From assembly GCF_000526935.1 (NCBI RefSeq), contig NZ_JAHA01000003.1, positions 372,001 through 436,000 of the forward strand: 64,000 bases of DNA, read 5' to 3'. Source of the DNA: Butyrivibrio sp. FCS014. GTDB taxonomy: Bacteria; Bacillota; Clostridia; Lachnospirales; Lachnospiraceae. Position 1 is the first letter of the stretch. Each line of letters begins with the position of its first letter. Shown here piece after piece: positions 1-64,000 of the stretch. The notes beneath the pieces are model-generated. The model had not been told where the DNA came from and searched no databases. It worked only from the letters and a program-made list of their open reading frames with translations. The position numbers and the translations under genes were made by a program.

Positions 1-3000
1 CTGAGCGTCTTACTTCGACGACAGTATCAACTGATGATATAGTTTCACAGGCAAAAGAACTTGCTCCTTCAGCTGAGGCGATTGAAGAGGATGCTGCCGA
101 TCATACAGGTGAGGTCATAGACGAACTTAACTCAAATGCCGCAACTGAGGCTGTCCAGGCGACTACAGAGGGATTCTCCATTTATACGGTTGAATTTACA
201 TATGGACAGAAACAGTATGTTATGCCAGGTGATAGCGAGATTCCTTTAAAAGATATCTTGGACGAAGTGGAGATAGTAGGAGATCCTACAGATGTTCAGT
301 GCAGTAATGAAGAGCTTTTCTCTGCAGAAAACAGGGATGGAGAGTGGTATATCATTGCACATCAGGCATTTTCAAGTCAGGAATGGATGATTGTTACTAT
401 AGATGATGTGGATATTGAGATCATCGTAACTGATTCAAGTGCAGTATCGCAAGCTCTTGGCGTAAAGGACGGTTGGAGTACCGACAATATTCTGTCATCC
501 GGTGAAGAGATGGCGAAAGTATATTCCTTTAATTATAATGCCAGCATGGCTTTGACAAATAACAGTAATGTCTGCCTGTACACCAAAGATTATCATGAGG
601 ATGGTGGTCTAAGTAATGATGGAACTGTTACAAGCGACGATATCACTTGGAGTCTTAAAGTTGGAACATATCAGGATAATTCCATCTTCCTGAAACCCGG
701 CAATGAAGTTACATTGACATTCGATACAGTCGGAGTTTATCAGAATGTTTATTTCCTGGCACTGGCCGGTGGCGTTGATGATAAAACTGATGCAAAGATG
801 GATACAACTATCAATTATAGTGATGGCACTACATCCACCTCATCATTTACTGTATACGATAGTTGGACCAAGGTCACAGACCCTGTAGCAGGAACAAGTT
901 TCCTTAGTGGTTACAAGAGATACAACAATAAAAATAAGAAATATGAAAGTATCAAATTCAGTATTGCCGGAATGAATGTTGATACATCAAAGCTAATAAG
1001 CAGTATCACAATTAAGAATACCCATAATAAAGCAAATCTGTCAGTATTCGGTGTTTCCGGTATAACTGCTAATATTCCGTCTCCTGTTAATGTTGTCGAA
1101 AATGAAGGCAGGGTAGTGAAATGGAGTCCGGTACCTGATGCATCTACATATCGAATCGATGTATCAAAAGATCCGAACTTTACCACAATGGAAGCTGGTT
1201 ATAACAATAAAGAAGTTCAAGGTACTTCCTGTGACTTATCAGACCTTGACCCCGGCGATTATTATATCAGAGTCAGAGCTGTAAATAGTGAGGGTGGCCA
1301 GAGTGCAAGCTCTCAGTCCATTCATGTTGACTGGAATGTAAAGATATTTAAGGTTGATTATGTAAAGAATACCAGCGGTGATGTTAAAGTACTCTCCGGA
1401 AGCCTTGATTCAAGGAAAATAACCGATGGTCAGGATAATACAATTACTCTTCCGAACATAAGACTTGATGGCTATACTTTCAACGGATGGTACGACAGTT
1501 CAGAGGGTGGCAATAAACTTGGAAATGGTGGAGCATCTTATTATGTATCTGAAAAAATAACCTTTTATGCTCATTGGACACCAATTCCCAATACAGCTAC
1601 TGTAAAGCTGACAAAAGACTCATCAGCCTGGAGCGGACAGACTGTAGCTCTTTATCAGAGTGGAAACTCTGTTTATACGCTGACCGGCAGTGGTGGCACA
1701 TATTCAAATGCCAAGGTTGTTAACGGCACTTATGATATTTACGTAAATAACCGTAAAACTGATCAGACAGTAACCTTTAATGCAACAACAGCAAGTCAGA
1801 AAAAAACAATAAGTATTAATTACAACACCCTGACTCTCAAGGTGTATCTTGATGATGCTCTTTCAACAAAGCCCGGAGTGGTAACTCTCAGACAGGGAGG
1901 AGCAATCAAGTATACTGTTGAATCAACGAATGGAGCCTACATTGAATACATTCTCGATTCTGAAACTACGTATGACGTATTTATTAATGGTGCTGATACA
2001 GGCACTGATCTGTCTAAGACAAATAATAACGCAACATTGTATTACTATACTGCACAGCTTGCAATCACGGATGACAGTCCATGGACAGATGCGACTGTTA
2101 CTCTTTGTGATGCGTATGGAAATCAGCTTGGCAGTCTGGACTATGTATCAAAGACATCTAACACTACATACTACGAAAGAATCTTACAGAAGAATTCATC
2201 AGCGCTTTACTATGTTTACGTTAATGGGAATAACATTGGAAAGACAATAAGCCTGGATGCAGCAAACAGAAAAGCAACTGCTAAGTTTTATACTGCAACA
2301 GTAAAGGTTACATGCTCAAAATTCCCGGCTGGTGATTTTGACCTTTCTATTACAAATGATGTGGATAAATATGATTTGTCTTATACATCTACAGCGTCAT
2401 CTACAAAGACTTATATCGCTAACCATGTATATGCAAGGGGATACGGATCATCTGAGGAACCTTACAGACTACATACAAATCAGATAAATGTGACAGGAGC
2501 AAATTATAATCTGCTAAGTACTGCGAAGCTTCTCAATATCACAGCATGGATAGTTGATTACTACTCTTATGGATTTGCAAGCAATGATCCTGATAAAACG
2601 AAACCTATAGCTTCCCTGAAGACAAGTCATTATGTTGCCGGTGGTTGCAAAGATACACCTGCGCAGGAGGAGTATGTCGAAGGTTTTACCTTTGCAGGCT
2701 GGAGTACAGGCACATGGACGCCTACGGAAACATCTTATACAGCATTTAATTTTGCAACAGCTATAACTAAAGATACCAAGCTGTATGCACATTTCCTTAA
2801 GCCTACAGTTAAGATCAATGGTTTTGTTAGAACAAATGCAAGTGGAGCACAGTCTAATAACGGAACAAGCTTTAGACTGGCAAATCTTTCTATATCAGGA
2901 TTTGAGTCGGGAAATACAATAAAATATATTATGTTCAATAACACCGGGATTAGCAGTATTACTGCGCTTTCGGGTGTTACAAGTAATGGCGGAAGTTTTG

Positions 3001-6000
3001 ATTCCAACACAAATATTCTGACTTTTTCACCATATGCAACAATGGATGTGGCTCAGAAAGTAGTACGTGATTACCTTGTATTTACTCCGAATCCGGGAGA
3101 ATCCAGTAAGATAACAGTTACTGTCATGGATTATAAGGGAAACACTACTACAGCAACATCTGCAGGTGATCCAATAATGAGTACTGACAGCAATAACTGG
3201 ATTGATCTCAATACACTTTCTGCAGGTGCAACGCTTCAAAACGGAAAATATTACTATTTAAATACTAACAAGACATTTGATAGTTCGGAAACAGCAGGAG
3301 CGAATGGTTTAATTGTTCCAAGTAATTCATCCGTAACAATTTATATCAAGAGTGGATGCACGCTTACTGTAAAAGGTGGTCATGGAAAAAGAACTGCCGG
3401 CGGTGGAGCAGGTATTTATCTCCCTTCAAATTCCAAACTTTATCTGATGGGGGATGGAACGCTTAATGCTACCGGCGGTAATGCGGCTAATGGCGGTCTA
3501 GGTGGTACAGGATCAAGTGGCAATCTGACAGATGGATCAATGAAGCAAGGTGGAAATAGTGGTAGTGGCGGTTACGGCGGTGGTGGAGCCGGAGCCGGAA
3601 TAGGTGGAAACGGAGGCGAAGGCGGAGCCGGTGGTGGCGCTACAGGTTATGGAACTGAATGTCCCGGTGCAGAAGAATTTGTTCAAACCCCCAAATCAGG
3701 AAACCCCGGAAGTGACGGAAGTAGCGGATCAGCAGGAGGCACTGTATATACTAAGGGCAATGTTAAAGTAAACGCAAAAGGTGGTTCAGCCGGAGACGGT
3801 GGAAGTGCCGGTACGCCCGGAGCTGACGTAGGTGTCAAGAGTAGCGCTTGGGGAAGCGGTGATAAATCAGGTACCAGATATGAGATCGCCGGTGGCGGTG
3901 GAGCCGGCGGCGGCGGTGGCGGCGGTGGTTCCGCTGCAAATATTGGTTCCGGTGGTGGCGGCGGAGCCGGCGGAGGTTCCGGCGGTCAGGGAGGTTGTAC
4001 TTACGGATCCGGAGAAAAAACAAATCCCTTTGTATCAGGATATAGCGGAGCTCTTCAGACGAATGCAGGATGCAAAGGTGGCCCGGGTAGTGGCGGAGCC
4101 GGCGGAAAAGGAATAACTAACGGTGGAAACGGCGCAACCAATAATCATGGTTATGATCAGGGCGGAATTGCTAGTGTTGATGGAGGAACCACTTTTAATA
4201 CTGTAGGTGGAACCGGAGCCGGTGGAGGAAATGGCGGAAACAAAGGCTCTTCATCTTCTACAAGCTCCGGAACAAGAGTTCCTACAGCTTATACAATTAG
4301 TTATGTTAACAACAATAACTATGGAACATATACAACACCTAATATTACAACATATACATGTGGCAATACTGGCCAAAAGATAATACTTCCAACCTATACT
4401 GCTAAGGCAGGCTATTATTTCCAGGGATGGAAGCTTACGAAGTATGCCAACTCGTCTGCAGGTGATTCACTTATCACAAGCGCTACAACAACATATTTCA
4501 GACAGGGACAGTCTGTAGTAATTCCTCAATATGCCTTCGGTAATATTGAGTTTACAGCAATGGTTACATCAAAGACAGGTCTTTCAGATACATCAGAGAC
4601 GCTGTCTGTTAATGCAATATCTACATCCGGCGGTGGTTCATCAGGATCTCAGACATACTATACATACACAGTTACAGCAAGGGTAGATAATTCACAGCAA
4701 AATGCAGGACTTTTAGTTTTAAAGAACAGTAGTGGCAACGCAGTTGCAACAATTAATGGTGAAAATGGAGTTTACAAATATACTTCAACATCACAACTAT
4801 CTTCATCTGCAACATTAGATGGATTAGGGATAACTCTTAATCCGCTTAGTAGCAACAATAGTGCAACAACAGTTAATTTTGAAACAGCAAAAGTAAAGAT
4901 TGTTGGCTATACACCAACAGTTGTAACACTCGGAAATGGTGGACCATCACTTTCAAAACCTCATGGTTCAACAGAAGAAATCTATATTTCGTCACCAAGA
5001 ATTACAAATTCGGATAAGGGTAGTTATCCGATAAGTGTAAATGGTGTAGAGACCGGAATTGATGCCAAATGGGGAACTACAACCGTAGTTACCTATAAGA
5101 CGATAACTGCCAATATTACCCTGAATGGTCTTACAGCAGGCGATATCGGATCTGTCTATCTGATGGATGGTGATGGTAACAAGATATATATGGAAACAAG
5201 TGCTGCAGCCGGCGCAAGTAATGCGGTATATACCGTAACAGGGCTTAGCAGTTCTACTTCGTATACCCTTTATGTTGATAATATCAGCACCGGCAAGACA
5301 GTTGATTTTGCTTCCGGAAATTCAGTATCACATACTATCAATAGATATACTACCAGGGTTAATACCATTCTTGACGGAACTACATCTGATATTGGAACAG
5401 TTATCCTGGGCGAGGAGGAGATGGTTAAAGCCGGACCCGGAACATATCTGTACGTCTCTACAGAAACCGGTGCAAAAACTCTTTCTGTAGACGGAGAGAT
5501 TATCGGTGATTTACAGCCCGGATCGACAACAAATCTCAACTATTTCACTCTTACCTATAAAAAGAGTGTAGATAATGAAGACGGCGATCTTCCAACAGAT
5601 GCAATTGTATATCGCTATGGATCAACAAGTATTCCGGCCACAGCAACTCTTGCTGATAAGGGAAATCTTACTAATGGTGGAAAGACCTTTATTGGTTGGA
5701 CAGTTACAAAGTCCAATGCAATTGCAGGAAATAATGGAACAGTAGGTTTAAAAAACAAAGATGATACTCTGACAATGGATGGCACAATGACAGCAACAGC
5801 TACCTGGCAGAGTACCGGATTCTCTGATCTTGGAGATGATATAAAGGTAGTACTATCTTCAGATACATATACCTACAATTCAGAGATCCAGACACCTACT
5901 GTAACCATTACCAGGTCTTATGCAGTCAAAGCAGGAAGCGATGCACCTGCAAGCGTAGTATTGCAGGAAGAAAAAGACTATGTTCTGAAATACAGCAATT

Positions 6001-9000
6001 CAAATCATGAAACTGATCGCTATACAGCATATGGTAGTGATGGGTCTAAGAATAATGCAATAGACGCAGGTACTGTAACAATTACAATAGAAGGATGCGG
6101 AGATTATAGCGGATCTATTACACGAACTTATACCATTGAACCGGCAACTGTAGAAGTATTTGGACTTACAGCACAGAACAAAGAGTATGATGGCACAACA
6201 AGTGCAACTCTCGATAAGAGTGGCGTTCAGCTCTACGGAATAATGGATGCGGACAAGAAATATGTTGAGTTCACAGCTGACTCTGCTGAGTTTATTTCCG
6301 CTAATGCTTCAGACAGCATAAGGGTTGACGTATCCGGAATATCACTTGGAACAGGAGCATCGGGAGATCGTTCATCTAACTATATACTTACTCCAACCGA
6401 GCCTGTTACGGCCAAAATACTTAAGAGAGAAATTTCTCATGCGACGATAACTTTAAGGTATGATTCTGCAGCTTATAACGGAGATTACCATGAGCCTTAT
6501 GCTCAGGCATCTGATATACCTGATTCAGAGAATATTATCAGCAGAAGTGACTATGATGTGATTTATTCAAACAACCTTCATGCTGGTACAGCTACAGTAA
6601 CACTTAGAGCAAAAGAGACTTCTAACTATACCGGAGAGCAGACAAAGACATTTACCATTAGCAAGGCGCCTCTTATAATTGAGGCTTTGCCGGCAAGCAG
6701 CGTTTATGGACAAGCCATAGCTATTGTTACTGGTAAATACCAGATAACTGAAGGCGAGATATATGGTGGTGCCGAGGCTGTTTTGGATGCTGATGGCAAC
6801 TTCCAGTTTGATTCAGAAGGAGAACTTATACAGACTCCGAGCGATGAAGACGAGTTGGCAATTAGTGTTTACACTACTGTTAAGCAAGGATATGCAGCTA
6901 AGACTTATCCGCGTCAGATAATAATTGATTACAATGAAAATCCTGATTATGAAGTAACTGTTGTTCCTGCTGATTATACTATAACCAAGCTGGCTGCTTC
7001 AGCTGCTCTTAATGTTGTCGTAAAAGGATATACAGGAGTATATGACGGACAAGCTCATGGTGTATCTGTAAGTGCCTCGGGATATGCAGAGAATGAAAGC
7101 ATAAAGATTTACTACAGTTCAACCAGCGTGGCTGATGCAGAAGAAAAAGCTGCTGCAGGTGAAGAACAAGATATTGATTCCTTTAAGCAAACTAATGCTG
7201 GAACGTATCCTGTATATTACTGCGTAGTAGCAGACAATTATGAAGGAAGCATAACAGGAACTGCGACTATAAGTATTATAAAAGCTCCTCTTAAGGTTAC
7301 TGCTGAAGATCGCACATTGACTTACGGGCAGTCATTGACTGAACTTTCAGAGAGCAACGTTCAACATTTGACTTTCGCAGGCAGTGGTGATGGAGCGATA
7401 GCAGGTTTCGATTCAGCTGCAGAATTTAAAGCTGCGGTTATTTCAGCATTCGGATCAGGAATTGAAGGAGCTGTTACCTATACATCATCTTATAAAGCCA
7501 GAGATGATATAGGTAGCGGATATGTAATAACACCTAAGCTTTCAAATGAAGCTCTTTTAACTGCGCCATTAAATAACTATGATGTTACATACTATTCAGG
7601 AGAACTGACAGTTTATGCTAAGCCCATTACATCATATACATGGGAAACAACAGATGGAGTGGCAGTTACTGCTGAACCAGAAATACTTGTATATAACGGA
7701 AAAGCACAGGGACTCAAGGCTGTTCCTAACGGAGTATTTGATGGTGATGATGTATATGTAAGTGGTTATGACACAACAGGAAGTATCACTATCGCTGATG
7801 TTGGTTATAACAACGTGGAATCTGCAATAGACGTTGGTAATTATAATGCCAAGGTTACAGGTATTGCCGGTAGTGATGCCGGAAATTATGTATTCATGAA
7901 TGACAATACTGCAGTTATCCAGCATGCATTCAAAATCAGAAAGGCTACAAACAGTGATGGAAATCCTTGGGTAGTTGCTCCATCAGTACCGGACTTCCCT
8001 GTTGGTGGAAATCCTACACCGGTTGGACAGGATATATACGGAGGAACATTAGATTCCGGTAATTTCTACTATGCACCTGTTGATCAGAGCATTCTGAATG
8101 CGATTACAGGAAAGACAAACGCTTCTCCTGCTGATCTGATTGAAAAAATTAAAACACTTGTTGATTCAGGCATGTCTGTTCCTTATGCAATTGAAAATCT
8201 GAATACACAGGCAGCTGCAGTAACAGGAAGTACGTATACAGATGGAAATTCATTTATAAAGCCTATAGGTACAGCTCCGACAACTGCAGGTGATTATATT
8301 GGCATTGGATATACTCCGGGCTCTAACAACTACAATCCTGTAGTTGGCGGAAGTCCATTTGTAGTAACACCTCATACTGCAAGTAAGAAGATAGTTCATG
8401 TAAAGGCTAACGATGTTTCAGCTGTTTACGGAACATCTAAAGACAGTATTACTGTTACCTATGCACCAACTGCTGAAGTAGGAAGTGCTTCGCTTACTCC
8501 TGAGCAAATTGCAGCAATAAATACATATTTGTCAGGTAATGTTACCTATACAGTACCTTACGATTCAACTGATGCTTCAATGAGAGGTGTAGGAGTTTAC
8601 AATATATCTCTTGCTCTTAAGAGTGGAGCAGCTGAAAATGCTGATTACGAATTCATTTTCGAATCAACAGGTAAACTGACAATTACTAAGAAACCTGTTG
8701 GACTTACATGGCCTGCAGCTAATGCGATTCCTTACACAGGTAGCAGGATTGATTATAATGCGGAAGTGACGACTACTGATATTGAATATGCAGGAGATGT
8801 AGTAAGTGTTGGTTCATATACTAATGATCCTGCAAACAAGAAAGTAAGCTATGCAACAGTGGTTGGTAATTATACTGCTGAGGCGCTGGCGCTTACCGGT
8901 GCAGATGCAGCTAATTACAGCATTTCTCAGACAGCTACTACAAGTCATGCCTGGTCTATTGTAAAGGCAGACAATGTATTTACTACAACGCCTTCAATTT

Positions 9001-12000
9001 CTGATTGGTACTATGGAGATACTGCGCCTGAACCGATCGGAGCAGCTAAGTTTGGTAACATTGAGTTCATGTACCAGGAGAAGAAAGATGGTATTACAGA
9101 TTGGACTATCTTTAATCCTAAGACTCCTAATGTACCAACTGAAGCAGGTACCTATCGTCTATTTGCAGTTGTTGAAGCAGGAGACAATTACAACAGGCTT
9201 GAAGCTACTGCAGAACAGATTTACGAATTTACAATCTATCCTGCTGAAGTAGTGGTGACATGCCTTGACCAGTCATCTGCACATGGATCAGACCTTGAGC
9301 TTAATTACAACTATCAGGTTATGAAGGGCTCCGTATCCGCTGATGAGAAGACAGCTCTTGGACTTGGCAACATTATAACCACAAACGTACAAGTTGATGG
9401 AGAGGGTAAGATCACATCACCTGCAGGAAAGTATGTAATAGCACATACTGACATAATAAATGCGTCCAACTTCAACGAGCTGACTGAGTACGATAAGTCA
9501 TATATAACTTCAGATGGAAATATTAAGGTTAATGTAGTAGCAGGTACTTACACCGTTACTAAGGCTTCCATGACAGTGTCGGATGATCCTGATCACTCAA
9601 GCAGTGTGAATGCTACCTACGATGGCCGGGGACATGGAATCAATCCGCCTGTTGTTAAGGATTCTGCAGGTAATATAGTAAATCCTGGTACATATACGGT
9701 TTACTACAGCAAAGAGCCACTTAATGCAGGCAATTATGGAAGCGGAAGTACAACAAGCCCTGTTTATACAGATGCAATCACATCACCCGGTGAGCCGATT
9801 TACTATTACATCGTATCTGATAACTTTGCTCCTGTAAGCGGAAGTGCCTATGTACTTATAAACAAGACACCTCTTACAATCACAGCTAAAGACAGCACAA
9901 TATCTTATGGAAAAGCAGCTGCCAATAACGGCGTTACTCTTACAGGACTTAAGGGTGACGATACAATAGAGAGCCTTAGCGGAAGTGCAACATACAACTA
10001 CTACGCCAAGGACACAAATGGTTATCCTGATACTAATAAGCCTTACGCTCCGGGAGCAGTAAATGGTAAGAAAGGTGATTATGCAATTGTTCCTTCAGGA
10101 TTTTCTTCCGGTAATTACGACTTTGCTTATGTCAATGGAACTATGACCGTAACTGCATCCTCAGGAACCGGAGGACAGGGCGGATCAGGAGAAGACGAGG
10201 GTCTTAAACCTGAGATGTTTGCGCTGGATACAGATAAGCCAAACACAAAGCCATCTTATGAGTATGATGTAGATGCTGATGGCAATCCGATTCAGCCTAC
10301 ACCACAGATCAAGGTTACTCCTGATTACACAGGTCTGATTTCACCGGATGATCTGACAGATGACTTTGAGATTACTTATGAGTATCCAAATGCCGGTACT
10401 GGAGAAGCTAATATTGTTATCACTCCTAAGTCTGAAGGAAACTATGCAGGTAGTGCCGTAAAAGTACCGTTCACAATCACTCCTAAAGCAGTAACCATAA
10501 AAGCAGGAGATGGAGCCGGTATATATAACGGCGATATCATGTTACTGACTTACGAGTTTACAGAAGGAAATCTCAATGCAAAAGAGATAGAAAGACTTAA
10601 GGTAGAGGCAACAACAACCGCTACCAAGACATCCCCTCAGGGAACTTATCCTACAACCATTGAGTATAAGGCTGATCCTTGCTACAGCATCACTGTAGTA
10701 AATGGAACATATACAATTGGTCCGGCAATACTGACAGTTTCAACAGAACCTTACATTGGCGTCTATGACGGCAATGCACATGACGCCGGAAAAGTAACTG
10801 TTAAGACCGGTAAGTTCCTGACATTTGCAAAGGTATATTACAGTACAGAATCTGAGGAAGAGGCAAGCGACTTCGCTGCTTCCGAGAACTCTGATGCCCA
10901 GACTGTTCCTACCTGTAAAAATGTAGGAGAGTACACTGTATATTACTGCGCTACTTGCGATAACTATGCACCTGTTACAGGTTCTTTTACAGCAAAAGTC
11001 ACAAAGGCGCCTCTGACAGCAAAAGTTAACTTTGAGCAGAGTATTACATATGGCGATGCTATACCTACACTCACAGATTCCGGCATTACTTATACAGGAT
11101 TTAAGGGTGGAGATAATGCATCTGTTATTACAGGAACAGCAGCATTTGCAACAACTTATGCAGCAGGATCACCTGTAGGAACATATGCAGTTACTGCATC
11201 AGGCCTCAGCGCAGACAATTATGCAATCAGCTACGAGGCAGGAATAATTACAGTAGAGCCAAAGGCTGTTACATTCGAATGGCCTGAGACAAATGAACTC
11301 ATTTATACCGGTTCTGAACTAAACTACACTGCAACAATAAAAGCTGCTGATGTATACGGTAGTGATGATGTAACAATTGGTGAGTATAGAGAGCATGATG
11401 GTCTCTTTACAGATCATGCATACAGAGCAATTGAGGCCGGTACATATACATCACAGGTTACAAAGCTGGCAGGAAGCAAGGCAGCTAACTACGCAATAGA
11501 TGATGCTACTTCAAATCATCAGTGGTCGATTGTTAAGGATAATACGTCTCCTTCTGAAACAGAGGTAGCAGGAAAGACTATCGTAGTAATTAAACCTGCT
11601 GATCAGACTATATACTACGGACAACCGGCTGCAGCATTTGCTTTCAAGGCTAGATCATATGCAAATCAGGCTTATTACGATGCTGATACAGGCAGAACTC
11701 TTGGAGAGGATGTTACTGAGTCTATAGGCACATACGTAGCAGATCCGGCTGAAATCAGCTACATGACGGCATATAAAACCGGAGACAACGTCGGGACATA
11801 TGCAATAGAAGCTTATGGCCTTACAGCAAAAGACAATTGCCGAATCATATATGAAGATGGCACTCTTACAGTAAATAAGGCAACCGGTGGCGAAGGTGGA
11901 CAGGGAACCGGTAACGAGTTTACAGGCCCTGCAGCTTCAGGTGATCTTGGCATGGGAGATGGCTGGACTTACGGCGATACACCTAAGACTCCTTCTGCAA

Positions 12001-15000
12001 CTTCGACACAGGGCGGAACCCCTGTATTTAACTACTATGGAAAGGGCAATGATGGTGATTACTCGGTAGATCTTGACACTACTCCTCCTACAACACCCGG
12101 AGATTACGCAGTAAAGGCAATAATACCCGGTACGGATAACTTTGATCCGATAGAGAGTCCTCTTGATACCTTTACAATCTCTAAGAGACCTCTTACTGTT
12201 ATCGCTGCTGATAAAGACAGCCCGTATGGAAAGACCCTTTTACCTCTCACATATACAATGAGTGGTGAAATCAAGCAGGGCGATGTGGTTCAGATTAACA
12301 TGGCTACAACAGCAACCAGTTCTTCAGCTGTTGGAGAGTATCCTATTACGTTTACTGAGGCAACAGGAGCAGCTGCCGGAAACTATGATATTACTTATGT
12401 ACCCGGCACATATTTCATTACAAGGACCGAAGGAACACTCACAGTAAGTGCATCTGAATACATAGGCACTTATGATGGTGATCCCCATACAATAGACGTT
12501 CAAACATTTGGCGATCTTTCTGCAGTTGTGCGTTATAGTACCACTGAGCTTACAGATAATAACTATGGTATCGGCTCAAAGACTGCTCCGACCTTCAAAG
12601 ATGCAGGAGCTTACACTGTTTACTATTATGTTGCATCTAACAGCAGCACCCCTGTAAGCGGTAGCAAGCAGGTAACAATTGAGCCTAAGACACTTACAGT
12701 CACAGCTTCAAATCAGACAGTTACTTATGGAGATGAAGTGCCTGCAAGTGGAAGCGTGACAGTTGCTGGCTTTATCGAAGGCGAGAGCATAGAAAGCCTT
12801 AACATTACAAGTACAGTTTCTTACAGCTATGAGCAGTTTGATCCGATTGGCAATTACGATATCACACCGGCATCAACACCTGCGCTTAATAACTATACCT
12901 ATGAATATGTAGATGGAACTCTGACAGTAGAGAAGAAGCCTGTTACCTTTACCTGGACCAAGAATATCTTCACTTACACAGGAGAAGAGCTTTCGATAAC
13001 TGCAACACCTGTAGGTTCAGTAAACGGTGACAAGCTTGGAGTTACTTATGTAAATAGTGCTGCAGAGGGCAAGGTAAGTACAGCTACGAATGTTGGCACT
13101 TACACTGCAATTGTTAATGAGCTGACCGGCTCTAAGGCTTCAAATTATAGTATTGATCCGGATGCTTCTGTAAGGTCCTGGACAATTAAGAGCGGAACAA
13201 ACTCTTTTGCCGAGCCTCTTACAATTTCGAACTGGCAATACGGTGAAGGTGCAAATGATCCTGAGGCTGTACCTGAATTCGGCAGTGCAACTTACGAGTA
13301 TGCGACAAGCTATAACGGACCATTCACTACAACTAAGCCTTCGACTCCGGGTACATACTATGTACGTGCAGTTGTGCCGGAGACAGCAGACTATTCAGGC
13401 ATAACAGGAACTCCTGTAGGATTTGTAATTGATAAGGGAAGTCTCATTATTTATGCAAATTCGCTTACTGAAAAGAAAGGAGAGGCTGTTAATCTGAACG
13501 GAGCTTATTCCATAGCCGGAGATATAGCAACCGGAGACAGGGTAACAGCAGTTCTTAAGACTAACGCAGATACAACATCAACTGCGGGAAGTTACAATGT
13601 AGAGTTTGAGAAGGTAACCGTTTCATCTCAAAGCTACAGTCAGGCTAAGAACTACACAGAATCTGATCTTGAAGGAAATCTGATAACAGCAGATGACCTG
13701 TATGAGATCAGGCTTGTTCCCGGAGAGCTGCGACTCACAGAAACAGCAATTTCTGTAACAGCTGATGTCACGGGTGAGACAGAATTTGACGGAACGTATG
13801 ATGGTGACTACCATGGCATCAATGTAAATGTAAGTGCAGAGGATCCGGAAGACACAACCTTAAACGGAGCAAAGGTCATTTACAGCACCGAGAAATACGA
13901 TGATGAAGATGAACTTGCTGCTGCAATTGCAAGCGGCGTGGCATCTGAAAAGAGTCCTGAGATTAAAGAAGCAGGAAGTAAAACAATTTATTACTACGTA
14001 GTAGATAGTGATGGAAACATACTTCTTGACGGAAGCAAAGCTATAATCATCGATAAGGCGCCTCTTGTTATTAAGGCAAATGATTTTGTATGCAGTACCA
14101 GTGAAGACCCTGTAGGCAAAGGTGTTACCTGTGATGGCTTCAGAGGCCTTGATGACATGAGTGTACTCATCGGAACTCCTACCTACACCTTTAGTTATAC
14201 AAGGGGAGATGGTGCCGGTACTTATGCTGTTAATGTAAGTGGTTATACATCAGCTAATTATGATATAACTTTCGAGCCCGGCGTATTGACTATGCTTGAT
14301 GTTGTGACAACAACTGTAGTAAATGACGACGGCACAATAACAACCACTACAACTAGTTCAACAGCAGGCGGAACACATACTGAAACAATATCAGAGACGA
14401 AGGATGCAGATGGTAAACTGGTTGAGACAACTACTACAACAACAGATACAGTTGTTGATGATAACGGCAAAATAACCAAAACCACAGAATCTGTAGTGAC
14501 TGATGAAAACGGAGAGTATGTTTCCGGAGCAGTAAAGACTGAGACTACGACCGAGGTTGAAACTACTGGTGAAGATGGTAAAACGATAACTGTAAAGAAC
14601 ACAGATTCAACCGAAACAACTACCTATGCGGACGGAAGCGAGGTTGAGGTTAGTGTTAAAGACACTGAGATTAAAGATGAAGACGGCAACACAATCTCAG
14701 ATTCAACAACTACAGAAAAGACCGTAACTGATGAAGACGGTAATAAGACTGTAACTACTGACATTCAGAGTACTGAAACACACACTGATAGTAATGGCAA
14801 TACTGTCATAACTGAGACTGATAGTACAACTGTTACTCATGAGGATGGAGATGGAAATATAACATCGTCCAAAACCGATGAAACAGTTACGGAGACCATT
14901 ACAGATCAAAGTGGAAATGCAACAAAGGTAGTAACAGAAAAAGAAACCGAAACAGATGAAAACGGTAACTCAGACTATACTATAACCAAGACAACCGACA

Positions 15001-18000
15001 ATCCTGATGGTACATCAAAGATAGAGGTTACAGATGGTTCTATTGATATAGGAGCTGACGGAACCGTTACTCAGACGGAGGTAACAACAGATAGTAATAC
15101 TACAACAGCAGCCGATGGATCAGAGGTAACAACAACAAGTACAGATATTGTTTCTACTGTTACAAATCCTGATGGAACTAAAGAAGAAACAAAGACAACA
15201 GTTGAAGATAAGACTGTAACGAAGCAGGATGGAACATCAACATCTGAGACCACTGAGAAGGAGACTACAACGTCTTATGATACAGAAGGTCATGTTACAG
15301 GATCGGAGACCGTAACAACAACGACGAAGTCGGATTCGACAACAACGACTAATCAGGATGGTTCAGTTACAGTGACGACTGATAGTGAGGTAACTGAAAC
15401 AACAGAAGTTAAGGACGAATCAGGCAATGTTATCTCTACTACTGAAAAAGAGACTGATGAGACAACTAAAGTTACTGAAAAGAAGGATGAATCAGGTAAG
15501 GTAACAAGCAGTGAAACTGAGACGACATCCCATGTTACTGTAAAGGATGCATCCGGCGAAATCATAGATGAATATGATGAGGATGTTAAGGATACTTATA
15601 AGGAGAATCCTAACGGATCTACCGAGAAGTCTACTGTTGTTACTACGACAGATGGTGATGGCAATACCATAAAAGAGACTACTGGAGTAAAGACAGATTC
15701 AGACGGCGACATCACTGAGACATTGAAAGAGACAGAGACAACTACGAAGGATTCGGATGGTAATGTTACTACAAATGTAGATTCAGAGAAGACTGAGGTT
15801 GATCCGACTAACGGAAATATTACCGTAACCGAAACTGATTCAACAGTTGTTAAGGATTCTGACGGAGCCCTTATATCATCAGAAGAAACGACACAGAAAT
15901 CAGAGCCTGTTATTGACTCTGAAGGAAATGTTGTCGGAACAAAAGATACTGTGAAGGAAACTGTTCAAATCGCTGATGAGGATGAGCATGGAAATCCTGT
16001 AATCAAAGAGACAGTTAAGGAAACCGAGACCATCACAGATAGCGATGGCAATACAAACAGTACAACAACCGAAACAGAGAAAACTATAAGTGAAGACGGA
16101 ACAACTCAGGAAATCGACAAGACTACAAGGATAGTTGAATCTTCTGACAATGAGGGCAACAGTTCCTATTCAGAGACAGTAAACTCTAAGGATGAAGCCG
16201 GACACGATGTGGTTGAGGAGAAGACCAATACCATAACCAATAATGATGACGGTTCTGTTACTAAGACCGAAAACACTTCAAAGACGACAGATAATGGTGA
16301 TGGCACTAAGACTGTGGAAGAAAAAGACAATGAGACAGTTACAGAGCCTGATGGAGCTTCTGTTACTACTGAGGTTACCGGTTATTCAACAGTAACTACC
16401 GATGATCAGGGAAATACAACGACAGCCACAGAACAGACTGTTACTGAAACAACTAAGGATCCTACAGGTAAGGTTACACAGACAGAGACAACTGTGAGTG
16501 ACTCTACTACAACTACAGTAACAAGCGGTGATACAACTACTGAGACCACAACTACTGATTCAACAACTACGACTAAGGATGGCTCAGGAAAAGTAACAGA
16601 AATCACTGAAGCTCATACCGAGGAGACAACCGAGACTACATCCAGTACAGATGCATCAGGTAACAAGACAGAAACATCAACAACAACTGTCACTGAGGAT
16701 GCTACTGTTAAGGATGCATCCGGTAATATCAAGGAGAACATTCATACCGAAGGAACTGAGAGCACTACAGTAAAGACCGATAATTACGGAAATGTGATCT
16801 CAGAAACCAATACTGAAAATGCGACCTCAACAATAAAGGATGCAGAAGGTAACGAAATAGGAACCTTGGTAACAGAGAACACCCATACGGAAAATGCAAA
16901 TGGTTCTTCCTCGGATAGCGAGAAACAGACGTATACCGATAAGGAAACCGGTGATGTTACTGTTACAGAGCATGAGACCACAAAGGGCAAGGATGCTCAG
17001 GGCAGAGATGTAACAACTCAGACTGATACGACCACCAATACATCTAAAGATGAAAATGGAAAGCCTGTTACTGAAAAAGAGGAGACAAAGGTCGTAACAA
17101 CAAAAGATCCTAATGGCAATTCCGTTACTACAGAGACAGATACATCTACCAAGACTTCAACTGATAAGGATGGTAATAAAGTTGAGGAGAAGGTAGAGAA
17201 TACAACTGTCACTACAGTAGATGATTCCGGAAATAAGTCTGTTACAGAAAACAAGGAAACTGTAACAAAAGTAACTGATCCTGAAACAGGAGAGTCTACT
17301 GTAAACAAGACCGAAGAAACGAAGGAGACAGAAAAGACTGCCGGTGGAACAGTTACAACAACTGAGAAAACGACGGAAACTGAAACTGTAAAGGATGCTG
17401 AAGATAATATAATTGGTGAGACTGTTACAGAGACAACCAAGGAAACAGTCACAGATCCAAACGGCAATAATACTGTTACGGAGACCAAGACAACATCTAC
17501 TACAGATGAAAACGGAACGACAGAGTATGAAACAGATACAACTGTGACTTATCCTGATGGAACAGTTAAAGTAACCGAAACAGAGGGAGAGAGTAATGTA
17601 AACAATGATGGCTCTGTAAGTACATATGAATCATCGACAGAAGTTACAAAAGATCCTTCAGGTAATGTGACAACAACAACTTCCGAGACAACATCCAACA
17701 CTTCAGTAGATGGTAAGACAACGTCCTACACTACTGATGAGACAACTACTTATCCAAATGGTGAAAAGTCTGAGAAGACTATCGCCGGAACTGTTCAGAC
17801 AAATCCTGATGGCACTATCACTGATACAAGTAACATTAGTGAGACTATTACGGATGAAAATGGTGATGTGACTAATGTAGCTGCTGAAGAGACAACAACA
17901 ACCTCTGCAGATGGCCGTACAACGACTACTGTAAGAGAAGAAGACGTTACAAGGCCTGATGGTACGACTGTTCATACAGAATCTACAGAGACTACAACTA

Positions 18001-20390
18001 AAGAAAAGGACGGAACAACTAAAACACAGGAAAGTAGCAATGAGACAACCATCGATCCGGATACCGGAGACGTAACCGTTGTTGAAACAACAGGAACAAC
18101 CACAACTGATGAGTCCGGTAATAAGGAATATGATTACGAGATAAAGACAACCGATCCGGACGGAAACACAACAACTCAGCATGTGGATGGCTCTGTGACG
18201 AATAATGCTGATGGTACAACAACTGAAAAGGAGGATGTAACAACAGCAGGTACAAAGACAACAAATCCTAACGGCTCTGTGACCGAAACTTCTGAGACAA
18301 CCGGCAAGGAAGTGACAAAGGATAAAGATGGTAAAGTAATCGAGGAAAAGGACAAGGAAACTCATACCAGTACCACTACCCAGAACTTCAATAATGGTAA
18401 GACAATCACAACTACTGAGGAGAATACTGAGGAAACCATTAAGGACGGAAAAGGAAATATCACCGGTTATACCGAGACAGAAACAACGACAAAGACAACG
18501 ACCGGTACCGATTCTAATGGAAAGCCTTATGAGACAACTACGGTTAAGTCAACAGAGACCACAAAGGACGCGAGTGGACAGCCTACCGGAACTGTAGAGA
18601 CCACTATTTCCTCAGATACCAGAGAGATCGAAGAAGGCGGAAATAAAGTCACGACTACAAATGAGACGACCAAAGAAGTTATCAAGGATGCATCGGGTAA
18701 TGTGACAGATGAAAAGACAACAAATAAGAGTATTGTCGTAACTGAAGAACCCGGCGGAGATAAGACAACTGTAACAAGGACGTCTACTACTGATGATGAA
18801 GGCAAGACTATAATTCACACAGTAACTGAGAATGAAGATACTTCCGGAAATAAGACAAAGGAAATATCTAATGGTACAGGTATTAAGAGTGCTGATGGAT
18901 ATGGTGATATCATTACAGAGGTTCGTTTTGCAGATAACGTACCTGAAATGAATGTCAAGAACCTGACTGAAGAAATGGCAGCCGATATGCTCAGTACTGC
19001 AGAGAAACAGTATCTTGAGACTGCAGTTGCTACAGGAAAGACCTACGAAGTAACAGTCTATCTGAGTGTTACAAATATTGACAGTTCTGTTTCTTCATCA
19101 GACAAGGCTAAGGTTACAAGCGCTGTTGATGCTGATGACATCATGTATCTTGATATCGGACTGTTCAAGACAATAACTGTTGATGGAAGTGTAAAGAGCA
19201 ATAAGCGTCTTACCGAAACGGATGATGAGATTGAGATTACAGTTGAAATCCCTGCTTCCTTTGGTGCAGTGCCTTCGGGTGGAACAAGAAGCTATTATAT
19301 CGTTATAGTACATGGTGGAGAAACGACTGTTGTCACACCACAGGAAAATGGTGACAATACACTGACCTTCTGGACAGACAGATTCTCAACATATGCGATA
19401 GCATATAAGGATACGCTTCCGGTTAAGCCTGATAATAACAGCTCTGATAATGGATCAGCTTCTGATAACTCAGGATCAGATACAGCTGAAGCTGCAGTAG
19501 TTACACCTGAAAAGAAGCCTACACCGGCAACTCCTGCTGAAGAGGTTAAACCGGGAACAACAAATAAAGGTAAAACTTCAAAAGATACAGAATCTGACCA
19601 GAGTGAAGTTCCTCCAACCGAGGAGACAAAGCCTGTAAATAACGACACAGGTGAAGAGGTATCCAAGGATCAGAAAGAAGAGTTACCTATTGTTGATGCA
19701 AGTGTATCCAAGGATCCGGATAAAGAGTTACCGACATCTATAAAGAATGCTCTTGAAGATGCTATTGATAAGTTAAAAGAGGTAGCACCGGGACTTAAGG
19801 ATCTGGGTTATGTAAACATTAAAGAAACTGCAACAGATGGAGATGGTTCAGGATATGCAATAATATCCATTGATCTTGAGGATGGAGAGAATTATCCATC
19901 AGGAGATTATTATCTTCTTACTGTGGATGAAGACGGTAGAATTATGCTCATACCAAGTGAAGGTATTACTGATGGTAATCTCACATTTGTTGGCGATCCC
20001 GACATGGATTATAAGCTGATCTGTGATACACAGGGAGAACTTAAAGGTATGCTTGATCCGTATGGTTATGTAATTGCCGCAGATGGAAAGCCTTTATCAG
20101 TTGAGATAAGACGATTCATACTGTTTGACTTCCTGGCAACGCTGGCAGTTATTGCATTTGGAATTCTGGCATTCCTTAAGAGAAAGAAGTGGGGTAAGCC
20201 ATATGTGATTGTAACATCAGTTGCATCTCTGATACTCCTGATCCTTACGGAGCATATGGGAAGTATACGCTTCTTCGGACGCTACAGCTTATGGTTTGCA
20301 CTGATACTTATTGCAGGTATTCTGATTATTCTTCAGACTCGATATGTTGCTGATAAGGCAAATGGTAATAGTAATCAGGAAACCAATTAA
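1..20390 (+). CDS. Giant multidomain cell-surface protein, 5' end outside window
   Basis: The reading frame is open from base 3 to the TAA at 20388-20390, giving at least 6795 residues. The first in-window ATG (222) is internal, because an acidic, Ala-rich coding stretch continues in frame up to the left edge. In order: a beta-rich N-terminal part; an Fn3-like module near 1080-1340; InlB/Listeria-Bacteroides-type repeats ending in FYAHW or LYAHF near 1350-1590 and 2545-2810; a Gly-rich segment 3370-4290; two more InlB-like modules up to about 5820; many MBG/YDG-type modules (TYGD, YDG, GNY and TLTV motifs) from 5820 to 14290; a Thr-rich repeat stalk 14290-18870; a conserved-looking beta domain ending in FSTYAIAYKDT; a Pro/Lys/Thr linker; and three hydrophobic helices near 20120-20355. 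No LPXTG motif is seen, so anchoring is probably by the C-terminal helices. An adhesin or surface-display role is inferred; the ligand is unknown. Confidence 0.9.
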   Translation, partial: ERLTSTTVSTDDIVSQAKELAPSAEAIEEDAADHTGEVIDELNSNAATEAVQATTEGFSIYTVEFTYGQKQYVMPGDSEIPLKDILDEVEIVGDPTDVQCSNEELFSAENRDGEWYIIAHQAFSSQEWMIVTIDDVDIEIIVTDSSAVSQALGVKDGWSTDNILSSGEEMAKVYSFNYNASMALTNNSNVCLYTKDYHEDGGLSNDGTVTSDDITWSLKVGTYQDNSIFLKPGNEVTLTFDTVGVYQNVYFLALAGGVDDKTDAKMDTTINYSDGTTSTSSFTVYDSWTKVTDPVAGTSFLSGYKRYNNKNKKYESIKFSIAGMNVDTSKLISSITIKNTHNKANLSVFGVSGITANIPSPVNVVENEGRVVKWSPVPDASTYRIDVSKDPNFTTMEAGYNNKEVQGTSCDLSDLDPGDYYIRVRAVNSEGGQSASSQSIHVDWNVKIFKVDYVKNTSGDVKVLSGSLDSRKITDGQDNTITLPNIRLDGYTFNGWYDSSEGGNKLGNGGASYYVSEKITFYAHWTPIPNTATVKLTKDSSAWSGQTVALYQSGNSVYTLTGSGGTYSNAKVVNGTYDIYVNNRKTDQTVTFNATTASQKKTISINYNTLTLKVYLDDALSTKPGVVTLRQGGAIKYTVESTNGAYIEYILDSETTYDVFINGADTGTDLSKTNNNATLYYYTAQLAITDDSPWTDATVTLCDAYGNQLGSLDYVSKTSNTTYYERILQKNSSALYYVYVNGNNIGKTISLDAANRKATAKFYTATVKVTCSKFPAGDFDLSITNDVDKYDLSYTSTASSTKTYIANHVYARGYGSSEEPYRLHTNQINVTGANYNLLSTAKLLNITAWIVDYYSYGFASNDPDKTKPIASLKTSHYVAGGCKDTPAQEEYVEGFTFAGWSTGTWTPTETSYTAFNFATAITKDTKLYAHFLKPTVKINGFVRTNASGAQSNNGTSFRLANLSISGFESGNTIKYIMFNNTGISSITALSGVTSNGGSFDSNTNILTFSPYATMDVAQKVVRDYLVFTPNPGESSKITVTVMDYKGNTTTATSAGDPIMSTDSNNWIDLNTLSAGATLQNGKYYYLNTNKTFDSSETAGANGLIVPSNSSVTIYIKSGCTLTVKGGHGKRTAGGGAGIYLPSNSKLYLMGDGTLNATGGNAANGGLGGTGSSGNLTDGSMKQGGNSGSGGYGGGGAGAGIGGNGGEGGAGGGATGYGTECPGAEEFVQTPKSGNPGSDGSSGSAGGTVYTKGNVKVNAKGGSAGDGGSAGTPGADVGVKSSAWGSGDKSGTRYEIAGGGGAGGGGGGGGSAANIGSGGGGGAGGGSGGQGGCTYGSGEKTNPFVSGYSGALQTNAGCKGGPGSGGAGGKGITNGGNGATNNHGYDQGGIASVDGGTTFNTVGGTGAGGGNGGNKGSSSSTSSGTRVPTAYTISYVNNNNYGTYTTPNITTYTCGNTGQKIILPTYTAKAGYYFQGWKLTKYANSSAGDSLITSATTTYFRQGQSVVIPQYAFGNIEFTAMVTSKTGLSDTSETLSVNAISTSGGGSSGSQTYYTYTVTARVDNSQQNAGLLVLKNSSGNAVATINGENGVYKYTSTSQLSSSATLDGLGITLNPLSSNNSATTVNFETAKVKIVGYTPTVVTLGNGGPSLSKPHGSTEEIYISSPRITNSDKGSYPISVNGVETGIDAKWGTTTVVTYKTITANITLNGLTAGDIGSVYLMDGDGNKIYMETSAAAGASNAVYTVTGLSSSTSYTLYVDNISTGKTVDFASGNSVSHTINRYTTRVNTILDGTTSDIGTVILGEEEMVKAGPGTYLYVSTETGAKTLSVDGEIIGDLQPGSTTNLNYFTLTYKKSVDNEDGDLPTDAIVYRYGSTSIPATATLADKGNLTNGGKTFIGWTVTKSNAIAGNNGTVGLKNKDDTLTMDGTMTATATWQSTGFSDLGDDIKVVLSSDTYTYNSEIQTPTVTITRSYAVKAGSDAPASVVLQEEKDYVLKYSNSNHETDRYTAYGSDGSKNNAIDAGTVTITIEGCGDYSGSITRTYTIEPATVEVFGLTAQNKEYDGTTSATLDKSGVQLYGIMDADKKYVEFTADSAEFISANASDSIRVDVSGISLGTGASGDRSSNYILTPTEPVTAKILKREISHATITLRYDSAAYNGDYHEPYAQASDIPDSENIISRSDYDVIYSNNLHAGTATVTLRAKETSNYTGEQTKTFTISKAPLIIEALPASSVYGQAIAIVTGKYQITEGEIYGGAEAVLDADGNFQFDSEGELIQTPSDEDELAISVYTTVKQGYAAKTYPRQIIIDYNENPDYEVTVVPADYTITKLAASAALNVVVKGYTGVYDGQAHGVSVSASGYAENESIKIYYSSTSVADAEEKAAAGEEQDIDSFKQTNAGTYPVYYCVVADNYEGSITGTATISIIKAPLKVTAEDRTLTYGQSLTELSESNVQHLTFAGSGDGAIAGFDSAAEFKAAVISAFGSGIEGAVTYTSSYKARDDIGSGYVITPKLSNEALLTAPLNNYDVTYYSGELTVYAKPITSYTWETTDGVAVTAEPEILVYNGKAQGLKAVPNGVFDGDDVYVSGYDTTGSITIADVGYNNVESAIDVGNYNAKVTGIAGSDAGNYVFMNDNTAVIQHAFKIRKATNSDGNPWVVAPSVPDFPVGGNPTPVGQDIYGGTLDSGNFYYAPVDQSILNAITGKTNASPADLIEKIKTLVDSGMSVPYAIENLNTQAAAVTGSTYTDGNSFIKPIGTAPTTAGDYIGIGYTPGSNNYNPVVGGSPFVVTPHTASKKIVHVKANDVSAVYGTSKDSITVTYAPTAEVGSASLTPEQIAAINTYLSGNVTYTVPYDSTDASMRGVGVYNISLALKSGAAENADYEFIFESTGKLTITKKPVGLTWPAANAIPYTGSRIDYNAEVTTTDIEYAGDVVSVGSYTNDPANKKVSYATVVGNYTAEALALTGADAANYSISQTATTSHAWSIVKADNVFTTTPSISDWYYGDTAPEPIGAAKFGNIEFMYQEKKDGITDWTIFNPKTPNVPTEAGTYRLFAVVEAGDNYNRLEATAEQIYEFTIYPAEVVVTCLDQSSAHGSDLELNYNYQVMKGSVSADEKTALGLGNIITTNVQVDGEGKITSPAGKYVIAHTDIINASNFNELTEYDKSYITSDGNIKVNVVAGTYTVTKASMTVSDDPDHSSSVNATYDGRGHGINPPVVKDSAGNIVNPGTYTVYYSKEPLNAGNYGSGSTTSPVYTDAITSPGEPIYYYIVSDNFAPVSGSAYVLINKTPLTITAKDSTISYGKAAANNGVTLTGLKGDDTIESLSGSATYNYYAKDTNGYPDTNKPYAPGAVNGKKGDYAIVPSGFSSGNYDFAYVNGTMTVTASSGTGGQGGSGEDEGLKPEMFALDTDKPNTKPSYEYDVDADGNPIQPTPQIKVTPDYTGLISPDDLTDDFEITYEYPNAGTGEANIVITPKSEGNYAGSAVKVPFTITPKAVTIKAGDGAGIYNGDIMLLTYEFTEGNLNAKEIERLKVEATTTATKTSPQGTYPTTIEYKADPCYSITVVNGTYTIGPAILTVSTEPYIGVYDGNAHDAGKVTVKTGKFLTFAKVYYSTESEEEASDFAASENSDAQTVPTCKNVGEYTVYYCATCDNYAPVTGSFTAKVTKAPLTAKVNFEQSITYGDAIPTLTDSGITYTGFKGGDNASVITGTAAFATTYAAGSPVGTYAVTASGLSADNYAISYEAGIITVEPKAVTFEWPETNELIYTGSELNYTATIKAADVYGSDDVTIGEYREHDGLFTDHAYRAIEAGTYTSQVTKLAGSKAANYAIDDATSNHQWSIVKDNTSPSETEVAGKTIVVIKPADQTIYYGQPAAAFAFKARSYANQAYYDADTGRTLGEDVTESIGTYVADPAEISYMTAYKTGDNVGTYAIEAYGLTAKDNCRIIYEDGTLTVNKATGGEGGQGTGNEFTGPAASGDLGMGDGWTYGDTPKTPSATSTQGGTPVFNYYGKGNDGDYSVDLDTTPPTTPGDYAVKAIIPGTDNFDPIESPLDTFTISKRPLTVIAADKDSPYGKTLLPLTYTMSGEIKQGDVVQINMATTATSSSAVGEYPITFTEATGAAAGNYDITYVPGTYFITRTEGTLTVSASEYIGTYDGDPHTIDVQTFGDLSAVVRYSTTELTDNNYGIGSKTAPTFKDAGAYTVYYYVASNSSTPVSGSKQVTIEPKTLTVTASNQTVTYGDEVPASGSVTVAGFIEGESIESLNITSTVSYSYEQFDPIGNYDITPASTPALNNYTYEYVDGTLTVEKKPVTFTWTKNIFTYTGEELSITATPVGSVNGDKLGVTYVNSAAEGKVSTATNVGTYTAIVNELTGSKASNYSIDPDASVRSWTIKSGTNSFAEPLTISNWQYGEGANDPEAVPEFGSATYEYATSYNGPFTTTKPSTPGTYYVRAVVPETADYSGITGTPVGFVIDKGSLIIYANSLTEKKGEAVNLNGAYSIAGDIATGDRVTAVLKTNADTTSTAGSYNVEFEKVTVSSQSYSQAKNYTESDLEGNLITADDLYEIRLVPGELRLTETAISVTADVTGETEFDGTYDGDYHGINVNVSAEDPEDTTLNGAKVIYSTEKYDDEDELAAAIASGVASEKSPEIKEAGSKTIYYYVVDSDGNILLDGSKAIIIDKAPLVIKANDFVCSTSEDPVGKGVTCDGFRGLDDMSVLIGTPTYTFSYTRGDGAGTYAVNVSGYTSANYDITFEPGVLTMLDVVTTTVVNDDGTITTTTTSSTAGGTHTETISETKDADGKLVETTTTTTDTVVDDNGKITKTTESVVTDENGEYVSGAVKTETTTEVETTGEDGKTITVKNTDSTETTTYADGSEVEVSVKDTEIKDEDGNTISDSTTTEKTVTDEDGNKTVTTDIQSTETHTDSNGNTVITETDSTTVTHEDGDGNITSSKTDETVTETITDQSGNATKVVTEKETETDENGNSDYTITKTTDNPDGTSKIEVTDGSIDIGADGTVTQTEVTTDSNTTTAADGSEVTTTSTDIVSTVTNPDGTKEETKTTVEDKTVTKQDGTSTSETTEKETTTSYDTEGHVTGSETVTTTTKSDSTTTTNQDGSVTVTTDSEVTETTEVKDESGNVISTTEKETDETTKVTEKKDESGKVTSSETETTSHVTVKDASGEIIDEYDEDVKDTYKENPNGSTEKSTVVTTTDGDGNTIKETTGVKTDSDGDITETLKETETTTKDSDGNVTTNVDSEKTEVDPTNGNITVTETDSTVVKDSDGALISSEETTQKSEPVIDSEGNVVGTKDTVKETVQIADEDEHGNPVIKETVKETETITDSDGNTNSTTTETEKTISEDGTTQEIDKTTRIVESSDNEGNSSYSETVNSKDEAGHDVVEEKTNTITNNDDGSVTKTENTSKTTDNGDGTKTVEEKDNETVTEPDGASVTTEVTGYSTVTTDDQGNTTTATEQTVTETTKDPTGKVTQTETTVSDSTTTTVTSGDTTTETTTTDSTTTTKDGSGKVTEITEAHTEETTETTSSTDASGNKTETSTTTVTEDATVKDASGNIKENIHTEGTESTTVKTDNYGNVISETNTENATSTIKDAEGNEIGTLVTENTHTENANGSSSDSEKQTYTDKETGDVTVTEHETTKGKDAQGRDVTTQTDTTTNTSKDENGKPVTEKEETKVVTTKDPNGNSVTTETDTSTKTSTDKDGNKVEEKVENTTVTTVDDSGNKSVTENKETVTKVTDPETGESTVNKTEETKETEKTAGGTVTTTEKTTETETVKDAEDNIIGETVTETTKETVTDPNGNNTVTETKTTSTTDENGTTEYETDTTVTYPDGTVKVTETEGESNVNNDGSVSTYESSTEVTKDPSGNVTTTTSETTSNTSVDGKTTSYTTDETTTYPNGEKSEKTIAGTVQTNPDGTITDTSNISETITDENGDVTNVAAEETTTTSADGRTTTTVREEDVTRPDGTTVHTESTETTTKEKDGTTKTQESSNETTIDPDTGDVTVVETTGTTTTDESGNKEYDYEIKTTDPDGNTTTQHVDGSVTNNADGTTTEKEDVTTAGTKTTNPNGSVTETSETTGKEVTKDKDGKVIEEKDKETHTSTTTQNFNNGKTITTTEENTEETIKDGKGNITGYTETETTTKTTTGTDSNGKPYETTTVKSTETTKDASGQPTGTVETTISSDTREIEEGGNKVTTTNETTKEVIKDASGNVTDEKTTNKSIVVTEEPGGDKTTVTRTSTTDDEGKTIIHTVTENEDTSGNKTKEISNGTGIKSADGYGDIITEVRFADNVPEMNVKNLTEEMAADMLSTAEKQYLETAVATGKTYEVTVYLSVTNIDSSVSSSDKAKVTSAVDADDIMYLDIGLFKTITVDGSVKSNKRLTETDDEIEITVEIPASFGAVPSGGTRSYYIVIVHGGETTVVTPQENGDNTLTFWTDRFSTYAIAYKDTLPVKPDNNSSDNGSASDNSGSDTAEAAVVTPEKKPTPATPAEEVKPGTTNKGKTSKDTESDQSEVPPTEETKPVNNDTGEEVSKDQKEELPIVDASVSKDPDKELPTSIKNALEDAIDKLKEVAPGLKDLGYVNIKETATDGDGSGYAIISIDLEDGENYPSGDYYLLTVDEDGRIMLIPSEGITDGNLTFVGDPDMDYKLICDTQGELKGMLDPYGYVIAADGKPLSVEIRRFILFDFLATLAVIAFGILAFLKRKKWGKPYVIVTSVASLILLILTEHMGSIRFFGRYSLWFALILIAGILIILQTRYVADKANGNSNQETN
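3370..4290 (+). repeat. Gly-rich low-complexity coding segment of the giant surface protein
   Basis: About 300 residues consist largely of Gly-Gly, Gly-Ala-Gly and Gly-Gly-Ser runs, encoded by repeating GGCGGTGGAGCCGG-like DNA. The local GC content and purine bias of the plus strand are clearly higher than in the flanks. The segment follows a short parallel-beta-like motif (IYIKSGCTLTV, IYLPSNSKLYL), so it may be long loops on a beta-solenoid. This is in-frame coding sequence, not an intergenic repeat. Confidence 0.8.
14290..18870 (+). repeat. Thr-rich degenerate repeat stalk of the giant surface protein
   Basis: About 1500 codons encode alternating polar beta-like stretches (TTTTETT, TVTETT) separated by tight turns of the type D-x-x-G-N, D-G-S or D-G-T, recurring by eye about every 16-20 residues. 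Thr, Glu, Asp, Lys and Val dominate. Cys is absent and aromatic residues are nearly absent. The pattern suggests a long extended stalk or beta-hairpin repeat that may be O-glycosylated. The open minus-strand Val/Ser frames across this stretch are composition shadows. Confidence 0.85.
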
Positions 20391-20426
20391 TTCAGGGTGG
20401 TAAAACTTCATAATACATTTCCAAAG

Positions 20427-20474
20427 AAATACCCTCGGCTTGAAGAGATACAGGTCGGGGGTATTTGTTTTTTC
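20427..20474 (+). terminator. Intrinsic terminator of the giant surface-protein gene
   Basis: A 13-bp stem (arms 20427-20439 and 20454-20466, with G-T wobbles) is followed by a run of T residues at 20468-20473. It lies 36 bases after the stop codon, which fits a strong intrinsic terminator. Confidence 0.85.
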
Positions 20475-20543
20475 TGAGTTTTTTTTCTGACTTGGGTGGA
20501 GCTTTTTGAGATGGTTTGTCTGTTGGATATGTAACTTTTGTTG

Positions 20544-20551
20544 ATTACAAC
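20544..20551 (+). repeat. IS66 target-site duplication, left copy
   Basis: ATTACAAC directly abuts the left inverted repeat. The same eight bases occur at 23381-23388 directly after the right inverted repeat. Confidence 0.93.
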
Positions 20552-20574
20552 GTAAGCGCGAAATAATCCGGCGG
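20552..20574 (+). repeat. IS66 terminal inverted repeat, left end
   Basis: This is the 23-bp end sequence; its reverse complement is found without mismatch at 23358-23380. Confidence 0.95.
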
Positions 20575-20684
20575 GTTGCGCTATCCCGCAAGGCATGTTA
20601 ACAGGTACAAGGGGTTTTGCCCATAAAATATACCCCAGCCTCATAAGAGACTGGAGCACCTTGACAATTCACATATGATAAAGA

Positions 20685-22352
20685 TTACATTGCGTCGAAG
20701 ATCGCTTTCTGATGCTGTCTGTGAAGTTCATCCAGGGCTTCCTTGCATTCAGGATGCCATGGGCAGAGCTTCTCAAGATCTTCATCGCTGGTAAGAGATG
20801 TTGGACACTTCATGAGAAGATATTTCAGGTAGTAATAAACATCAACGCCATTTGCCTTAGCTGTTTCAACAATGGAATAAGTAAGAGCACTTGCCTCTGC
20901 GCCATCAACTGAGTCTGAAAACAGCCAGTTCTTGCGGCCAGTAACAAAGGCCTTGCAGCTTCTCTCGGAAGTGTTGTTATTGAAACTGCAGCCACCATCC
21001 TCAAGATAGGTTTCGAGGAACGGTCTTCTGTTTTGGATGTAAACAAGGGCTTTGTACATCCTGGAATTCTTTATTGCAGTCTGGCAGTCAAGCCAGTTCC
21101 AGAAACCGTCAAGTACAGGTTTCTCCTTTTCAAGGCGGAACTTCTTTATGGCATCGAAATCAGAGCCCTTCTTTTCATGGATTTTCCGTTCCATCTCGAA
21201 GAGCTTGTCGACATAGGCAAGTCCCTGTACTGCCGGCTGGCTGTGATCGTATTCCTTACCTTTGGGAATGGCATCTATAAGATACCTTCTTATGTGTGCC
21301 CAGCAGGAATTCCTCGTGCAGTCCCTGAGCTTATTGTATCCACTGTACCCGTCAGTCATAAGGTACCCGTGGAATCCTTCAAGGAACTCCTTTGCAGTAT
21401 CTCCCGCCCGTGTCGGAGAATAGTGGAACAGAACTATCTGCTCCGGATCAAACTCTCCCGAACGGAAAACCCACATGTACGACCTTGATTCAGCCCTGCG
21501 CCCTGGTTCTTTGAGCACCTGTACGGGCGTTTCGTCTGCCATTGCATATCTTCCGGCAACAAGCTTTCTCTGGAAGTAATTGCACATAGGCTTGAAGAAC
21601 TCTTCAGCGTTATTGATTATCCAGTTGGCAATGGTTCCTCTGCAGATTTCGGCTCCGTACATCTTGAAGTCTTTTTCCTGTCTGTAAAGAGGAAGAGAGT
21701 TAACATACTTCTGATACATTACCCACGCAACTGTTCCGGCAGATGCCATGCCGTGCAGCATATGTGCCTGACCGTCGCGTCCTCTTACAATGTGCGGGAC
21801 ATCAGCATTTATCTTGCAGTTAGGACATCCATAGCTGACACTGTAGTAATCAATGATCTTGATACTTGGCTTAATGAATTCGATCTCTCTGCGAAGGAAT
21901 TCTTTCCCAATCCTCTCAAGAGGAGTGCCACAGACATCGCAGATGCGCTCATCTTCAGGAACATCAAGAATAACCTCCTGGACAGGGAGGCCTGCAAACT
22001 TATCAGACATCTTGGATTTTTTCTTGCGGGTATGTTTCTCGACGGTGGTGAATTCCTGTTCCTCGGGATCAGGATCAGCCTTTAGAGTTTCGGCTTCATT
22101 GAAGAGATTCAGCTGTCCTTCAAAATCATCACGTTTCTCACTTGATCTGCCAAAGAGTTTCTTGGTGAGGTAATCTATCTGTTCCTGTAGGACTTTTTCT
22201 CTTTCGATATGTTCCTGCTCTTTCAGAAGATGCTCCTCTTCGCGTTTGTTAGCAGCCTCAATGAGTGCGTTGAGATTTCTGATGGTGGTATTCAGTTCTT
22301 TCACGGTGTCCTTCAGCTCAATGAGCTGCTGGTCCTTGGAATCTCTCGCCAC
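20685..22352 (-). CDS. tnpC: IS66 family transposase TnpC
   Basis: This 555-residue DDE transposase catalyses transposition of the IS66 element. The start is GTG at 22352, preceded on the minus strand by AAGGAGG. The N-terminus is a coiled-coil segment (about residues 5-70, Leu/Glu-rich). A zinc-finger-like region follows (CDVC near residue 139 and CPNC near 176). The catalytic core has the first Asp in MADETPVQV, the second in MTDGYSGYNKL, and the Glu in NNNTSERSCK, followed by GRKNWLF. The length is typical for the family and there is no frameshift. It is separated from tnpB by about 150 bases that contain no recognisable gene. Confidence 0.97.
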   Translation of the reverse strand: MARDSKDQQLIELKDTVKELNTTIRNLNALIEAANKREEEHLLKEQEHIEREKVLQEQIDYLTKKLFGRSSEKRDDFEGQLNLFNEAETLKADPDPEEQEFTTVEKHTRKKKSKMSDKFAGLPVQEVILDVPEDERICDVCGTPLERIGKEFLRREIEFIKPSIKIIDYYSVSYGCPNCKINADVPHIVRGRDGQAHMLHGMASAGTVAWVMYQKYVNSLPLYRQEKDFKMYGAEICRGTIANWIINNAEEFFKPMCNYFQRKLVAGRYAMADETPVQVLKEPGRRAESRSYMWVFRSGEFDPEQIVLFHYSPTRAGDTAKEFLEGFHGYLMTDGYSGYNKLRDCTRNSCWAHIRRYLIDAIPKGKEYDHSQPAVQGLAYVDKLFEMERKIHEKKGSDFDAIKKFRLEKEKPVLDGFWNWLDCQTAIKNSRMYKALVYIQNRRPFLETYLEDGGCSFNNNTSERSCKAFVTGRKNWLFSDSVDGAEASALTYSIVETAKANGVDVYYYLKYLLMKCPTSLTSDEDLEKLCPWHPECKEALDELHRQHQKAIFDAM

Positions 22353-22502
22353 GACAGCCTCCTTACATCTGATATATAGATTTTATCAGACTTACAAGGC
22401 AATTAATATCGGTAAAAGTGCCAAAGTGATCTGAAAACCAGCACCTAATTAATCCGATATAAGGCGATTTCAGAATTATGCACAAAAACTGATACACAGA
22501 CC

Positions 22503-22847
22503 TTAAGAGGCTCTAATGGCCTTAGGCTGCTCTATATCGATACCTGAGAGAAGCCAGTCGAACTCGCGCCAGGTCAGGTTGCGTACTTCATCCTTGTTTC
22601 TTGGCCAGCGGTATCGTCCCTGTTCGGCGGATAGCCTTTTGTAGAACAGTATGAATCCGTCCGGCTCCCAAAGAAGCATCTTGAACCTGTCAGCCCTTCT
22701 CCCACAGAAGAGATACAGAGCCCTGCTTCTTGGATCCATGTGGAGCTTGTCTTCGATTATGGCACAGAGGCCATCGATAGACTTTCTCATGTCAGTGTAG
22801 CCGCAGACAATGTAGATCTCATCTGCAGCTGTTATATCGCCGATCAT
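22503..22847 (-). CDS. tnpB: IS66 accessory protein TnpB
   Basis: This 114-residue protein belongs to the IS66 Orf2 family. Family landmarks include the early Y-x-D-M-R-K-S-I-D-G-L sequence, followed by LYLFCGRRADRFK-like and KLLxW-like motifs (here KMLLWEPDGF) and a C-terminal W-P-R region. Its start codon overlaps the tnpA stop by 4 bases (ATGA), so translation is probably coupled. IS66 elements need TnpA and TnpB with TnpC for efficient transposition, but their biochemical roles are not clear. Confidence 0.95.
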   Translation of the reverse strand: MIGDITAADEIYIVCGYTDMRKSIDGLCAIIEDKLHMDPRSRALYLFCGRRADRFKMLLWEPDGFILFYKRLSAEQGRYRWPRNKDEVRNLTWREFDWLLSGIDIEQPKAIRAS

Positions 22848-23245
22848 ACGAAGCTCCTTAAGGCTGAGAGAGTCCTGGTTACAAGATCCGGATCAGCTCC
22901 GTTGCAGAGAGAAATATGTACATCTCCAAGACTTATCTCTATCATATGTGAATTGTCAATGTGCGGTGCCGCCTCAGGAATGATCTTCTGTGGCGTCTGG
23001 ATATCAGGAACGATATCCACTTTGACCACATCCTGTTTTGGAATGGCCAGGTCATATATATCATCAGAGCTGCGAGGAGGAATTGCATAAGAACATTTCC
23101 GCAGCCTTTTGATAGCAGTGTTTAATGAATGACGGCTGATACCATTTAATGCGCACCATTGAGCGTCCGATAAACCGCTTTTACGGCACTCCTGGACGAG
23201 CTTGAACCACTCATCTTTAGTACGATAATGCTTGGGATCTGACAT
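22844..23245 (-). CDS. tnpA: IS66 accessory protein TnpA (helix-turn-helix)
   Basis: This 133-residue protein is IS66 Orf1. The N-terminal 55 residues fit a Tnp_1-like helix-turn-helix (WFKLVQECRKSGLSDAQWC, then a second helix ending LNTAIKRLRK). The C-terminal part is less conserved and acidic. It is the first gene of the tnpABC operon, close to the right end of the element. The roughly 110 bases between it and the inverted repeat contain two similar stretches beginning AAAATGAAGTT and AAAATGTAGTT, which may be subterminal transposase-binding repeats. Confidence 0.9.
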   Translation of the reverse strand: MSDPKHYRTKDEWFKLVQECRKSGLSDAQWCALNGISRHSLNTAIKRLRKCSYAIPPRSSDDIYDLAIPKQDVVKVDIVPDIQTPQKIIPEAAPHIDNSHMIEISLGDVHISLCNGADPDLVTRTLSALRSFV

Positions 23246-23357
23246 AAGCTATCCTTTCCATGTGACACCAAAATGAAGTTCATAAGTTCAAGTGTTCACA
23301 CTAAAATGTAGTTTATAGTTCAAATCCATTATGAGTGATTGAGGGACGCATTCACAT

Positions 23358-23380
23358 CCGCCGGATTATTTCGCGCTTAC
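23358..23380 (-). repeat. IS66 terminal inverted repeat, right end
   Basis: This is a perfect reverse complement of 20552-20574. It lies upstream of tnpA and next to the right copy of the target duplication. Confidence 0.95.
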
Positions 23381-23388
23381 ATTACAAC
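23381..23388 (+). repeat. IS66 target-site duplication, right copy
   Basis: ATTACAAC is identical to 20544-20551. Removing the element and one copy restores a continuous array unit ending ATTACAACAGG. Confidence 0.93.
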
Positions 23389-23658
23389 AGGTATTATTAG
23401 CTGGTTTTCACTGTTGAAAATATCTATTTTATCAATTTCAACAGATGATTTAGGTGGTACACCCTGCTGGAAATGCCAATTCTATCTATTACAACAGGGC
23501 GAAAACTGCATAATAGCCTGTTGGATTTCATGAAATTGAGATTCCAACAGGTGTAAACAGAGGAATTTACCTGTTGACAATAGTAGTTATGCAAATTCCA
23601 ACAGGTCACCACCGGAATAAAACTTGCTGCTAAACGTGAATTGCGTAATGACAACAGG
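23381..23658. repeat. Array of alternating CTGTTG/CAACAG motifs, 53-54 bp period
   Basis: CAACAG motifs start at 23385, 23439, 23492, 23545, 23599 and 23652 (steps of 54, 53, 53, 54, 53). Their reverse complement CTGTTG, or a 1-2 base variant, starts at 23411, 23464, 23518, 23571 and 23624. One more copy lies left of the IS at 20520, exactly 28 bases before the interrupted CAAC at 20548. Within each unit the two motifs are 27-28 bp apart with extended dyad symmetry (CCTGTTGGA and TCCAACAGG in the best unit). The sequence between motifs is not conserved. No gene is seen in this stretch. Confidence 0.8.
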
Positions 23659-23709
23659 GCTATGCGGAAAATAAGCTGATAAAATCCAAAGAAATATAAA
23701 AATGGTCCC

Positions 23710-23739
23710 TTGACGTAAGTCCCCGGGGAACATTACAAT
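23710..23739 (+). promoter_or_regulatory. Promoter of the pullulanase gene
   Basis: A -35 box TTGACG (23710-23715) and a -10 box TACAAT (23734-23739) are separated by 18 bp, 46 bases upstream of the pullulanase start codon. Confidence 0.75.
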
Positions 23740-23742
23740 ACA

Positions 23743-23760
23743 ATGGAAAACGTTTTCCAT
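23743..23760. promoter_or_regulatory. LacI/GalR-type operator at the pullulanase transcription start
   Basis: A perfect 18-bp palindrome, ATGGAAAACGTTTTCCAT, with the central CG step typical of LacI-family operators. It begins 3 bases after the -10 box and so covers the predicted start point. A sugar-responsive repressor (MalR-like) is inferred; none is encoded in the window. Confidence 0.8.
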
Positions 23761-23784
23761 ATAATAATCGGGGAGGATTATAAA

Positions 23785-26499
23785 ATGAAAAGAGTAAAGC
23801 TTAATAATGTGATAGCTCTTTTGATGGCGGTGGTCATGGCGGTGACTATGTTTGCCGGTATTGGAATGTCCATCACCGTAAGAGCTGATGAGGGAGTGAC
23901 GCTTAAACTGCACTACCACAGAGAAGACGGAAACTATGACGGCTGGGATGTATGGATGTGGCCGGATGGCGGAGAAGGCGAAGGGATTCCGTTTGAAGAT
24001 GAGAACGGAGAGATGGTTGCAACATATAGCGTTCCTGCAGGCAAGACCAAGGTTGGCTATATCGTAAGAACGCAGGACTGGGACAAGGATGTTGATATGG
24101 ATCAGTTCATTGATCTTTCCGAGGTTGTCTCTGGTACGGTTCACGCTTATGTGGAATCGGGAGTTGAAGGCTGCGTTAAAGAATACGGGGAGGATGTAAT
24201 GACAGGAACTAAGCTTAAAAGCGCTGTTTATGACGGCGATAAGGCAATAAAGATTGAACTTACGGGCGAGATTGATAAGGCTCTGCTTGATACTTTCTAT
24301 GTCAGCGGAAGACTTGGAGATATAGAAGTGACTAAGGCTGAGCTTTCTGAGAAGGCTTCTGATACGCAGTATTTCTATGATCTGACTATCGGTGAGGTGC
24401 TTGACCCTAACAGAAATTACAGACTTGGCTTTGATGGACAGGAGTTTCCTGTAAACATGCCTATCGTATATTCAACAAAGGAGTTTGAGGATAAGTACAC
24501 CTATGAGGGAGATGATCTTGGAGCTACCGTGACAGCGGACAAGACAGTATTCCGCGTTTGGGCACCGACTGCCGAGAGCGTATCGGTTAACCTATACGAG
24601 TCAGGTGATTCCTGGAAAAAAGATCTTACAGAATCCATCGAGATGACAAAATCCGATAAGGGTACATGGACTGCTGAGGTTTCCAAGAACCTTGCAGGTA
24701 CCTATTATACCTACACAGCTGTTCTTGACGGACTAAATGTAGAAGCCTGCGATCCTTATGCCAGAACTACAGGTGTCAATGGCAAAAGAGCTATGGTAAT
24801 TGATCTTGATTCAACCGATCCGGAAGGTTGGGCAGATGACAAGAATCCACATGCATCAGAGAGTATGACTGATGCTGTAATCTACGAGCTGCATATTCGT
24901 GATTTTTCCGTTGATGAGAAGGGCAACATTGCAAATGCAGGCAAGTATACTGCATTTACTGAGACAGGAACAAAGACTGAAGGCGGAAACGCGACAGGTA
25001 TTGATTACATCAAGAGCCTCGGCGTTACTTACGTTCATCTTTTGCCTTTCTATGATTTTGGCTCGGTAGATGAAAACGATGAGAGCCAGGAGCGCTTTAA
25101 CTGGGGATACGATCCCGTCAACTACAACGTTCCCGAGGGCTCATATTCAACAGACGCTCACGACGGAAATGTAAGGGTCAAAGAGGCTAAAGAGATGGTG
25201 AAGGCTCTTCATGATAACGGTCTTTCAGTTGTTATGGACGTTGTTTACAACCATGTTTACAGCGGCAAAGACTTTTGCATCAACCGTCTTGTGCCCGGAT
25301 ATTTTTCCAGGATCAATGCAGACGGAACATATTCAAACGGCTCAGGCTGCGGAAATGATACTGCTTCAGAGAGAAGCATGGTGAAAAAATACATCGTTGA
25401 CTCCGTATGCTACTGGGCAGATGAATACCACATCAACGGCTTCAGATTTGACCTTGTGGGCCTTATCGATGTTGATACCATAAACGAGATCGTTGAGAAG
25501 GTTCATGAGTCTCACCCCGATGTTATTTTCTATGGCGAGGGATGGAGCATGAACACTGATCTGACAAAAGAGAATGTGACTATGGCAACACAGCAGTCTT
25601 CCGAAAAGACTCCGGGATTTGCCTACTTTAACGATAATATCCGCGACGGCCTTAAGGGAAGTGTGTTCAATACCGCTGAAGTCGGCTGGGCATCAGGAGC
25701 AAGAAACGCAGAGAGAGCAATGACAGCATCTTTCCTTGCAAATGAGACCTGGTCAAAAAATCCTTCACAGATAATCCAGTATGCTTCCTGCCATGACAAC
25801 AATACTCTTTTTGACAGGATCGCAGGATCAAGGACAGATCTTAATGAAGAGTCCTGGATAAAGATGAACAACCTTGCTGCTGCATTCTACATGACTTCCG
25901 AAGGCGTACCCTTCATGCAGGCAGGTGAGGAGATTTTGAGAACCAAGGTTAAGGATGATGGCTCTTTTGACTCAAACAGCTACAGCTCCGGAGACGAAGT
26001 GAACAGCATAAAGTGGGAGAACCTTGATGATCCAAAGTACCGGGAAAATCTTGAGTTTTACAAGGGACTGATCGCCTTCAGAAAAGAGCATGCGCTGCTT
26101 AGACTTTCTTCAGGGGATGAGGTTACAGCAAGAGTTAAGGCTGTTGAGGGACTTGATAAGAATGTTCTGGCTTTTGTGATGGACAATTCAGACAAGACCC
26201 TTGAGGGGGAGAGCGCAGAGCAGATTTTCCTTGCCTTTAATCCCAATGAAACAGAGACTACGATTGCGCTTCCGGAAGGTGAGTGGAATGTGTATGTTAA
26301 GGGAAACAAGGCCGGTACTGAGGTTATCGAGAACGTATCGGGAAGCGTTACTGTAGAGCCCATATCTGCGGTGGTTCTTGTAAAAGGGGAAATTGTCTCA
26401 GGACTTCGTCAACAGGGACAGGAACAGGGCCAAAGTCAGGGGGGATTAGTGGACTTTTGGAGAGGATTATGGGATAATCTAAAAAGATTTTTTTCCTAA
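23785..26499 (+). CDS. pulA: Secreted type I pullulanase (GH13)
   Basis: This enzyme hydrolyses alpha-1,6 branch links of pullulan or starch. The start is ATG 23785, with GGGGAGG eight bases upstream. The ATG at 23743 lies in the operator and has no ribosome site. The predicted protein has 904 residues. A Sec signal (MKRVKL, hydrophobic core, then VRADE) is followed by a CBM41-like domain (LHYHRED, WDVWMWPDGGEGE), a linker and a CBM48-like domain (TVFRVWAPTAESV). The GH13 barrel carries the pullulanase signature NWGYDPVNYN. Catalytic residues fit D556 (GFRFDLVGL), E585 (YGEGW) and D671 (SCHDNN). The C-terminus is Gln/Gly-rich and ends in an amphipathic WRGLWDNLKRFF helix. No terminator separates it from proA, so read-through is possible. 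Confidence 0.93.
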   Translation: MKRVKLNNVIALLMAVVMAVTMFAGIGMSITVRADEGVTLKLHYHREDGNYDGWDVWMWPDGGEGEGIPFEDENGEMVATYSVPAGKTKVGYIVRTQDWDKDVDMDQFIDLSEVVSGTVHAYVESGVEGCVKEYGEDVMTGTKLKSAVYDGDKAIKIELTGEIDKALLDTFYVSGRLGDIEVTKAELSEKASDTQYFYDLTIGEVLDPNRNYRLGFDGQEFPVNMPIVYSTKEFEDKYTYEGDDLGATVTADKTVFRVWAPTAESVSVNLYESGDSWKKDLTESIEMTKSDKGTWTAEVSKNLAGTYYTYTAVLDGLNVEACDPYARTTGVNGKRAMVIDLDSTDPEGWADDKNPHASESMTDAVIYELHIRDFSVDEKGNIANAGKYTAFTETGTKTEGGNATGIDYIKSLGVTYVHLLPFYDFGSVDENDESQERFNWGYDPVNYNVPEGSYSTDAHDGNVRVKEAKEMVKALHDNGLSVVMDVVYNHVYSGKDFCINRLVPGYFSRINADGTYSNGSGCGNDTASERSMVKKYIVDSVCYWADEYHINGFRFDLVGLIDVDTINEIVEKVHESHPDVIFYGEGWSMNTDLTKENVTMATQQSSEKTPGFAYFNDNIRDGLKGSVFNTAEVGWASGARNAERAMTASFLANETWSKNPSQIIQYASCHDNNTLFDRIAGSRTDLNEESWIKMNNLAAAFYMTSEGVPFMQAGEEILRTKVKDDGSFDSNSYSSGDEVNSIKWENLDDPKYRENLEFYKGLIAFRKEHALLRLSSGDEVTARVKAVEGLDKNVLAFVMDNSDKTLEGESAEQIFLAFNPNETETTIALPEGEWNVYVKGNKAGTEVIENVSGSVTVEPISAVVLVKGEIVSGLRQQGQEQGQSQGGLVDFWRGLWDNLKRFFS

Positions 26500-26537
26500 A
26501 GTTAACTAATGCATGAACAATAATTATGGGGGTAATT

Positions 26538-27791
26538 ATGGCGCATATAGAACTGACAAAGCTTTGTGAAAATGCAGTTGATGCCAGGTATGATATTCAG
26601 TATCTGACTACCGAAGCCAAGAACGAGGCGCTTTTGAAGGTGGCGCAGGCGCTTCTTGATAATGCTGAGGATATTATTGAAGCCAATGCTGTTGACGTTG
26701 AGAACGGTAAGAAGAACGGTATGCATCCCGGGCTTCTTGACAGGCTTACATTAAACGATAAGAGAATGGAGGGAATCGCCGAGGGACTAAGACAGGTTGC
26801 GGCGCTCCCTGATCCTATCGGAGAGGTGTTTGAGGAATTCGAAAGGCCCAACGGTCTTAAGATCAAGAAGGTCCGCGTTCCCATGGGCGTTGTGGGTATA
26901 ATCTACGAATCAAGGCCCAACGTAACACCGGATGCGTTTTCTCTGACTTTTAAATCAGGCAACGTTACCATCTTAAAGGGCGGCAGTGACTGCATCAACA
27001 GCAATATCGCCATAGTTAAGGTTATAAGAGACACTTTAAAGAGCCTTGGCATCAATGAGAATGCCGTACAGCTCATCGAGGACACTGACAGGGCGGTAAC
27101 CACACAGTTCATGAAAATGAGCGAGTATGTTGACGTCCTTATTCCAAGAGGAAGCGCAGGGCTTATTAGAGCAGTGGTTGAAAATTCCAACATTCCCGTT
27201 ATCGAAACCGGAACCGGTAACTGCCACATCTATGTGGACAGGAATGCTGATCTTGAGAAGGCAATTCATATTATCATCAACGCCAAGACCCAGAGGATCG
27301 GTGTGTGCAACGCCGCAGAATCCCTGGTGGTTCACAAGGATATTAAAGAGAAGTTCCTTCCTCTTTTTGCAAAAGCCATGAAGGAGCACAATGTTGAGGT
27401 AAGGGCTGACAAAGACAGCAGACCTTTGATCGCTGATGCACTGGAAGCAACAGAAGAGGACTTTGGCAGGGAGTACCTTGACTACATCATTTCCGTTAAG
27501 ACTGTCAATGATGTGGATGAGGCGATTGCTCATATCAACAAGTACAACACAGGTCACTCAGAGGCCATCATCACTGAGAATAAAGAGACAGCTCAGAGGT
27601 TCCTTGACAGAGTTGATGCAGCATGTGTCTATGTGAACGTATCTACCAGATTCACCGACGGATTCGAGTTCGGATTCGGCGCCGAGATAGGCATCAGCAC
27701 CCAGAAACTCCACGCAAGAGGACCCATGGGCCTTAAGGAGCTTACCTCCTACAAATACGAGATCACAGGGGAGGGGCAGATCAGGCCATGA
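26538..27791 (+). CDS. proA: Glutamate-5-semialdehyde dehydrogenase
   Basis: This enzyme reduces gamma-glutamyl phosphate to glutamate-5-semialdehyde with NADPH in proline synthesis. The 417-residue product is close to the usual ProA length. The start is ATG 26538 with a GGGGG ribosome site; the upstream ATG at 26526 overlaps that site. The cofactor-binding region and the catalytic Cys in RIGVCNAAESLVVH are present. Further landmarks are GIIYESRPNVT near residue 115 and FGFGAEIGISTQKLHARGPMG at the C-terminus. No proB (glutamate 5-kinase) lies next to it. The downstream aldolase-like gene overlaps its stop by 4 bases. Confidence 0.96.
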   Translation: MAHIELTKLCENAVDARYDIQYLTTEAKNEALLKVAQALLDNAEDIIEANAVDVENGKKNGMHPGLLDRLTLNDKRMEGIAEGLRQVAALPDPIGEVFEEFERPNGLKIKKVRVPMGVVGIIYESRPNVTPDAFSLTFKSGNVTILKGGSDCINSNIAIVKVIRDTLKSLGINENAVQLIEDTDRAVTTQFMKMSEYVDVLIPRGSAGLIRAVVENSNIPVIETGTGNCHIYVDRNADLEKAIHIIINAKTQRIGVCNAAESLVVHKDIKEKFLPLFAKAMKEHNVEVRADKDSRPLIADALEATEEDFGREYLDYIISVKTVNDVDEAIAHINKYNTGHSEAIITENKETAQRFLDRVDAACVYVNVSTRFTDGFEFGFGAEIGISTQKLHARGPMGLKELTSYKYEITGEGQIRP

Positions 27792-28876
27792 GCATGACTA
27801 AAGAAGAATTACTGAAGGCCAGAAATCACATCATAGAAGTTTCCAGAGAGCTTCATGACCTTGGCCTTCTTGTAAGGACCTGGGGCAATATCAGTTCCAG
27901 AGTTGATGATAAATCTTTCCTTATTACTCCCAGCGGGATCAGATACGAAGATCTTACACCGGAGATGATCGTGCAGGTTAATATCGACGATCTTTCCTAC
28001 GAGGGGGACTACAAGCCCTCCAGCGAGAGCAAGGTCCATGCAGCCTGCTACAAGGTTCGTAAGGACTGCGGCTTTATTGTCCACACTCACCAGGTATACG
28101 CATCCTGCGCAGGAACCCTTGGACTTAAGAAGATAAGCACCTACATTGACGATACGGATATAATTGTTCCCGTTGCTCCCTATGCGCTTCCGGGAACCGA
28201 CAAGCTTGCCCAGAACGTAGCAAACAGGCTCAAGAAATACTCCGACAGCAACAGCCTTATAATGGCCAATCACGGTACCGTGTGCCTCGGGGCCGATTCT
28301 GCCGAGGCCATTTACGAGGCCAAGGTCCTTGAGACTGCCTGCAACAATTTTCTTATGGATATCTGCAAGACAGACATGCCCCACGGAGTTGAGGCAGGTT
28401 TTAACAGCTTTATCGAAGACGGGAAAATAGTCTACGAGCACGCAGATACTCCGGAGAGAGTAAAATTTGTTCACGAGCACATCTACGCCAAAAGACCTGA
28501 CATCAAATATATAGTTCACAATAAGTCGGAAGCTGTTATGACTGTTTCGAGAAGAGCCAACAACATGAGACCTCTTCTTGACGACTTTGCCCAGCTTATC
28601 GGCACCGGTCTTAAGATCCCGGCAAACCAGGACGACGTTGTTCATAACATCAGAAAGAATGCCAACGTTGTTTTTGTGCCCGGAGACGGCGCATATTGCC
28701 TAGGCCCCAATGAAGACGACGCAATGGCGGTTGCCATGGTCCTTGATAAGGGCTGCATCGCCTACACCGCAGTGCTTCGCCACGGCGAGGGTCACTATCT
28801 GTCGGCTTATGACTGCTTTAAGATGAATAGGCATTACAGAAAAAGCTATTCCAAGCTTGCTGACATAAACAAATGA
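27788..28876 (+). CDS. Tandem class II aldolase/adducin-domain protein
   Basis: The 362-residue protein holds two aldolase/adducin-type units. The N-terminal unit keeps the likely metal and catalytic residues: Glu in SSESKVH, H99 and H101 in IVHTHQ, and His in ANHGTV. The C-terminal unit aligns with the same landmarks but has IVHNKS instead of HTH and PGDGAY instead of ANHG, so it probably cannot bind metal in the same way. The start ATG overlaps the proA stop (ATGA) and has GGGGAGGGG upstream; ATG 27794 is an alternative. Family members act as sugar-phosphate aldolases or epimerases, but the substrate cannot be named from the sequence. Confidence 0.8.
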   Translation: MSMTKEELLKARNHIIEVSRELHDLGLLVRTWGNISSRVDDKSFLITPSGIRYEDLTPEMIVQVNIDDLSYEGDYKPSSESKVHAACYKVRKDCGFIVHTHQVYASCAGTLGLKKISTYIDDTDIIVPVAPYALPGTDKLAQNVANRLKKYSDSNSLIMANHGTVCLGADSAEAIYEAKVLETACNNFLMDICKTDMPHGVEAGFNSFIEDGKIVYEHADTPERVKFVHEHIYAKRPDIKYIVHNKSEAVMTVSRRANNMRPLLDDFAQLIGTGLKIPANQDDVVHNIRKNANVVFVPGDGAYCLGPNEDDAMAVAMVLDKGCIAYTAVLRHGEGHYLSAYDCFKMNRHYRKSYSKLADINK

Positions 28877-28894
28877 TCATGCGGGGAGAGAAGT

Positions 28895-29956
28895 ATGATA
28901 AGAAGACCTGATCCCATTAAACCAGGGGACAACATCGGTGTTACGGCGCCTTCCTACGGCCCCGGCACAGAACCCTACAGATCCATGTATTATATTGCTG
29001 CGGATAATATCAAACAGCGCGGATACGGGATAATTGAGGGAGAGACTCTGTTTAAGACCGACGGCATCGGGATCGCCACCAAGCCTGATTTTGCTGCAAA
29101 AGAGCTGGTGGAGTTCTATAAACGTGATGATATAGATGCCATTATTTCCGCCGGCGGCGGTGAGCTCATGAATGAGACCGTCACATATGTTGATTTTGAC
29201 GAGCTTAAGAACTATAGACCTAAGTGGTTCATCGGATATTCCGATAATACCAACTTTATTTTCCCTCTTGTGACCATCACCGGTGTTCAGGGAATCTATG
29301 GTCCTTGTATAAGCGGTTATGCTAAGAAGTGGGAGACTCCTGAAGAGGATGCTTTCGCAATCCTTGAGGGCACCAAAAGCTCTTTTGACGGATATAAGAG
29401 ATTTGTTCTGGAGGAAGAGACAGAAGCTCCTGCAGAATACACCGAGGAGATGATTCGTGCTCCTTATGCTTTTAACAGGGACAGAGAACTGGTCTCTTAC
29501 GCCGGAGATAACGGCTTGATCACCCCTGCCCGGGGAAAAGAAATAGTGATGGAAGGCGTGCTTCTTGGAGGATGTCTTGATATTCTTACCCACTTCGTTG
29601 GAACCAGGTTCGACAGAATGAAACAGTTCAATGAAGAGCACAGGAACGTTATCTGGATAATGGAGGCCTGCGACCTTTCTCCCATGGAGATAAGAAGAAG
29701 CCTCTGGAATCTAAGGGAAGCCGGCTGGTTTGACAGCGCGGCGGGATTTATCATCGGAAGACCAAAGGCTGCCTGGGGAGTGGAGATGCTTGGAGCAGAC
29801 CAGTACAATGCTGTTACCGGCGCACTTTCGGTTCTTGGAAAGCCCATAATCATGGATGCGGAGATCTCTCACATTGATCCGCTGCTTCCAACCATCATGG
29901 GAGCCGATGCGAAAGTAACGGTAAAAGGAAACGATCTTAACATTACATATATCTGA
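28895..29956 (+). CDS. LD-carboxypeptidase, peptidase family S66
   Basis: This 353-residue cytoplasmic-type protein has no signal peptide. S66 enzymes cleave the L,D bond of murein tetrapeptides during recycling, and microcin-resistance MccF-type relatives also belong here. Visible landmarks are KPGDNIGVTAPS at the N-terminus, the nucleophile Ser in IGYSDNTNF, the Glu in WIMEACDLSPMEIRRSL, and the His in ISHIDPLLPTIMGA. It starts at ATG 28895 after GGGGAGAG, 18 bases behind the aldolase gene, so it is probably in the same transcript. The insert between the Ser and the Glu resembles the MccF-like subgroup, so either murein or an antibiotic conjugate is a possible substrate. Confidence 0.88.
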   Translation: MIRRPDPIKPGDNIGVTAPSYGPGTEPYRSMYYIAADNIKQRGYGIIEGETLFKTDGIGIATKPDFAAKELVEFYKRDDIDAIISAGGGELMNETVTYVDFDELKNYRPKWFIGYSDNTNFIFPLVTITGVQGIYGPCISGYAKKWETPEEDAFAILEGTKSSFDGYKRFVLEEETEAPAEYTEEMIRAPYAFNRDRELVSYAGDNGLITPARGKEIVMEGVLLGGCLDILTHFVGTRFDRMKQFNEEHRNVIWIMEACDLSPMEIRRSLWNLREAGWFDSAAGFIIGRPKAAWGVEMLGADQYNAVTGALSVLGKPIIMDAEISHIDPLLPTIMGADAKVTVKGNDLNITYI

Positions 29957-29976
29957 GTATTGAGGGACAGACATCA

Positions 29977-31155
29977 TTGGATAACAGACTTATTAAGATC
30001 ATGCTTGGAGTGATAGGAGCCCTTGCTATACTGGTTGTGGCAGGGGCTTTTATTCGCCTTTCCAAGAATGATAAGGAAGAAGTAAATAATGAAGAGTCCA
30101 TCTTTGAAGATGTGAGCACACTGGAAGCCCTTAATATGGGACTTATTGACGGAGACGAACTTCTGGCGGAAGAGGGCATTGAGAAGAAGGAAGAAGATCC
30201 TGCATCGTCCGCGTCCACCGAGGACAGGGCTGCGGCACTGCTTTCTCTATTAAATGAAGGGCAGCACATTGAGGATACCAGCCAGTTTGTAAAGATCGAT
30301 GTAAAAGACAAAGTGGTCACCGAATCGCAGATCAATGTGGCCGAAGAGGACACGAAGGTTGCGGATGTAGATGAGACCACTGAGGTTTCCGAAGAAGATT
30401 ATTCCGAGGAAGATACCTTTGATGACTGGACTGAGGAAGATGAGGATCTTCTTGCCCAAATAGAGTCTGAAGTTGCAGAGGAAGAGCGTCAGAAAGCACT
30501 TGCGGAAAAGGCAGCAAGTGAAGCTCCCAATATCACCCAGACTGCGGAATATGAATCCGCCCACGCAGGGACCAAGGGCATTGATGTTTCAAAGCATAAC
30601 GGAAACATTGACTGGGGCCAGGTAAAAGCATCAGGCATAAGCTTTGCCATGGTAAGATGCGGATACCGCGGATCTTCTTCAGGTGTTCTGGTTGTGGATC
30701 CCATGTATCAGACCAATATGAACGGGGCGATAAATGCAGGCCTTGGGGTAGGAGTATATTTCTTTTCCCAGGCTGTTAACGTGCAGGAAGCCGTAGAAGA
30801 GGCCTCAATGGTACTTGATCTTTTAAACGGCTACAGCCTGTCATATCCTGTGTATCTTGATGTGGAAAAGAGTAACGGAAGAGGCGATGCCATAAGTCCC
30901 GAGGAGAGGACCGAGATTTGCAGGGCCTTTCTCGCAACCATTTCCAATGCGGGATATACAGCGGGAATCTATTCCAACAAGTTGTGGTTTGAGAACAGGA
31001 TAAACACCGGAAGCCTTACGGACTATAAGATCTGGATGGCACAGTATGTGGATATTCCCACCTATGCGGCTACGCGCTATGACATGTGGCAGTATACTTC
31101 CAAGGGAAGCGTACCGGGAGTCCCCGGTAACTGCGATATGAATGTTTTGAAATGA
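29977..31155 (+). CDS. Membrane-anchored GH25 lysozyme with acidic linker
   Basis: This 392-residue protein has one N-terminal transmembrane segment (LGVIGALAILVVAGAFI). A very acidic, Glu/Asp-rich linker of about 150 residues follows, then a GH25 (Lyc-type muramidase) domain from about residue 198. Catalytic residues fit the Asp in KGIDVSKHNG and the D-x-E pair in VYLDVEKSNG. The predicted role is cleavage of muramic acid glycosidic bonds in peptidoglycan outside the cell. The start used is TTG 29977, preceded by GAGGG. ATG 30001 is in frame and would keep the transmembrane segment but has no clear ribosome site. It lies 20 bases after the LD-carboxypeptidase gene. Confidence 0.9.
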   Translation: MDNRLIKIMLGVIGALAILVVAGAFIRLSKNDKEEVNNEESIFEDVSTLEALNMGLIDGDELLAEEGIEKKEEDPASSASTEDRAAALLSLLNEGQHIEDTSQFVKIDVKDKVVTESQINVAEEDTKVADVDETTEVSEEDYSEEDTFDDWTEEDEDLLAQIESEVAEEERQKALAEKAASEAPNITQTAEYESAHAGTKGIDVSKHNGNIDWGQVKASGISFAMVRCGYRGSSSGVLVVDPMYQTNMNGAINAGLGVGVYFFSQAVNVQEAVEEASMVLDLLNGYSLSYPVYLDVEKSNGRGDAISPEERTEICRAFLATISNAGYTAGIYSNKLWFENRINTGSLTDYKIWMAQYVDIPTYAATRYDMWQYTSKGSVPGVPGNCDMNVLK

Positions 31156-31254
31156 TATTTTTTAGTTTACATTGTTTAGAAATAATTTACGTGCAATATC
31201 GTATACTTCAATTATAATAATAGTTAGCTTAAGTATAATTGGAGGAAAAAAACT

Positions 31255-31956
31255 ATGAATAAGACGATCAGAGCGATTATCGGAATTACACTTTCAGTAT
31301 TTATGCTGGCTTCAATGCCTGCAGTTACATCCTTTGCATACGGCGCCGATACCGAGGTTATGGATTTTCAGGATTCTGTGATCACGGTAGAAGCAGGTTC
31401 CAGCTACACAATGAATTTCAGATCCACTTACAACTACACTTACTACATTCAAGGATCCACAAGTAAAGCCACAAGACTTGATGCATCCTTCAAGAGCGGA
31501 ACTCAGCAGATAACATTTTATGTTGGTGCTGATGAAACTGCCAAGACAATCATATTTTACTTCTATGTTGCTGACGATAGACTTCAGACAACAGATAAGT
31601 GGGATTCAATTCAGGTCAATGTAAAGGGCTCCAAGGCTGCGGCTGCAGCAGCTGTAACACAGAATGTTACTCTTGCCAGCGGTAAGAATGGCAGCGTTGC
31701 GGTAAATGGAAATATTGCAATGCTTAATAATGAGAGCGGAGTAGGAATGGCTTCCTTCTCACTTTCTGACGGAAACGGACATATGGTTCCTTTCACCTAC
31801 AAGGGAATCGTCAATAACGGAAGTGCCAATTATTTCAACCTTGCCAGCAGCATCGGATATGCTTCTCCCAAGATCTCAGAATCTGATAAAGCAGTAATGC
31901 TTGCCAACGGATACGCAGGGGTTTGCGTAAACGGAAATTACAAGAACTGGCCATAA
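31255..31956 (+). CDS. Small secreted protein of unknown function
   Basis: I do not recognise this 233-residue protein. It begins with a clear Sec signal (MNKTIRAIIG, hydrophobic core, cleavage probably near SFAYGA). A Tyr- and Thr-rich predicted beta domain follows (TYNYTYYIQGSTSK, FYFYVADD), then an Ala-rich linker (KAAAAAA) and a second Gly/Asn-rich domain ending NGNYKNWP. The ribosome site GGAGG is strong. An AT-rich leader with TATAAT at 31213-31218 suggests its own promoter, and a terminator follows, so it is probably monocistronic. A wall-associated or carbohydrate-binding role is possible but unproven. Confidence 0.75.
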   Translation: MNKTIRAIIGITLSVFMLASMPAVTSFAYGADTEVMDFQDSVITVEAGSSYTMNFRSTYNYTYYIQGSTSKATRLDASFKSGTQQITFYVGADETAKTIIFYFYVADDRLQTTDKWDSIQVNVKGSKAAAAAAVTQNVTLASGKNGSVAVNGNIAMLNNESGVGMASFSLSDGNGHMVPFTYKGIVNNGSANYFNLASSIGYASPKISESDKAVMLANGYAGVCVNGNYKNWP

Positions 31957-31977
31957 ACATAGTAAAATGCATTATAC

Positions 31978-32010
31978 GGCTCCCGCAGAATATGGCGGGA
32001 GCTGTTTTTT
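31978..32010 (+). terminator. Intrinsic terminator after the small secreted protein
   Basis: The stem pairs GCTCCCGC with GCGGGAGC (3' arm 31995-32002). It is followed by TGTTTTTT and lies 22 bases after the stop codon. Confidence 0.88.
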
Positions 32011-32091
32011 ATGTGTTTAAAGTTTGGAATAGCTGTGATAGAATAGGTTAAATAAGGGATTTTTAAATTATGCTTAGGAGGCACTAAGACA

Positions 32092-33156
32092 ATGGCTGCA
32101 AAGGACAAGTATGTGGCATATGTGGCAAGCTATACATCAGGCTTGGGCACCAAATACGGAATCAGAATCTATGATGTTGATCTCAAGAAGGGCAGACTCT
32201 ATGAGAAGCAGAAGGTTGAGATCACCAATTCATCTTATATCGGAATTTCCCATAACAGGAAGACACTTTATTCCATCACCGATGCCGGAGTTGAGTCCTA
32301 TCACATCCTTGCTGACGGAAGCCTTGAGTTTTTGAATGAGGCATCCATCAACGGAATGAGAGGCTGCTATGTAAACGAGGATCAGGGAGATAACTTCCTG
32401 ATGACCGCAGGTTATCACGACGGCAAGGTTACAATCCTTAAGCTCAACAAGGATGGCAGTATTGGAGAGATAGCAGACGAGAGATATCATAAGGGACTTG
32501 GAACTGCTGCCGGAAGGAATCACGTTCCTCATGTACAGTGCATCAAGATCTCCAAGGACAACAAATATATGCTGGCTGCGGATCTTGGAATGGACAGGAT
32601 CAATATCTATTCCTGGGACAAGGAGACAGGTAAGGTCAAGGAGGTTGATGTGATCCACTGCGATCAGGAATCATCACCAAGACATATGCAGTTCTCCAAG
32701 GATGGAAGATTCCTCTATGTATGCCTTGAGCAGAAGTGTGCAATAGATGTGTACGAATATCATGAGGAGAACGGACTTCCTGAGTTTAACAAGATTCAGG
32801 AAGTATCAAACTCCGACGAATCAGACTCAATCGGTGTTGCCTGCAGTGCTCTGACTTTCTCGGAGGATTACAATTATCTTGTAAGCTCAACAGCAGGAGA
32901 GAACAACGCGATTGTATTTAAGGTTGATAAGGAAACCGGACTTCTTACAAAACAGATCCAGCTTCCGGTTGCGGGAGAGTATCCCAAGGATGTAGCTCTT
33001 TTCCCTGACAACAAGCACCTGGTATCTCTTAATCACGAGTCGGATTCACTGACATTCTTCACCGTTGATATGGAGAAGGGTACCATGGTCATGAACGGAC
33101 CTGAGCTTTCCGTAACAAGACCCAACTGTATTATCTTCCATAAGATCGAAGGCTAA
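32092..33156 (+). CDS. Lactonase-family beta-propeller protein (6-phosphogluconolactonase type)
   Basis: The 354-residue protein fits the YbhE/Pgl family of seven-bladed propellers (COG2706). Family landmarks are YVASYTSG near the N-terminus, RNHVPHVQCIKISKDNKYMLAADLGMDRI, SPRHMQFSKDGRFLYV, and YPKDVALFPDNKHLVSLNHESDSLTFF. Members hydrolyse 6-phosphogluconolactone or related lactones in the cytoplasm. The start ATG 32092 has AGGAGG upstream. It has its own terminator and no oxidative pentose phosphate genes beside it, so the actual substrate is uncertain. Confidence 0.85.
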   Translation: MAAKDKYVAYVASYTSGLGTKYGIRIYDVDLKKGRLYEKQKVEITNSSYIGISHNRKTLYSITDAGVESYHILADGSLEFLNEASINGMRGCYVNEDQGDNFLMTAGYHDGKVTILKLNKDGSIGEIADERYHKGLGTAAGRNHVPHVQCIKISKDNKYMLAADLGMDRINIYSWDKETGKVKEVDVIHCDQESSPRHMQFSKDGRFLYVCLEQKCAIDVYEYHEENGLPEFNKIQEVSNSDESDSIGVACSALTFSEDYNYLVSSTAGENNAIVFKVDKETGLLTKQIQLPVAGEYPKDVALFPDNKHLVSLNHESDSLTFFTVDMEKGTMVMNGPELSVTRPNCIIFHKIEG

Positions 33157-33182
33157 ACATAAGATTGCAAGATAAATAATAA

Positions 33183-33211
33183 GCCCTGTCCATTACGGAC
33201 AGGGCCTTTTT
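33183..33211. terminator. Terminator between convergent lactonase and aroC genes
   Basis: A perfect 9-bp stem, GCCCTGTCC/GGACAGGGC, is followed on the plus strand by CTTTTT. It lies between two convergent stops. The minus-strand tail is only TTATTATTT, so termination of aroC is weaker but plausible. Confidence 0.85.
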
Positions 33212-33239
33212 ATGATCCGGCTGTTTGTATCTTTGTCTT

Positions 33240-34343
33240 TTAATCTTTTTTGTAGAAGTTCTTTATGCTGTCAGCCTTTGAGGACATATTGCTGATCATA
33301 AGGTCCAGCAGGGTGTAAGCGCACATGGATTCAACCACAACGACTGCTCTTGGAACAACCACAGGGTCGTGACGGCCTTTGATGTTGATGGAGATATTAT
33401 CACCGTCTTTGCTTACGGTGTTCTGAGTACGGAAGATGCTGGGAGTTGGCTTAACGTAAGCTCTTAGGATGATCTCACTTCCGTCGGACATTCCCCCAAG
33501 GATTCCGCCTGAGTGATTGGTATTCTTATATACATGAATTCCGTCGGATTCAAAGGAATCGTTGTTGTCGGATCCGTGATAGCGGGATACCAGGCATCCG
33601 TCGCCGATCTCTACAGCTTTAACAGCACCGATACTCATAACGGCTCCGGCAAGAAGAGCGTCCAGCTTATCAAAGACAGGCTCTCCGATTCCTGCAGGTA
33701 CGCCATTTATGCGGCACTCGATGACACCGCCGACAGAATCGTTTTCCTCACGGCATTTGGCTATAAGCTCCATGGCCCTTTTGTCTGCGTCTGCATCGGG
33801 CATGGCTGTGGGAGTGGTAAGACGAAGATCCGCATCAAAATTAGAAGGATCGATCTCAACATCTCCGATGGACCTGGTGTAGGCTGTTACGGTTATGCCC
33901 ATTTCATTAAGGAGCTTACTGCAAAGAGCACCGGCGGCAACTCTTCCTATGGTCTCGCGGCCTGATGATCTTCCGCCTCCGCGATAATCCCTGAAGCCGT
34001 ACTTCCGGTCAAAGCCGAAATCCGCGTGGCCGGGACGATAGTATTTGGCAATTTCATTGTAATCGGAAGAGCGCTGAGATGTGTTTTTTACCATCAAAGA
34101 GATGGGAGTTCCGGTGGTCTTTCCTTCAAAAACACCGGAAAGGATCTCAACAAGATCATCCTCCTTGCGGGAGGTGGTTGCAGAAGAAGTCCCGGGCTTT
34201 CTTCTGTCGAGGAAAGTCTGTATGTCTTTTTCGTTTAGATCCATACCTGCGGGAAAGCCGTCAACGACAACTCCCAAAGCTGCTCCGTGGGACTCGCCCC
34301 ATGTGGTTAAAACAATGTTTTTTCCTATGGTTGATCCTGACAT
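33240..34343 (-). CDS. aroC: Chorismate synthase
   Basis: This enzyme converts 5-enolpyruvylshikimate-3-phosphate to chorismate using reduced FMN, the last step of the shikimate pathway. The 367-residue protein has the family signatures: TTWGESHG at the N-terminus, RPGHADF near residue 105, [18 protein letters not shown] near 122, and the C-terminal GRHDP motif. The start is ATG on the minus strand (34343) with CGGAG upstream. It is a single gene, convergent with the lactonase and divergent from the VanY-type gene; no other aro gene is adjacent. Confidence 0.97.
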
Positions 34344-34477
34344 AAATTATCTCCGTTTATAGAATTTTATTAAGTATAGCACAAAAAAGAAGTGAATTAT
34401 TAATGAAATAGAGATATAATATTATCTGTAATTTTATTGAGCAGTTAATATCTGAAGTATTTGAGGGGATTTCCGAT

Positions 34478-35572
34478 ATGGACGCCGATAACCTGCAAAA
34501 GAAGCTTACCTTTAAAAATAAGGTAATTTCTCAGGTTGGAAAATTTAATAGAAAGCACAAGGCTTTTTCTTTTTTGGGAATGGCCTATGCCGTTATCGCA
34601 ATCACTTGTTATAATTTCCTGTTTTATTTCTACAGAAATACCAAGAGGTTTACTGCTCTTGCCTGCATTATCCTGTTTTTTGCGGCAAGCAGCAGCTTTT
34701 CTTATCCGGCAATGTCACTTAATATAAGCTTTGCTTCCAATAACACATTGGATGATACTGCCTATGCCGAGGATGTTGTGATCTCCGAAGCAGAGGTGGC
34801 AGAGAGCAGTGCGGAACTTGCTGCACCCGATGACGTTGACGAAGAGGTGCTTCAGGAGGCAAGCGAAGTTGTTAATCCTGATGCTGCAGAGATCGAGAAC
34901 ATGGTATCTCTCAATGATATTCTCGGGGCGGATGATACTGAGACAGTGATTTCCGAGGATGAGAAAGTGCCCCTTGGAAGTTCCACGAAGCAGACATTCA
35001 GCAGTGATGACTGGCAGATAGTTCTTGTTAACAAACAGCATCCAATTCCTGATGATTACCATTTTAATCTCGGGACCATCAGCGGAAGCATGCAGTGTGA
35101 TGAGAGAGTCATCGCGCCGCTTAAAGAGATGCTTAAGGCTGCAAGAGCGGACGGCGTAGGGCTTATAGTCTGCTCACCCTACAGGGATATTGACAGGCAG
35201 ACCATGCTTTTCTCAAATAAGGTCAATCGCTATATGGGCGGTGGTATGTCCTACATGGATGCCTACAACCTGGCATCACAGGCGGTTACGGTTCCCGGCT
35301 CATCAGAGCATCAGATCGGTCTTGCTGTTGATATTATCACAGCTGATTACACCAGCCTCGATGAGGGCTTTGGAGATACAACTGCGGGCAAATGGCTTGC
35401 CAAGAACAGCTGCAAGTATGGCTTCATATTAAGATATCCTCAGGGCAAAGAGGAGATTACCAGCATTGAATACGAACCCTGGCACTTTAGATATGTTGGA
35501 ACCGACGCTGCTACAATAATTACGGAGAACAACATATGTCTGGAAGAGTTCTGGAACATGTATGTTGAGTAA
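34478..35572 (+). CDS. Membrane-anchored VanY-type D,D-carboxypeptidase (M15B)
   Basis: This 364-residue protein has an N-terminal cytoplasmic segment and hydrophobic segments at about residues 29-50 and 58-80. An acidic low-complexity linker (about 90-165) precedes a C-terminal VanY domain. Zinc and catalytic motifs are visible: SSEHQIGLAVDI (S-x-H-x-x-G-x-A-x-D) and EPWHFRYVG. The predicted role is trimming the terminal D-Ala of peptidoglycan stem peptides outside the membrane. The start ATG 34478 has GAGGGG upstream. tgt follows after 20 bases and probably shares the transcript. Confidence 0.88.
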   Translation: MDADNLQKKLTFKNKVISQVGKFNRKHKAFSFLGMAYAVIAITCYNFLFYFYRNTKRFTALACIILFFAASSSFSYPAMSLNISFASNNTLDDTAYAEDVVISEAEVAESSAELAAPDDVDEEVLQEASEVVNPDAAEIENMVSLNDILGADDTETVISEDEKVPLGSSTKQTFSSDDWQIVLVNKQHPIPDDYHFNLGTISGSMQCDERVIAPLKEMLKAARADGVGLIVCSPYRDIDRQTMLFSNKVNRYMGGGMSYMDAYNLASQAVTVPGSSEHQIGLAVDIITADYTSLDEGFGDTTAGKWLAKNSCKYGFILRYPQGKEEITSIEYEPWHFRYVGTDAATIITENNICLEEFWNMYVE

Positions 35573-35592
35573 TAAGCTTTGAGAGGATTTAT

Positions 35593-36774
35593 ATGTACAA
35601 GATTTTAAAGACAGAAGGAAATGCCAAAAGAGCTGAGTTTGAGACCGTGCACGGTGTCATCCAGACTCCTGTTTTTATGAATGTTGCTACGGTTGCAGCA
35701 ATAAAGGGCGGCGTTTCCACACAGGATCTTGAGGAGATCGGTACTCAGGTTGTCCTGTCCAATACTTATCATTTGCATTTAAGACCCGGAGACGATGTGA
35801 TCTACAGGATGGGGGGACTGCATGAATTTATGTCCTGCAAGAAGCCCATTCTTACAGATTCAGGCGGATTTCAGGTCTTTTCTCTTGCTAAGACAAGAAG
35901 GATAAAGGAAGAGGGAGTTTATTTCCACTCACATATTGACGGCCACAAGCTTTTCATGGGACCTGAGGAGAGCATGCGGATTCAGTCTCACCTTGGATCC
36001 ACCATAGCCATGGCTTTTGACGAGTGCCCTTCAGCAAGAGCAGAGAAGGAATATGTTCAGAAGTCCGTAGACAGGACCACAAGATGGCTCATCCGCTGCA
36101 AAAGCGAGATGGACAGACTCAACAGCCTGCCTTATACGGTGAATCCTCATCAGATGCTTTTTGGAATAAACCAGGGCGCAATCTTTGATGACATCAGGAT
36201 AGAGCACGCCAAGAGGATCAGCGAGCTTGACCTTGACGGATACGCAGTCGGAGGACTTGCAGTTGGTGAGACTCACGAAGAGATGTACCATGTCCTTGAT
36301 ACCGTGGTTCCTTACCTTCCTCAGAATAAGCCCACTTATCTTATGGGCGTCGGAACTCCTGCAAATATTCTTGAAGCTGTGGACAGAGGCGTAGACTTTT
36401 TTGACTGCGTATATCCAAGCAGAAACGGAAGGCACGGACACCTTTATACCAAGCGCGGTCATATCAATATCCTCAATGCAAGATACGAATATGACAATAC
36501 TCCAATAGAAGAGGGATGCGGCTGTCCTGCCTGCAGACGCTATTCAAAGGCCTATATAAGACATCTTCTGAAGGCCGGAGAGATGCTGGGAATGAGGCTT
36601 TGCGTTCTCCATAATCTATATTTCTACAATCATATGATGGAAGAGATAAGAGATGCGATTGATAACGGCTCTTTTGCCTCCTACAAAAAGTCAATGATAG
36701 AGGGAATGATGGAATTTGACGGCGAGCAGGAAGGCGCAAGATACGATATTGCAAGAAACTGGAGAAAAGGATAA
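35593..36774 (+). CDS. tgt: tRNA-guanine transglycosylase
   Basis: This enzyme exchanges guanine 34 of GUN-anticodon tRNAs for preQ1 on the way to queuosine. The 393-residue protein carries the nucleophile region LTDSGGFQVFSL, the family motifs LSNTYHLHLRPG and GGLAVGE, and the zinc site CGCPACRRYS followed by the His in LHNLYFY. The C-terminus is of normal length. It lies between the VanY-type gene and yajC; tgt-yajC adjacency is common in bacteria. A short hairpin overlapping its stop codon may end part of the transcription. Confidence 0.97.
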   Translation: MYKILKTEGNAKRAEFETVHGVIQTPVFMNVATVAAIKGGVSTQDLEEIGTQVVLSNTYHLHLRPGDDVIYRMGGLHEFMSCKKPILTDSGGFQVFSLAKTRRIKEEGVYFHSHIDGHKLFMGPEESMRIQSHLGSTIAMAFDECPSARAEKEYVQKSVDRTTRWLIRCKSEMDRLNSLPYTVNPHQMLFGINQGAIFDDIRIEHAKRISELDLDGYAVGGLAVGETHEEMYHVLDTVVPYLPQNKPTYLMGVGTPANILEAVDRGVDFFDCVYPSRNGRHGHLYTKRGHINILNARYEYDNTPIEEGCGCPACRRYSKAYIRHLLKAGEMLGMRLCVLHNLYFYNHMMEEIRDAIDNGSFASYKKSMIEGMMEFDGEQEGARYDIARNWRKG

Positions 36775-36802
36775 GCCGTACTTGAATTTAAAGCGGCTTT
36801 TT
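36773..36802 (+). terminator. Probable terminator after tgt
   Basis: A short stem, AAGCCG (overlapping the stop codon) and CGGCTT, is followed by T residues at 36798-36802. The stem is only 6 bp, so read-through into yajC is likely. Confidence 0.55.
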
Positions 36803-36846
36803 AGTATTATTGATGGGTGTATTAAATTATTTTATGGGAGGAAGTT

Positions 36847-37197
36847 ATGGGTTTACTTTTAACTGAAGCACAAGCAAATACCACAAGCATCGTTTCGATG
36901 ATTGTTGTTTACGCAGCTGTAATCGGAGTTTTTTATTTTCTTTTCATGCGTCCGCAGAGGAAGGAGCAGAAGCAGAAGGCACAGACACTTGCTGCTCTGG
37001 CTGTAGGCGACAGCGTTAGGACAACCGGTGGTTTCATCGGTACTGTTATCGACATCAATGACGACATGGTTATCGTAGAGTTCGGCAATAACAAGAACTG
37101 CCGTATCCCTATGGTAAAGGAAGCCATCGTTGAGGTTGAAAAGCCTGAAGACGCGGTTGCAACAGCGAATGATACTTCTGATTCCAAGAAGAAGTAA
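36847..37197 (+). CDS. yajC: Preprotein translocase subunit YajC
   Basis: This 116-residue inner-membrane protein associates with SecDF. The single transmembrane segment is MIVVYAAVIGVFYFLFMRP, followed by the family hallmark RPQRKEQK and a small beta domain (VGDSVRTTGGFIGTV). The C-terminal tail is Asp/Ser/Lys-rich. The start ATG 36847 has GGGAGG upstream. secD and secF are not next to it here. Confidence 0.95.
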   Translation: MGLLLTEAQANTTSIVSMIVVYAAVIGVFYFLFMRPQRKEQKQKAQTLAALAVGDSVRTTGGFIGTVIDINDDMVIVEFGNNKNCRIPMVKEAIVEVEKPEDAVATANDTSDSKKK

Positions 37198-37216
37198 TAA
37201 TTGTCATGTCTATACT

Positions 37217-37252
37217 TAAGCCTGATCGGGTCTCCGGTCGGGCTTATTTTTC
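37217..37252 (+). terminator. Intrinsic terminator or attenuator between yajC and leuB
   Basis: A 12-13 bp stem with two G-T pairs (37217-37229 and 37234-37246) is followed by TTTTT. It ends 5 bases before the leuB ribosome site, which leaves no room for a promoter between hairpin and leuB. Confidence 0.8.
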
Positions 37253-37272
37253 AAATAGGAGGAGTATGAGTT

Positions 37273-38376
37273 ATGAAGCTGAACATCACATGTATTCCCG
37301 GTGACGGCATCGGCCCCGAGATTGTTGCGGAGGCCAAAAAGGTACTTAACAAGGTGGCCGAAGTTTACGGACACGAGATGATCTTCAAGGACGTTCTTAT
37401 GGGCGGATGCTCCATTGATGCCTACGGCGTTCCTCTTACTCAGGAGACCATTGATGCGGCAAAGGCTGCAGATGCGGTACTCATGGGTTCAATCGGTGGA
37501 AATACTTCCACATCCCCCTGGTATAAACTTGAGCCATCCAAAAGACCTGAGGCAGGACTTTTAGGTATTCGTAAGGCTCTTGGACTTTTTGCAAATCTTC
37601 GCCCGGCGTATCTTTATCCTCAGCTTAAGGAGGCTTGTCCTCTTAAGGAAGAAGCTGCGGCAAGAGGCTTTGATATGATGATAATGAGAGAGCTGACAGG
37701 CGGCCTTTATTTTGGCGAGCGTTACACCAAAGAGGTGAACGGAGAGCTCACAGCTACAGATACTCTTGTATATAAAGAAAGCGAGATCAGAAGAATCGCC
37801 ATCAAGGCTTTTGAAGTTGCAAGAAAGCGCAGAAAGAGTGTTATAAGTGTAGATAAGGCCAATGTTCTTGATTCCTCAAGACTCTGGAGAAAAGTTGTTG
37901 AGGAGGTTGCAAAGGATTATCCCGATGTTAAGCTTGAGCATATGCTGGTTGATAACTGTGCAATGCAGCTGGTAAGAGACCCCGCTCAGTTTGATGTTGT
38001 CCTTACGGAGAACATGTTCGGAGATATTCTTTCCGATGAAGCAAGCATGATCACAGGTTCCATAGGAATGCTTCCCAGTGCTTCACTTAACGATTCAAGC
38101 TTTGGCCTCTATGAGCCAAGCCACGGAAGTGCTCCGGATATTGCCGGCAAGAATATTGCAAATCCCATAGCAACAGTTCTTTCAGCTGCTATGATGCTCA
38201 GATATACATTTAATCTTGATAAAGAGGCAGACTCCATCGAGAATGCCGTAAGAAAAGTTCTTGAAGAAGGATATCGCACCACCGATCTTATGGGAAATGC
38301 CAAAGAGAGCGAGTTTAAGAAGGTTGGATGCAGCGAAATGGGAGACTTACTGGTTGAACGAATCCTTAGCCTATAA
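37273..38376 (+). CDS. leuB: 3-isopropylmalate dehydrogenase
   Basis: This enzyme oxidatively decarboxylates 3-isopropylmalate with NAD in leucine synthesis. The 367-residue protein has the N-terminal [10 protein letters not shown], the Arg cluster around [20 protein letters not shown], the Lys in SVDKANVLD, and the metal-binding region [19 protein letters not shown] followed by [13 protein letters not shown]. The start ATG 37273 has AGGAGGAG upstream. leuA and leuCD are not in the window. It heads an apparent operon with a GT-C-like gene, ilvD, ilvB and an L,D-transpeptidase. Confidence 0.97.
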
Positions 38377-40051
38377 AACCGAAAAAAGAATATATGACCT
38401 TTTGCCTCACGAACCTGAGATGATGGCCACGGTTCTTTTTATCATAGGAATGTCCATCTACTATCTGTGGAGAATGTTTGCCATAACTCCGCAGTACGAT
38501 GAACTTTATACCTACTATCATTTTATAAGCAGGGGGCCGCTCCATGCGGCGCTGTCCTGGCCTTCATCCAATAACCATGTGGGATATTCACTGCTGTCTT
38601 CAATTGTTGACCTTTGCGGTAATCCTTTCATAGGGCTTCGAGGAGTCTCATATATATGCGCAATCTCGAATCTCATTCTGGTTAACAGGATCTGCAGAAG
38701 ATACTATTCCCACTGGATTCCCTTCGGAGCAACGCTTCTGTATGCATCCATGCAGGTTATCAATGAGTACAGTGTACAGGGAAGGGGATATACGCTGGCT
38801 ACAACATGCTTTCTGTTATCTGTATATATCATGGGATATATTTGCAGCGTTGAAGAGACAAAGCCTGTGTACTATCTGTTGCTGTGCTTTAGTTTTGCCT
38901 TGGGAATGTATACAGTGCCGGGAAGCTTTTACTGGATACTCCCCATGTGCATCGCCGTATCTGTTTATTTACTGGTCAATGCATACAGAAACAGAAAAGT
39001 GTATAGCGAGCAGGCCAATAACATTTATCTTAAGAAGTATGTAAAGTTTCTGAAAGGCCTGATCCCGCCGGCATTTATAACACTTCTTTTATATGGGCTT
39101 ATATGGCTGAGCGAAGGCTCGGGTATGCTCATGGAAAATGAGTATTCACCATACTTTGGCCTTGGCAGGGGGACGGTTCTTGTGAGGGCTCCGGTGACAT
39201 CTATCCTTACGGGATTCAGGTTCATGCGTGACCATCCCTATGTAAGAAGCATTGATCCTGCCATGTTTGATAAGATGTTCATTGGCTGGCTGTTTGGACT
39301 TTGCGACTATATATTCCCGGGCCTCGGAGTCATGGTTTTTGTGGTGGCTATAGGAAGCTTTATAGCGGCTGTTGTTGAGTGCATAAGACACTTTGCTTAC
39401 AGCAGGACCATTATAAATCTTGTTATGATCTCGAATTTGCTTATCACCCCGATCATGCTTATCCTGACAAACAAGCTCCCGTATCTTAAGGTTTTTGGAT
39501 ACAGCGGATTTGTTTTCACTGTTTCTTTTGCCACATTTATTGAAATGCTGGTTAATATGGGCATAAGGATTTATAACAGAAGAAAGCTGGAGCCTGATAA
39601 GATGGGTGTCAAAACAGCCCACAGAGAGAATGAGACTGTATATAAGGATGACAGGTGGTTCTCGGGAATAGGGATCTATGCTCCGATACTTATATGTCTT
39701 GTATTCTTCGGCTATAGAGCGCTTAGTGATGACTTCAGCAGACAACTTGGTGAAAGAGAGAATGATCTTTTTAATACCTTATATATTGCCAATGTTGGTA
39801 AGAGGAACAATGTTGCGGCTTTAGACTGCGACCAGCGCTATCTTCTTAAATTCGGATGGGATATAGACTGTCAAAAAACTGATGTGCAGGACGCGGATTG
39901 CGTTATAATAGATAAAGATATGCTTGAACCTGGTCGAAGTGGTGATAATACCTGGAAGTTCTATGCGGATTATGACAGCATAGATTGGGACTACCTGGAC
40001 CGCATGCACCCGATTTACGAAAATGAGAATTTTATACTATATGTAAAATAA
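38354..40051 (+). CDS. Polytopic membrane protein, GT-C-like glycosyltransferase candidate
   Basis: The proposed start is TTG 38354, giving about 565 residues. It overlaps the leuB end by 23 bases and is preceded by GGGAG at 38340-38344. The frame extends further upstream inside leuB, but that part matches leuB coding in another frame. ATG 38420 is an alternative without a clear ribosome site. About ten hydrophobic segments are visible. After the first one, the sequence [13 protein letters not shown] carries the acidic pair expected in the first extracytoplasmic loop of GT-C enzymes, and a soluble C-terminal domain follows. A lipid-linked sugar transferase role is inferred. ilvD starts 12 bases downstream. 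Confidence 0.7.
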
Positions 40052-40063
40052 AGGAGAGAGGAT

Positions 40064-41740
40064 ATGGCTATGAATAGTGACAGAGTTTTTAAGGGGCTTC
40101 AGCAGGCTCCCCACAGAAGTTTGTTTAACGCTCTTGGTTTTACCGAGGAGGAGAGGAACAAACCGCTTATCGGTATTGTGAGCTCATACAATGAGATCGT
40201 TCCCGGACACATGAATCTTGATAAGATCACAGAAGCTGTCAAGCTGGCCGTTGCCGAGGCAGGCGGAATGCCTGTAGTTGTACCGGCAATTGCGGTTTGC
40301 GACGGTATCGCCATGGGCCATATCGGAATGAAATACTCTCTGGTTACAAGAGATCTTATTGCGGACAGCACTGAGTGTCTTGCAACTGCTCACGCTTTTG
40401 ACGGAATGGTATGTATTCCCAACTGTGACAAGAATGTTCCCGGACTTTTGATGGCAGCTGCCAGAGTGAACATCCCTACAGTATTTGTTTCGGGCGGTCC
40501 CATGATGGCCGGAAGAATTGACGGACACAAGACTTCTCTTTCTTCAATGTTCGAGGCTGTAGGAAGCGTATCTGCCGGCAAGATGACAGAGCAGAAACTG
40601 TGCGAGTTTGAAGAGAAGGCCTGCCCTACCTGCGGATCCTGCTCAGGTATGTATACTGCCAATTCCATGAACTGCCTTACAGAGGCAATCGGAATGGGAC
40701 TTCCCGGAAACGGCACAATCCCTGCAGTTTATTCTGCACGTATCAGACTTGCAAAGCAGGCCGGTTATGCGGTAATGAGGCTGATCGAGAAGAACATCCG
40801 TCCCAGAGATATCATGACAAAAGAGGCATTCATGAATGCCATGGCTATGGATATGGCCCTTGGATGCTCAACAAATACAATGCTTCATCTTCCTGCAATT
40901 GCCCATGAAGCCGGTGTAGAACTTGATATGGAAATTGCCAATGAAGTATCCTCAAGGACCCCTAATCTGTGTCACCTTGCACCTGCAGGTCCTACCTACA
41001 TGGAAGACCTCAACGAGGCAGGCGGTGTTCTTGCAGTTATGAGCGAACTTGTTAAAAAGAACCTTATAAATACCGACCTTATCACGGCAACAGGCAAGAC
41101 CATCAGGGAGAACCTTGAGGGCGTGGTTAACAGAAATCCTGAAGTTATCAGACCTATCGACAATCCTTACATGCAGTCAGGCGGAATCGCTGTTCTTAAG
41201 GGCAATCTTGCTCCTGACACCGGAATCGTAAAGAAGAGCGCCGTTGTTCCCGAGATGATGGTTCATGAAGGCCCCGCAAGAGTATTCGACTGCGAAGAGG
41301 ATGCCATCGAAGCAATCCTTGGCGGCAAGATTGTTGAGGGCGACGTTGTTGTTATCAGATATGAAGGACCTAAGGGCGGCCCCGGAATGAGAGAGATGCT
41401 CAATCCTACATCAGCAATTGCCGGAAGAGGCCTTGGATCCTCAGTTGCACTTATTACAGACGGAAGATTCTCCGGAGCAAGCCGCGGAGCGTCCATAGGC
41501 CATGTATCTCCTGAGGCAGCTGTCGGAGGACCTATCGCTCTTGTTGAAGAGGGCGACATCATCAGCATTGATATCCCTAACAATGCTCTTAACGTTAAGG
41601 TTTCCGATGAAGAGCTGGCAAAGAGAAGAGAAAAGTGGCAGCCCAGAGAGCCAAGAGTTACAACAGGCTACCTTTCAAGATACAGAGAGCTTGTAACCAG
41701 CGGAAACAGAGGAGCTATTCTCGAGATCCCCAGAGCCTGA
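40064..41740 (+). CDS. ilvD: Dihydroxy-acid dehydratase
   Basis: This Fe-S enzyme dehydrates dihydroxyisovalerate and dihydroxymethylvalerate in valine and isoleucine synthesis. The 558-residue protein contains VCDGIAMGH near residue 80, the cluster-ligand motifs [15 protein letters not shown] and [22 protein letters not shown], and the C-terminal [20 protein letters not shown]. The start ATG 40064 has AAGGAGAG upstream. It is followed after 42 bases by ilvB. Confidence 0.97.
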
Positions 41741-41782
41741 TCTATCATTGAAAAAAGTATTGTTGAATGAGGAGTGAATATT

Positions 41783-43465
41783 ATGCAGCTTACAGGATCA
41801 CAGATCGTACTTGAATGCCTTAAGGAACAGGGCGTTGATACCATATTCGGATATCCGGGAGGAACAATTCTGAATATCTATGACGAGCTCTACAAACAGC
41901 AGGACAACTTCCTGCACATTCTTACATCCCATGAGCAGGGCGCTGCCCATGCGGCTGACGGCTATGCAAGATCCACCGGCAAGGTCGGCGTTTGCTTTGC
42001 CACCAGCGGTCCCGGTTCCACCAACCTTGTAACCGGAATTGCTACAGCCTACATGGATTCCGTTCCCATGGTAGCCATCACCTGCAATGTAAATCTTCCT
42101 CTTTTGGGAAAAGACACATTCCAGGAGGTAGATATCGCAGGCATCACAATGCCCATTACAAAGCATGGATACATTGTTAAGGATGTAAAGGTTCTTGCGG
42201 ATACCATCAGAAAGGCCTTCAAGATAGCCAGAACCGGTCGTCCCGGCCCTGTACTGGTGGATATTACTAAGGATGTTACGGCTAATTCATGCGATTACAG
42301 ACCTGTACAGATCACAGAGGAGGAGCCTGCAAGGAAGTACACTGAAGAGGATATCAAGCAGGCGCTTAAGCTTATAAAGGCATCAAAGAGACCTTATATC
42401 TATGTGGGAGGCGGTGCGGTTATTTCCGGAGCTTCAAAGGAGCTTAGAAAGTTTGCAAAAACCATTGATGCCCCTGTCTGCGATACTCTTATGGGCAAAG
42501 GCGCATTTGATGCTTCCGACAAGCTTTATACAGGCATGATCGGTATGCACGGAACCAAGACCTCTAACTTCGGAGTCAGCGAGTGTGACCTTCTTATCAC
42601 ACTTGGAGCAAGATTCTCCGACAGAGTAACCGGAAATGCCAGAACCTTTGCTTCAAAGGCCAAGATTCTCCAGATCGATATCGATGCTGCAGAGATCAAC
42701 AAGAACATCAGGACCAACCATGCCATTGTTGGTGATCTTAAGCAGGTTCTTTCAGTTCTCAACGAAAGACTGGAGAAGCAGGATCATTCAGAATGGCTTA
42801 AGAAGATTTTTGATTACAAGAAGAAATTCCCGCTTAGCTACGAGACCAAGAAGCTTACCTGCCCTTATATCATTGAGGAGCTGGATAAGCTCACAGACAG
42901 CGATGCCATAATTACCACTGATGTAGGTCAGCACCAGATGTGGGCTGCCCAGTATTATAAGTTCAAGAATCCAAGAACCTTCCTTACATCGGGAGGTCTT
43001 GGTACAATGGGCTACGGACTTGGAGCCTGCATAGGAGCCAAAGTTGGTAATCCCGACAAGGTATGCGTTAACGTTGCCGGAGACGGGTGCTTCCGTATGA
43101 ACATGAATGAGCTGGCAACAGCTTCAAGATACAATCTCCCTATCATTGAGATCGTTATCAACAATCATGTTCTCGGAATGGTAAGACAGTGGCAGACTCT
43201 TTTCTATCAGCAGCATTATTCACAGACAGTATTCGAGGACAAGGTTGATTACTGCAAGGTTGCAGAAGGCCTTGGATGCATGGCTATCAAAGTCACCAAA
43301 AAGTCGGAAGTGGTTCCTGCCCTTAAAAAGGCTCTTGCAGCCAAGGGACCTGTACTTATAGACTGCATCATTGAAGAAGATGACAAGGTATTTCCTATGG
43401 TATCTCCCGGAGCTTCCATAAGCGAGGCTTTTGATGCTTCGGATCTTGCTGCAAAAAATAAGTAA
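41783..43465 (+). CDS. ilvB: Acetolactate synthase large subunit
   Basis: This thiamine-diphosphate enzyme condenses pyruvate to acetolactate, or with 2-ketobutyrate, in branched-chain amino-acid synthesis. The start is ATG 41783, with AGGAG eight bases upstream; the GTG at 41774 overlaps that site. The product has 560 residues. The catalytic Glu lies in LTSHEQGAAHAADGYAR, FAD and substrate regions are in the middle, and the ThDP motif is GDGCFRMNMNELATA followed by NNHVLGM. No ilvN regulatory subunit follows: the next gene is an L,D-transpeptidase. Confidence 0.96.
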   Translation: MQLTGSQIVLECLKEQGVDTIFGYPGGTILNIYDELYKQQDNFLHILTSHEQGAAHAADGYARSTGKVGVCFATSGPGSTNLVTGIATAYMDSVPMVAITCNVNLPLLGKDTFQEVDIAGITMPITKHGYIVKDVKVLADTIRKAFKIARTGRPGPVLVDITKDVTANSCDYRPVQITEEEPARKYTEEDIKQALKLIKASKRPYIYVGGGAVISGASKELRKFAKTIDAPVCDTLMGKGAFDASDKLYTGMIGMHGTKTSNFGVSECDLLITLGARFSDRVTGNARTFASKAKILQIDIDAAEINKNIRTNHAIVGDLKQVLSVLNERLEKQDHSEWLKKIFDYKKKFPLSYETKKLTCPYIIEELDKLTDSDAIITTDVGQHQMWAAQYYKFKNPRTFLTSGGLGTMGYGLGACIGAKVGNPDKVCVNVAGDGCFRMNMNELATASRYNLPIIEIVINNHVLGMVRQWQTLFYQQHYSQTVFEDKVDYCKVAEGLGCMAIKVTKKSEVVPALKKALAAKGPVLIDCIIEEDDKVFPMVSPGASISEAFDASDLAAKNK

Positions 43466-43485
43466 TTAAACGGAGTTGTTGGGGA

Positions 43486-45006
43486 ATGAAAAAAGTATTG
43501 CGTGGAATATCCATTGGCTTTCTTGCCACCATAGCAATCCTGGCGATTATATATTGCCTCCTTGGTTTTTATTACCGGGGAGGCTTTCCCTGTTTTACCT
43601 GGATTAACGGCGTATACTGCACAGGGAAAAGTGTAAGCGAAGTAAACGAGGAGCTTATTGCAAAGGATCCCTATCAGGGAATCGCTGTTCTTGACAGGGG
43701 AGAAGCAAGGCTCTTTGTGAGCGCTTCGGATGTTGACTATTCAGTGGATTATACCGATGCCCTGAATCAGGTATTCTACAACAGAAGTCCCTTTGCCTGG
43801 GGGCTTTATGTCTTTGAAAATCTTTCCTATAACTACAAGCCTCAGGTTACGATGGACAAGAGCAAACTGTCCGGGATCATATCCAACTGGGAGATATTTT
43901 CGGTTCCTTCCGATGCCAAATGCAGTGTTAAGATGCAGACCGGAGAGGGATTTATTCTTGAAAATGCTCATATGCTAACGCCTGTTGAAGATCGTATATC
44001 AGACAGGGTCTACAGATCCATGATGCAAGGCGATGAGGTTGTGGATCTTGGAGAATTTGAGGAATGCTATGTTGAGACAACTCTTACCGCTTCGGAGCAG
44101 GAGAGGGTTTCATTGTATGAGAAACTTGATAAACTACAGGACTTTGACGTTACCTATGATTTTGCCGGAGAAACGGTAAGGCTTAGCCGCGCTGTTGCCA
44201 GCGGTTTCATTCTTACTCTCGGAGATTATGCAAAGGCTTCCGAAGAAGAGGTGAAGGCAGGCGGCGGCTCCGGTATGTTTATAGTCGGAGGAAAAGAAAC
44301 TGAGCTTCCCGATGCGGACAGTATATATACTGTAGCTGATATCCTTACTGATGCAGAAGGAAATCCAATTATTTCCGAGAAGCGAATATATGACTTTCTG
44401 TCTGATGCGGCAGAGGGTCATGACACCGAATGGATGATGAAACGTTTCAAGAATGGCCTTTCAAATGAAGTCATACTTACTACCGGCAAGAAGGGAAACG
44501 GCAAGATCTATGACGTTGACGGCGAGTTTGAAAACGTTAAGAATGCACTGATCTCTTCGGGTACAGGCCTTAAGGGAACAAAATCTTTCCCTGTGATTGA
44601 CGGGGTTCTTACCGTGGATGCATCGGAGAAACTTGGCAGTACTTTCATAGAAGTTGACATGAAAAATCAGATGCTTTACTACTATGTGGATGGAAAATTA
44701 TCCATGGATATGCCTGTTGTAACAGGAAATATTAACAGGGGAAGAGGAACTCCTGCAGGTGTTTATAATGTTTATAATAAAAGATATCACACCTATTTAC
44801 ATGGAGTTGATTACGTTTCTTATGTAAATTATTGGCTAGGAGTTGAAAAAGGAGTTGGCATTCATGATGCCAACTGGAGGAAAAAATTCGGTGAAGAAAT
44901 TTACAAATCAGATGGATCTCATGGGTGTATAAATTGTCCTATTGATTCGGTTTCAAAGCTTTGGGAAGTGGCCGAAGTTGGCACTCCTGTTATTATGTAT
45001 TACTGA
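43486..45006 (+). CDS. L,D-transpeptidase (YkuD) with peptidoglycan-binding region
   Basis: The 506-residue protein has an N-terminal membrane anchor (about residues 8-29), then a region resembling tandem PG_binding_4-type domains (NGVYCTGKSVSEV and following). The C-terminal YkuD catalytic domain starts near residue 385. The active-site motif is visible: His in GVGIHDANW and the nucleophile Cys in SHGCINCP, where the extra Cys after Asn is less usual than Met or Arg. The predicted role is forming 3-3 crosslinks or attaching proteins to peptidoglycan outside the membrane. It lies 20 bases behind ilvB and is followed by a terminator, so it is the last gene of the leuB operon. Confidence 0.9.
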   Translation: MKKVLRGISIGFLATIAILAIIYCLLGFYYRGGFPCFTWINGVYCTGKSVSEVNEELIAKDPYQGIAVLDRGEARLFVSASDVDYSVDYTDALNQVFYNRSPFAWGLYVFENLSYNYKPQVTMDKSKLSGIISNWEIFSVPSDAKCSVKMQTGEGFILENAHMLTPVEDRISDRVYRSMMQGDEVVDLGEFEECYVETTLTASEQERVSLYEKLDKLQDFDVTYDFAGETVRLSRAVASGFILTLGDYAKASEEEVKAGGGSGMFIVGGKETELPDADSIYTVADILTDAEGNPIISEKRIYDFLSDAAEGHDTEWMMKRFKNGLSNEVILTTGKKGNGKIYDVDGEFENVKNALISSGTGLKGTKSFPVIDGVLTVDASEKLGSTFIEVDMKNQMLYYYVDGKLSMDMPVVTGNINRGRGTPAGVYNVYNKRYHTYLHGVDYVSYVNYWLGVEKGVGIHDANWRKKFGEEIYKSDGSHGCINCPIDSVSKLWEVAEVGTPVIMYY

Positions 45007-45031
45007 TAAATACTGAGCTTACTAATAATTT

Positions 45032-45060
45032 AATCCGGCCTCGTGCCGGATTTTATTTTG
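45032..45060 (+). terminator. Terminator of the leuB-L,D-transpeptidase operon
   Basis: An 8-bp perfect stem, AATCCGGC/GCCGGATT, is followed by a TTATTTT tail 26 bases after the stop codon. Confidence 0.85.
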
Positions 45061-45111
45061 CTTAAAATGCATCAAAAAATATTAAATAACATAGATTATG
45101 GAATCACGTTA

Positions 45112-45139
45112 TTGACAAAAATAATTATACGAATAGAAT
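45112..45139 (+). promoter_or_regulatory. Promoter of the serC-serA operon
   Basis: A consensus -35 TTGACA (45112-45117) and a -10 TAGAAT (45134-45139) with 16-bp spacing lie in a very AT-rich stretch. The leader to the serC start is only about 45 bases, too short for a T-box or riboswitch. Confidence 0.75.
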
Positions 45140-45191
45140 AGAATTTATAATTCAAAATTCAAAAATTTAAATGTTCTAGGAGGAAAAGTAA

Positions 45192-46271
45192 GTGTCACGA
45201 GTTTATAATTTTTCAGCCGGACCCGCAGTGCTTCCTGAGGAAGTTTTGAAACAGGCTGCAGCAGAAATGCTGGATTACAATGGCTGCGGTATGTCTATCA
45301 ACGAGATGAGCCACAGATCCAAGACCTTCGACAGCGTTATCCAGACTGCAGAGCAGGATATCAGAGATCTTATGAATATTCCTGACAATTACAAGGTCCT
45401 CTTTTTACAGGGCGGCGCAAGCCAGCAGTTCGCAGCTGTGCCTCTCAATCTTATGAAGAATAAAAAGGCCGGATATATCATCACAGGCCAGTGGGCCAAG
45501 AAGGCATATCAGGAAGCTCAGAAATACGGCGAGGCCGTTGAGCTTGCATCAAGTGCTGACAAGACCTTCTCATATATTCCCGATTGTTCTGATCTTGATA
45601 TAGCCGATGATCTTGACTATGTATATATCTGCGAGAACAACACCATCTACGGAACCAAGTTCAAGACTCTTCCCAACACCAAGGGAAAGATCCTTGTATC
45701 TGATGTTTCTTCCTGCTTCCTTTCAGAGCCTGTAGATGTTACCAAGTACGGCGTTATCTACGGCGGAGTTCAGAAGAACGTAGGACCTGCAGGTCTTGTT
45801 ATCAGCATCATCAGAGAAGACCTCATTACAGATGATGTTCCTTCCTACACACCTACAATGCTCAAGTGGAAGACCCAGGCAGACAACGGCTCTTTATACA
45901 ACACTCCCAACTGCTGGAGCATCTATATGTGCGGCCTTGTTTTCAAGTGGCTTAAAGCCCAGGGCGGCCTCACGGAGATGAAGAAGAGAAATGAAGAGAA
46001 GGCTGCGATCCTTTACGATTATCTTGACCAGAGCAAGATGTTCAAGGGAACTGTAAGACCACAGGACCGCTCTCTTATGAATGTTCCTTTTGTTACAGAT
46101 TCCGAGGAACTCAATGCCAAGTTCATAGCTGAGGCTACCAAGGCCGGCTTCGTAAGCCTTAAGGGCCACAGAACCGTGGGCGGCATGAGAGCAAGTATCT
46201 ACAACGCAATGCCTATCGAGGGCGTTAAGAAACTGGTTGAGTTCATGGACAAGTTTGAAAAGGAGAATTGA
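45192..46271 (+). CDS. serC: Phosphoserine aminotransferase
   Basis: This PLP enzyme converts 3-phosphohydroxypyruvate to phosphoserine in serine synthesis and also acts in pyridoxal synthesis. The start is GTG 45192, with AGGAGG upstream; it yields the family N-terminus MSRVYNFSAGPAVLPEEVL. The 359-residue protein has GGASQQFAAVP, the PLP-Lys region YGGVQKNVGPAG and the C-terminal GHRTVGGMRASIYNAMP. serA starts 3 bases after its stop, so the two are co-transcribed. Confidence 0.97.
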   Translation: MSRVYNFSAGPAVLPEEVLKQAAAEMLDYNGCGMSINEMSHRSKTFDSVIQTAEQDIRDLMNIPDNYKVLFLQGGASQQFAAVPLNLMKNKKAGYIITGQWAKKAYQEAQKYGEAVELASSADKTFSYIPDCSDLDIADDLDYVYICENNTIYGTKFKTLPNTKGKILVSDVSSCFLSEPVDVTKYGVIYGGVQKNVGPAGLVISIIREDLITDDVPSYTPTMLKWKTQADNGSLYNTPNCWSIYMCGLVFKWLKAQGGLTEMKKRNEEKAAILYDYLDQSKMFKGTVRPQDRSLMNVPFVTDSEELNAKFIAEATKAGFVSLKGHRTVGGMRASIYNAMPIEGVKKLVEFMDKFEKEN

Positions 46272-46274
46272 TAA

Positions 46275-47444
46275 ATGTTCAAATATAAGTGCTTAAATCC
46301 CATTGCAAAGATCGGTCTCAACAATTTCAACGGCAACTTTCAGGCTGTAGACAATGTTGATGACGCTGAAGGAATCCTTGTAAGAAGTGCCAATATGCTT
46401 GAGATGGAGTTCTCCGAGAACCTTCTTGCCATCGCAAGAGCCGGTGCCGGTGTAAACAATATCCCTCTGGACAGATGTGCTCAGGAAGGAATCGTTGTAT
46501 TCAATACTCCCGGTGCCAATGCCAACGGCGTTAAAGAGATGGTACTGGCTGCAATGCTCATCGCATCCCGTGACATCATCGGAGGAACAGAGTGGGTTAA
46601 GGCCAATGCAGGCGATCCCGAGATTGCAAAGCTCACTGAGAAATCCAAGAAGAAATTTGCCGGAACCGAGATCTTCGGCAAGAAGCTTGGTATCATCGGA
46701 CTTGGCGCCATCGGCGTAAGAGTGGCAAATGCTGCAAGGCAGCTTGGTATGGAAGTATATGGATACGATCCTTACCTTTCAATTGATGCTGCATGGAGAC
46801 TTTCTTCCGATGTTAAGCACGTTACAAATGTTGATGACATCTATTCAAAGTGCGATATTATCACAGTCCATGTTCCTGCTCTGGATTCAACCAAGGGAAT
46901 GATCAACAAGGATGCCATCGCCAAGATGAAGAAGGGTGTTATCCTCATCAACCTTGCAAGGGATATTCTCTGCAATGAAGCTGATGTTCTTGCAGGTATC
47001 AATTCAGGCAAGATCAGAAAGTATGTTACCGATTTCCCGAATCCTGTTGTAGCCGGACATGACGGATGTATCGTTATCCCTCACCTTGGCGCTTCAACAG
47101 AGGAGTCAGAGGACAACTGCGCAGTAAAGGCTGTTCTTGAGCTCAAGGACTATCTTGAGAACGGAAACATCAATAACTCAGTGAATTTCCCCAACTGCGA
47201 CATGAGTATCTGCACAAGACCCAGGGTTGCTATTTTCCATAAGAATGTAGCAAACATGATCTCCCAGTTCACATCCGTTCTGGGTGATGCAGGCCATAAC
47301 ATCTCAGATATGACCAATAAGTCAAAGGGCGATTATGCTTACACTCTTATCGACATCGAGGACGGCGTCACAGATGCCATCGTCAAGAAGCTTTCCAAGG
47401 TTGACGGTGTTATCCGTGTCAGAGTTGTAAGAAAAGACCTTTAA
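46275..47444 (+). CDS. serA: D-3-phosphoglycerate dehydrogenase
   Basis: This NAD enzyme catalyses the first step of serine synthesis. The 389-residue protein has the catalytic Arg region around ARAGAGVNNIPL, the Rossmann motif GLGAIGVRVANAA near residue 147, the RDILCNE segment, the His in IPHLGASTEESEDNCA, and a C-terminal ACT domain (about residues 315-389) that is a likely serine sensor. It lies directly downstream of serC. Confidence 0.97.
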   Translation: MFKYKCLNPIAKIGLNNFNGNFQAVDNVDDAEGILVRSANMLEMEFSENLLAIARAGAGVNNIPLDRCAQEGIVVFNTPGANANGVKEMVLAAMLIASRDIIGGTEWVKANAGDPEIAKLTEKSKKKFAGTEIFGKKLGIIGLGAIGVRVANAARQLGMEVYGYDPYLSIDAAWRLSSDVKHVTNVDDIYSKCDIITVHVPALDSTKGMINKDAIAKMKKGVILINLARDILCNEADVLAGINSGKIRKYVTDFPNPVVAGHDGCIVIPHLGASTEESEDNCAVKAVLELKDYLENGNINNSVNFPNCDMSICTRPRVAIFHKNVANMISQFTSVLGDAGHNISDMTNKSKGDYAYTLIDIEDGVTDAIVKKLSKVDGVIRVRVVRKDL

Positions 47445-47471
47445 TATCTTTATAATAATAGTAGAATAAGT

Positions 47472-47504
47472 AGGAGAGGTCCCGGGGCTTTCGGGATCTC
47501 TCCT
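47472..47504 (+). other. Hairpin between serA and the DUF1015 gene
   Basis: A 13-bp stem with one G-T pair (arms 47472-47484 and 47492-47504) ends in AAAATTA, so it lacks the T-run of an intrinsic terminator. It lies just upstream of the DUF1015 ribosome site and may shape mRNA stability or processing. Confidence 0.55.
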
Positions 47505-47528
47505 AAAATTATGAAGGGGGAAACACAA

Positions 47529-48779
47529 ATGGCAGATATAAGGCCTTTTAAAGCATATAGACCCGCAAAGGGCAAAGAAGAGTTGATCGCCTCCCTGCCC
47601 TATGACGTTTTTAACAGGAAGGAAGCGGCAGAAGCTGTAAAAAAGAATCCGGATTCATTTCTTTCCATCGACAGGCCGGAGACTTTTTTCCCTGAAGATC
47701 AGGACATGTACGCTCCCGAAGTTTACGCCAAAGCCGGAGAGGTTTTGTGGGAAAGAATAGAGAAAAAAGACTTCATCCGGGATGAAGAAAACTGCTATTA
47801 CATCTACGAGCAGACCATGGACGGTCGCGTTCAGACAGGAATTGTGGCTCTCTCATCCATTGATGACTATCTTAACAACGTGATCAAAAAGCACGAGAAC
47901 ACAAGAGAGGACAAGGAGAAGGACAGGATCGAGCATGTGTACAACTGCAAAGCTCAGACCGGCCCTATTTTCCTGTGCTACAGAGAAAATGACATCATAA
48001 GCCAGATCGTTGACCGGGTAAAAGAGATGGATACACCCGTTTACGATTTTGTATCCGAGGATGGTGTCAGGAGCCGTGTCTGGGTCATGGAGGATGAAGA
48101 AGAGAACAACATGATCAGCAGGTCTTTTGCCGGGATAAATGAAATATACATTGCCGATGGGCACCACAGATGCGCTTCTGCGGTGAAGGTTGGCCTTCGG
48201 AAAAGAAAAGAGGATGAAGGAAAGGTTCGCGGCAAGCAGGAATATGACTACTTTTTGTCGGTTCTTTTCCCTGATTCACAGCTTATGATCATGGATTACA
48301 ACCGCCTTGTTAAGGATCTAAACGGGATGACTGCCGGTGAGTTTCTTGATAAATTGTCCGAAAAGTTCGACATTAAAAATGAGGATGCGGCTGTAAAGCC
48401 TGCTGCCAAGGGAGAGTTCGGGCTTTTCCTCGAGAAAAAGTGGTACAGGCTTAAGGCTCATGAGGATATCATGAAGGATGATCCCGTTGAGGGACTTGAT
48501 GTATCTATACTTCAGAATGAGGTCCTTTCTCCCATGCTTGGAATAGGAGATCCAAGAAGCGATAAGAGGATCGATTTTGTTGGTGGAATAAGAGGGCTTG
48601 GAGAGCTTGAAAAACGCTGCAATGAGGACATGGAGATAGCTTTTTCCATGTATCCCACATCCATAGGTGAGCTCTTTGCGGTTGCCGATGCCGGAAAACT
48701 CATGCCTCCGAAATCCACCTGGTTTGAACCAAAACTACTCAGCGGGTTATTTATACACCCTATTTGTGGTAAACTGTAA
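47529..48779 (+). CDS. DUF1015 family protein
   Basis: The start is ATG 47529, with AAGGGGG upstream; the in-frame ATG at 47511 precedes that site. The 416-residue product matches DUF1015 by its N-terminus DIRPFKAYRPAKG, the SLPYDVFNRKEA and PDSFLSIDRPE segments, IADGHHRCASAVKVG near residue 210, and a C-terminal PPKSTWFEPKLLSGLF motif. The biochemical role of the family is not established. The serC-serA-DUF1015 order suggests a link to serine metabolism. The His-His-Arg motif looks like an active or binding site. Confidence 0.9.
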   Translation: MADIRPFKAYRPAKGKEELIASLPYDVFNRKEAAEAVKKNPDSFLSIDRPETFFPEDQDMYAPEVYAKAGEVLWERIEKKDFIRDEENCYYIYEQTMDGRVQTGIVALSSIDDYLNNVIKKHENTREDKEKDRIEHVYNCKAQTGPIFLCYRENDIISQIVDRVKEMDTPVYDFVSEDGVRSRVWVMEDEEENNMISRSFAGINEIYIADGHHRCASAVKVGLRKRKEDEGKVRGKQEYDYFLSVLFPDSQLMIMDYNRLVKDLNGMTAGEFLDKLSEKFDIKNEDAAVKPAAKGEFGLFLEKKWYRLKAHEDIMKDDPVEGLDVSILQNEVLSPMLGIGDPRSDKRIDFVGGIRGLGELEKRCNEDMEIAFSMYPTSIGELFAVADAGKLMPPKSTWFEPKLLSGLFIHPICGKL

Positions 48780-48815
48780 GAGATATCTGACTAATATTAT
48801 CAAGGGAGGATCCCA

Positions 48816-51377
48816 ATGAATAATAAGCTTTACAAAATGATGAACTGGCCGGAGATAGAAGAGATTATCTATTCTGACGGTGACAATCCCCACAGAATCT
48901 TAGGAGCCCACAAGGTTGGATCAAGCTGTCTTATCCAGGCTTTTTACCCTGATGCAGCTAACATGAAGGTATATATAGAAAACTCCAAGAAGAGCTATGA
49001 TATGGAACTTGCCGATGAGGCAGGATTCTATGCTGTTATCGTTCCTTATGTGGACAAGCTCAAGTACCACTTTGTTATAACCGATGCCGACGGCAATGAG
49101 AAAAAGGTCGATGATCCCTATGCTTTCGGACCTCTTATGGACAGAGAGGATTTCATAAAACTGGGCAGCGGCATTCATTTTCATATCTATGAGAAACTTG
49201 GCGCGCACCCTATGACCAGAGGCGGCATAAAGGGAACCAATTTTGCGGTATGGGCACCCTCTGCTGCAAGAGTCAGCGTTATAGGCGATTTTAACGGATG
49301 GGACGGAAGAATCTGTCAGATGCACAGGCTTGACCCCATCGGCGTTTTCGAAATATTTATTCCCGGTGCTTTGGAGGGAGATGGATATCAGTTTGAGATA
49401 AAGACAAGAAGCGGACTGCTCTTTAAGCGTCCTGACCCTTACGCAACATCATCAAGGGGTGAGAACGGTATGATCTCCGTTATCGATAAGGTGGATTCCA
49501 TCAAGTGGACTGATGAAAAGTGGCTGGGAGAGAGGGCCAAATTCGATAAGGATGAAGCACCCCTTTCTATCTGCGAGATTTCACTGGAGTCCTTTGCCGG
49601 AAGACATGACGGCAAGAGCACCATGGAGGAGATAACGGCCGATGTTCTTGAGTATGTTAAGAATCACGGCTTTGACACCATTGATCTTATGCCTTTGATG
49701 AAGCATCTCCCCGGACACTTCTTCCATACACTCAATTACTTTGCTCTTGATGATGTCTGCGGCGGCAGAACGGGACTTATGCATTTCGTCAATACCATGC
49801 ACGAGAACAATATCAGGGTCATCCTTGACTGGGTTCCTACTTTCTTCCCTAAGTCCTCATGCGGCCTTAGCGACTTTGATGGAAAGCCCTTGTATGAATA
49901 TGCCGATCCCAGAATCGGTATTCATCCAAGATCCGGCGATCTTATCTTTGATTACGGAAGAAAAGAAGTTACCAATTACCTGATTTCCTGTGCACTTTAC
50001 TGGATAGAGACCTTCCATCTGGACGGTATCAGAACATCGGATATATCAAGGATCCTTTATCTTGATTACGACAGAAAGCCCGGAGAGTGGCTTCCGAACA
50101 TTTACGGAGGTAATGAAAACCTTGAGGCTCTTGAGTTCCTTAAGCAGTTTACCTCTGTTCTTCACAAGAATACTCCCGGTGTACTTCTTGTTACAAAGGA
50201 AACAGCCTGCTGGCCTCATGTTACCGATGATACCGAGGATGGCGGACTCGGCTTTGATTACAAGTGGAACAACGGATGGTCCAGAGACTTCCTTAACTAT
50301 ATGGAAAATGACCCTCTTTTCAGGTCCGGCCATCACGACGAGGTTACATTCAGCCTTATTTACAGCTATACCGAGAGATTTATTCTGGCCTTCACCCATG
50401 AGGACTTCGAAAAAGGCCTTGAGGGACTCTATTATCTGATGCCCGGTGATTCCGCACAGAAGATGGCAAACCTTCGCCTGGCCATTGGATTTATGATGGT
50501 ACATCCCGGAAGAAAGCACCTTTACATGGATCCCGATGCACTTACCGTAGATCAGTCAGTATTTGTTGAGAACATGATAAAGAATCTCAATGACCTCTAC
50601 TTCAAAAAGCCGGCGCTTCACATGTTTGATAACAATGAAGGTGGTTTTGAATGGATCAATGTCCTTCCTTCAGATGATTGCATGCTTTCATTCGTGCGCA
50701 AGACCGACAATGAGAAGGACATGCTTCTGGTCGTTGCCAATATGGCCGGCGTTGAGAGAGACTTAGAGATAGGTGTTCCCGCTGACGGAAGATATAATGA
50801 AGTATTTAACTCCGATCATATCAGCTACGGCGGAACCGGCATTCTCAATGAAGGCAGAATGGAAGCCAGAAGAAAAGAGGTTGACGGAAGAGACTACTCA
50901 ATTGCCATCAAGATGGCTCCCGTTTCACTGGCAATCTTTAGCTATACCCCTTATACTGAGCAGGAGAAGAAGATCCGTGCCATCAAAGAAGAGGAAGAGC
51001 TGAAGAAAGAGCAGGAGAGACAGGAGAAGCTTGAAGCTCTTAAGCAGAAACAGTCTGAGGAGGAGGAAAGACTTCTCAAGGAACTGAAGCTTAAATATGA
51101 GAATGAGCTCATGGAGCAGGAAAAGGCTATCGAGGAGAAATATGCCAAGATAGAGGAGGAGAGGATATTCAGCATTGTCTCTGAGGAGGCGATAAAGAGT
51201 ATCGCAAGGAACAGCAATCCTGCTGCAAAGGCTCCTGCAGCGCCTTCCGGAAAGACTGCGGCTAAGAAGGCTCCTGCCAAGAAAGAGGCAGAAAAGGCTC
51301 CTGCAAAAAAGAAAACGGCAACAGCTAAAACAGCCTCAAAGCCTGCTGCAAAGAAGACAACACCTAAGAAAAAATAA
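48816..51377 (+). CDS. GlgB-like protein, predicted catalytically inactive, with coiled coil and Lys-rich tail
   Basis: The 853-residue protein follows the glycogen branching enzyme layout: N1 domain (NPHRILGAH), CBM48 (FAVWAPSAARVSVIGDFNGWDG), GH13 barrel and C-terminal beta domain. Compared with known GlgB motifs, the nucleophile Asp of RVDAV is Ser408 (DGIRTSDIS), the acid/base Glu of AEEST is Lys461 (VTKETACWP), and the third Asp of SHDEV is Glu529 (THEDF). The conserved SWGYQ loop is lost and DWVPxHFP reads DWVPTFFP. A highly charged coiled coil (about residues 712-795) and an Ala/Lys/Pro tail (about 800-853) are added. It lies 36 bases after the DUF1015 gene. A scaffold or glucan-binding role is inferred; automated annotation would probably call it an active branching enzyme. 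Confidence 0.85.
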   Translation: MNNKLYKMMNWPEIEEIIYSDGDNPHRILGAHKVGSSCLIQAFYPDAANMKVYIENSKKSYDMELADEAGFYAVIVPYVDKLKYHFVITDADGNEKKVDDPYAFGPLMDREDFIKLGSGIHFHIYEKLGAHPMTRGGIKGTNFAVWAPSAARVSVIGDFNGWDGRICQMHRLDPIGVFEIFIPGALEGDGYQFEIKTRSGLLFKRPDPYATSSRGENGMISVIDKVDSIKWTDEKWLGERAKFDKDEAPLSICEISLESFAGRHDGKSTMEEITADVLEYVKNHGFDTIDLMPLMKHLPGHFFHTLNYFALDDVCGGRTGLMHFVNTMHENNIRVILDWVPTFFPKSSCGLSDFDGKPLYEYADPRIGIHPRSGDLIFDYGRKEVTNYLISCALYWIETFHLDGIRTSDISRILYLDYDRKPGEWLPNIYGGNENLEALEFLKQFTSVLHKNTPGVLLVTKETACWPHVTDDTEDGGLGFDYKWNNGWSRDFLNYMENDPLFRSGHHDEVTFSLIYSYTERFILAFTHEDFEKGLEGLYYLMPGDSAQKMANLRLAIGFMMVHPGRKHLYMDPDALTVDQSVFVENMIKNLNDLYFKKPALHMFDNNEGGFEWINVLPSDDCMLSFVRKTDNEKDMLLVVANMAGVERDLEIGVPADGRYNEVFNSDHISYGGTGILNEGRMEARRKEVDGRDYSIAIKMAPVSLAIFSYTPYTEQEKKIRAIKEEEELKKEQERQEKLEALKQKQSEEEERLLKELKLKYENELMEQEKAIEEKYAKIEEERIFSIVSEEAIKSIARNSNPAAKAPAAPSGKTAAKKAPAKKEAEKAPAKKKTATAKTASKPAAKKTTPKKK

Positions 51378-51389
51378 ATAAATTTCATG

Positions 51390-51418
51390 TTGTAAATTAA
51401 AAAAGGGCACATTATAAT
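51390..51418 (+). promoter_or_regulatory. Promoter of tRNA-Thr
   Basis: A -35 TTGTAA (51390-51395) and a -10 TATAAT (51413-51418) are separated by 17 bp. The predicted start is near 51425, about 12 bases before the mature tRNA. The -10 box lies in the loop of the hairpin at 51402-51434. Confidence 0.7.
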
Positions 51419-51434
51419 AGGTCATGTGCCCTTT
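51402..51434 (+). terminator. Hairpin at the end of the GlgB-like gene, overlapping the tRNA promoter
   Basis: An 11-bp perfect stem, AAAGGGCACAT/ATGTGCCCTTT, has a loop that contains TATAAT. The tail after the stem is short (AT, then the tRNA), but the 3' arm itself ends in CTTT. It may end upstream transcription weakly. Confidence 0.6.
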
Positions 51435-51436
51435 AT

Positions 51437-51509
51437 GCTGGAATAGCGCAGTCGGTAGCGCAACTGATTCGTAATCAGTAGGTCGAGGGTTCAAGTCCCT
51501 TTTCCAGCT
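51437..51509 (+). tRNA. tRNA-Thr (anticodon CGT)
   Basis: A full cloverleaf can be drawn: acceptor GCTGGAA/TTCCAGC, D arm GCGC/GCGC, anticodon stem ACTGA/TCAGT with loop TTCGTAA (anticodon CGT, reads ACG), and T arm GAGGG/CCCTT with loop TTCAAGT. The discriminator base is T and CCA is not encoded. A terminator follows 12 bases later. Confidence 0.95.
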
Positions 51510-51520
51510 CGATTTTTTTG

Positions 51521-51552
51521 AAAGAGATGCTTTTATACGGCATCTCTTTTGT
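51521..51552 (+). terminator. Terminator of tRNA-Thr
   Basis: A 10-bp perfect stem, AAAGAGATGC/GCATCTCTTT, is followed by T. A further T-run (51513-51519) lies just before the stem. A TATAAT at 51555-51560 directly after it may be the -10 box of apt. Confidence 0.8.
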
Positions 51553-51625
51553 GTTATAATAAAATGTCAAAGTATTTGTTATAGCGCTAAGGTCTGAAAA
51601 TCGGACAGCGCAGAGAGGAATTAGT

Positions 51626-52150
51626 ATGAAAGAACTACAAGATTACGTGAGAACCATTCCTGATTTCCCGGAACCCGGCATTATGTTCAGGGATATTACG
51701 TCAGTGCTTCAGGATCCCGATGGATTCAAGCTTGCAATTGACAAGATGCAGGACCTTATCAAGGATCTCGATTTTGATGTGGTACTCGGAGCTGAGTCCA
51801 GAGGATTCATTTTCAGTGCACCCATCGCATACAACAGAGGAAAGGCACTTGTTCCTGTCCGTAAGAAGGGTAAACTCCCCTGCGAGACAGTAGAAGTATC
51901 CTATGACCTTGAATATGGTCAGGCTACACTTGAGCTTCACAAGGATTCCATTAAACCCGGACAGAAGGTACTTCTTGTAGATGACCTTATGGCTACAGGC
52001 GGAACCATTGAGGCTATGATCAAGCTTGTAGAGATGCTTGGCGGAGAAGTTGCAGGTATCCTCGTTCTCATGGAGCTTAAAGGTCTTAAGGGACGTGAGA
52101 GACTAAGTAAATACAGATTAGACGCGGCACTTAGTTATGAAGGTAAATAA
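51626..52150 (+). CDS. apt: Adenine phosphoribosyltransferase
   Basis: This enzyme salvages adenine to AMP with PRPP. The 174-residue protein has the family opening IPDFPEPGIMFRDIT, the ESRGFIF motif and the PRPP-binding loop VLLVDDLMATGGT. The start ATG 51626 has GAGGAA upstream. The stop is 3 bases before the rel start; apt next to rel is a common arrangement in Clostridia. A possible -10 box TATAAT lies at 51555-51560, but the -35 is poor. Confidence 0.96.
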   Translation: MKELQDYVRTIPDFPEPGIMFRDITSVLQDPDGFKLAIDKMQDLIKDLDFDVVLGAESRGFIFSAPIAYNRGKALVPVRKKGKLPCETVEVSYDLEYGQATLELHKDSIKPGQKVLLVDDLMATGGTIEAMIKLVEMLGGEVAGILVLMELKGLKGRERLSKYRLDAALSYEGK

Positions 52151-52153
52151 TTG

Positions 52154-54436
52154 ATGGCACAGAACTTCGATGACGGAAAAATTGAAGCCATCGAGGAGTT
52201 TCAGTCTCCTGATAAGCTATACAACGGTCTTATTCAGAGAGTGAGAAAATATCACCCTTCCGATGATATCACTCTTATAGAGAAGGCTTACAATCAGGCT
52301 TATGAAGCTCACGAGGGGCAGACGCGAAAATCAGGTGAACCTTATATCATTCACCCTCTTTGCGTGTCAATAATCCTTGCTGATTTGGAAATGGACAAAG
52401 AGACCATTGCAGCAGGGCTTCTTCATGATGTCGTTGAAGACACCATCTGTACCAAAGAAGAGATTGAAAAGTGGTTCGGTGCAGACGTAGCCCTTCTGGT
52501 TGACGGTGTTACCAAATTGACGGCACTGCAGCTTACCACGGACAACACCAATAAAACCCAGGAACAGATCGACATGCAGGCTGCAAACCTGCGTAAGATG
52601 TTCCTTGCAATGGCCAAGGATATAAGGGTAATCCTTATCAAACTGGCCGACAGACTTCACAATATGAGAACCCTTGGGCATATGCCTCCTGAGAAACAAC
52701 AGAGGATAGCCCAGGAAACCCTTGATATTTACTCACCCATTGCAGGCAGGCTCGGTATCAGCAGGATCAAGGTAGAACTTGACGATCTTTCCCTTAAATA
52801 TCTTAAACCCGATGTTTACAGGGATCTGGCTGAGAAGGTTGCCGTAAGAAAGAGCGAGAGAGAACGCTATGTTGAGGAGATCTGCGAGAATGTTCGGAAG
52901 AACATAGAGGCCGCAGGAATTAAGGGAGAAGTAAACGGTAGGGTTAAGCACTTCTTCAGTATTTATAAGAAGATGCGTAACCAGAACAAGACGCTGGATC
53001 AGATCTACGATCTTTTTGCCATAAGGATCATTGTATCAACAGTCAAGGACTGCTATGCAGCGCTTGGTGTTATCCATGAACTCTATAAACCCATACCGGG
53101 AAGGTTCAAGGATTATATCGCAATGCCCAAGCCAAACATGTATCAGTCTTTGCATACCACTCTTATCGGTCAGACGGGCCAGCCCTTCGAAATCCAGATA
53201 AGAACTTATGATATGCACAGAGCTGCTGAATACGGTATCGCAGCTCACTGGAAATACAAAGAGGCTTCAGACGGCAAGAAGGCAGAAAACGGTGAAGAGG
53301 AGAAGCTCATCTGGCTTCGTCAGATCCTCGAATGGCAACAGGATCTGTCTGACAACCAGGAATTCATGAGTCTTCTTAAGAGTGATCTCAATCTCTTTTC
53401 CGAGGATGTATATTGCTTTACTCCCACGGGTGAAGTTAAGAATCTTCCTGCAGGCTCGACACCTATTGATTTTGCTTACAGCATTCACAGTGCTGTAGGT
53501 AACAAGATGATTGGCGCCAAGGTCAACGGCAAACTGGTTCCCATCGATTACAAGATCCAGAACGGTGACAGAATTGAGGTTGTGACCAGCCAGAATTCCA
53601 AGGGTCCCAGCCGTGACTGGCTCTCTATAGCAAGATCCACATCAACCAAGAACAAGATCAATCAGTGGTTCAGACATGAGCTCAAGGAAGAGAATATTAC
53701 CAAGGGCAAGGAACTACTTATAGAGTATTGCAAGAGTAAGGGACTTGATTATTTTGCCATAGCCAAGCCGGAATTCCAGAATCTCGTCACCAAGAAGTAC
53801 GGATTCCGGGAATGGGATGCCGTATTGGCGGCAGTTGGACACGGCGGACTTAAAGAAGGCCAGATAATCAATAAGATACTGGAACTCTCTGACAAGGATC
53901 ACAAGCGCAACATTACTGATGAAGAGGTTCTTGCAGCTGTTGCGGAATCCAATGTTACCCCTCAGGTTTCAGGCTCGGATAATGCCATTATCGTAAAGGG
54001 AGTGCACGACGTTGCAGTAAGATTCTCCAAGTGCTGCAACCCGGTTCCCGGTGATGATATCTGCGGCTTTGTTACTAGGGGCAGAGGTGTATCCATACAC
54101 AGAAGAGACTGCATCAACGTTATCAAGATGCAGGAGGAAGACAGAACAAGGCTTATTGAGGCAAGATGGCAGAGCGATTCTGCCCAGGGCGGCGGTAAAT
54201 ATGCTGCAACCATCAAAATCTTCGCCAACAACAGAAGCGGCCTTCTGGCTGATGTTTCAAGAGCCCTTACCGAGAAGGATATCGATATCATTTCCATGAA
54301 CACAAGGACCAGCAAACAGGGACTTGCCACCATGGAGACTTCCTTCCAGGTTTCATCAAGAGACCAGCTTAGGGACATCGTTGATAAGATCAGACAGATC
54401 GACAGCGTAATAGATATTGAGAGGACGACAGGTTAA
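52154..54436 (+). CDS. relA: Bifunctional (p)ppGpp synthetase/hydrolase
   Basis: This protein makes and degrades the stringent-response alarmone. The 760-residue product keeps the HD hydrolase motif (LLHDVVEDT), the synthetase region with RFKDYIAMPKPNMYQSLHTT (RFKD-type loop as in bifunctional Rel proteins), a TGS domain (VYCFTPTGEVKNLPAGSTPIDFAYSIHSAVG), a Cys-containing zinc-finger-like region (SKCCNPVPGDDICGF) and a C-terminal ACT domain. ATG 52154 is preferred to TTG 52151, with AAGG 10 bases upstream. The next gene overlaps its stop (TAATG). Confidence 0.96.
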   Translation: MAQNFDDGKIEAIEEFQSPDKLYNGLIQRVRKYHPSDDITLIEKAYNQAYEAHEGQTRKSGEPYIIHPLCVSIILADLEMDKETIAAGLLHDVVEDTICTKEEIEKWFGADVALLVDGVTKLTALQLTTDNTNKTQEQIDMQAANLRKMFLAMAKDIRVILIKLADRLHNMRTLGHMPPEKQQRIAQETLDIYSPIAGRLGISRIKVELDDLSLKYLKPDVYRDLAEKVAVRKSERERYVEEICENVRKNIEAAGIKGEVNGRVKHFFSIYKKMRNQNKTLDQIYDLFAIRIIVSTVKDCYAALGVIHELYKPIPGRFKDYIAMPKPNMYQSLHTTLIGQTGQPFEIQIRTYDMHRAAEYGIAAHWKYKEASDGKKAENGEEEKLIWLRQILEWQQDLSDNQEFMSLLKSDLNLFSEDVYCFTPTGEVKNLPAGSTPIDFAYSIHSAVGNKMIGAKVNGKLVPIDYKIQNGDRIEVVTSQNSKGPSRDWLSIARSTSTKNKINQWFRHELKEENITKGKELLIEYCKSKGLDYFAIAKPEFQNLVTKKYGFREWDAVLAAVGHGGLKEGQIINKILELSDKDHKRNITDEEVLAAVAESNVTPQVSGSDNAIIVKGVHDVAVRFSKCCNPVPGDDICGFVTRGRGVSIHRRDCINVIKMQEEDRTRLIEARWQSDSAQGGGKYAATIKIFANNRSGLLADVSRALTEKDIDIISMNTRTSKQGLATMETSFQVSSRDQLRDIVDKIRQIDSVIDIERTTG

Positions 54437-55092
54437 TGGGAGATTCCACTATCAAAGTCGGCATGTTCACACTGGGCATGGTAGCTACAAATTGCTACTT
54501 TGTCTTTGATGAGAGCGCCACTGATGAAGAGGGCAGGTTTCACGCTGCCTTTTTTGACCCTGCAGATAAGGGAGAGAGGATATACGAGGCTCTTTCTGAG
54601 AAGAATATAGTGGTTGATAAGATCCTTCTGACCCACGGGCATTTTGACCATATAGGCGGCGTTGAGGCGCTTAAGAAACTCTCCGGAGCAAAGGTTGGCT
54701 GCTATGAGAAGGAGCAGGCTCTTTGCAATGATCCATATCTTAATCTTTCCAACGACTACGGCTGGCACTGGAAAGTGGTTCCCGATGAAACATACAGGGA
54801 CGGCGAAGTTGTGACTGTTGCCGGAATTGACTTTAAGGTTCTTGCTACTCCCGGCCATACCTCTGGAGGCTGCTGCTATTATATCGAAAAAGCCGGTATA
54901 CTCATCAGTGGTGATACACTGTTTGAGGAATCTGTCGGAAGAACCGATTTCCCTACAAGTTCCACAAGGGAACTGGTGAATTCCGTCAAAGAAAAACTAT
55001 TTGTTCTTCCCGATGATACGATCGTTTATCCCGGACACGGAGAACTTACAACCATAGGACACGAAAAGGAATACAATCCTTTTATCATGTAA
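54436..55092 (+). CDS. MBL-fold hydrolase (glyoxalase II-like)
   Basis: This 218-residue metallo-beta-lactamase-fold protein has the metal motif THGHFDHIGG, further ligands in PGHTSGG and SGDTLF, and the final His in YPGHGELTTIG. Family members include thioester hydrolases of the GloB/YcbL type; the substrate cannot be assigned. The start overlaps the rel stop (TAATG), and hemZ begins 5 bases after its own stop, so it is part of the apt-rel-hemZ operon. Confidence 0.9.
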   Translation: MGDSTIKVGMFTLGMVATNCYFVFDESATDEEGRFHAAFFDPADKGERIYEALSEKNIVVDKILLTHGHFDHIGGVEALKKLSGAKVGCYEKEQALCNDPYLNLSNDYGWHWKVVPDETYRDGEVVTVAGIDFKVLATPGHTSGGCCYYIEKAGILISGDTLFEESVGRTDFPTSSTRELVNSVKEKLFVLPDDTIVYPGHGELTTIGHEKEYNPFIM

Positions 55093-55096
55093 TCAT

Positions 55097-56509
55097 ATGC
55101 AGATAATCTATATTAAAGAAGATAAGTATCAATATGACATCCATTCCCTTTTTAAGGCCTTTTATCCTCAGGATGAAGTAAGAGTCCTTATAGGGGAGCA
55201 GGGTGACAACCCGGATAAAGAGAAGGATATTTCAGCACAGGATGAAATATCCTTTATTGATGTAAACAAATCCAAGAACGACCTGAAAAAAGACATATAC
55301 AGGATGCTGTCTGAAAAAACCGGAAAAGTTCTGCCCTGGGGAGACTTAACAGGCATTCGTCCCACCAGAATTGCCATGAATCTTATAGATGAGGGCATGA
55401 GCGATGATAAGATCGCGGCATATATGAAGGATACATATCTGGTCAGCGACGAAAAGACTGCCCTTGCCATAGACATCGCCCGCCGTGAAAAGGAGATCAT
55501 TAAGGACATCGACTATGAGAACGGCTACAGTCTGTATCTGGGTATTCCTTTTTGCCCCACCACCTGTCTTTACTGTTCCTTCACATCTTATCCCATAGTA
55601 TCTTTCAGGCATCTTGTGGACGATTATATTTCCTGCCTTGAAAAAGAGATTGATTATGTGGCGCAGGCCTTTGCGGGAAAGACTCTTGATACCGTATATA
55701 TCGGCGGAGGAACACCTACAACCCTTGAACCTGATCAGATAAGGCGCCTTATCGGATATATGAAGGACAAGCTTGATATGTCCAGAGTAAAAGAGTTTAC
55801 TGTTGAGTCCGGAAGACCTGATTCAATCACAAGGGAAAAGCTTAAGGCAATGAAAGAGATGGGGGTTACCAGAATATCCGTAAATCCTCAGACCATGAGT
55901 GATGAGACCCTTAGGATAATAGGAAGACAGCACACGGTAGCTCAGCTTATTGACGCCTTTAAAATGGCCAGGGAAGAGGGCTTTGACAATATCAACATGG
56001 ATATAATCCTGGGGCTTCCCGGAGAAGGCTCAGAGGACGTTCAGCATACCATTGATGAGATAAAAAAGCTTTTGCCGGATGATCTTACGGTTCATTCCCT
56101 TGCAATCAAGAGAGGATCAAGGCTCTTTGAGGCCATAAGAGAACGGGAGCTTAAGGGCGAACTTAAAGTCACAATGCTCGAATCCATGAACAATACAGAA
56201 GAGATGATGGAGATAGCCCAAAGGGGAGCAAAAGAAATGGGGCTTGAGCCATATTATCTCTACAGGCAGAAGAACATCAGCGGTAATTTCGAAAACACCG
56301 GCTACGCAAGACCGGGAAAAGCAGGTATCTATAACATCCTTATAAATGAAGAGGTTCAGTCTATTGTAGCACTGGGTGCAGGAACCGTAACAAAGAGAGT
56401 CTATAATGAAGGCGGAAGGATAGAGCGCTGCGACAATGTCAAGGATGTGAAGCTCTATATGGACAATATAGAGGAGATGATCGAAAGGAAGAGAAAGCTG
56501 TTTCTCTAA
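55097..56509 (+). CDS. hemZ: HemZ-type radical SAM protein
   Basis: This 470-residue radical SAM protein of the coproporphyrinogen III dehydrogenase-like HemZ family has cluster ligands C153, C157 and C160 in IPFCPTTCLYCSF. IGGGTPTTLEPDQ and TVESGRPDS follow. The N-terminal 130 residues form the extra domain typical of HemZ. No ribosome site is obvious at ATG 55097, so translation is probably coupled to the upstream gene. No other haem-synthesis gene is in the window, so classic coproporphyrinogen oxidation is uncertain. HemN-like relatives also include haem-degrading and other radical SAM enzymes. Confidence 0.88.
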   Translation: MQIIYIKEDKYQYDIHSLFKAFYPQDEVRVLIGEQGDNPDKEKDISAQDEISFIDVNKSKNDLKKDIYRMLSEKTGKVLPWGDLTGIRPTRIAMNLIDEGMSDDKIAAYMKDTYLVSDEKTALAIDIARREKEIIKDIDYENGYSLYLGIPFCPTTCLYCSFTSYPIVSFRHLVDDYISCLEKEIDYVAQAFAGKTLDTVYIGGGTPTTLEPDQIRRLIGYMKDKLDMSRVKEFTVESGRPDSITREKLKAMKEMGVTRISVNPQTMSDETLRIIGRQHTVAQLIDAFKMAREEGFDNINMDIILGLPGEGSEDVQHTIDEIKKLLPDDLTVHSLAIKRGSRLFEAIRERELKGELKVTMLESMNNTEEMMEIAQRGAKEMGLEPYYLYRQKNISGNFENTGYARPGKAGIYNILINEEVQSIVALGAGTVTKRVYNEGGRIERCDNVKDVKLYMDNIEEMIERKRKLFL

Positions 56510-56572
56510 AAGACATAATTTTCACAAAAAATATATTGTCATTTTCCCCGGACTGGATTATATTATTAAGGC

Positions 56573-56604
56573 GTTTGCTTTTGAGAGTGGCAAATAAATT
56601 TTTT
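56573..56604 (+). terminator. Weak candidate terminator after hemZ
   Basis: A 6-bp stem, GTTTGC/GCAAAT, is followed by AAATTTTTT about 64 bases after the hemZ stop. The rest of the spacer between hemZ and the DUF5692 gene is AT-rich leader and promoter. Confidence 0.35.
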
Positions 56605-56664
56605 ACATAAGGAAACTGATTTTTTATGATTGGTGCCCCGTTTTTACCAAATGTTTATTAAGCA

Positions 56665-56721
56665 ATATTGCGCAACATTGTGCAATATGCTATAATAAAG
56701 AATAATATACGGTATTGCGCA
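56665..56721 (+). promoter_or_regulatory. Promoter with overlapping palindromic operator for the DUF5692-hypBA operon
   Basis: The halves ATATTGCGCAAC and ATTGTGCAATAT form a 24-bp imperfect palindrome at 56665-56688. It contains the -35-like TTGCGC (56668-56673), which is 17 bp from the -10 TATAAT (56691-56696). A third ATTGCGCA-like half-site lies at 56714-56721 in the leader. Binding would block RNA polymerase, so repression is likely. The leader is only about 50 bases, with a strong AAAGGAGG. Confidence 0.72.
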
Positions 56722-56753
56722 CAAAAATAAAGTGATACCAAAGGAGGTTTATT

Positions 56754-57875
56754 ATGTTATTCCAACTTTACAGTGATCACGCATCAATGCAGTTGATCGG
56801 CTGGGTACTGGTGTTTGTGGGACTCATTCTCATGAATGAGATCGGTCGTCGGACCAAGGCAGGCGGAATGCTTGTATTCGTAGTAATCCCTTGCATCCTC
56901 ACAGTTTATTTCATTCTTGCTCATGTTGGCATGTTCGGTGGCAAAGCTAATCCTACCGTTGCTTTCATGGACGGATGGTTCCATTATTTCAAACTTTATG
57001 CTGCTGATATCGGCTGCGTAGGCTTCATGATGATCAAGTATAAATGGGGCATCGGCAAAGAGAAATGGTTCAAGTGGTTCCCCTGGTTCATCGTTGCAGC
57101 TAACATCATGATCGCTAACGTTTCCGATATGGAGTCAGCTCTTGCAGCTTTCTCAATCACAGGAAACCTTTCAGGTGCATGGTGGGCATCCAATGAGGGT
57201 GTATTCATCTATGGTGGATGGTGGAACGTTGTTAACGCTCTTGCAGGACTTATCAATATCTTCTGCATGACAGGATGTATCCATCTTTACACATCAAAGG
57301 ACAAGAACCACGCAGATATGCTTTGGCCTGATATGACCATCTGGTTCATCCTTGCATACGATGTATGGAACTTCGAGTACACATACCTCAACCTTCCTAC
57401 ACATTCATGGTACTGCGGTGTTGCACTTCTTCTTGCTCCTACATTTGCTAACGCATTCTGGAACAAGGGTGCATGGATCCAGAACCGTGCTAACACACTT
57501 GCAATCTGGTGCATGTGGGCACAGGTTGTTCCTGCATTCCAGCTTAGCTCAAGATTTGCAGCAGCTCTTCCTTCAGTTTACGGCGGAGCAACAGCTAACG
57601 GAATCACAACAATGGATCTTTACGCAAAGGCTATCGAGCTTTACAACTCAGGTGCAGGCAAGACTGCTCAGGCAGGACAGATCATCGAGAGCATGGGCAT
57701 CACAGCTAATCCTACAGCTCAGGGTGTAGTTGCTATACTTGCTATCGCAATCAATGTAGTATGCATGACTGAGATCATCAAGAGATCAATTAAGCTTGGC
57801 AAGAACCCTTATGCAAACGAAGTATTCGTTGGAACAAAGGATTTCGATCTTGCTATGGAGCGTGCTGAGGCATAA
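56754..57875 (+). CDS. DUF5692-like polytopic membrane protein
   Basis: This 373-residue protein has about nine hydrophobic segments and is rich in Trp and Tyr. I associate it with DUF5692; the function is unknown. Polar residues sit inside or next to predicted helices (DGWFHYFKLYAADIGC, FILAYDVWNFEYTYLNLPTHSWYCG, IWCMWAQVVPAF), which could form a transport path or a cofactor or metal site. Codon use looks strongly biased to preferred codons and the ribosome site is near perfect, which suggests high expression. The stop overlaps the hypB start (TAATG), so a link to nickel handling is suggested by context only. Confidence 0.75.
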   Translation: MLFQLYSDHASMQLIGWVLVFVGLILMNEIGRRTKAGGMLVFVVIPCILTVYFILAHVGMFGGKANPTVAFMDGWFHYFKLYAADIGCVGFMMIKYKWGIGKEKWFKWFPWFIVAANIMIANVSDMESALAAFSITGNLSGAWWASNEGVFIYGGWWNVVNALAGLINIFCMTGCIHLYTSKDKNHADMLWPDMTIWFILAYDVWNFEYTYLNLPTHSWYCGVALLLAPTFANAFWNKGAWIQNRANTLAIWCMWAQVVPAFQLSSRFAAALPSVYGGATANGITTMDLYAKAIELYNSGAGKTAQAGQIIESMGITANPTAQGVVAILAIAINVVCMTEIIKRSIKLGKNPYANEVFVGTKDFDLAMERAEA

Positions 57876-58543
57876 TGGATAACATTAGAGTAATAGAAGT
57901 TAAGAGAAGCATATTTGAGAGCAACGACAGGGATGCAGACAAGCTCAGACAGGAGCTTAAGGATTCTAAGACTTTTCTTTTGAATCTTATGTCATCACCC
58001 GGGTCAGGCAAGACCACAACCCTTACAAGAACCATTGAGGCTCTTAAGGACAAGTACCGTATAGGCGTTATGGAAGCTGATATTGATTCCGATGTTGATG
58101 CTAAGACTATTGCAGAGACAGGAGTTAAAGCCATTCAGCTTCATACCGGCGGAATGTGTCATCTTGATGCGGATATGACAAGACAGGGCATCAGAGAGCT
58201 TGGTGTTGAGGATGTGGACTTTGCCATACTTGAGAATGTGGGAAATCTTGTTTGTCCTGCTGAGTTTGATACCGGCAGTACCAAGAACGCCATGATACTC
58301 TCGGTTCCCGAGGGGCATGACAAACCCCTTAAGTATCCGCTCATGTTCTCCATCTGCGATGTGGTCCTTATCAACAAGATAGATGTTATTCCTTACTTTG
58401 ACTTTGATATGGATAAGTGCAGGGAATACATCCTTTCCCGTAACCCCAAGGCAAAGATAATTCCTATCTGCGCCAAGACCGGTGAAGGAATAGAGGAATG
58501 GGCTGCCTGGCTTTCAGAGAACATAGAGGAAGCTCTTAAGTAA
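57875..58543 (+). CDS. hypB: Nickel-incorporation GTPase HypB
   Basis: HypB is a GTPase that delivers nickel to metalloenzymes with HypA. The 222-residue protein carries the P-loop SSPGSGKTT, the switch region EADIDSD, ENVGNLVCP and the NKID specificity motif. The interface metal ligands are kept: Cys-His in GGMCHLDAD and Cys in LVCPAEFD. There is no His-rich nickel-storage N-terminus. It overlaps the DUF5692 gene by 1 base. No hydrogenase or urease structural genes are in the window, so the client enzyme is unknown. Confidence 0.94.
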   Translation: MDNIRVIEVKRSIFESNDRDADKLRQELKDSKTFLLNLMSSPGSGKTTTLTRTIEALKDKYRIGVMEADIDSDVDAKTIAETGVKAIQLHTGGMCHLDADMTRQGIRELGVEDVDFAILENVGNLVCPAEFDTGSTKNAMILSVPEGHDKPLKYPLMFSICDVVLINKIDVIPYFDFDMDKCREYILSRNPKAKIIPICAKTGEGIEEWAAWLSENIEEALK

Positions 58544-58567
58544 ATCAGTACAGGCTTGAGAATGGAG

Positions 58568-58628
58568 ATGCCGTGCGATAAACAAGGGGAAGTTTATCTT
58601 TGTCCTTCTGATATCGCGCGGCATTTTT
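58568..58628 (+). terminator. Terminator-like hairpin between hypB and hypA
   Basis: A 13-bp stem with one G-T pair (arms 58568-58580 and 58612-58624) encloses a loop that can pair further (ACAAGG with CTTTGT). It is followed by TTTTT. It may act as a partial terminator that lowers expression of the downstream genes. Confidence 0.75.
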
Positions 58629-58676
58629 GCAGAAGACTTATAAAACCCGGAAATTTTTAGATAATAAGGTAATAAT

Positions 58677-59021
58677 ATGCACGAACTTGGAGTTGTTTTC
58701 CACGTTATTGACGATCTGACAGAACTTGGAAAAGAAAACGAACTTACGAAAATTCACTCGGTAACCTTGCAGCTTGGAGAAGTGTCGGGGGTGGTTCCGT
58801 CTCTTTTGACCGACGCATGGAAATGGGCGGCTGACAGAACAGAACTTATGAAGGGGGCTGAACTTATCATTGAGACCCTTCCTGCTGTGACCTTCTGCGA
58901 GGACTGCAAGAGCGAGTATGAAACGGTGACATACGGCAAGATATGTCCCAAATGTGGAAGCGGACATACATATCTCGTTAAGGGAAATGAGTTTTTGATA
59001 AAAGAAATAGCGGCCACATAA
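58677..59021 (+). CDS. hypA: Nickel-insertion protein HypA
   Basis: This 114-residue nickel metallochaperone starts with the nickel-binding M-H-E motif. The zinc site is CEDC (residues about 81-84) and CPKC (about 95-98). The QLGEVSGVVPSLL segment is typical of the family. A ribosome site (AAGG) lies 8 bases before ATG 58677. It is separated from hypB by a hairpin and followed after 39 bases by the large oxidoreductase. Confidence 0.93.
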   Translation: MHELGVVFHVIDDLTELGKENELTKIHSVTLQLGEVSGVVPSLLTDAWKWAADRTELMKGAELIIETLPAVTFCEDCKSEYETVTYGKICPKCGSGHTYLVKGNEFLIKEIAAT

Positions 59022-59060
59022 TAAAGATTTTTGTCAAAAAAGAGAAAGGGTAAGGAGATT

Positions 59061-61919
59061 ATGGACAAAAGCCAATTTGACATGAAGGATCTGATGACTC
59101 CCTATTCATTGGATCCCAATCGTAACAAGAAAGACCCCAGAGCAGGCATCATCCCTGATACAGTTGATTTGAATGCTCCTTTCAGAGAGCCCCTGGCTAA
59201 GCTTGCCAAGGTTATCACAGACAGAAAAGAGATCAAACTCGGACTTCAGAAGATCACCAAGGAGAGCCCTGAGTACTGGGGAATCTATCACCTTGTAACA
59301 GATGAGCAGTGCGAGATCGGGCTTAAGCTTGAGAAGCGTAAACCCAAGACTTTTGAGCAGATCAAGGCACTTTGCCCTGAGTATACAGCTGAGGAGCTTC
59401 AGAAGCAGCTTGATGAGATGGCCTACAACGGCATCATCGAGTGGAATTATGAGAATGAGAAGCATGAGAAGCAGTATGTACTTCCCATGTTCGTTCCCGG
59501 ATCTGCCGAGTTCTCAAACATGAACGGCAAGGTTCTTGCAGCACATCCTGAGGGAGGCGCATTCTTTGAGAGAATGACACGTATTCCTCTTGAGGGACTG
59601 ACACATATGGTACCAATGGGTGGTTCCGGTGTCGGAATGCACGTAATCCCTGTAGAGAAGGCTATCGAGATGGAGAATACAGCCATCGGTATCGAGAAGA
59701 TCTCATACTGGCTGGATTACTATGAGGGCAAATATGCAGCATCTCCCTGCTCCTGCAGAAGATCAAGAAAGACCTTCGATCAGGGCTGTGCAGATGATCC
59801 TGAGGGCTGGTGCATCGCTGTGGGCGATATGGCTGATTACGTTGTTGAGACCCAGAAGGATGGCCGTTACATCACCAAGGAAGAAGCTCTTGCTATCTTC
59901 AAGCAGGCTGAGGATAACGGATTTGTTCATCAGATCACTAACATCGACGGAGACAAGAAGATATTCGCTATTTGTAACTGTAACGTAAACGTATGTTACG
60001 CTCTTCGTACATCTCAGCTTTTCAATACACCTAATATGTCACGTTCATCCTATGTTGCACATGTTGACAAGGATAACTGCGTAGCCTGCGGACGATGCGT
60101 TGAGGTTTGTCCTGCCGGTGCAGCTACACTTGGACAGAAGCTCTGCAAGAAGGACGGAAGCGAGGTTGTTTATCCTAAGATGCCTCTTCCCACAGAGCAG
60201 AAGTGGTCAACAGATATGTGGACCGAGGATTACCGTGATATAAATCGTATAAACACTCACAAGACAGGAACATCTCCTTGTAAGACAGCCTGCCCTGCAC
60301 ACCTTCCTGTTCAGGGATATATCAAGATGGCTTCTCAAGGCAGATATGACGAGGCTCTTGCTCTTATCAAGAAGTATAATCCTCTTCCTGCTGTATGCGG
60401 ACATGTATGTAACAGACGCTGTGAGGATGCTTGTACAAGAGGCACAATCGATCAGGCTCTTGCCATCGATGAGATCAAGAAATTCGTAGCTATGCGCGAT
60501 CTTAATGCGGATACACGTTATATCCCCAAGAAGGTTATTCCTAAGATCGGTGCAGGCTTTGATGAGAAGGTAGCTATTATCGGTGCAGGCCCTGCAGGTA
60601 TTTCCTGTGCTTACTATCTGGCACTTAAGGGCTACAAGCCTACATTGTTCGACAAGAACAAGAAGCCCGGCGGAATGGTTACCTACGGTATTCCTTCCTT
60701 CGTAATGGAGAAGAACATTATCGAGGCTGAAGTAGATGTTCTTCGCGAACTTGGTGTAGACATCCGCCTCGGAGTTGAAGTTGGTAAGGATATCACTCTT
60801 AAACAGCTTCGTGAAGAGGGTTATAAGGCATTCTACATCGCTATCGGCTGCCAGGGCGGCAGAGGCGTAAATGTTCCCGGAGAGGACGCTGAGGGCGTTA
60901 TCAAGGGCGTAGATATCCTTCATGCTGTTATTGATGATGAGAGCTACAAGCTTTCAGGAGATACAGTAGTTATCGGTGGCGGTAACGTAGCTATCGATGT
61001 AAGCCGTACAGCTATCCGCTGCGGTTCACCCAAGATCACACAGGTTTCTCTTGAGACTCGTGATATCATGCCTGCTCTTCCTGAGGAGATTGAGATCGCT
61101 GAGTCCGAAGGAATCGAGTTCAAGGGCGGCTGGGGACCTAAAGAGATCCTCACAGAGAACGGCAAGGTTAAGGGAATCGTATTCAAGAAGTGCACACAGG
61201 TCAAGAATGCAGAAGGCAAGTTTGATCCCAAGTACGATGAGAACGAGACCATGGAGATTGCCTGCAGCAATGTAATCCTTTCAGTTGGTCAGGCCACAAT
61301 CTGGGGCGACCTTCTTAAGGATGAGAATGTAGAGTTCAGAGGACCCGCTCCTGTAGCTGACAGCGTTACATTCCAGACTACAGTTAAGGACATTTTCGTT
61401 GGCGGAGATATGTTCTACGGTCCCAGATTTGCCATTGATGCTATTGCCTGCGGTAGAGAGGGCGCTGAATCTATCCACAGATTTGTACAGCCTCACTCAT
61501 CACTTACCATCGGTCGTGATCCTAACTTCTTCATCGAGCTTGATAAGGATGACATTCTTATCAGAGATTACGATCATGTTGGACGTCAGGTTCCTGCTGA
61601 CGGAAAGAGCGCAGACGGCAAGCTTACATTCCGTGATACCAAGCAGCTTCTTACAGAAGAGCAGATCAAGAAAGAGACATCCCGCTGCCTTGGCTGCGGT
61701 GCCTCAATCGTTGATCCCAATAAGTGTGTAGGCTGCGGACTTTGCACAACTCGCTGCGAATTCGATGCCATCAAGCTTACAAGGGATAACCCTGATTGCT
61801 CAACCATGAGAAAGGCTGAGGATAAGCTCAAATTTATCCTTCCTAACGGCGCTAAGCAGGCTCTTGCAAGACCTTTCGTAAAGAAGACTCCTAAAGAGAC
61901 GGCATGGCTTAAGAAATAA
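59061..61919 (+). CDS. Multidomain Fe-S/FAD oxidoreductase (GltD-like)
   Basis: The start is ATG 59061, with TAAGGAG upstream; TTG 59031 lies before that site. The product has 952 residues. The N-terminal about 320 residues contain a Cys-rich motif (PCSCRRSRKTFDQGCADD, then CNCNVNVCYA). A 4Fe-4S ferredoxin motif follows (CVACGRCVEVCP). Next is a GltD-like Fe-S segment (SPCKTACPAHLPVQGYI, CGHVCNRRCEDAC), an FAD-binding Rossmann fold (IIGAGPAGISCAYYL), an NAD(P)-binding fold (VIGGGNVAIDVSRTA) and the flavin motif VGGDMFYGP. A C-terminal ferredoxin-like part carries CLGCG and CVGCGLCTTRC. It probably shuttles electrons between NAD(P)H and an unknown partner. Position after hypBA suggests a shared pathway. 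Confidence 0.85.
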   Translation: MDKSQFDMKDLMTPYSLDPNRNKKDPRAGIIPDTVDLNAPFREPLAKLAKVITDRKEIKLGLQKITKESPEYWGIYHLVTDEQCEIGLKLEKRKPKTFEQIKALCPEYTAEELQKQLDEMAYNGIIEWNYENEKHEKQYVLPMFVPGSAEFSNMNGKVLAAHPEGGAFFERMTRIPLEGLTHMVPMGGSGVGMHVIPVEKAIEMENTAIGIEKISYWLDYYEGKYAASPCSCRRSRKTFDQGCADDPEGWCIAVGDMADYVVETQKDGRYITKEEALAIFKQAEDNGFVHQITNIDGDKKIFAICNCNVNVCYALRTSQLFNTPNMSRSSYVAHVDKDNCVACGRCVEVCPAGAATLGQKLCKKDGSEVVYPKMPLPTEQKWSTDMWTEDYRDINRINTHKTGTSPCKTACPAHLPVQGYIKMASQGRYDEALALIKKYNPLPAVCGHVCNRRCEDACTRGTIDQALAIDEIKKFVAMRDLNADTRYIPKKVIPKIGAGFDEKVAIIGAGPAGISCAYYLALKGYKPTLFDKNKKPGGMVTYGIPSFVMEKNIIEAEVDVLRELGVDIRLGVEVGKDITLKQLREEGYKAFYIAIGCQGGRGVNVPGEDAEGVIKGVDILHAVIDDESYKLSGDTVVIGGGNVAIDVSRTAIRCGSPKITQVSLETRDIMPALPEEIEIAESEGIEFKGGWGPKEILTENGKVKGIVFKKCTQVKNAEGKFDPKYDENETMEIACSNVILSVGQATIWGDLLKDENVEFRGPAPVADSVTFQTTVKDIFVGGDMFYGPRFAIDAIACGREGAESIHRFVQPHSSLTIGRDPNFFIELDKDDILIRDYDHVGRQVPADGKSADGKLTFRDTKQLLTEEQIKKETSRCLGCGASIVDPNKCVGCGLCTTRCEFDAIKLTRDNPDCSTMRKAEDKLKFILPNGAKQALARPFVKKTPKETAWLKK

Positions 61920-61941
61920 TTTAATAAGCAATAAGTCTAAC

Positions 61942-61983
61942 AAGATTAAGTCAAGTGTTCGATAGAACACTTGACTTAATCTT
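61942..61983. other. Long perfect hairpin between the oxidoreductase gene and topA
   Basis: A 19-bp perfect stem with a GATA loop lies 22 bases after the stop. There is no T-run after it on the plus strand (TAAAAAT), so classical intrinsic termination is uncertain, but a terminator or RNA-stabilising role is likely. Confidence 0.7.
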
Positions 61984-62048
61984 TAAAAATGTTTATTAAT
62001 ATGAAAGTAACTCATTAAGATTACTTCGAAGGGAATTACTAGAGAATA

Positions 62049-64000
62049 ATGGCAACAAAGAAAGATACTAAGGCAAAAAAGAATGCACTGCTCATAGTTG
62101 AGTCACCGACAAAGGTGAAGGCTATCAAGAAGTTTCTGGGATCAGGATATGAAGTTGCTGCCAGCAACGGACATGTAAGAGATCTTCCCAGGAGCACAAT
62201 GGGTATTGATATCGAGCACGACTATGAACCTAAGTATATAACTATAAGGGGAAAGGGAGACGTACTTGCCGAGCTTAGAAGGCAGGTCAAGAAAGCTGAT
62301 AAAGTCTACCTCGCAACCGACCCGGACCGCGAAGGAGAAGCTATAAGCTGGCATCTTTGTTCTGCACTTAAGCTGGATGAAGCTGATGGCAAGGTTCAAA
62401 GAGTTACCTTTAACGAGATCACAAAGAATGCTGTTAAAGAGGCTATGAAGCATCCCAGGGATATTGATATGAACCTGGTTGACGCCCAGCAGGCAAGACG
62501 TGTTCTTGACAGAATGGTGGGATATGAGATTTCCCCTATTCTCTGGTCTAAGGTTAAGCGCGGACTTTCCGCCGGAAGAGTACAGTCTGTGGCTCTGAGG
62601 ATCATAGCTGACAGAGAAGAAGAGATTGATTCATTTATCCCTACAGAATACTGGACTCTTGATGTTAATCTTGGAGTGACAGGAGAGAAGAAACCTCTTG
62701 TTGCCCACTATTACGGAGAGGGCAATGACAAGAAGGATATCAGTTCCAAAGAGGAACTTGATGCTATATGCAAGGATCTTAAGGGAGCCAAGTACACTGT
62801 AAGTGATGTAAAGAAGGGCGAGAGAACCAAGAAGGCACCTCTTCCTTTTACCACATCAACACTTCAGCAGGAAGCTTCCAAGTCCCTTAATTTTGCGACT
62901 CAGAAGACCATGAGAATTGCTCAGCAGCTCTATGAAGGAATTGAGCTTGGCAAAGAGGGAACAGTCGGTCTTATTACATATCTTCGTACCGATTCCACCA
63001 GAGTTTCGGATGAAGCTGTTGCAGCTGCCAATGATTACATCACCTCCAACTTCGGAGAGAAGTATCTTGCAGAAGGTGCTACAGCCAAGAAGAGCGAGAC
63101 CAAGATTCAGGATGCCCATGAGGCAATAAGACCCACCTATGTGGATCATACTCCCGTTAAGGTCAAGGATTACCTTACAAGAGATCAGTTCAGACTCTAC
63201 CAGCTGATCTGGAGAAGATTTATGGCAAGCCGTATGGCTGCAGCAAAATATGAGACAACAGCCGTTAAGATCGATGCAGGTAAGCACAGATTCACTGTGT
63301 CTGCTTCAAAGACTGTATTTGACGGATTCCTTAATGTCTATACCGACGACGAGGATCAGATTGAGAAGAATGTACTTGCCAAGAGCATAGAGACAGGTAC
63401 AACCCTTAAGTTTGAGTCCTTCGATTCCGCGCAGCATTTCACACAGCCTGCACCTCATTATACAGAGGCATCTCTGGTTCATGACCTTGAGGCTCTCGGA
63501 ATCGGAAGACCCAGTACCTATGCTCCTACAATCTCCATAATCATGGCAAGACACTATATTACCAAGGAGAACAAGAGCCTTTATATCACAGAGCTTGGCC
63601 AGGCTGTTAACAAGATGATGGTTGAGGCATTCCCTCAGATTGTTGATGTTAACTTTACTTCCAACATGGAAGCTCTTCTGGATGGAATAGCAGAGGGCGA
63701 TGTAAAGTGGAAGACCGTAATTGAGAATTTCTATCCGGATCTGGATAAGGCAGTTAAAGCTGCGGAAGAGCAGCTCGAGGCTGTACAGTTTGAGGACGAG
63801 GTCACTGATGAGATCTGTGACAACTGCGGAAGAAATATGGTGATCAAGTATGGTCCCTTCGGTAAGTTCCTTGCTTGTCCCGGATTCCCTGAGTGCAAGA
63901 ACACCAAGCCTTATTTCCAGAAGATAGGTGTTGAGTGTCCTAAGTGCGGCAAGGATATTGTCCTTAAGAGAACCAAGAAAGGACGTATATTCTACGGATG
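62049..64000 (+). CDS. topA: DNA topoisomerase I, 3' end outside window
   Basis: This type IA topoisomerase relaxes negative supercoils. The 650 codons in the window start at ATG 62049 with a Lys-rich opening, then the Toprim domain (LLIVESPTKVKAI, and ATDPDREGEAISWHL with the acidic metal residues), GYEISPILWSKVKRGLSAGRVQSVAL, and the catalytic Tyr in LITYLRTDSTRVS. The GIGRPSTYAPTIS region and the first C-terminal zinc-ribbon repeats (CDNCG, CPGFPEC, CPKCG) follow. The frame is still open at the right edge. Confidence 0.96.
   Translation, partial: MATKKDTKAKKNALLIVESPTKVKAIKKFLGSGYEVAASNGHVRDLPRSTMGIDIEHDYEPKYITIRGKGDVLAELRRQVKKADKVYLATDPDREGEAISWHLCSALKLDEADGKVQRVTFNEITKNAVKEAMKHPRDIDMNLVDAQQARRVLDRMVGYEISPILWSKVKRGLSAGRVQSVALRIIADREEEIDSFIPTEYWTLDVNLGVTGEKKPLVAHYYGEGNDKKDISSKEELDAICKDLKGAKYTVSDVKKGERTKKAPLPFTTSTLQQEASKSLNFATQKTMRIAQQLYEGIELGKEGTVGLITYLRTDSTRVSDEAVAAANDYITSNFGEKYLAEGATAKKSETKIQDAHEAIRPTYVDHTPVKVKDYLTRDQFRLYQLIWRRFMASRMAAAKYETTAVKIDAGKHRFTVSASKTVFDGFLNVYTDDEDQIEKNVLAKSIETGTTLKFESFDSAQHFTQPAPHYTEASLVHDLEALGIGRPSTYAPTISIIMARHYITKENKSLYITELGQAVNKMMVEAFPQIVDVNFTSNMEALLDGIAEGDVKWKTVIENFYPDLDKAVKAAEEQLEAVQFEDEVTDEICDNCGRNMVIKYGPFGKFLACPGFPECKNTKPYFQKIGVECPKCGKDIVLKRTKKGRIFYG

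Follow-up and report, generated by a model that had tools for sequence, protein, structure and literature searches.

The gene at positions 48816 to 51377 (+ strand) of the window, the 64,000-nucleotide stretch of Butyrivibrio sp. FCS014 DNA analyzed here, encodes an 853-amino-acid homologue of the glycogen branching enzyme GlgB in which all three catalytic residues are replaced. The Butyrivibrio case is one instance of a wider pattern in the Lachnospiraceae, which the first-pass annotation overlooked. With moderate confidence, we favor the view that this catalytically dead GlgB paralogue has been selected as a non-catalytic scaffold that binds alpha-glucan.

The pseudo-branching enzyme gene, delimited from the open reading frame, Pfam, NCBIfam, and PDB alignment, starts with ATG, directly 5' of which a purine-rich, ribosome-binding-like sequence was recognized by eye. 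The encoded protein has the domain order and fold of GH13_9 enzymes (CBM48, GH13 barrel, and C domain; Pfam and AlphaFold2). A GlgB_N domain (residues 11 to 102; positions 48846 to 49121, +; Pfam PF22019) is followed by CBM48 (residues 127 to 210; 49194 to 49445, +; PF02922), a GH13 (beta/alpha)8 barrel with replaced catalytic residues at about residues 251 to 600 (49566 to 50615, +; Pfam, AlphaFold2, and fold comparison), and an all-beta C domain with Trp613 at its start (residues 613 to 709; 50652 to 50942, +; PF02806). The predicted fold matched that of branching enzyme 5gqu with a VIA Z of 47.3 over 610 residues (rmsd, 2.4). Bacterial GH13_9 GlgBs with an N domain, such as Cyanothece BE1 (5gqu) and mycobacterial GlgB (3k1d), resemble the 853-amino-acid protein in domain order, fold, and much of the core. 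However, in the Butyrivibrio protein the catalytic residues and the SWGYQ motif are replaced, cleft loops are deleted, and a long helix and a basic tail are added.

The first-pass annotation had proposed that the three catalytic residues were substituted, and alignments to PDB structures and with MAFFT to E. coli GlgB agreed on all three, with no adjoining gaps. Ser408 (50037 to 50039, +) stands at the position of the nucleophile Asp (E. coli D405), Lys461 (50196 to 50198, +) at that of the acid/base Glu (E458), and Glu529 (50400 to 50402, +) at that of the third, transition-state Asp (D526). Its further claim that SWGYQ was missing also held: when E. coli residues 297 to 301 were aligned, W298 and G299 had no counterpart, and Y300 and Q301 corresponded to Phe303 and His304 (Tyr is retained in 51 of 59 clade rows). 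A second cleft loop, which bears E. coli W586 of glucan site I, was deleted in both alignments. Intact enzymes have Ala immediately C-terminal to the nucleophile, where the Butyrivibrio protein has Asp409 (50040 to 50042, +), and this acid was present in all clade rows read.

The same loss was found in related genomes. In the Butyrivibrio clade, represented by 59 distinct rows from 88 loci, no row has any of the catalytic Asp, Glu, and Asp; the acid/base position is Lys, the third position is Glu, and the nucleophile position is never Asp. Because the loss is common to so many copies, a sequencing error or frameshift was ruled out. Lys461 and Glu529 are not quite universal in the genus. Four extra same-genus copies were read, two of which repeated known rows; the other two (G015 and G034) have Pro, Arg, and Asp at the catalytic positions, with Ser in place of His528 before that Asp. 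Nine other active-site positions were invariant in the same alignment across 68 full-length and 21 short GlgBs, all picked as intact by the presence of Asp-Glu-Asp. In these counts copies gapped at the third catalytic residue were scored as losses, four other GlgB-like enzymes (L298, L306, L307, and L212) were excluded, and L103 and L225 were assigned to the degenerate group by hand. The 853-amino-acid protein would be expected to lack branching activity.

Retention of the gene in the genus is strong. A counterpart was found in 34 of 37 same-genus genomes, the three without one being 60 to 72% complete, and in all 32 genomes that were at least 75% complete. Whole-gene dN/dS against four relatives was about 0.03 to 0.06, and against the two nearest relatives it was about 0.02 in both the barrel and the helix; in the tail it was 0.4 in the one pair for which it was computable. 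Strong purifying selection, together with a counterpart in all 32 genomes, rules out a decaying gene, as the first-pass annotation had maintained. Its designation of the product as a pseudoenzyme was likewise borne out by the replacement of the catalytic residues in 59 of 59 clade rows, their different replacement in two more, and an intact second GlgB. Judged from sequence, the protein is a pseudoenzyme both by homology with lost residues and by purifying selection, the latter for Butyrivibrio.

The second GlgB (L002), which answers a search for a canonical glgB in the same genome, is a short paralogue of the same superfamily without GlgB_N or tail, and all 12 of its active-site positions are intact. 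One glycogen synthase in the genome was over the cut-off. Among 120 genera surveyed, whose membership of the Lachnospiraceae was inferred from named relatives, 80 had a usable GlgB_N-bearing GlgB, and 27 of these had a copy with a degenerate active site, accompanied in 26 of the 27 by an intact GlgB (both among the matches listed). A strong GlgB match (best E about 1e-150 or lower) was present in 116 of the 120 surveyed genomes, with or without a degenerate copy. The survey drew on the GlgB_N matches listed, so weak unlinked copies were possibly missed; the weak matches to retrieve were picked by judgment, and 98 of 99 other DUF1015 neighborhoods were taken in (the exception is G132, whose GlgB is L244). 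L313 was dropped for a masked end, and L312, a contig-edge copy, was counted as degenerate and omitted from the 26-row retention test described below.

The trees, which include long branches, favor several independent losses. The careful tree was built from 80 rows after removal of 4 that were redundant and 11 that were long or truncated, the survey tree omitted 11 of 93 copies, and the group for the AU test was chosen after sight of the first tree. An Asp right after the nucleophile position occurred in 17 of the 33 other degenerate rows and in none of the 89 intact ones, corresponding to about 6 changes on the tree. No report on an inactive Lachnospiraceae GlgB was found in titles and abstract openings among the matches listed in open-licence PMC papers, and the accessible part of a B. 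proteoclasticus proteome paper does not name "branching enzyme."

The emptied cleft stands next to a better-kept surface. E. coli Trp159 and Trp628 belong to glucan sites IV and VI, with a reported effect on enzyme activity (PMC10254366). Their counterparts are Trp162 (49299 to 49301, +; site table of PMC10254366), which is Trp in 55 of 59 clade rows and Phe in 4, and Trp613, which is Trp in all 59. Both were retained in 32 of the 33 other degenerate rows, and in 23 and 24, respectively, of the 26 rows of the survey set. Measured against 137 positions invariant across 89 intact enzymes, the 33 rows, which contain near relatives and are hence non-independent, retained on average 88% of the invariant CBM48 positions (22) and 62% of those in the barrel domain (112). 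Among the worst retained in these rows were the cleft-motif positions W298, A406, M483, M486, V529, H530, and K532; some circularity affects the comparison at the 12 active-site positions, by which the group is itself defined. Trp422, which is outside the listed glucan sites, was retained about as well (94% of the other degenerate rows), and retention of Trp159 and Trp628 could instead serve folding. The Butyrivibrio protein has lost or altered glucan sites I and VII, and several further E. coli glucan-site residues vary even among intact relatives. The conserved surface residues suggest that the 853-amino-acid protein may bind glucan.

The C-terminal extension consists of a long charged helix (residues 715 to 786; 50958 to 51173, +; AlphaFold2, dN/dS, and charge count), under about the same constraint as the barrel, and a loosely constrained tail (51174 to 51374, +; AlphaFold2 and dN/dS) that is probably disordered and is rich in Lys, Ala, Pro, and Thr from residue 803 (from 51222, +). 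AlphaFold2 confidence was low from residue 783. The first-pass annotation had described a coiled coil plus a Lys/Ala/Pro tail. The charged helix and basic tail are present, but the coiled coil was rejected, as hydrophobic residues in heptad positions (9) showed no excess over shuffled sequences (9.9; standard deviation, 1.1). In contrast, opposite charges at i,i+4 were in excess (19, compared to 11.4 in shuffles; standard deviation, 2.7), as in single alpha-helices. Both tests were simple counts of our own design rather than a coiled-coil program. A single charged helix followed by a disordered basic tail fits the Butyrivibrio extension better than a coiled coil. The proposal that the extension was gained along with the loss of catalysis was rejected, as extensions of at least 30 residues were also found in 42 of 68 intact copies; in 15 of the 33 other degenerate rows the extension was shorter than 30 residues. 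The tail had no second match elsewhere in the genome, a weak test for a low-complexity sequence.

Upstream on the same strand are serC, for phosphoserine aminotransferase (45192 to 46271, +; NCBIfam), a phosphoglycerate dehydrogenase-like gene, serA (46275 to 47444, +), with a match to TIGR01327 below the cut-off, and a DUF1015 gene (47511 to 48779, +; Pfam PF06245), which adjoins the 5' side and is conserved in many relatives. The order serC-serA-DUF1015-glgB is kept in many genera. The co-location with serine synthesis genes that had been pointed out is thus real, but the arrangement is also common to intact copies. Among the matches listed, 14 degenerate and 22 intact copies were within 6 kb of DUF1015, and 13 and 43, respectively, were unlinked (Fisher P, 0.16; 0.005 only if four contig-edge copies are scored as linked). 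Linkage to DUF1015 as a condition of the loss was rejected because intact copies occupy the same place. At ten Butyrivibrio loci without these neighbors in the retrieved stretch, the gene was equally degenerate. A consensus scan found no terminator-like site on the + strand from serC to the gene end, with counts near the shuffled mean. DUF1015 had no PDB relative by sequence and was mentioned once in each of two open-licence PMC papers, and no RNA family but the tRNA was above threshold at 40000 to 56000.

If the protein is a scaffold, GlgB_N, CBM48, the emptied barrel, and the C domain would dock on glycogen via surface sites, while branching would be done by the second, intact GlgB. The helix (about 70 residues, or about 10 nm if straight) and the basic disordered tail might hold a partner, for example, another glycogen enzyme, or might alternatively tether the glycogen particle; both the existence of a partner and the role of helix and tail are conjectural. 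For the anchoring to nucleic acid or membrane put forward in the first-pass annotation, the analysis gave no support beyond a tail that is basic and predicted to be disordered. As many degenerate copies elsewhere are tailless, helix and tail are not the general mechanism. The adjoining genes are for serine synthesis rather than glycogen metabolism, which counts against a glycogen scaffold. A smaller but appreciable chance is given to a dedicated non-catalytic subunit that, as ISA2 does with ISA1, forms a hetero-oligomer with intact GlgB or GlgA and alters chain preference or particle targeting. This explanation overlaps with the scaffold but requires a stable enzyme complex. The precedent of ISA2 (PMC12510319), the preservation of the whole fold in prediction, and the intact GlgB that accompanies a degenerate copy in 26 of 27 genera (among the matches listed) are consistent with it; however, presence of a possible partner says little when a strong GlgB match turns up in nearly every surveyed genome regardless.

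It is doubtful that the protein has departed from glycogen and, together with DUF1015 and the serine genes, senses or regulates the supply of sugar or serine, with CBM48 as a relic. The conserved gene order and the lack of a terminator-like site would suit such a role, but intact glgB occurs in the same place, the ten Butyrivibrio loci without these neighbors are just as degenerate, and the glucan-site residues persist. Six residues (Arg406, Asp409, Lys461, Glu462, His528, and Glu529) are identical in 59 of 59 clade rows, which might indicate a new activity or small-ligand site in the old cleft, and the recurrent Asp after the nucleophile position points the same way. This is quite improbable: the two further Butyrivibrio copies with Arg461, Ser528, and Asp529 indicate that the set as a whole is not essential, the cleft has lost two loops, residues other than the Asp are not common to most other degenerate lineages, and a salt bridge in place of buried acids explains the conservation equally well. 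That the gene is dying under relaxed selection is hardly credible. Loss of the motifs and weak constraint on the tail are in favor of this reading, but the low dN/dS, the counterparts throughout the more complete genomes, and long open frames across divergences down to 48% identity already contradict decay for Butyrivibrio.

Several known systems resemble the proposed scaffold in part, and plant ISA2 and PTST set precedents for it. The intact DUF1015-linked GlgBs of other Lachnospiraceae, such as that of Candidatus Eisenbergiella merdigallinarum (L094), share its neighborhood, its N domain, and an extension opening with a similar PYTEEEK-like motif, but have an intact active site and a different extension sequence. 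A B. fibrisolvens glgB was reported to be active (Rumbak 1991, as cited in PMC9960391), and that gene may have been of the short paralogue type. In chlamydial GlgA-GlgB fusions (PMC11046441), the GlgB domain is reported inactive, but it arose by rearrangement rather than as a retained free-standing paralogue. Plant ISA2, as described in the part of PMC12510319 consulted, is likewise a GH13 paralogue that has lost its catalytic residues and has an active relative in the cell; it differs in its debranching-enzyme lineage, its known partner ISA1, and the lack in that description of such a charged helix and tail. The FCS014 genome also has an intact paralogue, L002. To our knowledge, plant PTST proteins have no GH13 barrel. 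They are non-catalytic, combine CBM48 with a long helical part, and target polyglucan (PMC6243121), but the helical part is described there as coiled coils, unlike the Butyrivibrio helix, and their origin is unrelated. The 853-amino-acid protein has CBM48 and, by the simple heptad count, no coiled coil.

Two NCBIfam branching-enzyme models, TIGR01515 (574.9 bits; cut-off, 463.95) and NF008967 (596.2 bits; cut-off, 577), accept the 853-amino-acid protein, and pipelines therefore probably misname it as a working branching enzyme. It was below the cut-offs of the four other branching-enzyme models listed, such as PRK05402 (618.2; cut-off, 741). The B. hungatei glgB2 product (824 amino acids) is given as a branching enzyme (PMC5716241). 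If the present interpretation is correct, roughly one in three sampled genera with a GlgB_N-bearing GlgB (27 of 80, among the matches listed) has a copy that is only nominally a branching enzyme, and counts of branching enzymes from genomes are inflated. A broader proposal, which we consider improbable, is that Lachnospiraceae GlgB has been repeatedly retasked in one way, with the branching site dismantled, an acid often placed after the old nucleophile, and the glucan face kept, to give a recurrent class of pseudoenzymes that organize or sense glycogen, have a new ligand site in common in the old cleft, and parallel plant ISA2 and PTST in bacteria.

Bacterial glycogen is usually described via its enzymes alone. 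A retained non-catalytic glucan binder, if confirmed, would give direct access to the organization of glycogen particles in a bacterium, and the several natural losses next to intact relatives offer a ready comparative series. The Lachnospiraceae are a gut and rumen family, in which a second GlgB copy with a replaced active site persists in Butyrivibrio and in many of its gut relatives.

The reading frame at 48816-51377 on the forward strand of the window encodes an 853-aa homologue of the glycogen branching enzyme GlgB, as the first-pass annotation had claimed. Pfam models matched GlgB_N (residues 11-102), CBM48 (residues 127-210), the GH13 barrel (residues 276-341, a weak match), and the alpha-amylase C domain (residues 613-709). 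The protein scored above the cut-offs of two NCBIfam branching-enzyme models (TIGR01515 and NF008967) and below the respective cut-offs of four others, and thus annotation pipelines would be expected to name it a branching enzyme. Its best PDB relatives by sequence were Cyanothece branching enzymes. An AlphaFold2 model built on a 37-row alignment (mean pLDDT, 84.3; low confidence from residue 783) matched branching enzyme 5gqu with a Z score of 47.3 over 610 residues (rmsd, 2.4; Foldseek was also used) and placed a helix at residues 715-786.

Despite this predicted fold, MAFFT alignment put Ser408, Lys461, and Glu529 at the positions of the catalytic residues D405, E458, and D526 of E. coli GlgB, in agreement with the three substitutions proposed earlier. 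H340 was replaced by Phe343 and Q301 by His304, and W298 and G299 had no counterpart, so that the reported loss of the SWGYQ loop was also confirmed. In a reference set selected by an intact Asp-Glu-Asp triad (68 full-length and 21 short GlgBs), the nine remaining active-site positions were invariant; copies that keep all 12 positions are referred to here as intact and the others as degenerate.

The 59 distinct sequences of the Butyrivibrio clade, which represent 88 loci, including two titled only Lachnospiraceae bacterium (L085 and L086), all had Lys at the acid/base position and Glu at the third-acid position, while the nucleophile position was occupied by Ser (43 sequences), Ala (10), Pro (3), or Thr (3). 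Four further copies from the genus were read; two were identical to sequences already aligned, and those of genomes G015 and G034 (L347 and L349) had a different set of replacements (Pro408, Arg461, Asp529, and His528 to Ser). On the basis of these 59 sequences and four added copies, loss of the aligned nucleophile and acid/base is clade-wide in Butyrivibrio. Lys461 and Glu529 are nearly universal in the clade, being absent from G015 and G034.

The gene does not appear to be dying. Nei-Gojobori dN/dS was 0.03 to 0.06 against four relatives and 0.02 for both the barrel and the helix against the two nearest relatives; the tail value of 0.4 comes from the sole pair with a computable dS. A counterpart at ≥53% identity was present in 34 of 37 same-genus genomes (the window genome included), among them all 32 that are ≥75% complete, and the three genomes without one are 60 to 72% complete. 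These values contradict a decaying gene in Butyrivibrio and bear out the earlier view of a maintained protein. The canonical second glgB that had been sought in the window genome was found on contig C8 (370205-372106). Its product is 39% identical to the pseudoenzyme, lacks GlgB_N, and has all 12 active-site positions intact; upstream are a long open reading frame and, beyond it, a ksgA-like gene (by eye). One glycogen synthase in the genome scored above the family cut-off.

A C-terminal extension of ≥30 residues was present in all 59 clade sequences, in 18 of 33 other degenerate GlgBs, and in 42 of 68 intact ones. Because so many intact enzymes carry an extension, it cannot be linked to loss of catalysis, and the suggestion that the tail was gained together with that loss was not upheld. 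Nor was a coiled coil: in the helix of the window protein, i,i+4 charge pairs are in excess and a heptad signal is absent, as would suit a single rigid helix ∼10 nm long. The tail is variable in sequence, and its composition, by eye, is constant.

The gene is co-located with serine synthesis genes, as noted previously: serC, serA, and a DUF1015 gene (47511-48779) lie directly upstream, separated by short gaps. Consensus scans, in which such sites were near the shuffled mean in number, gave a promoter-like site 5' of serC and no terminator-like site on the forward strand from serC to the end of the pseudoenzyme gene. The order serC-serA-DUF1015-glgB is shared by most Butyrivibrio loci and recurs in other genera, some with an intact GlgB. 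Ten Butyrivibrio loci (L068-L071, L073, L075, L077, L080, L082, and L089) keep the pseudoenzyme with serC, serA, and DUF1015 absent from the stretch read. In the three of these examined downstream, which belong to a second Butyrivibrio group, a gene of ∼300 residues follows with a 1-base overlap or few-base gap (L070:8526-9443, L077:8548-9474, and L073:8532-9434); those of L070 and L077, the two examined with Pfam, encode MscS-type channels. Linkage of DUF1015 to serC-serA extends to many genera of Lachnospiraceae, and no PDB relative of the protein was found by sequence. A contig labelled Muribaculaceae bacterium (L095) has the Lachnospiraceae-like gene order with an intact GlgB and is perhaps a mislabelled metagenome bin. 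Elsewhere in the window, an open frame of 6722 residues (222-20390) with an apparent C-terminal membrane part (by eye) looks like a giant surface protein; its very Thr-rich stretch is the probable source of the strong AT skew at 14 to 20 kb. The adjoining 555-residue frame (20685-22352, reverse strand) resembles, by eye, a transposase of the IS66 type.

The family Lachnospiraceae (GTDB) was surveyed with 120 genomes, one per genus. DUF1015 was present in 100, 98 of the 99 DUF1015 neighbourhoods other than that of the window were read, and further copies were collected with the GlgB_N model, yielding at least 93 GlgB_N-bearing copies in at least 81 genera. With L313 left out because its end is masked, the 92 copies listed (80 genera) comprised 65 intact and 27 degenerate, the latter from 27 genera. 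With gaps scored as losses, 26 of the degenerate copies had lost all three (10 copies), two (10), or one (5) of the catalytic residues or, in L225, only neighbouring residues. The 27th, L312, has Asn at the nucleophile in a gene cut by a contig edge. An intact GlgB accompanied the degenerate copy in 26 of the 27 genera (intact fragments in G068 and G157 being treated as one gene each). The exception, G098, has a single detected GlgB split over two contigs (L312/L330 and L339), and its Asp-to-Asn change is possibly a draft-assembly error at the contig edges. The remaining residues read in this GlgB are intact. Among the matches listed, 22 intact and 14 degenerate copies lay ≤6 kb downstream of DUF1015, and 43 and 13, respectively, lay elsewhere or at unknown distance, four of the degenerate ones at contig edges (G079, G132, G136, and G176). 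The association of linkage with loss was not significant as counted (Fisher P = 0.16); P would be 0.005 if those four were taken as linked.

Tree-based comparisons support more than one loss in the family well, without fixing the exact number. A careful tree (65 sequences, motif columns removed, long rows excluded) gave nine intact/degenerate changes (bootstrap range, 7 to 9), with three forced by starred branches, and an AU test rejected a single degenerate clade (P = 0.02, for a group picked after the first tree). A survey tree (82 sequences, 17 degenerate) also gave nine changes (bootstrap range, 6 to 10, not settled; forced minimum, 3), with none of 200 trees compatible with one change; a quick survey tree gave five changes, four forced.

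Erosion was uneven. Across 137 positions invariant in the 89 intact enzymes, the 33 other degenerate sequences kept a mean of 88% of those in CBM48 and 62% of those in the barrel domain; the least-kept positions were mostly in cleft motifs, several outside the group-defining set. In 26 survey copies, mean retention was 0.85 at 28 pre-barrel positions, 0.68 at 98 others from the barrel on (a set that takes in the C domain), 0.93 at seven C-domain positions, and 0.42 at the 12 active-site positions, a value that is partly circular. PMC10254366 tabulates the glucan sites of E. coli GlgB. Of these, the Butyrivibrio pseudoenzymes have lost site I by deletion. The site IV Trp (in CBM48) is kept by 55 of the 59 Butyrivibrio sequences, by 32 of the 33 other degenerate ones, and by 23 of the 26 survey copies; the corresponding counts for the site VI Trp are 59 of 59, 32 of 33, and 24 of 26. 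Structure alone might account for this retention, since Trp422, absent from that table, is kept at a similar level (94%). It is also possible that a new ligand site has formed in the old cleft. The residue directly after the old nucleophile (codon at 50040-50042) is Asp in all 59 clade sequences and in G015 and G034, and the same Ala-to-Asp replacement is found in 17 of 33 other degenerate sequences and in none of the 89 intact ones, with ∼6 changes on the tree.

Among the matches listed, no publication on an inactive GlgB of Lachnospiraceae was found by title or start of abstract. A review (PMC10395257) mentions that Blautia and Dorea have more than one homologue of glgB (several in its words), and its passages on them carry no remark on inactive copies. 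The glgB2 of B. hungatei MB2003 (824 aa, GH13, CBM48), listed as a branching enzyme (PMC5716241), is, to judge by its length, probably the pseudoenzyme gene. The simplest account of the pseudoenzyme is a presumably inactive protein whose body would bind glucan with the branching site dismantled, and whose helix and tail would extend to a partner. In this it may be likened to ISA2 (PMC12510319) and PTST (PMC6243121) of plants, non-catalytic GH13 or CBM48 proteins reported to steer polyglucan structure.
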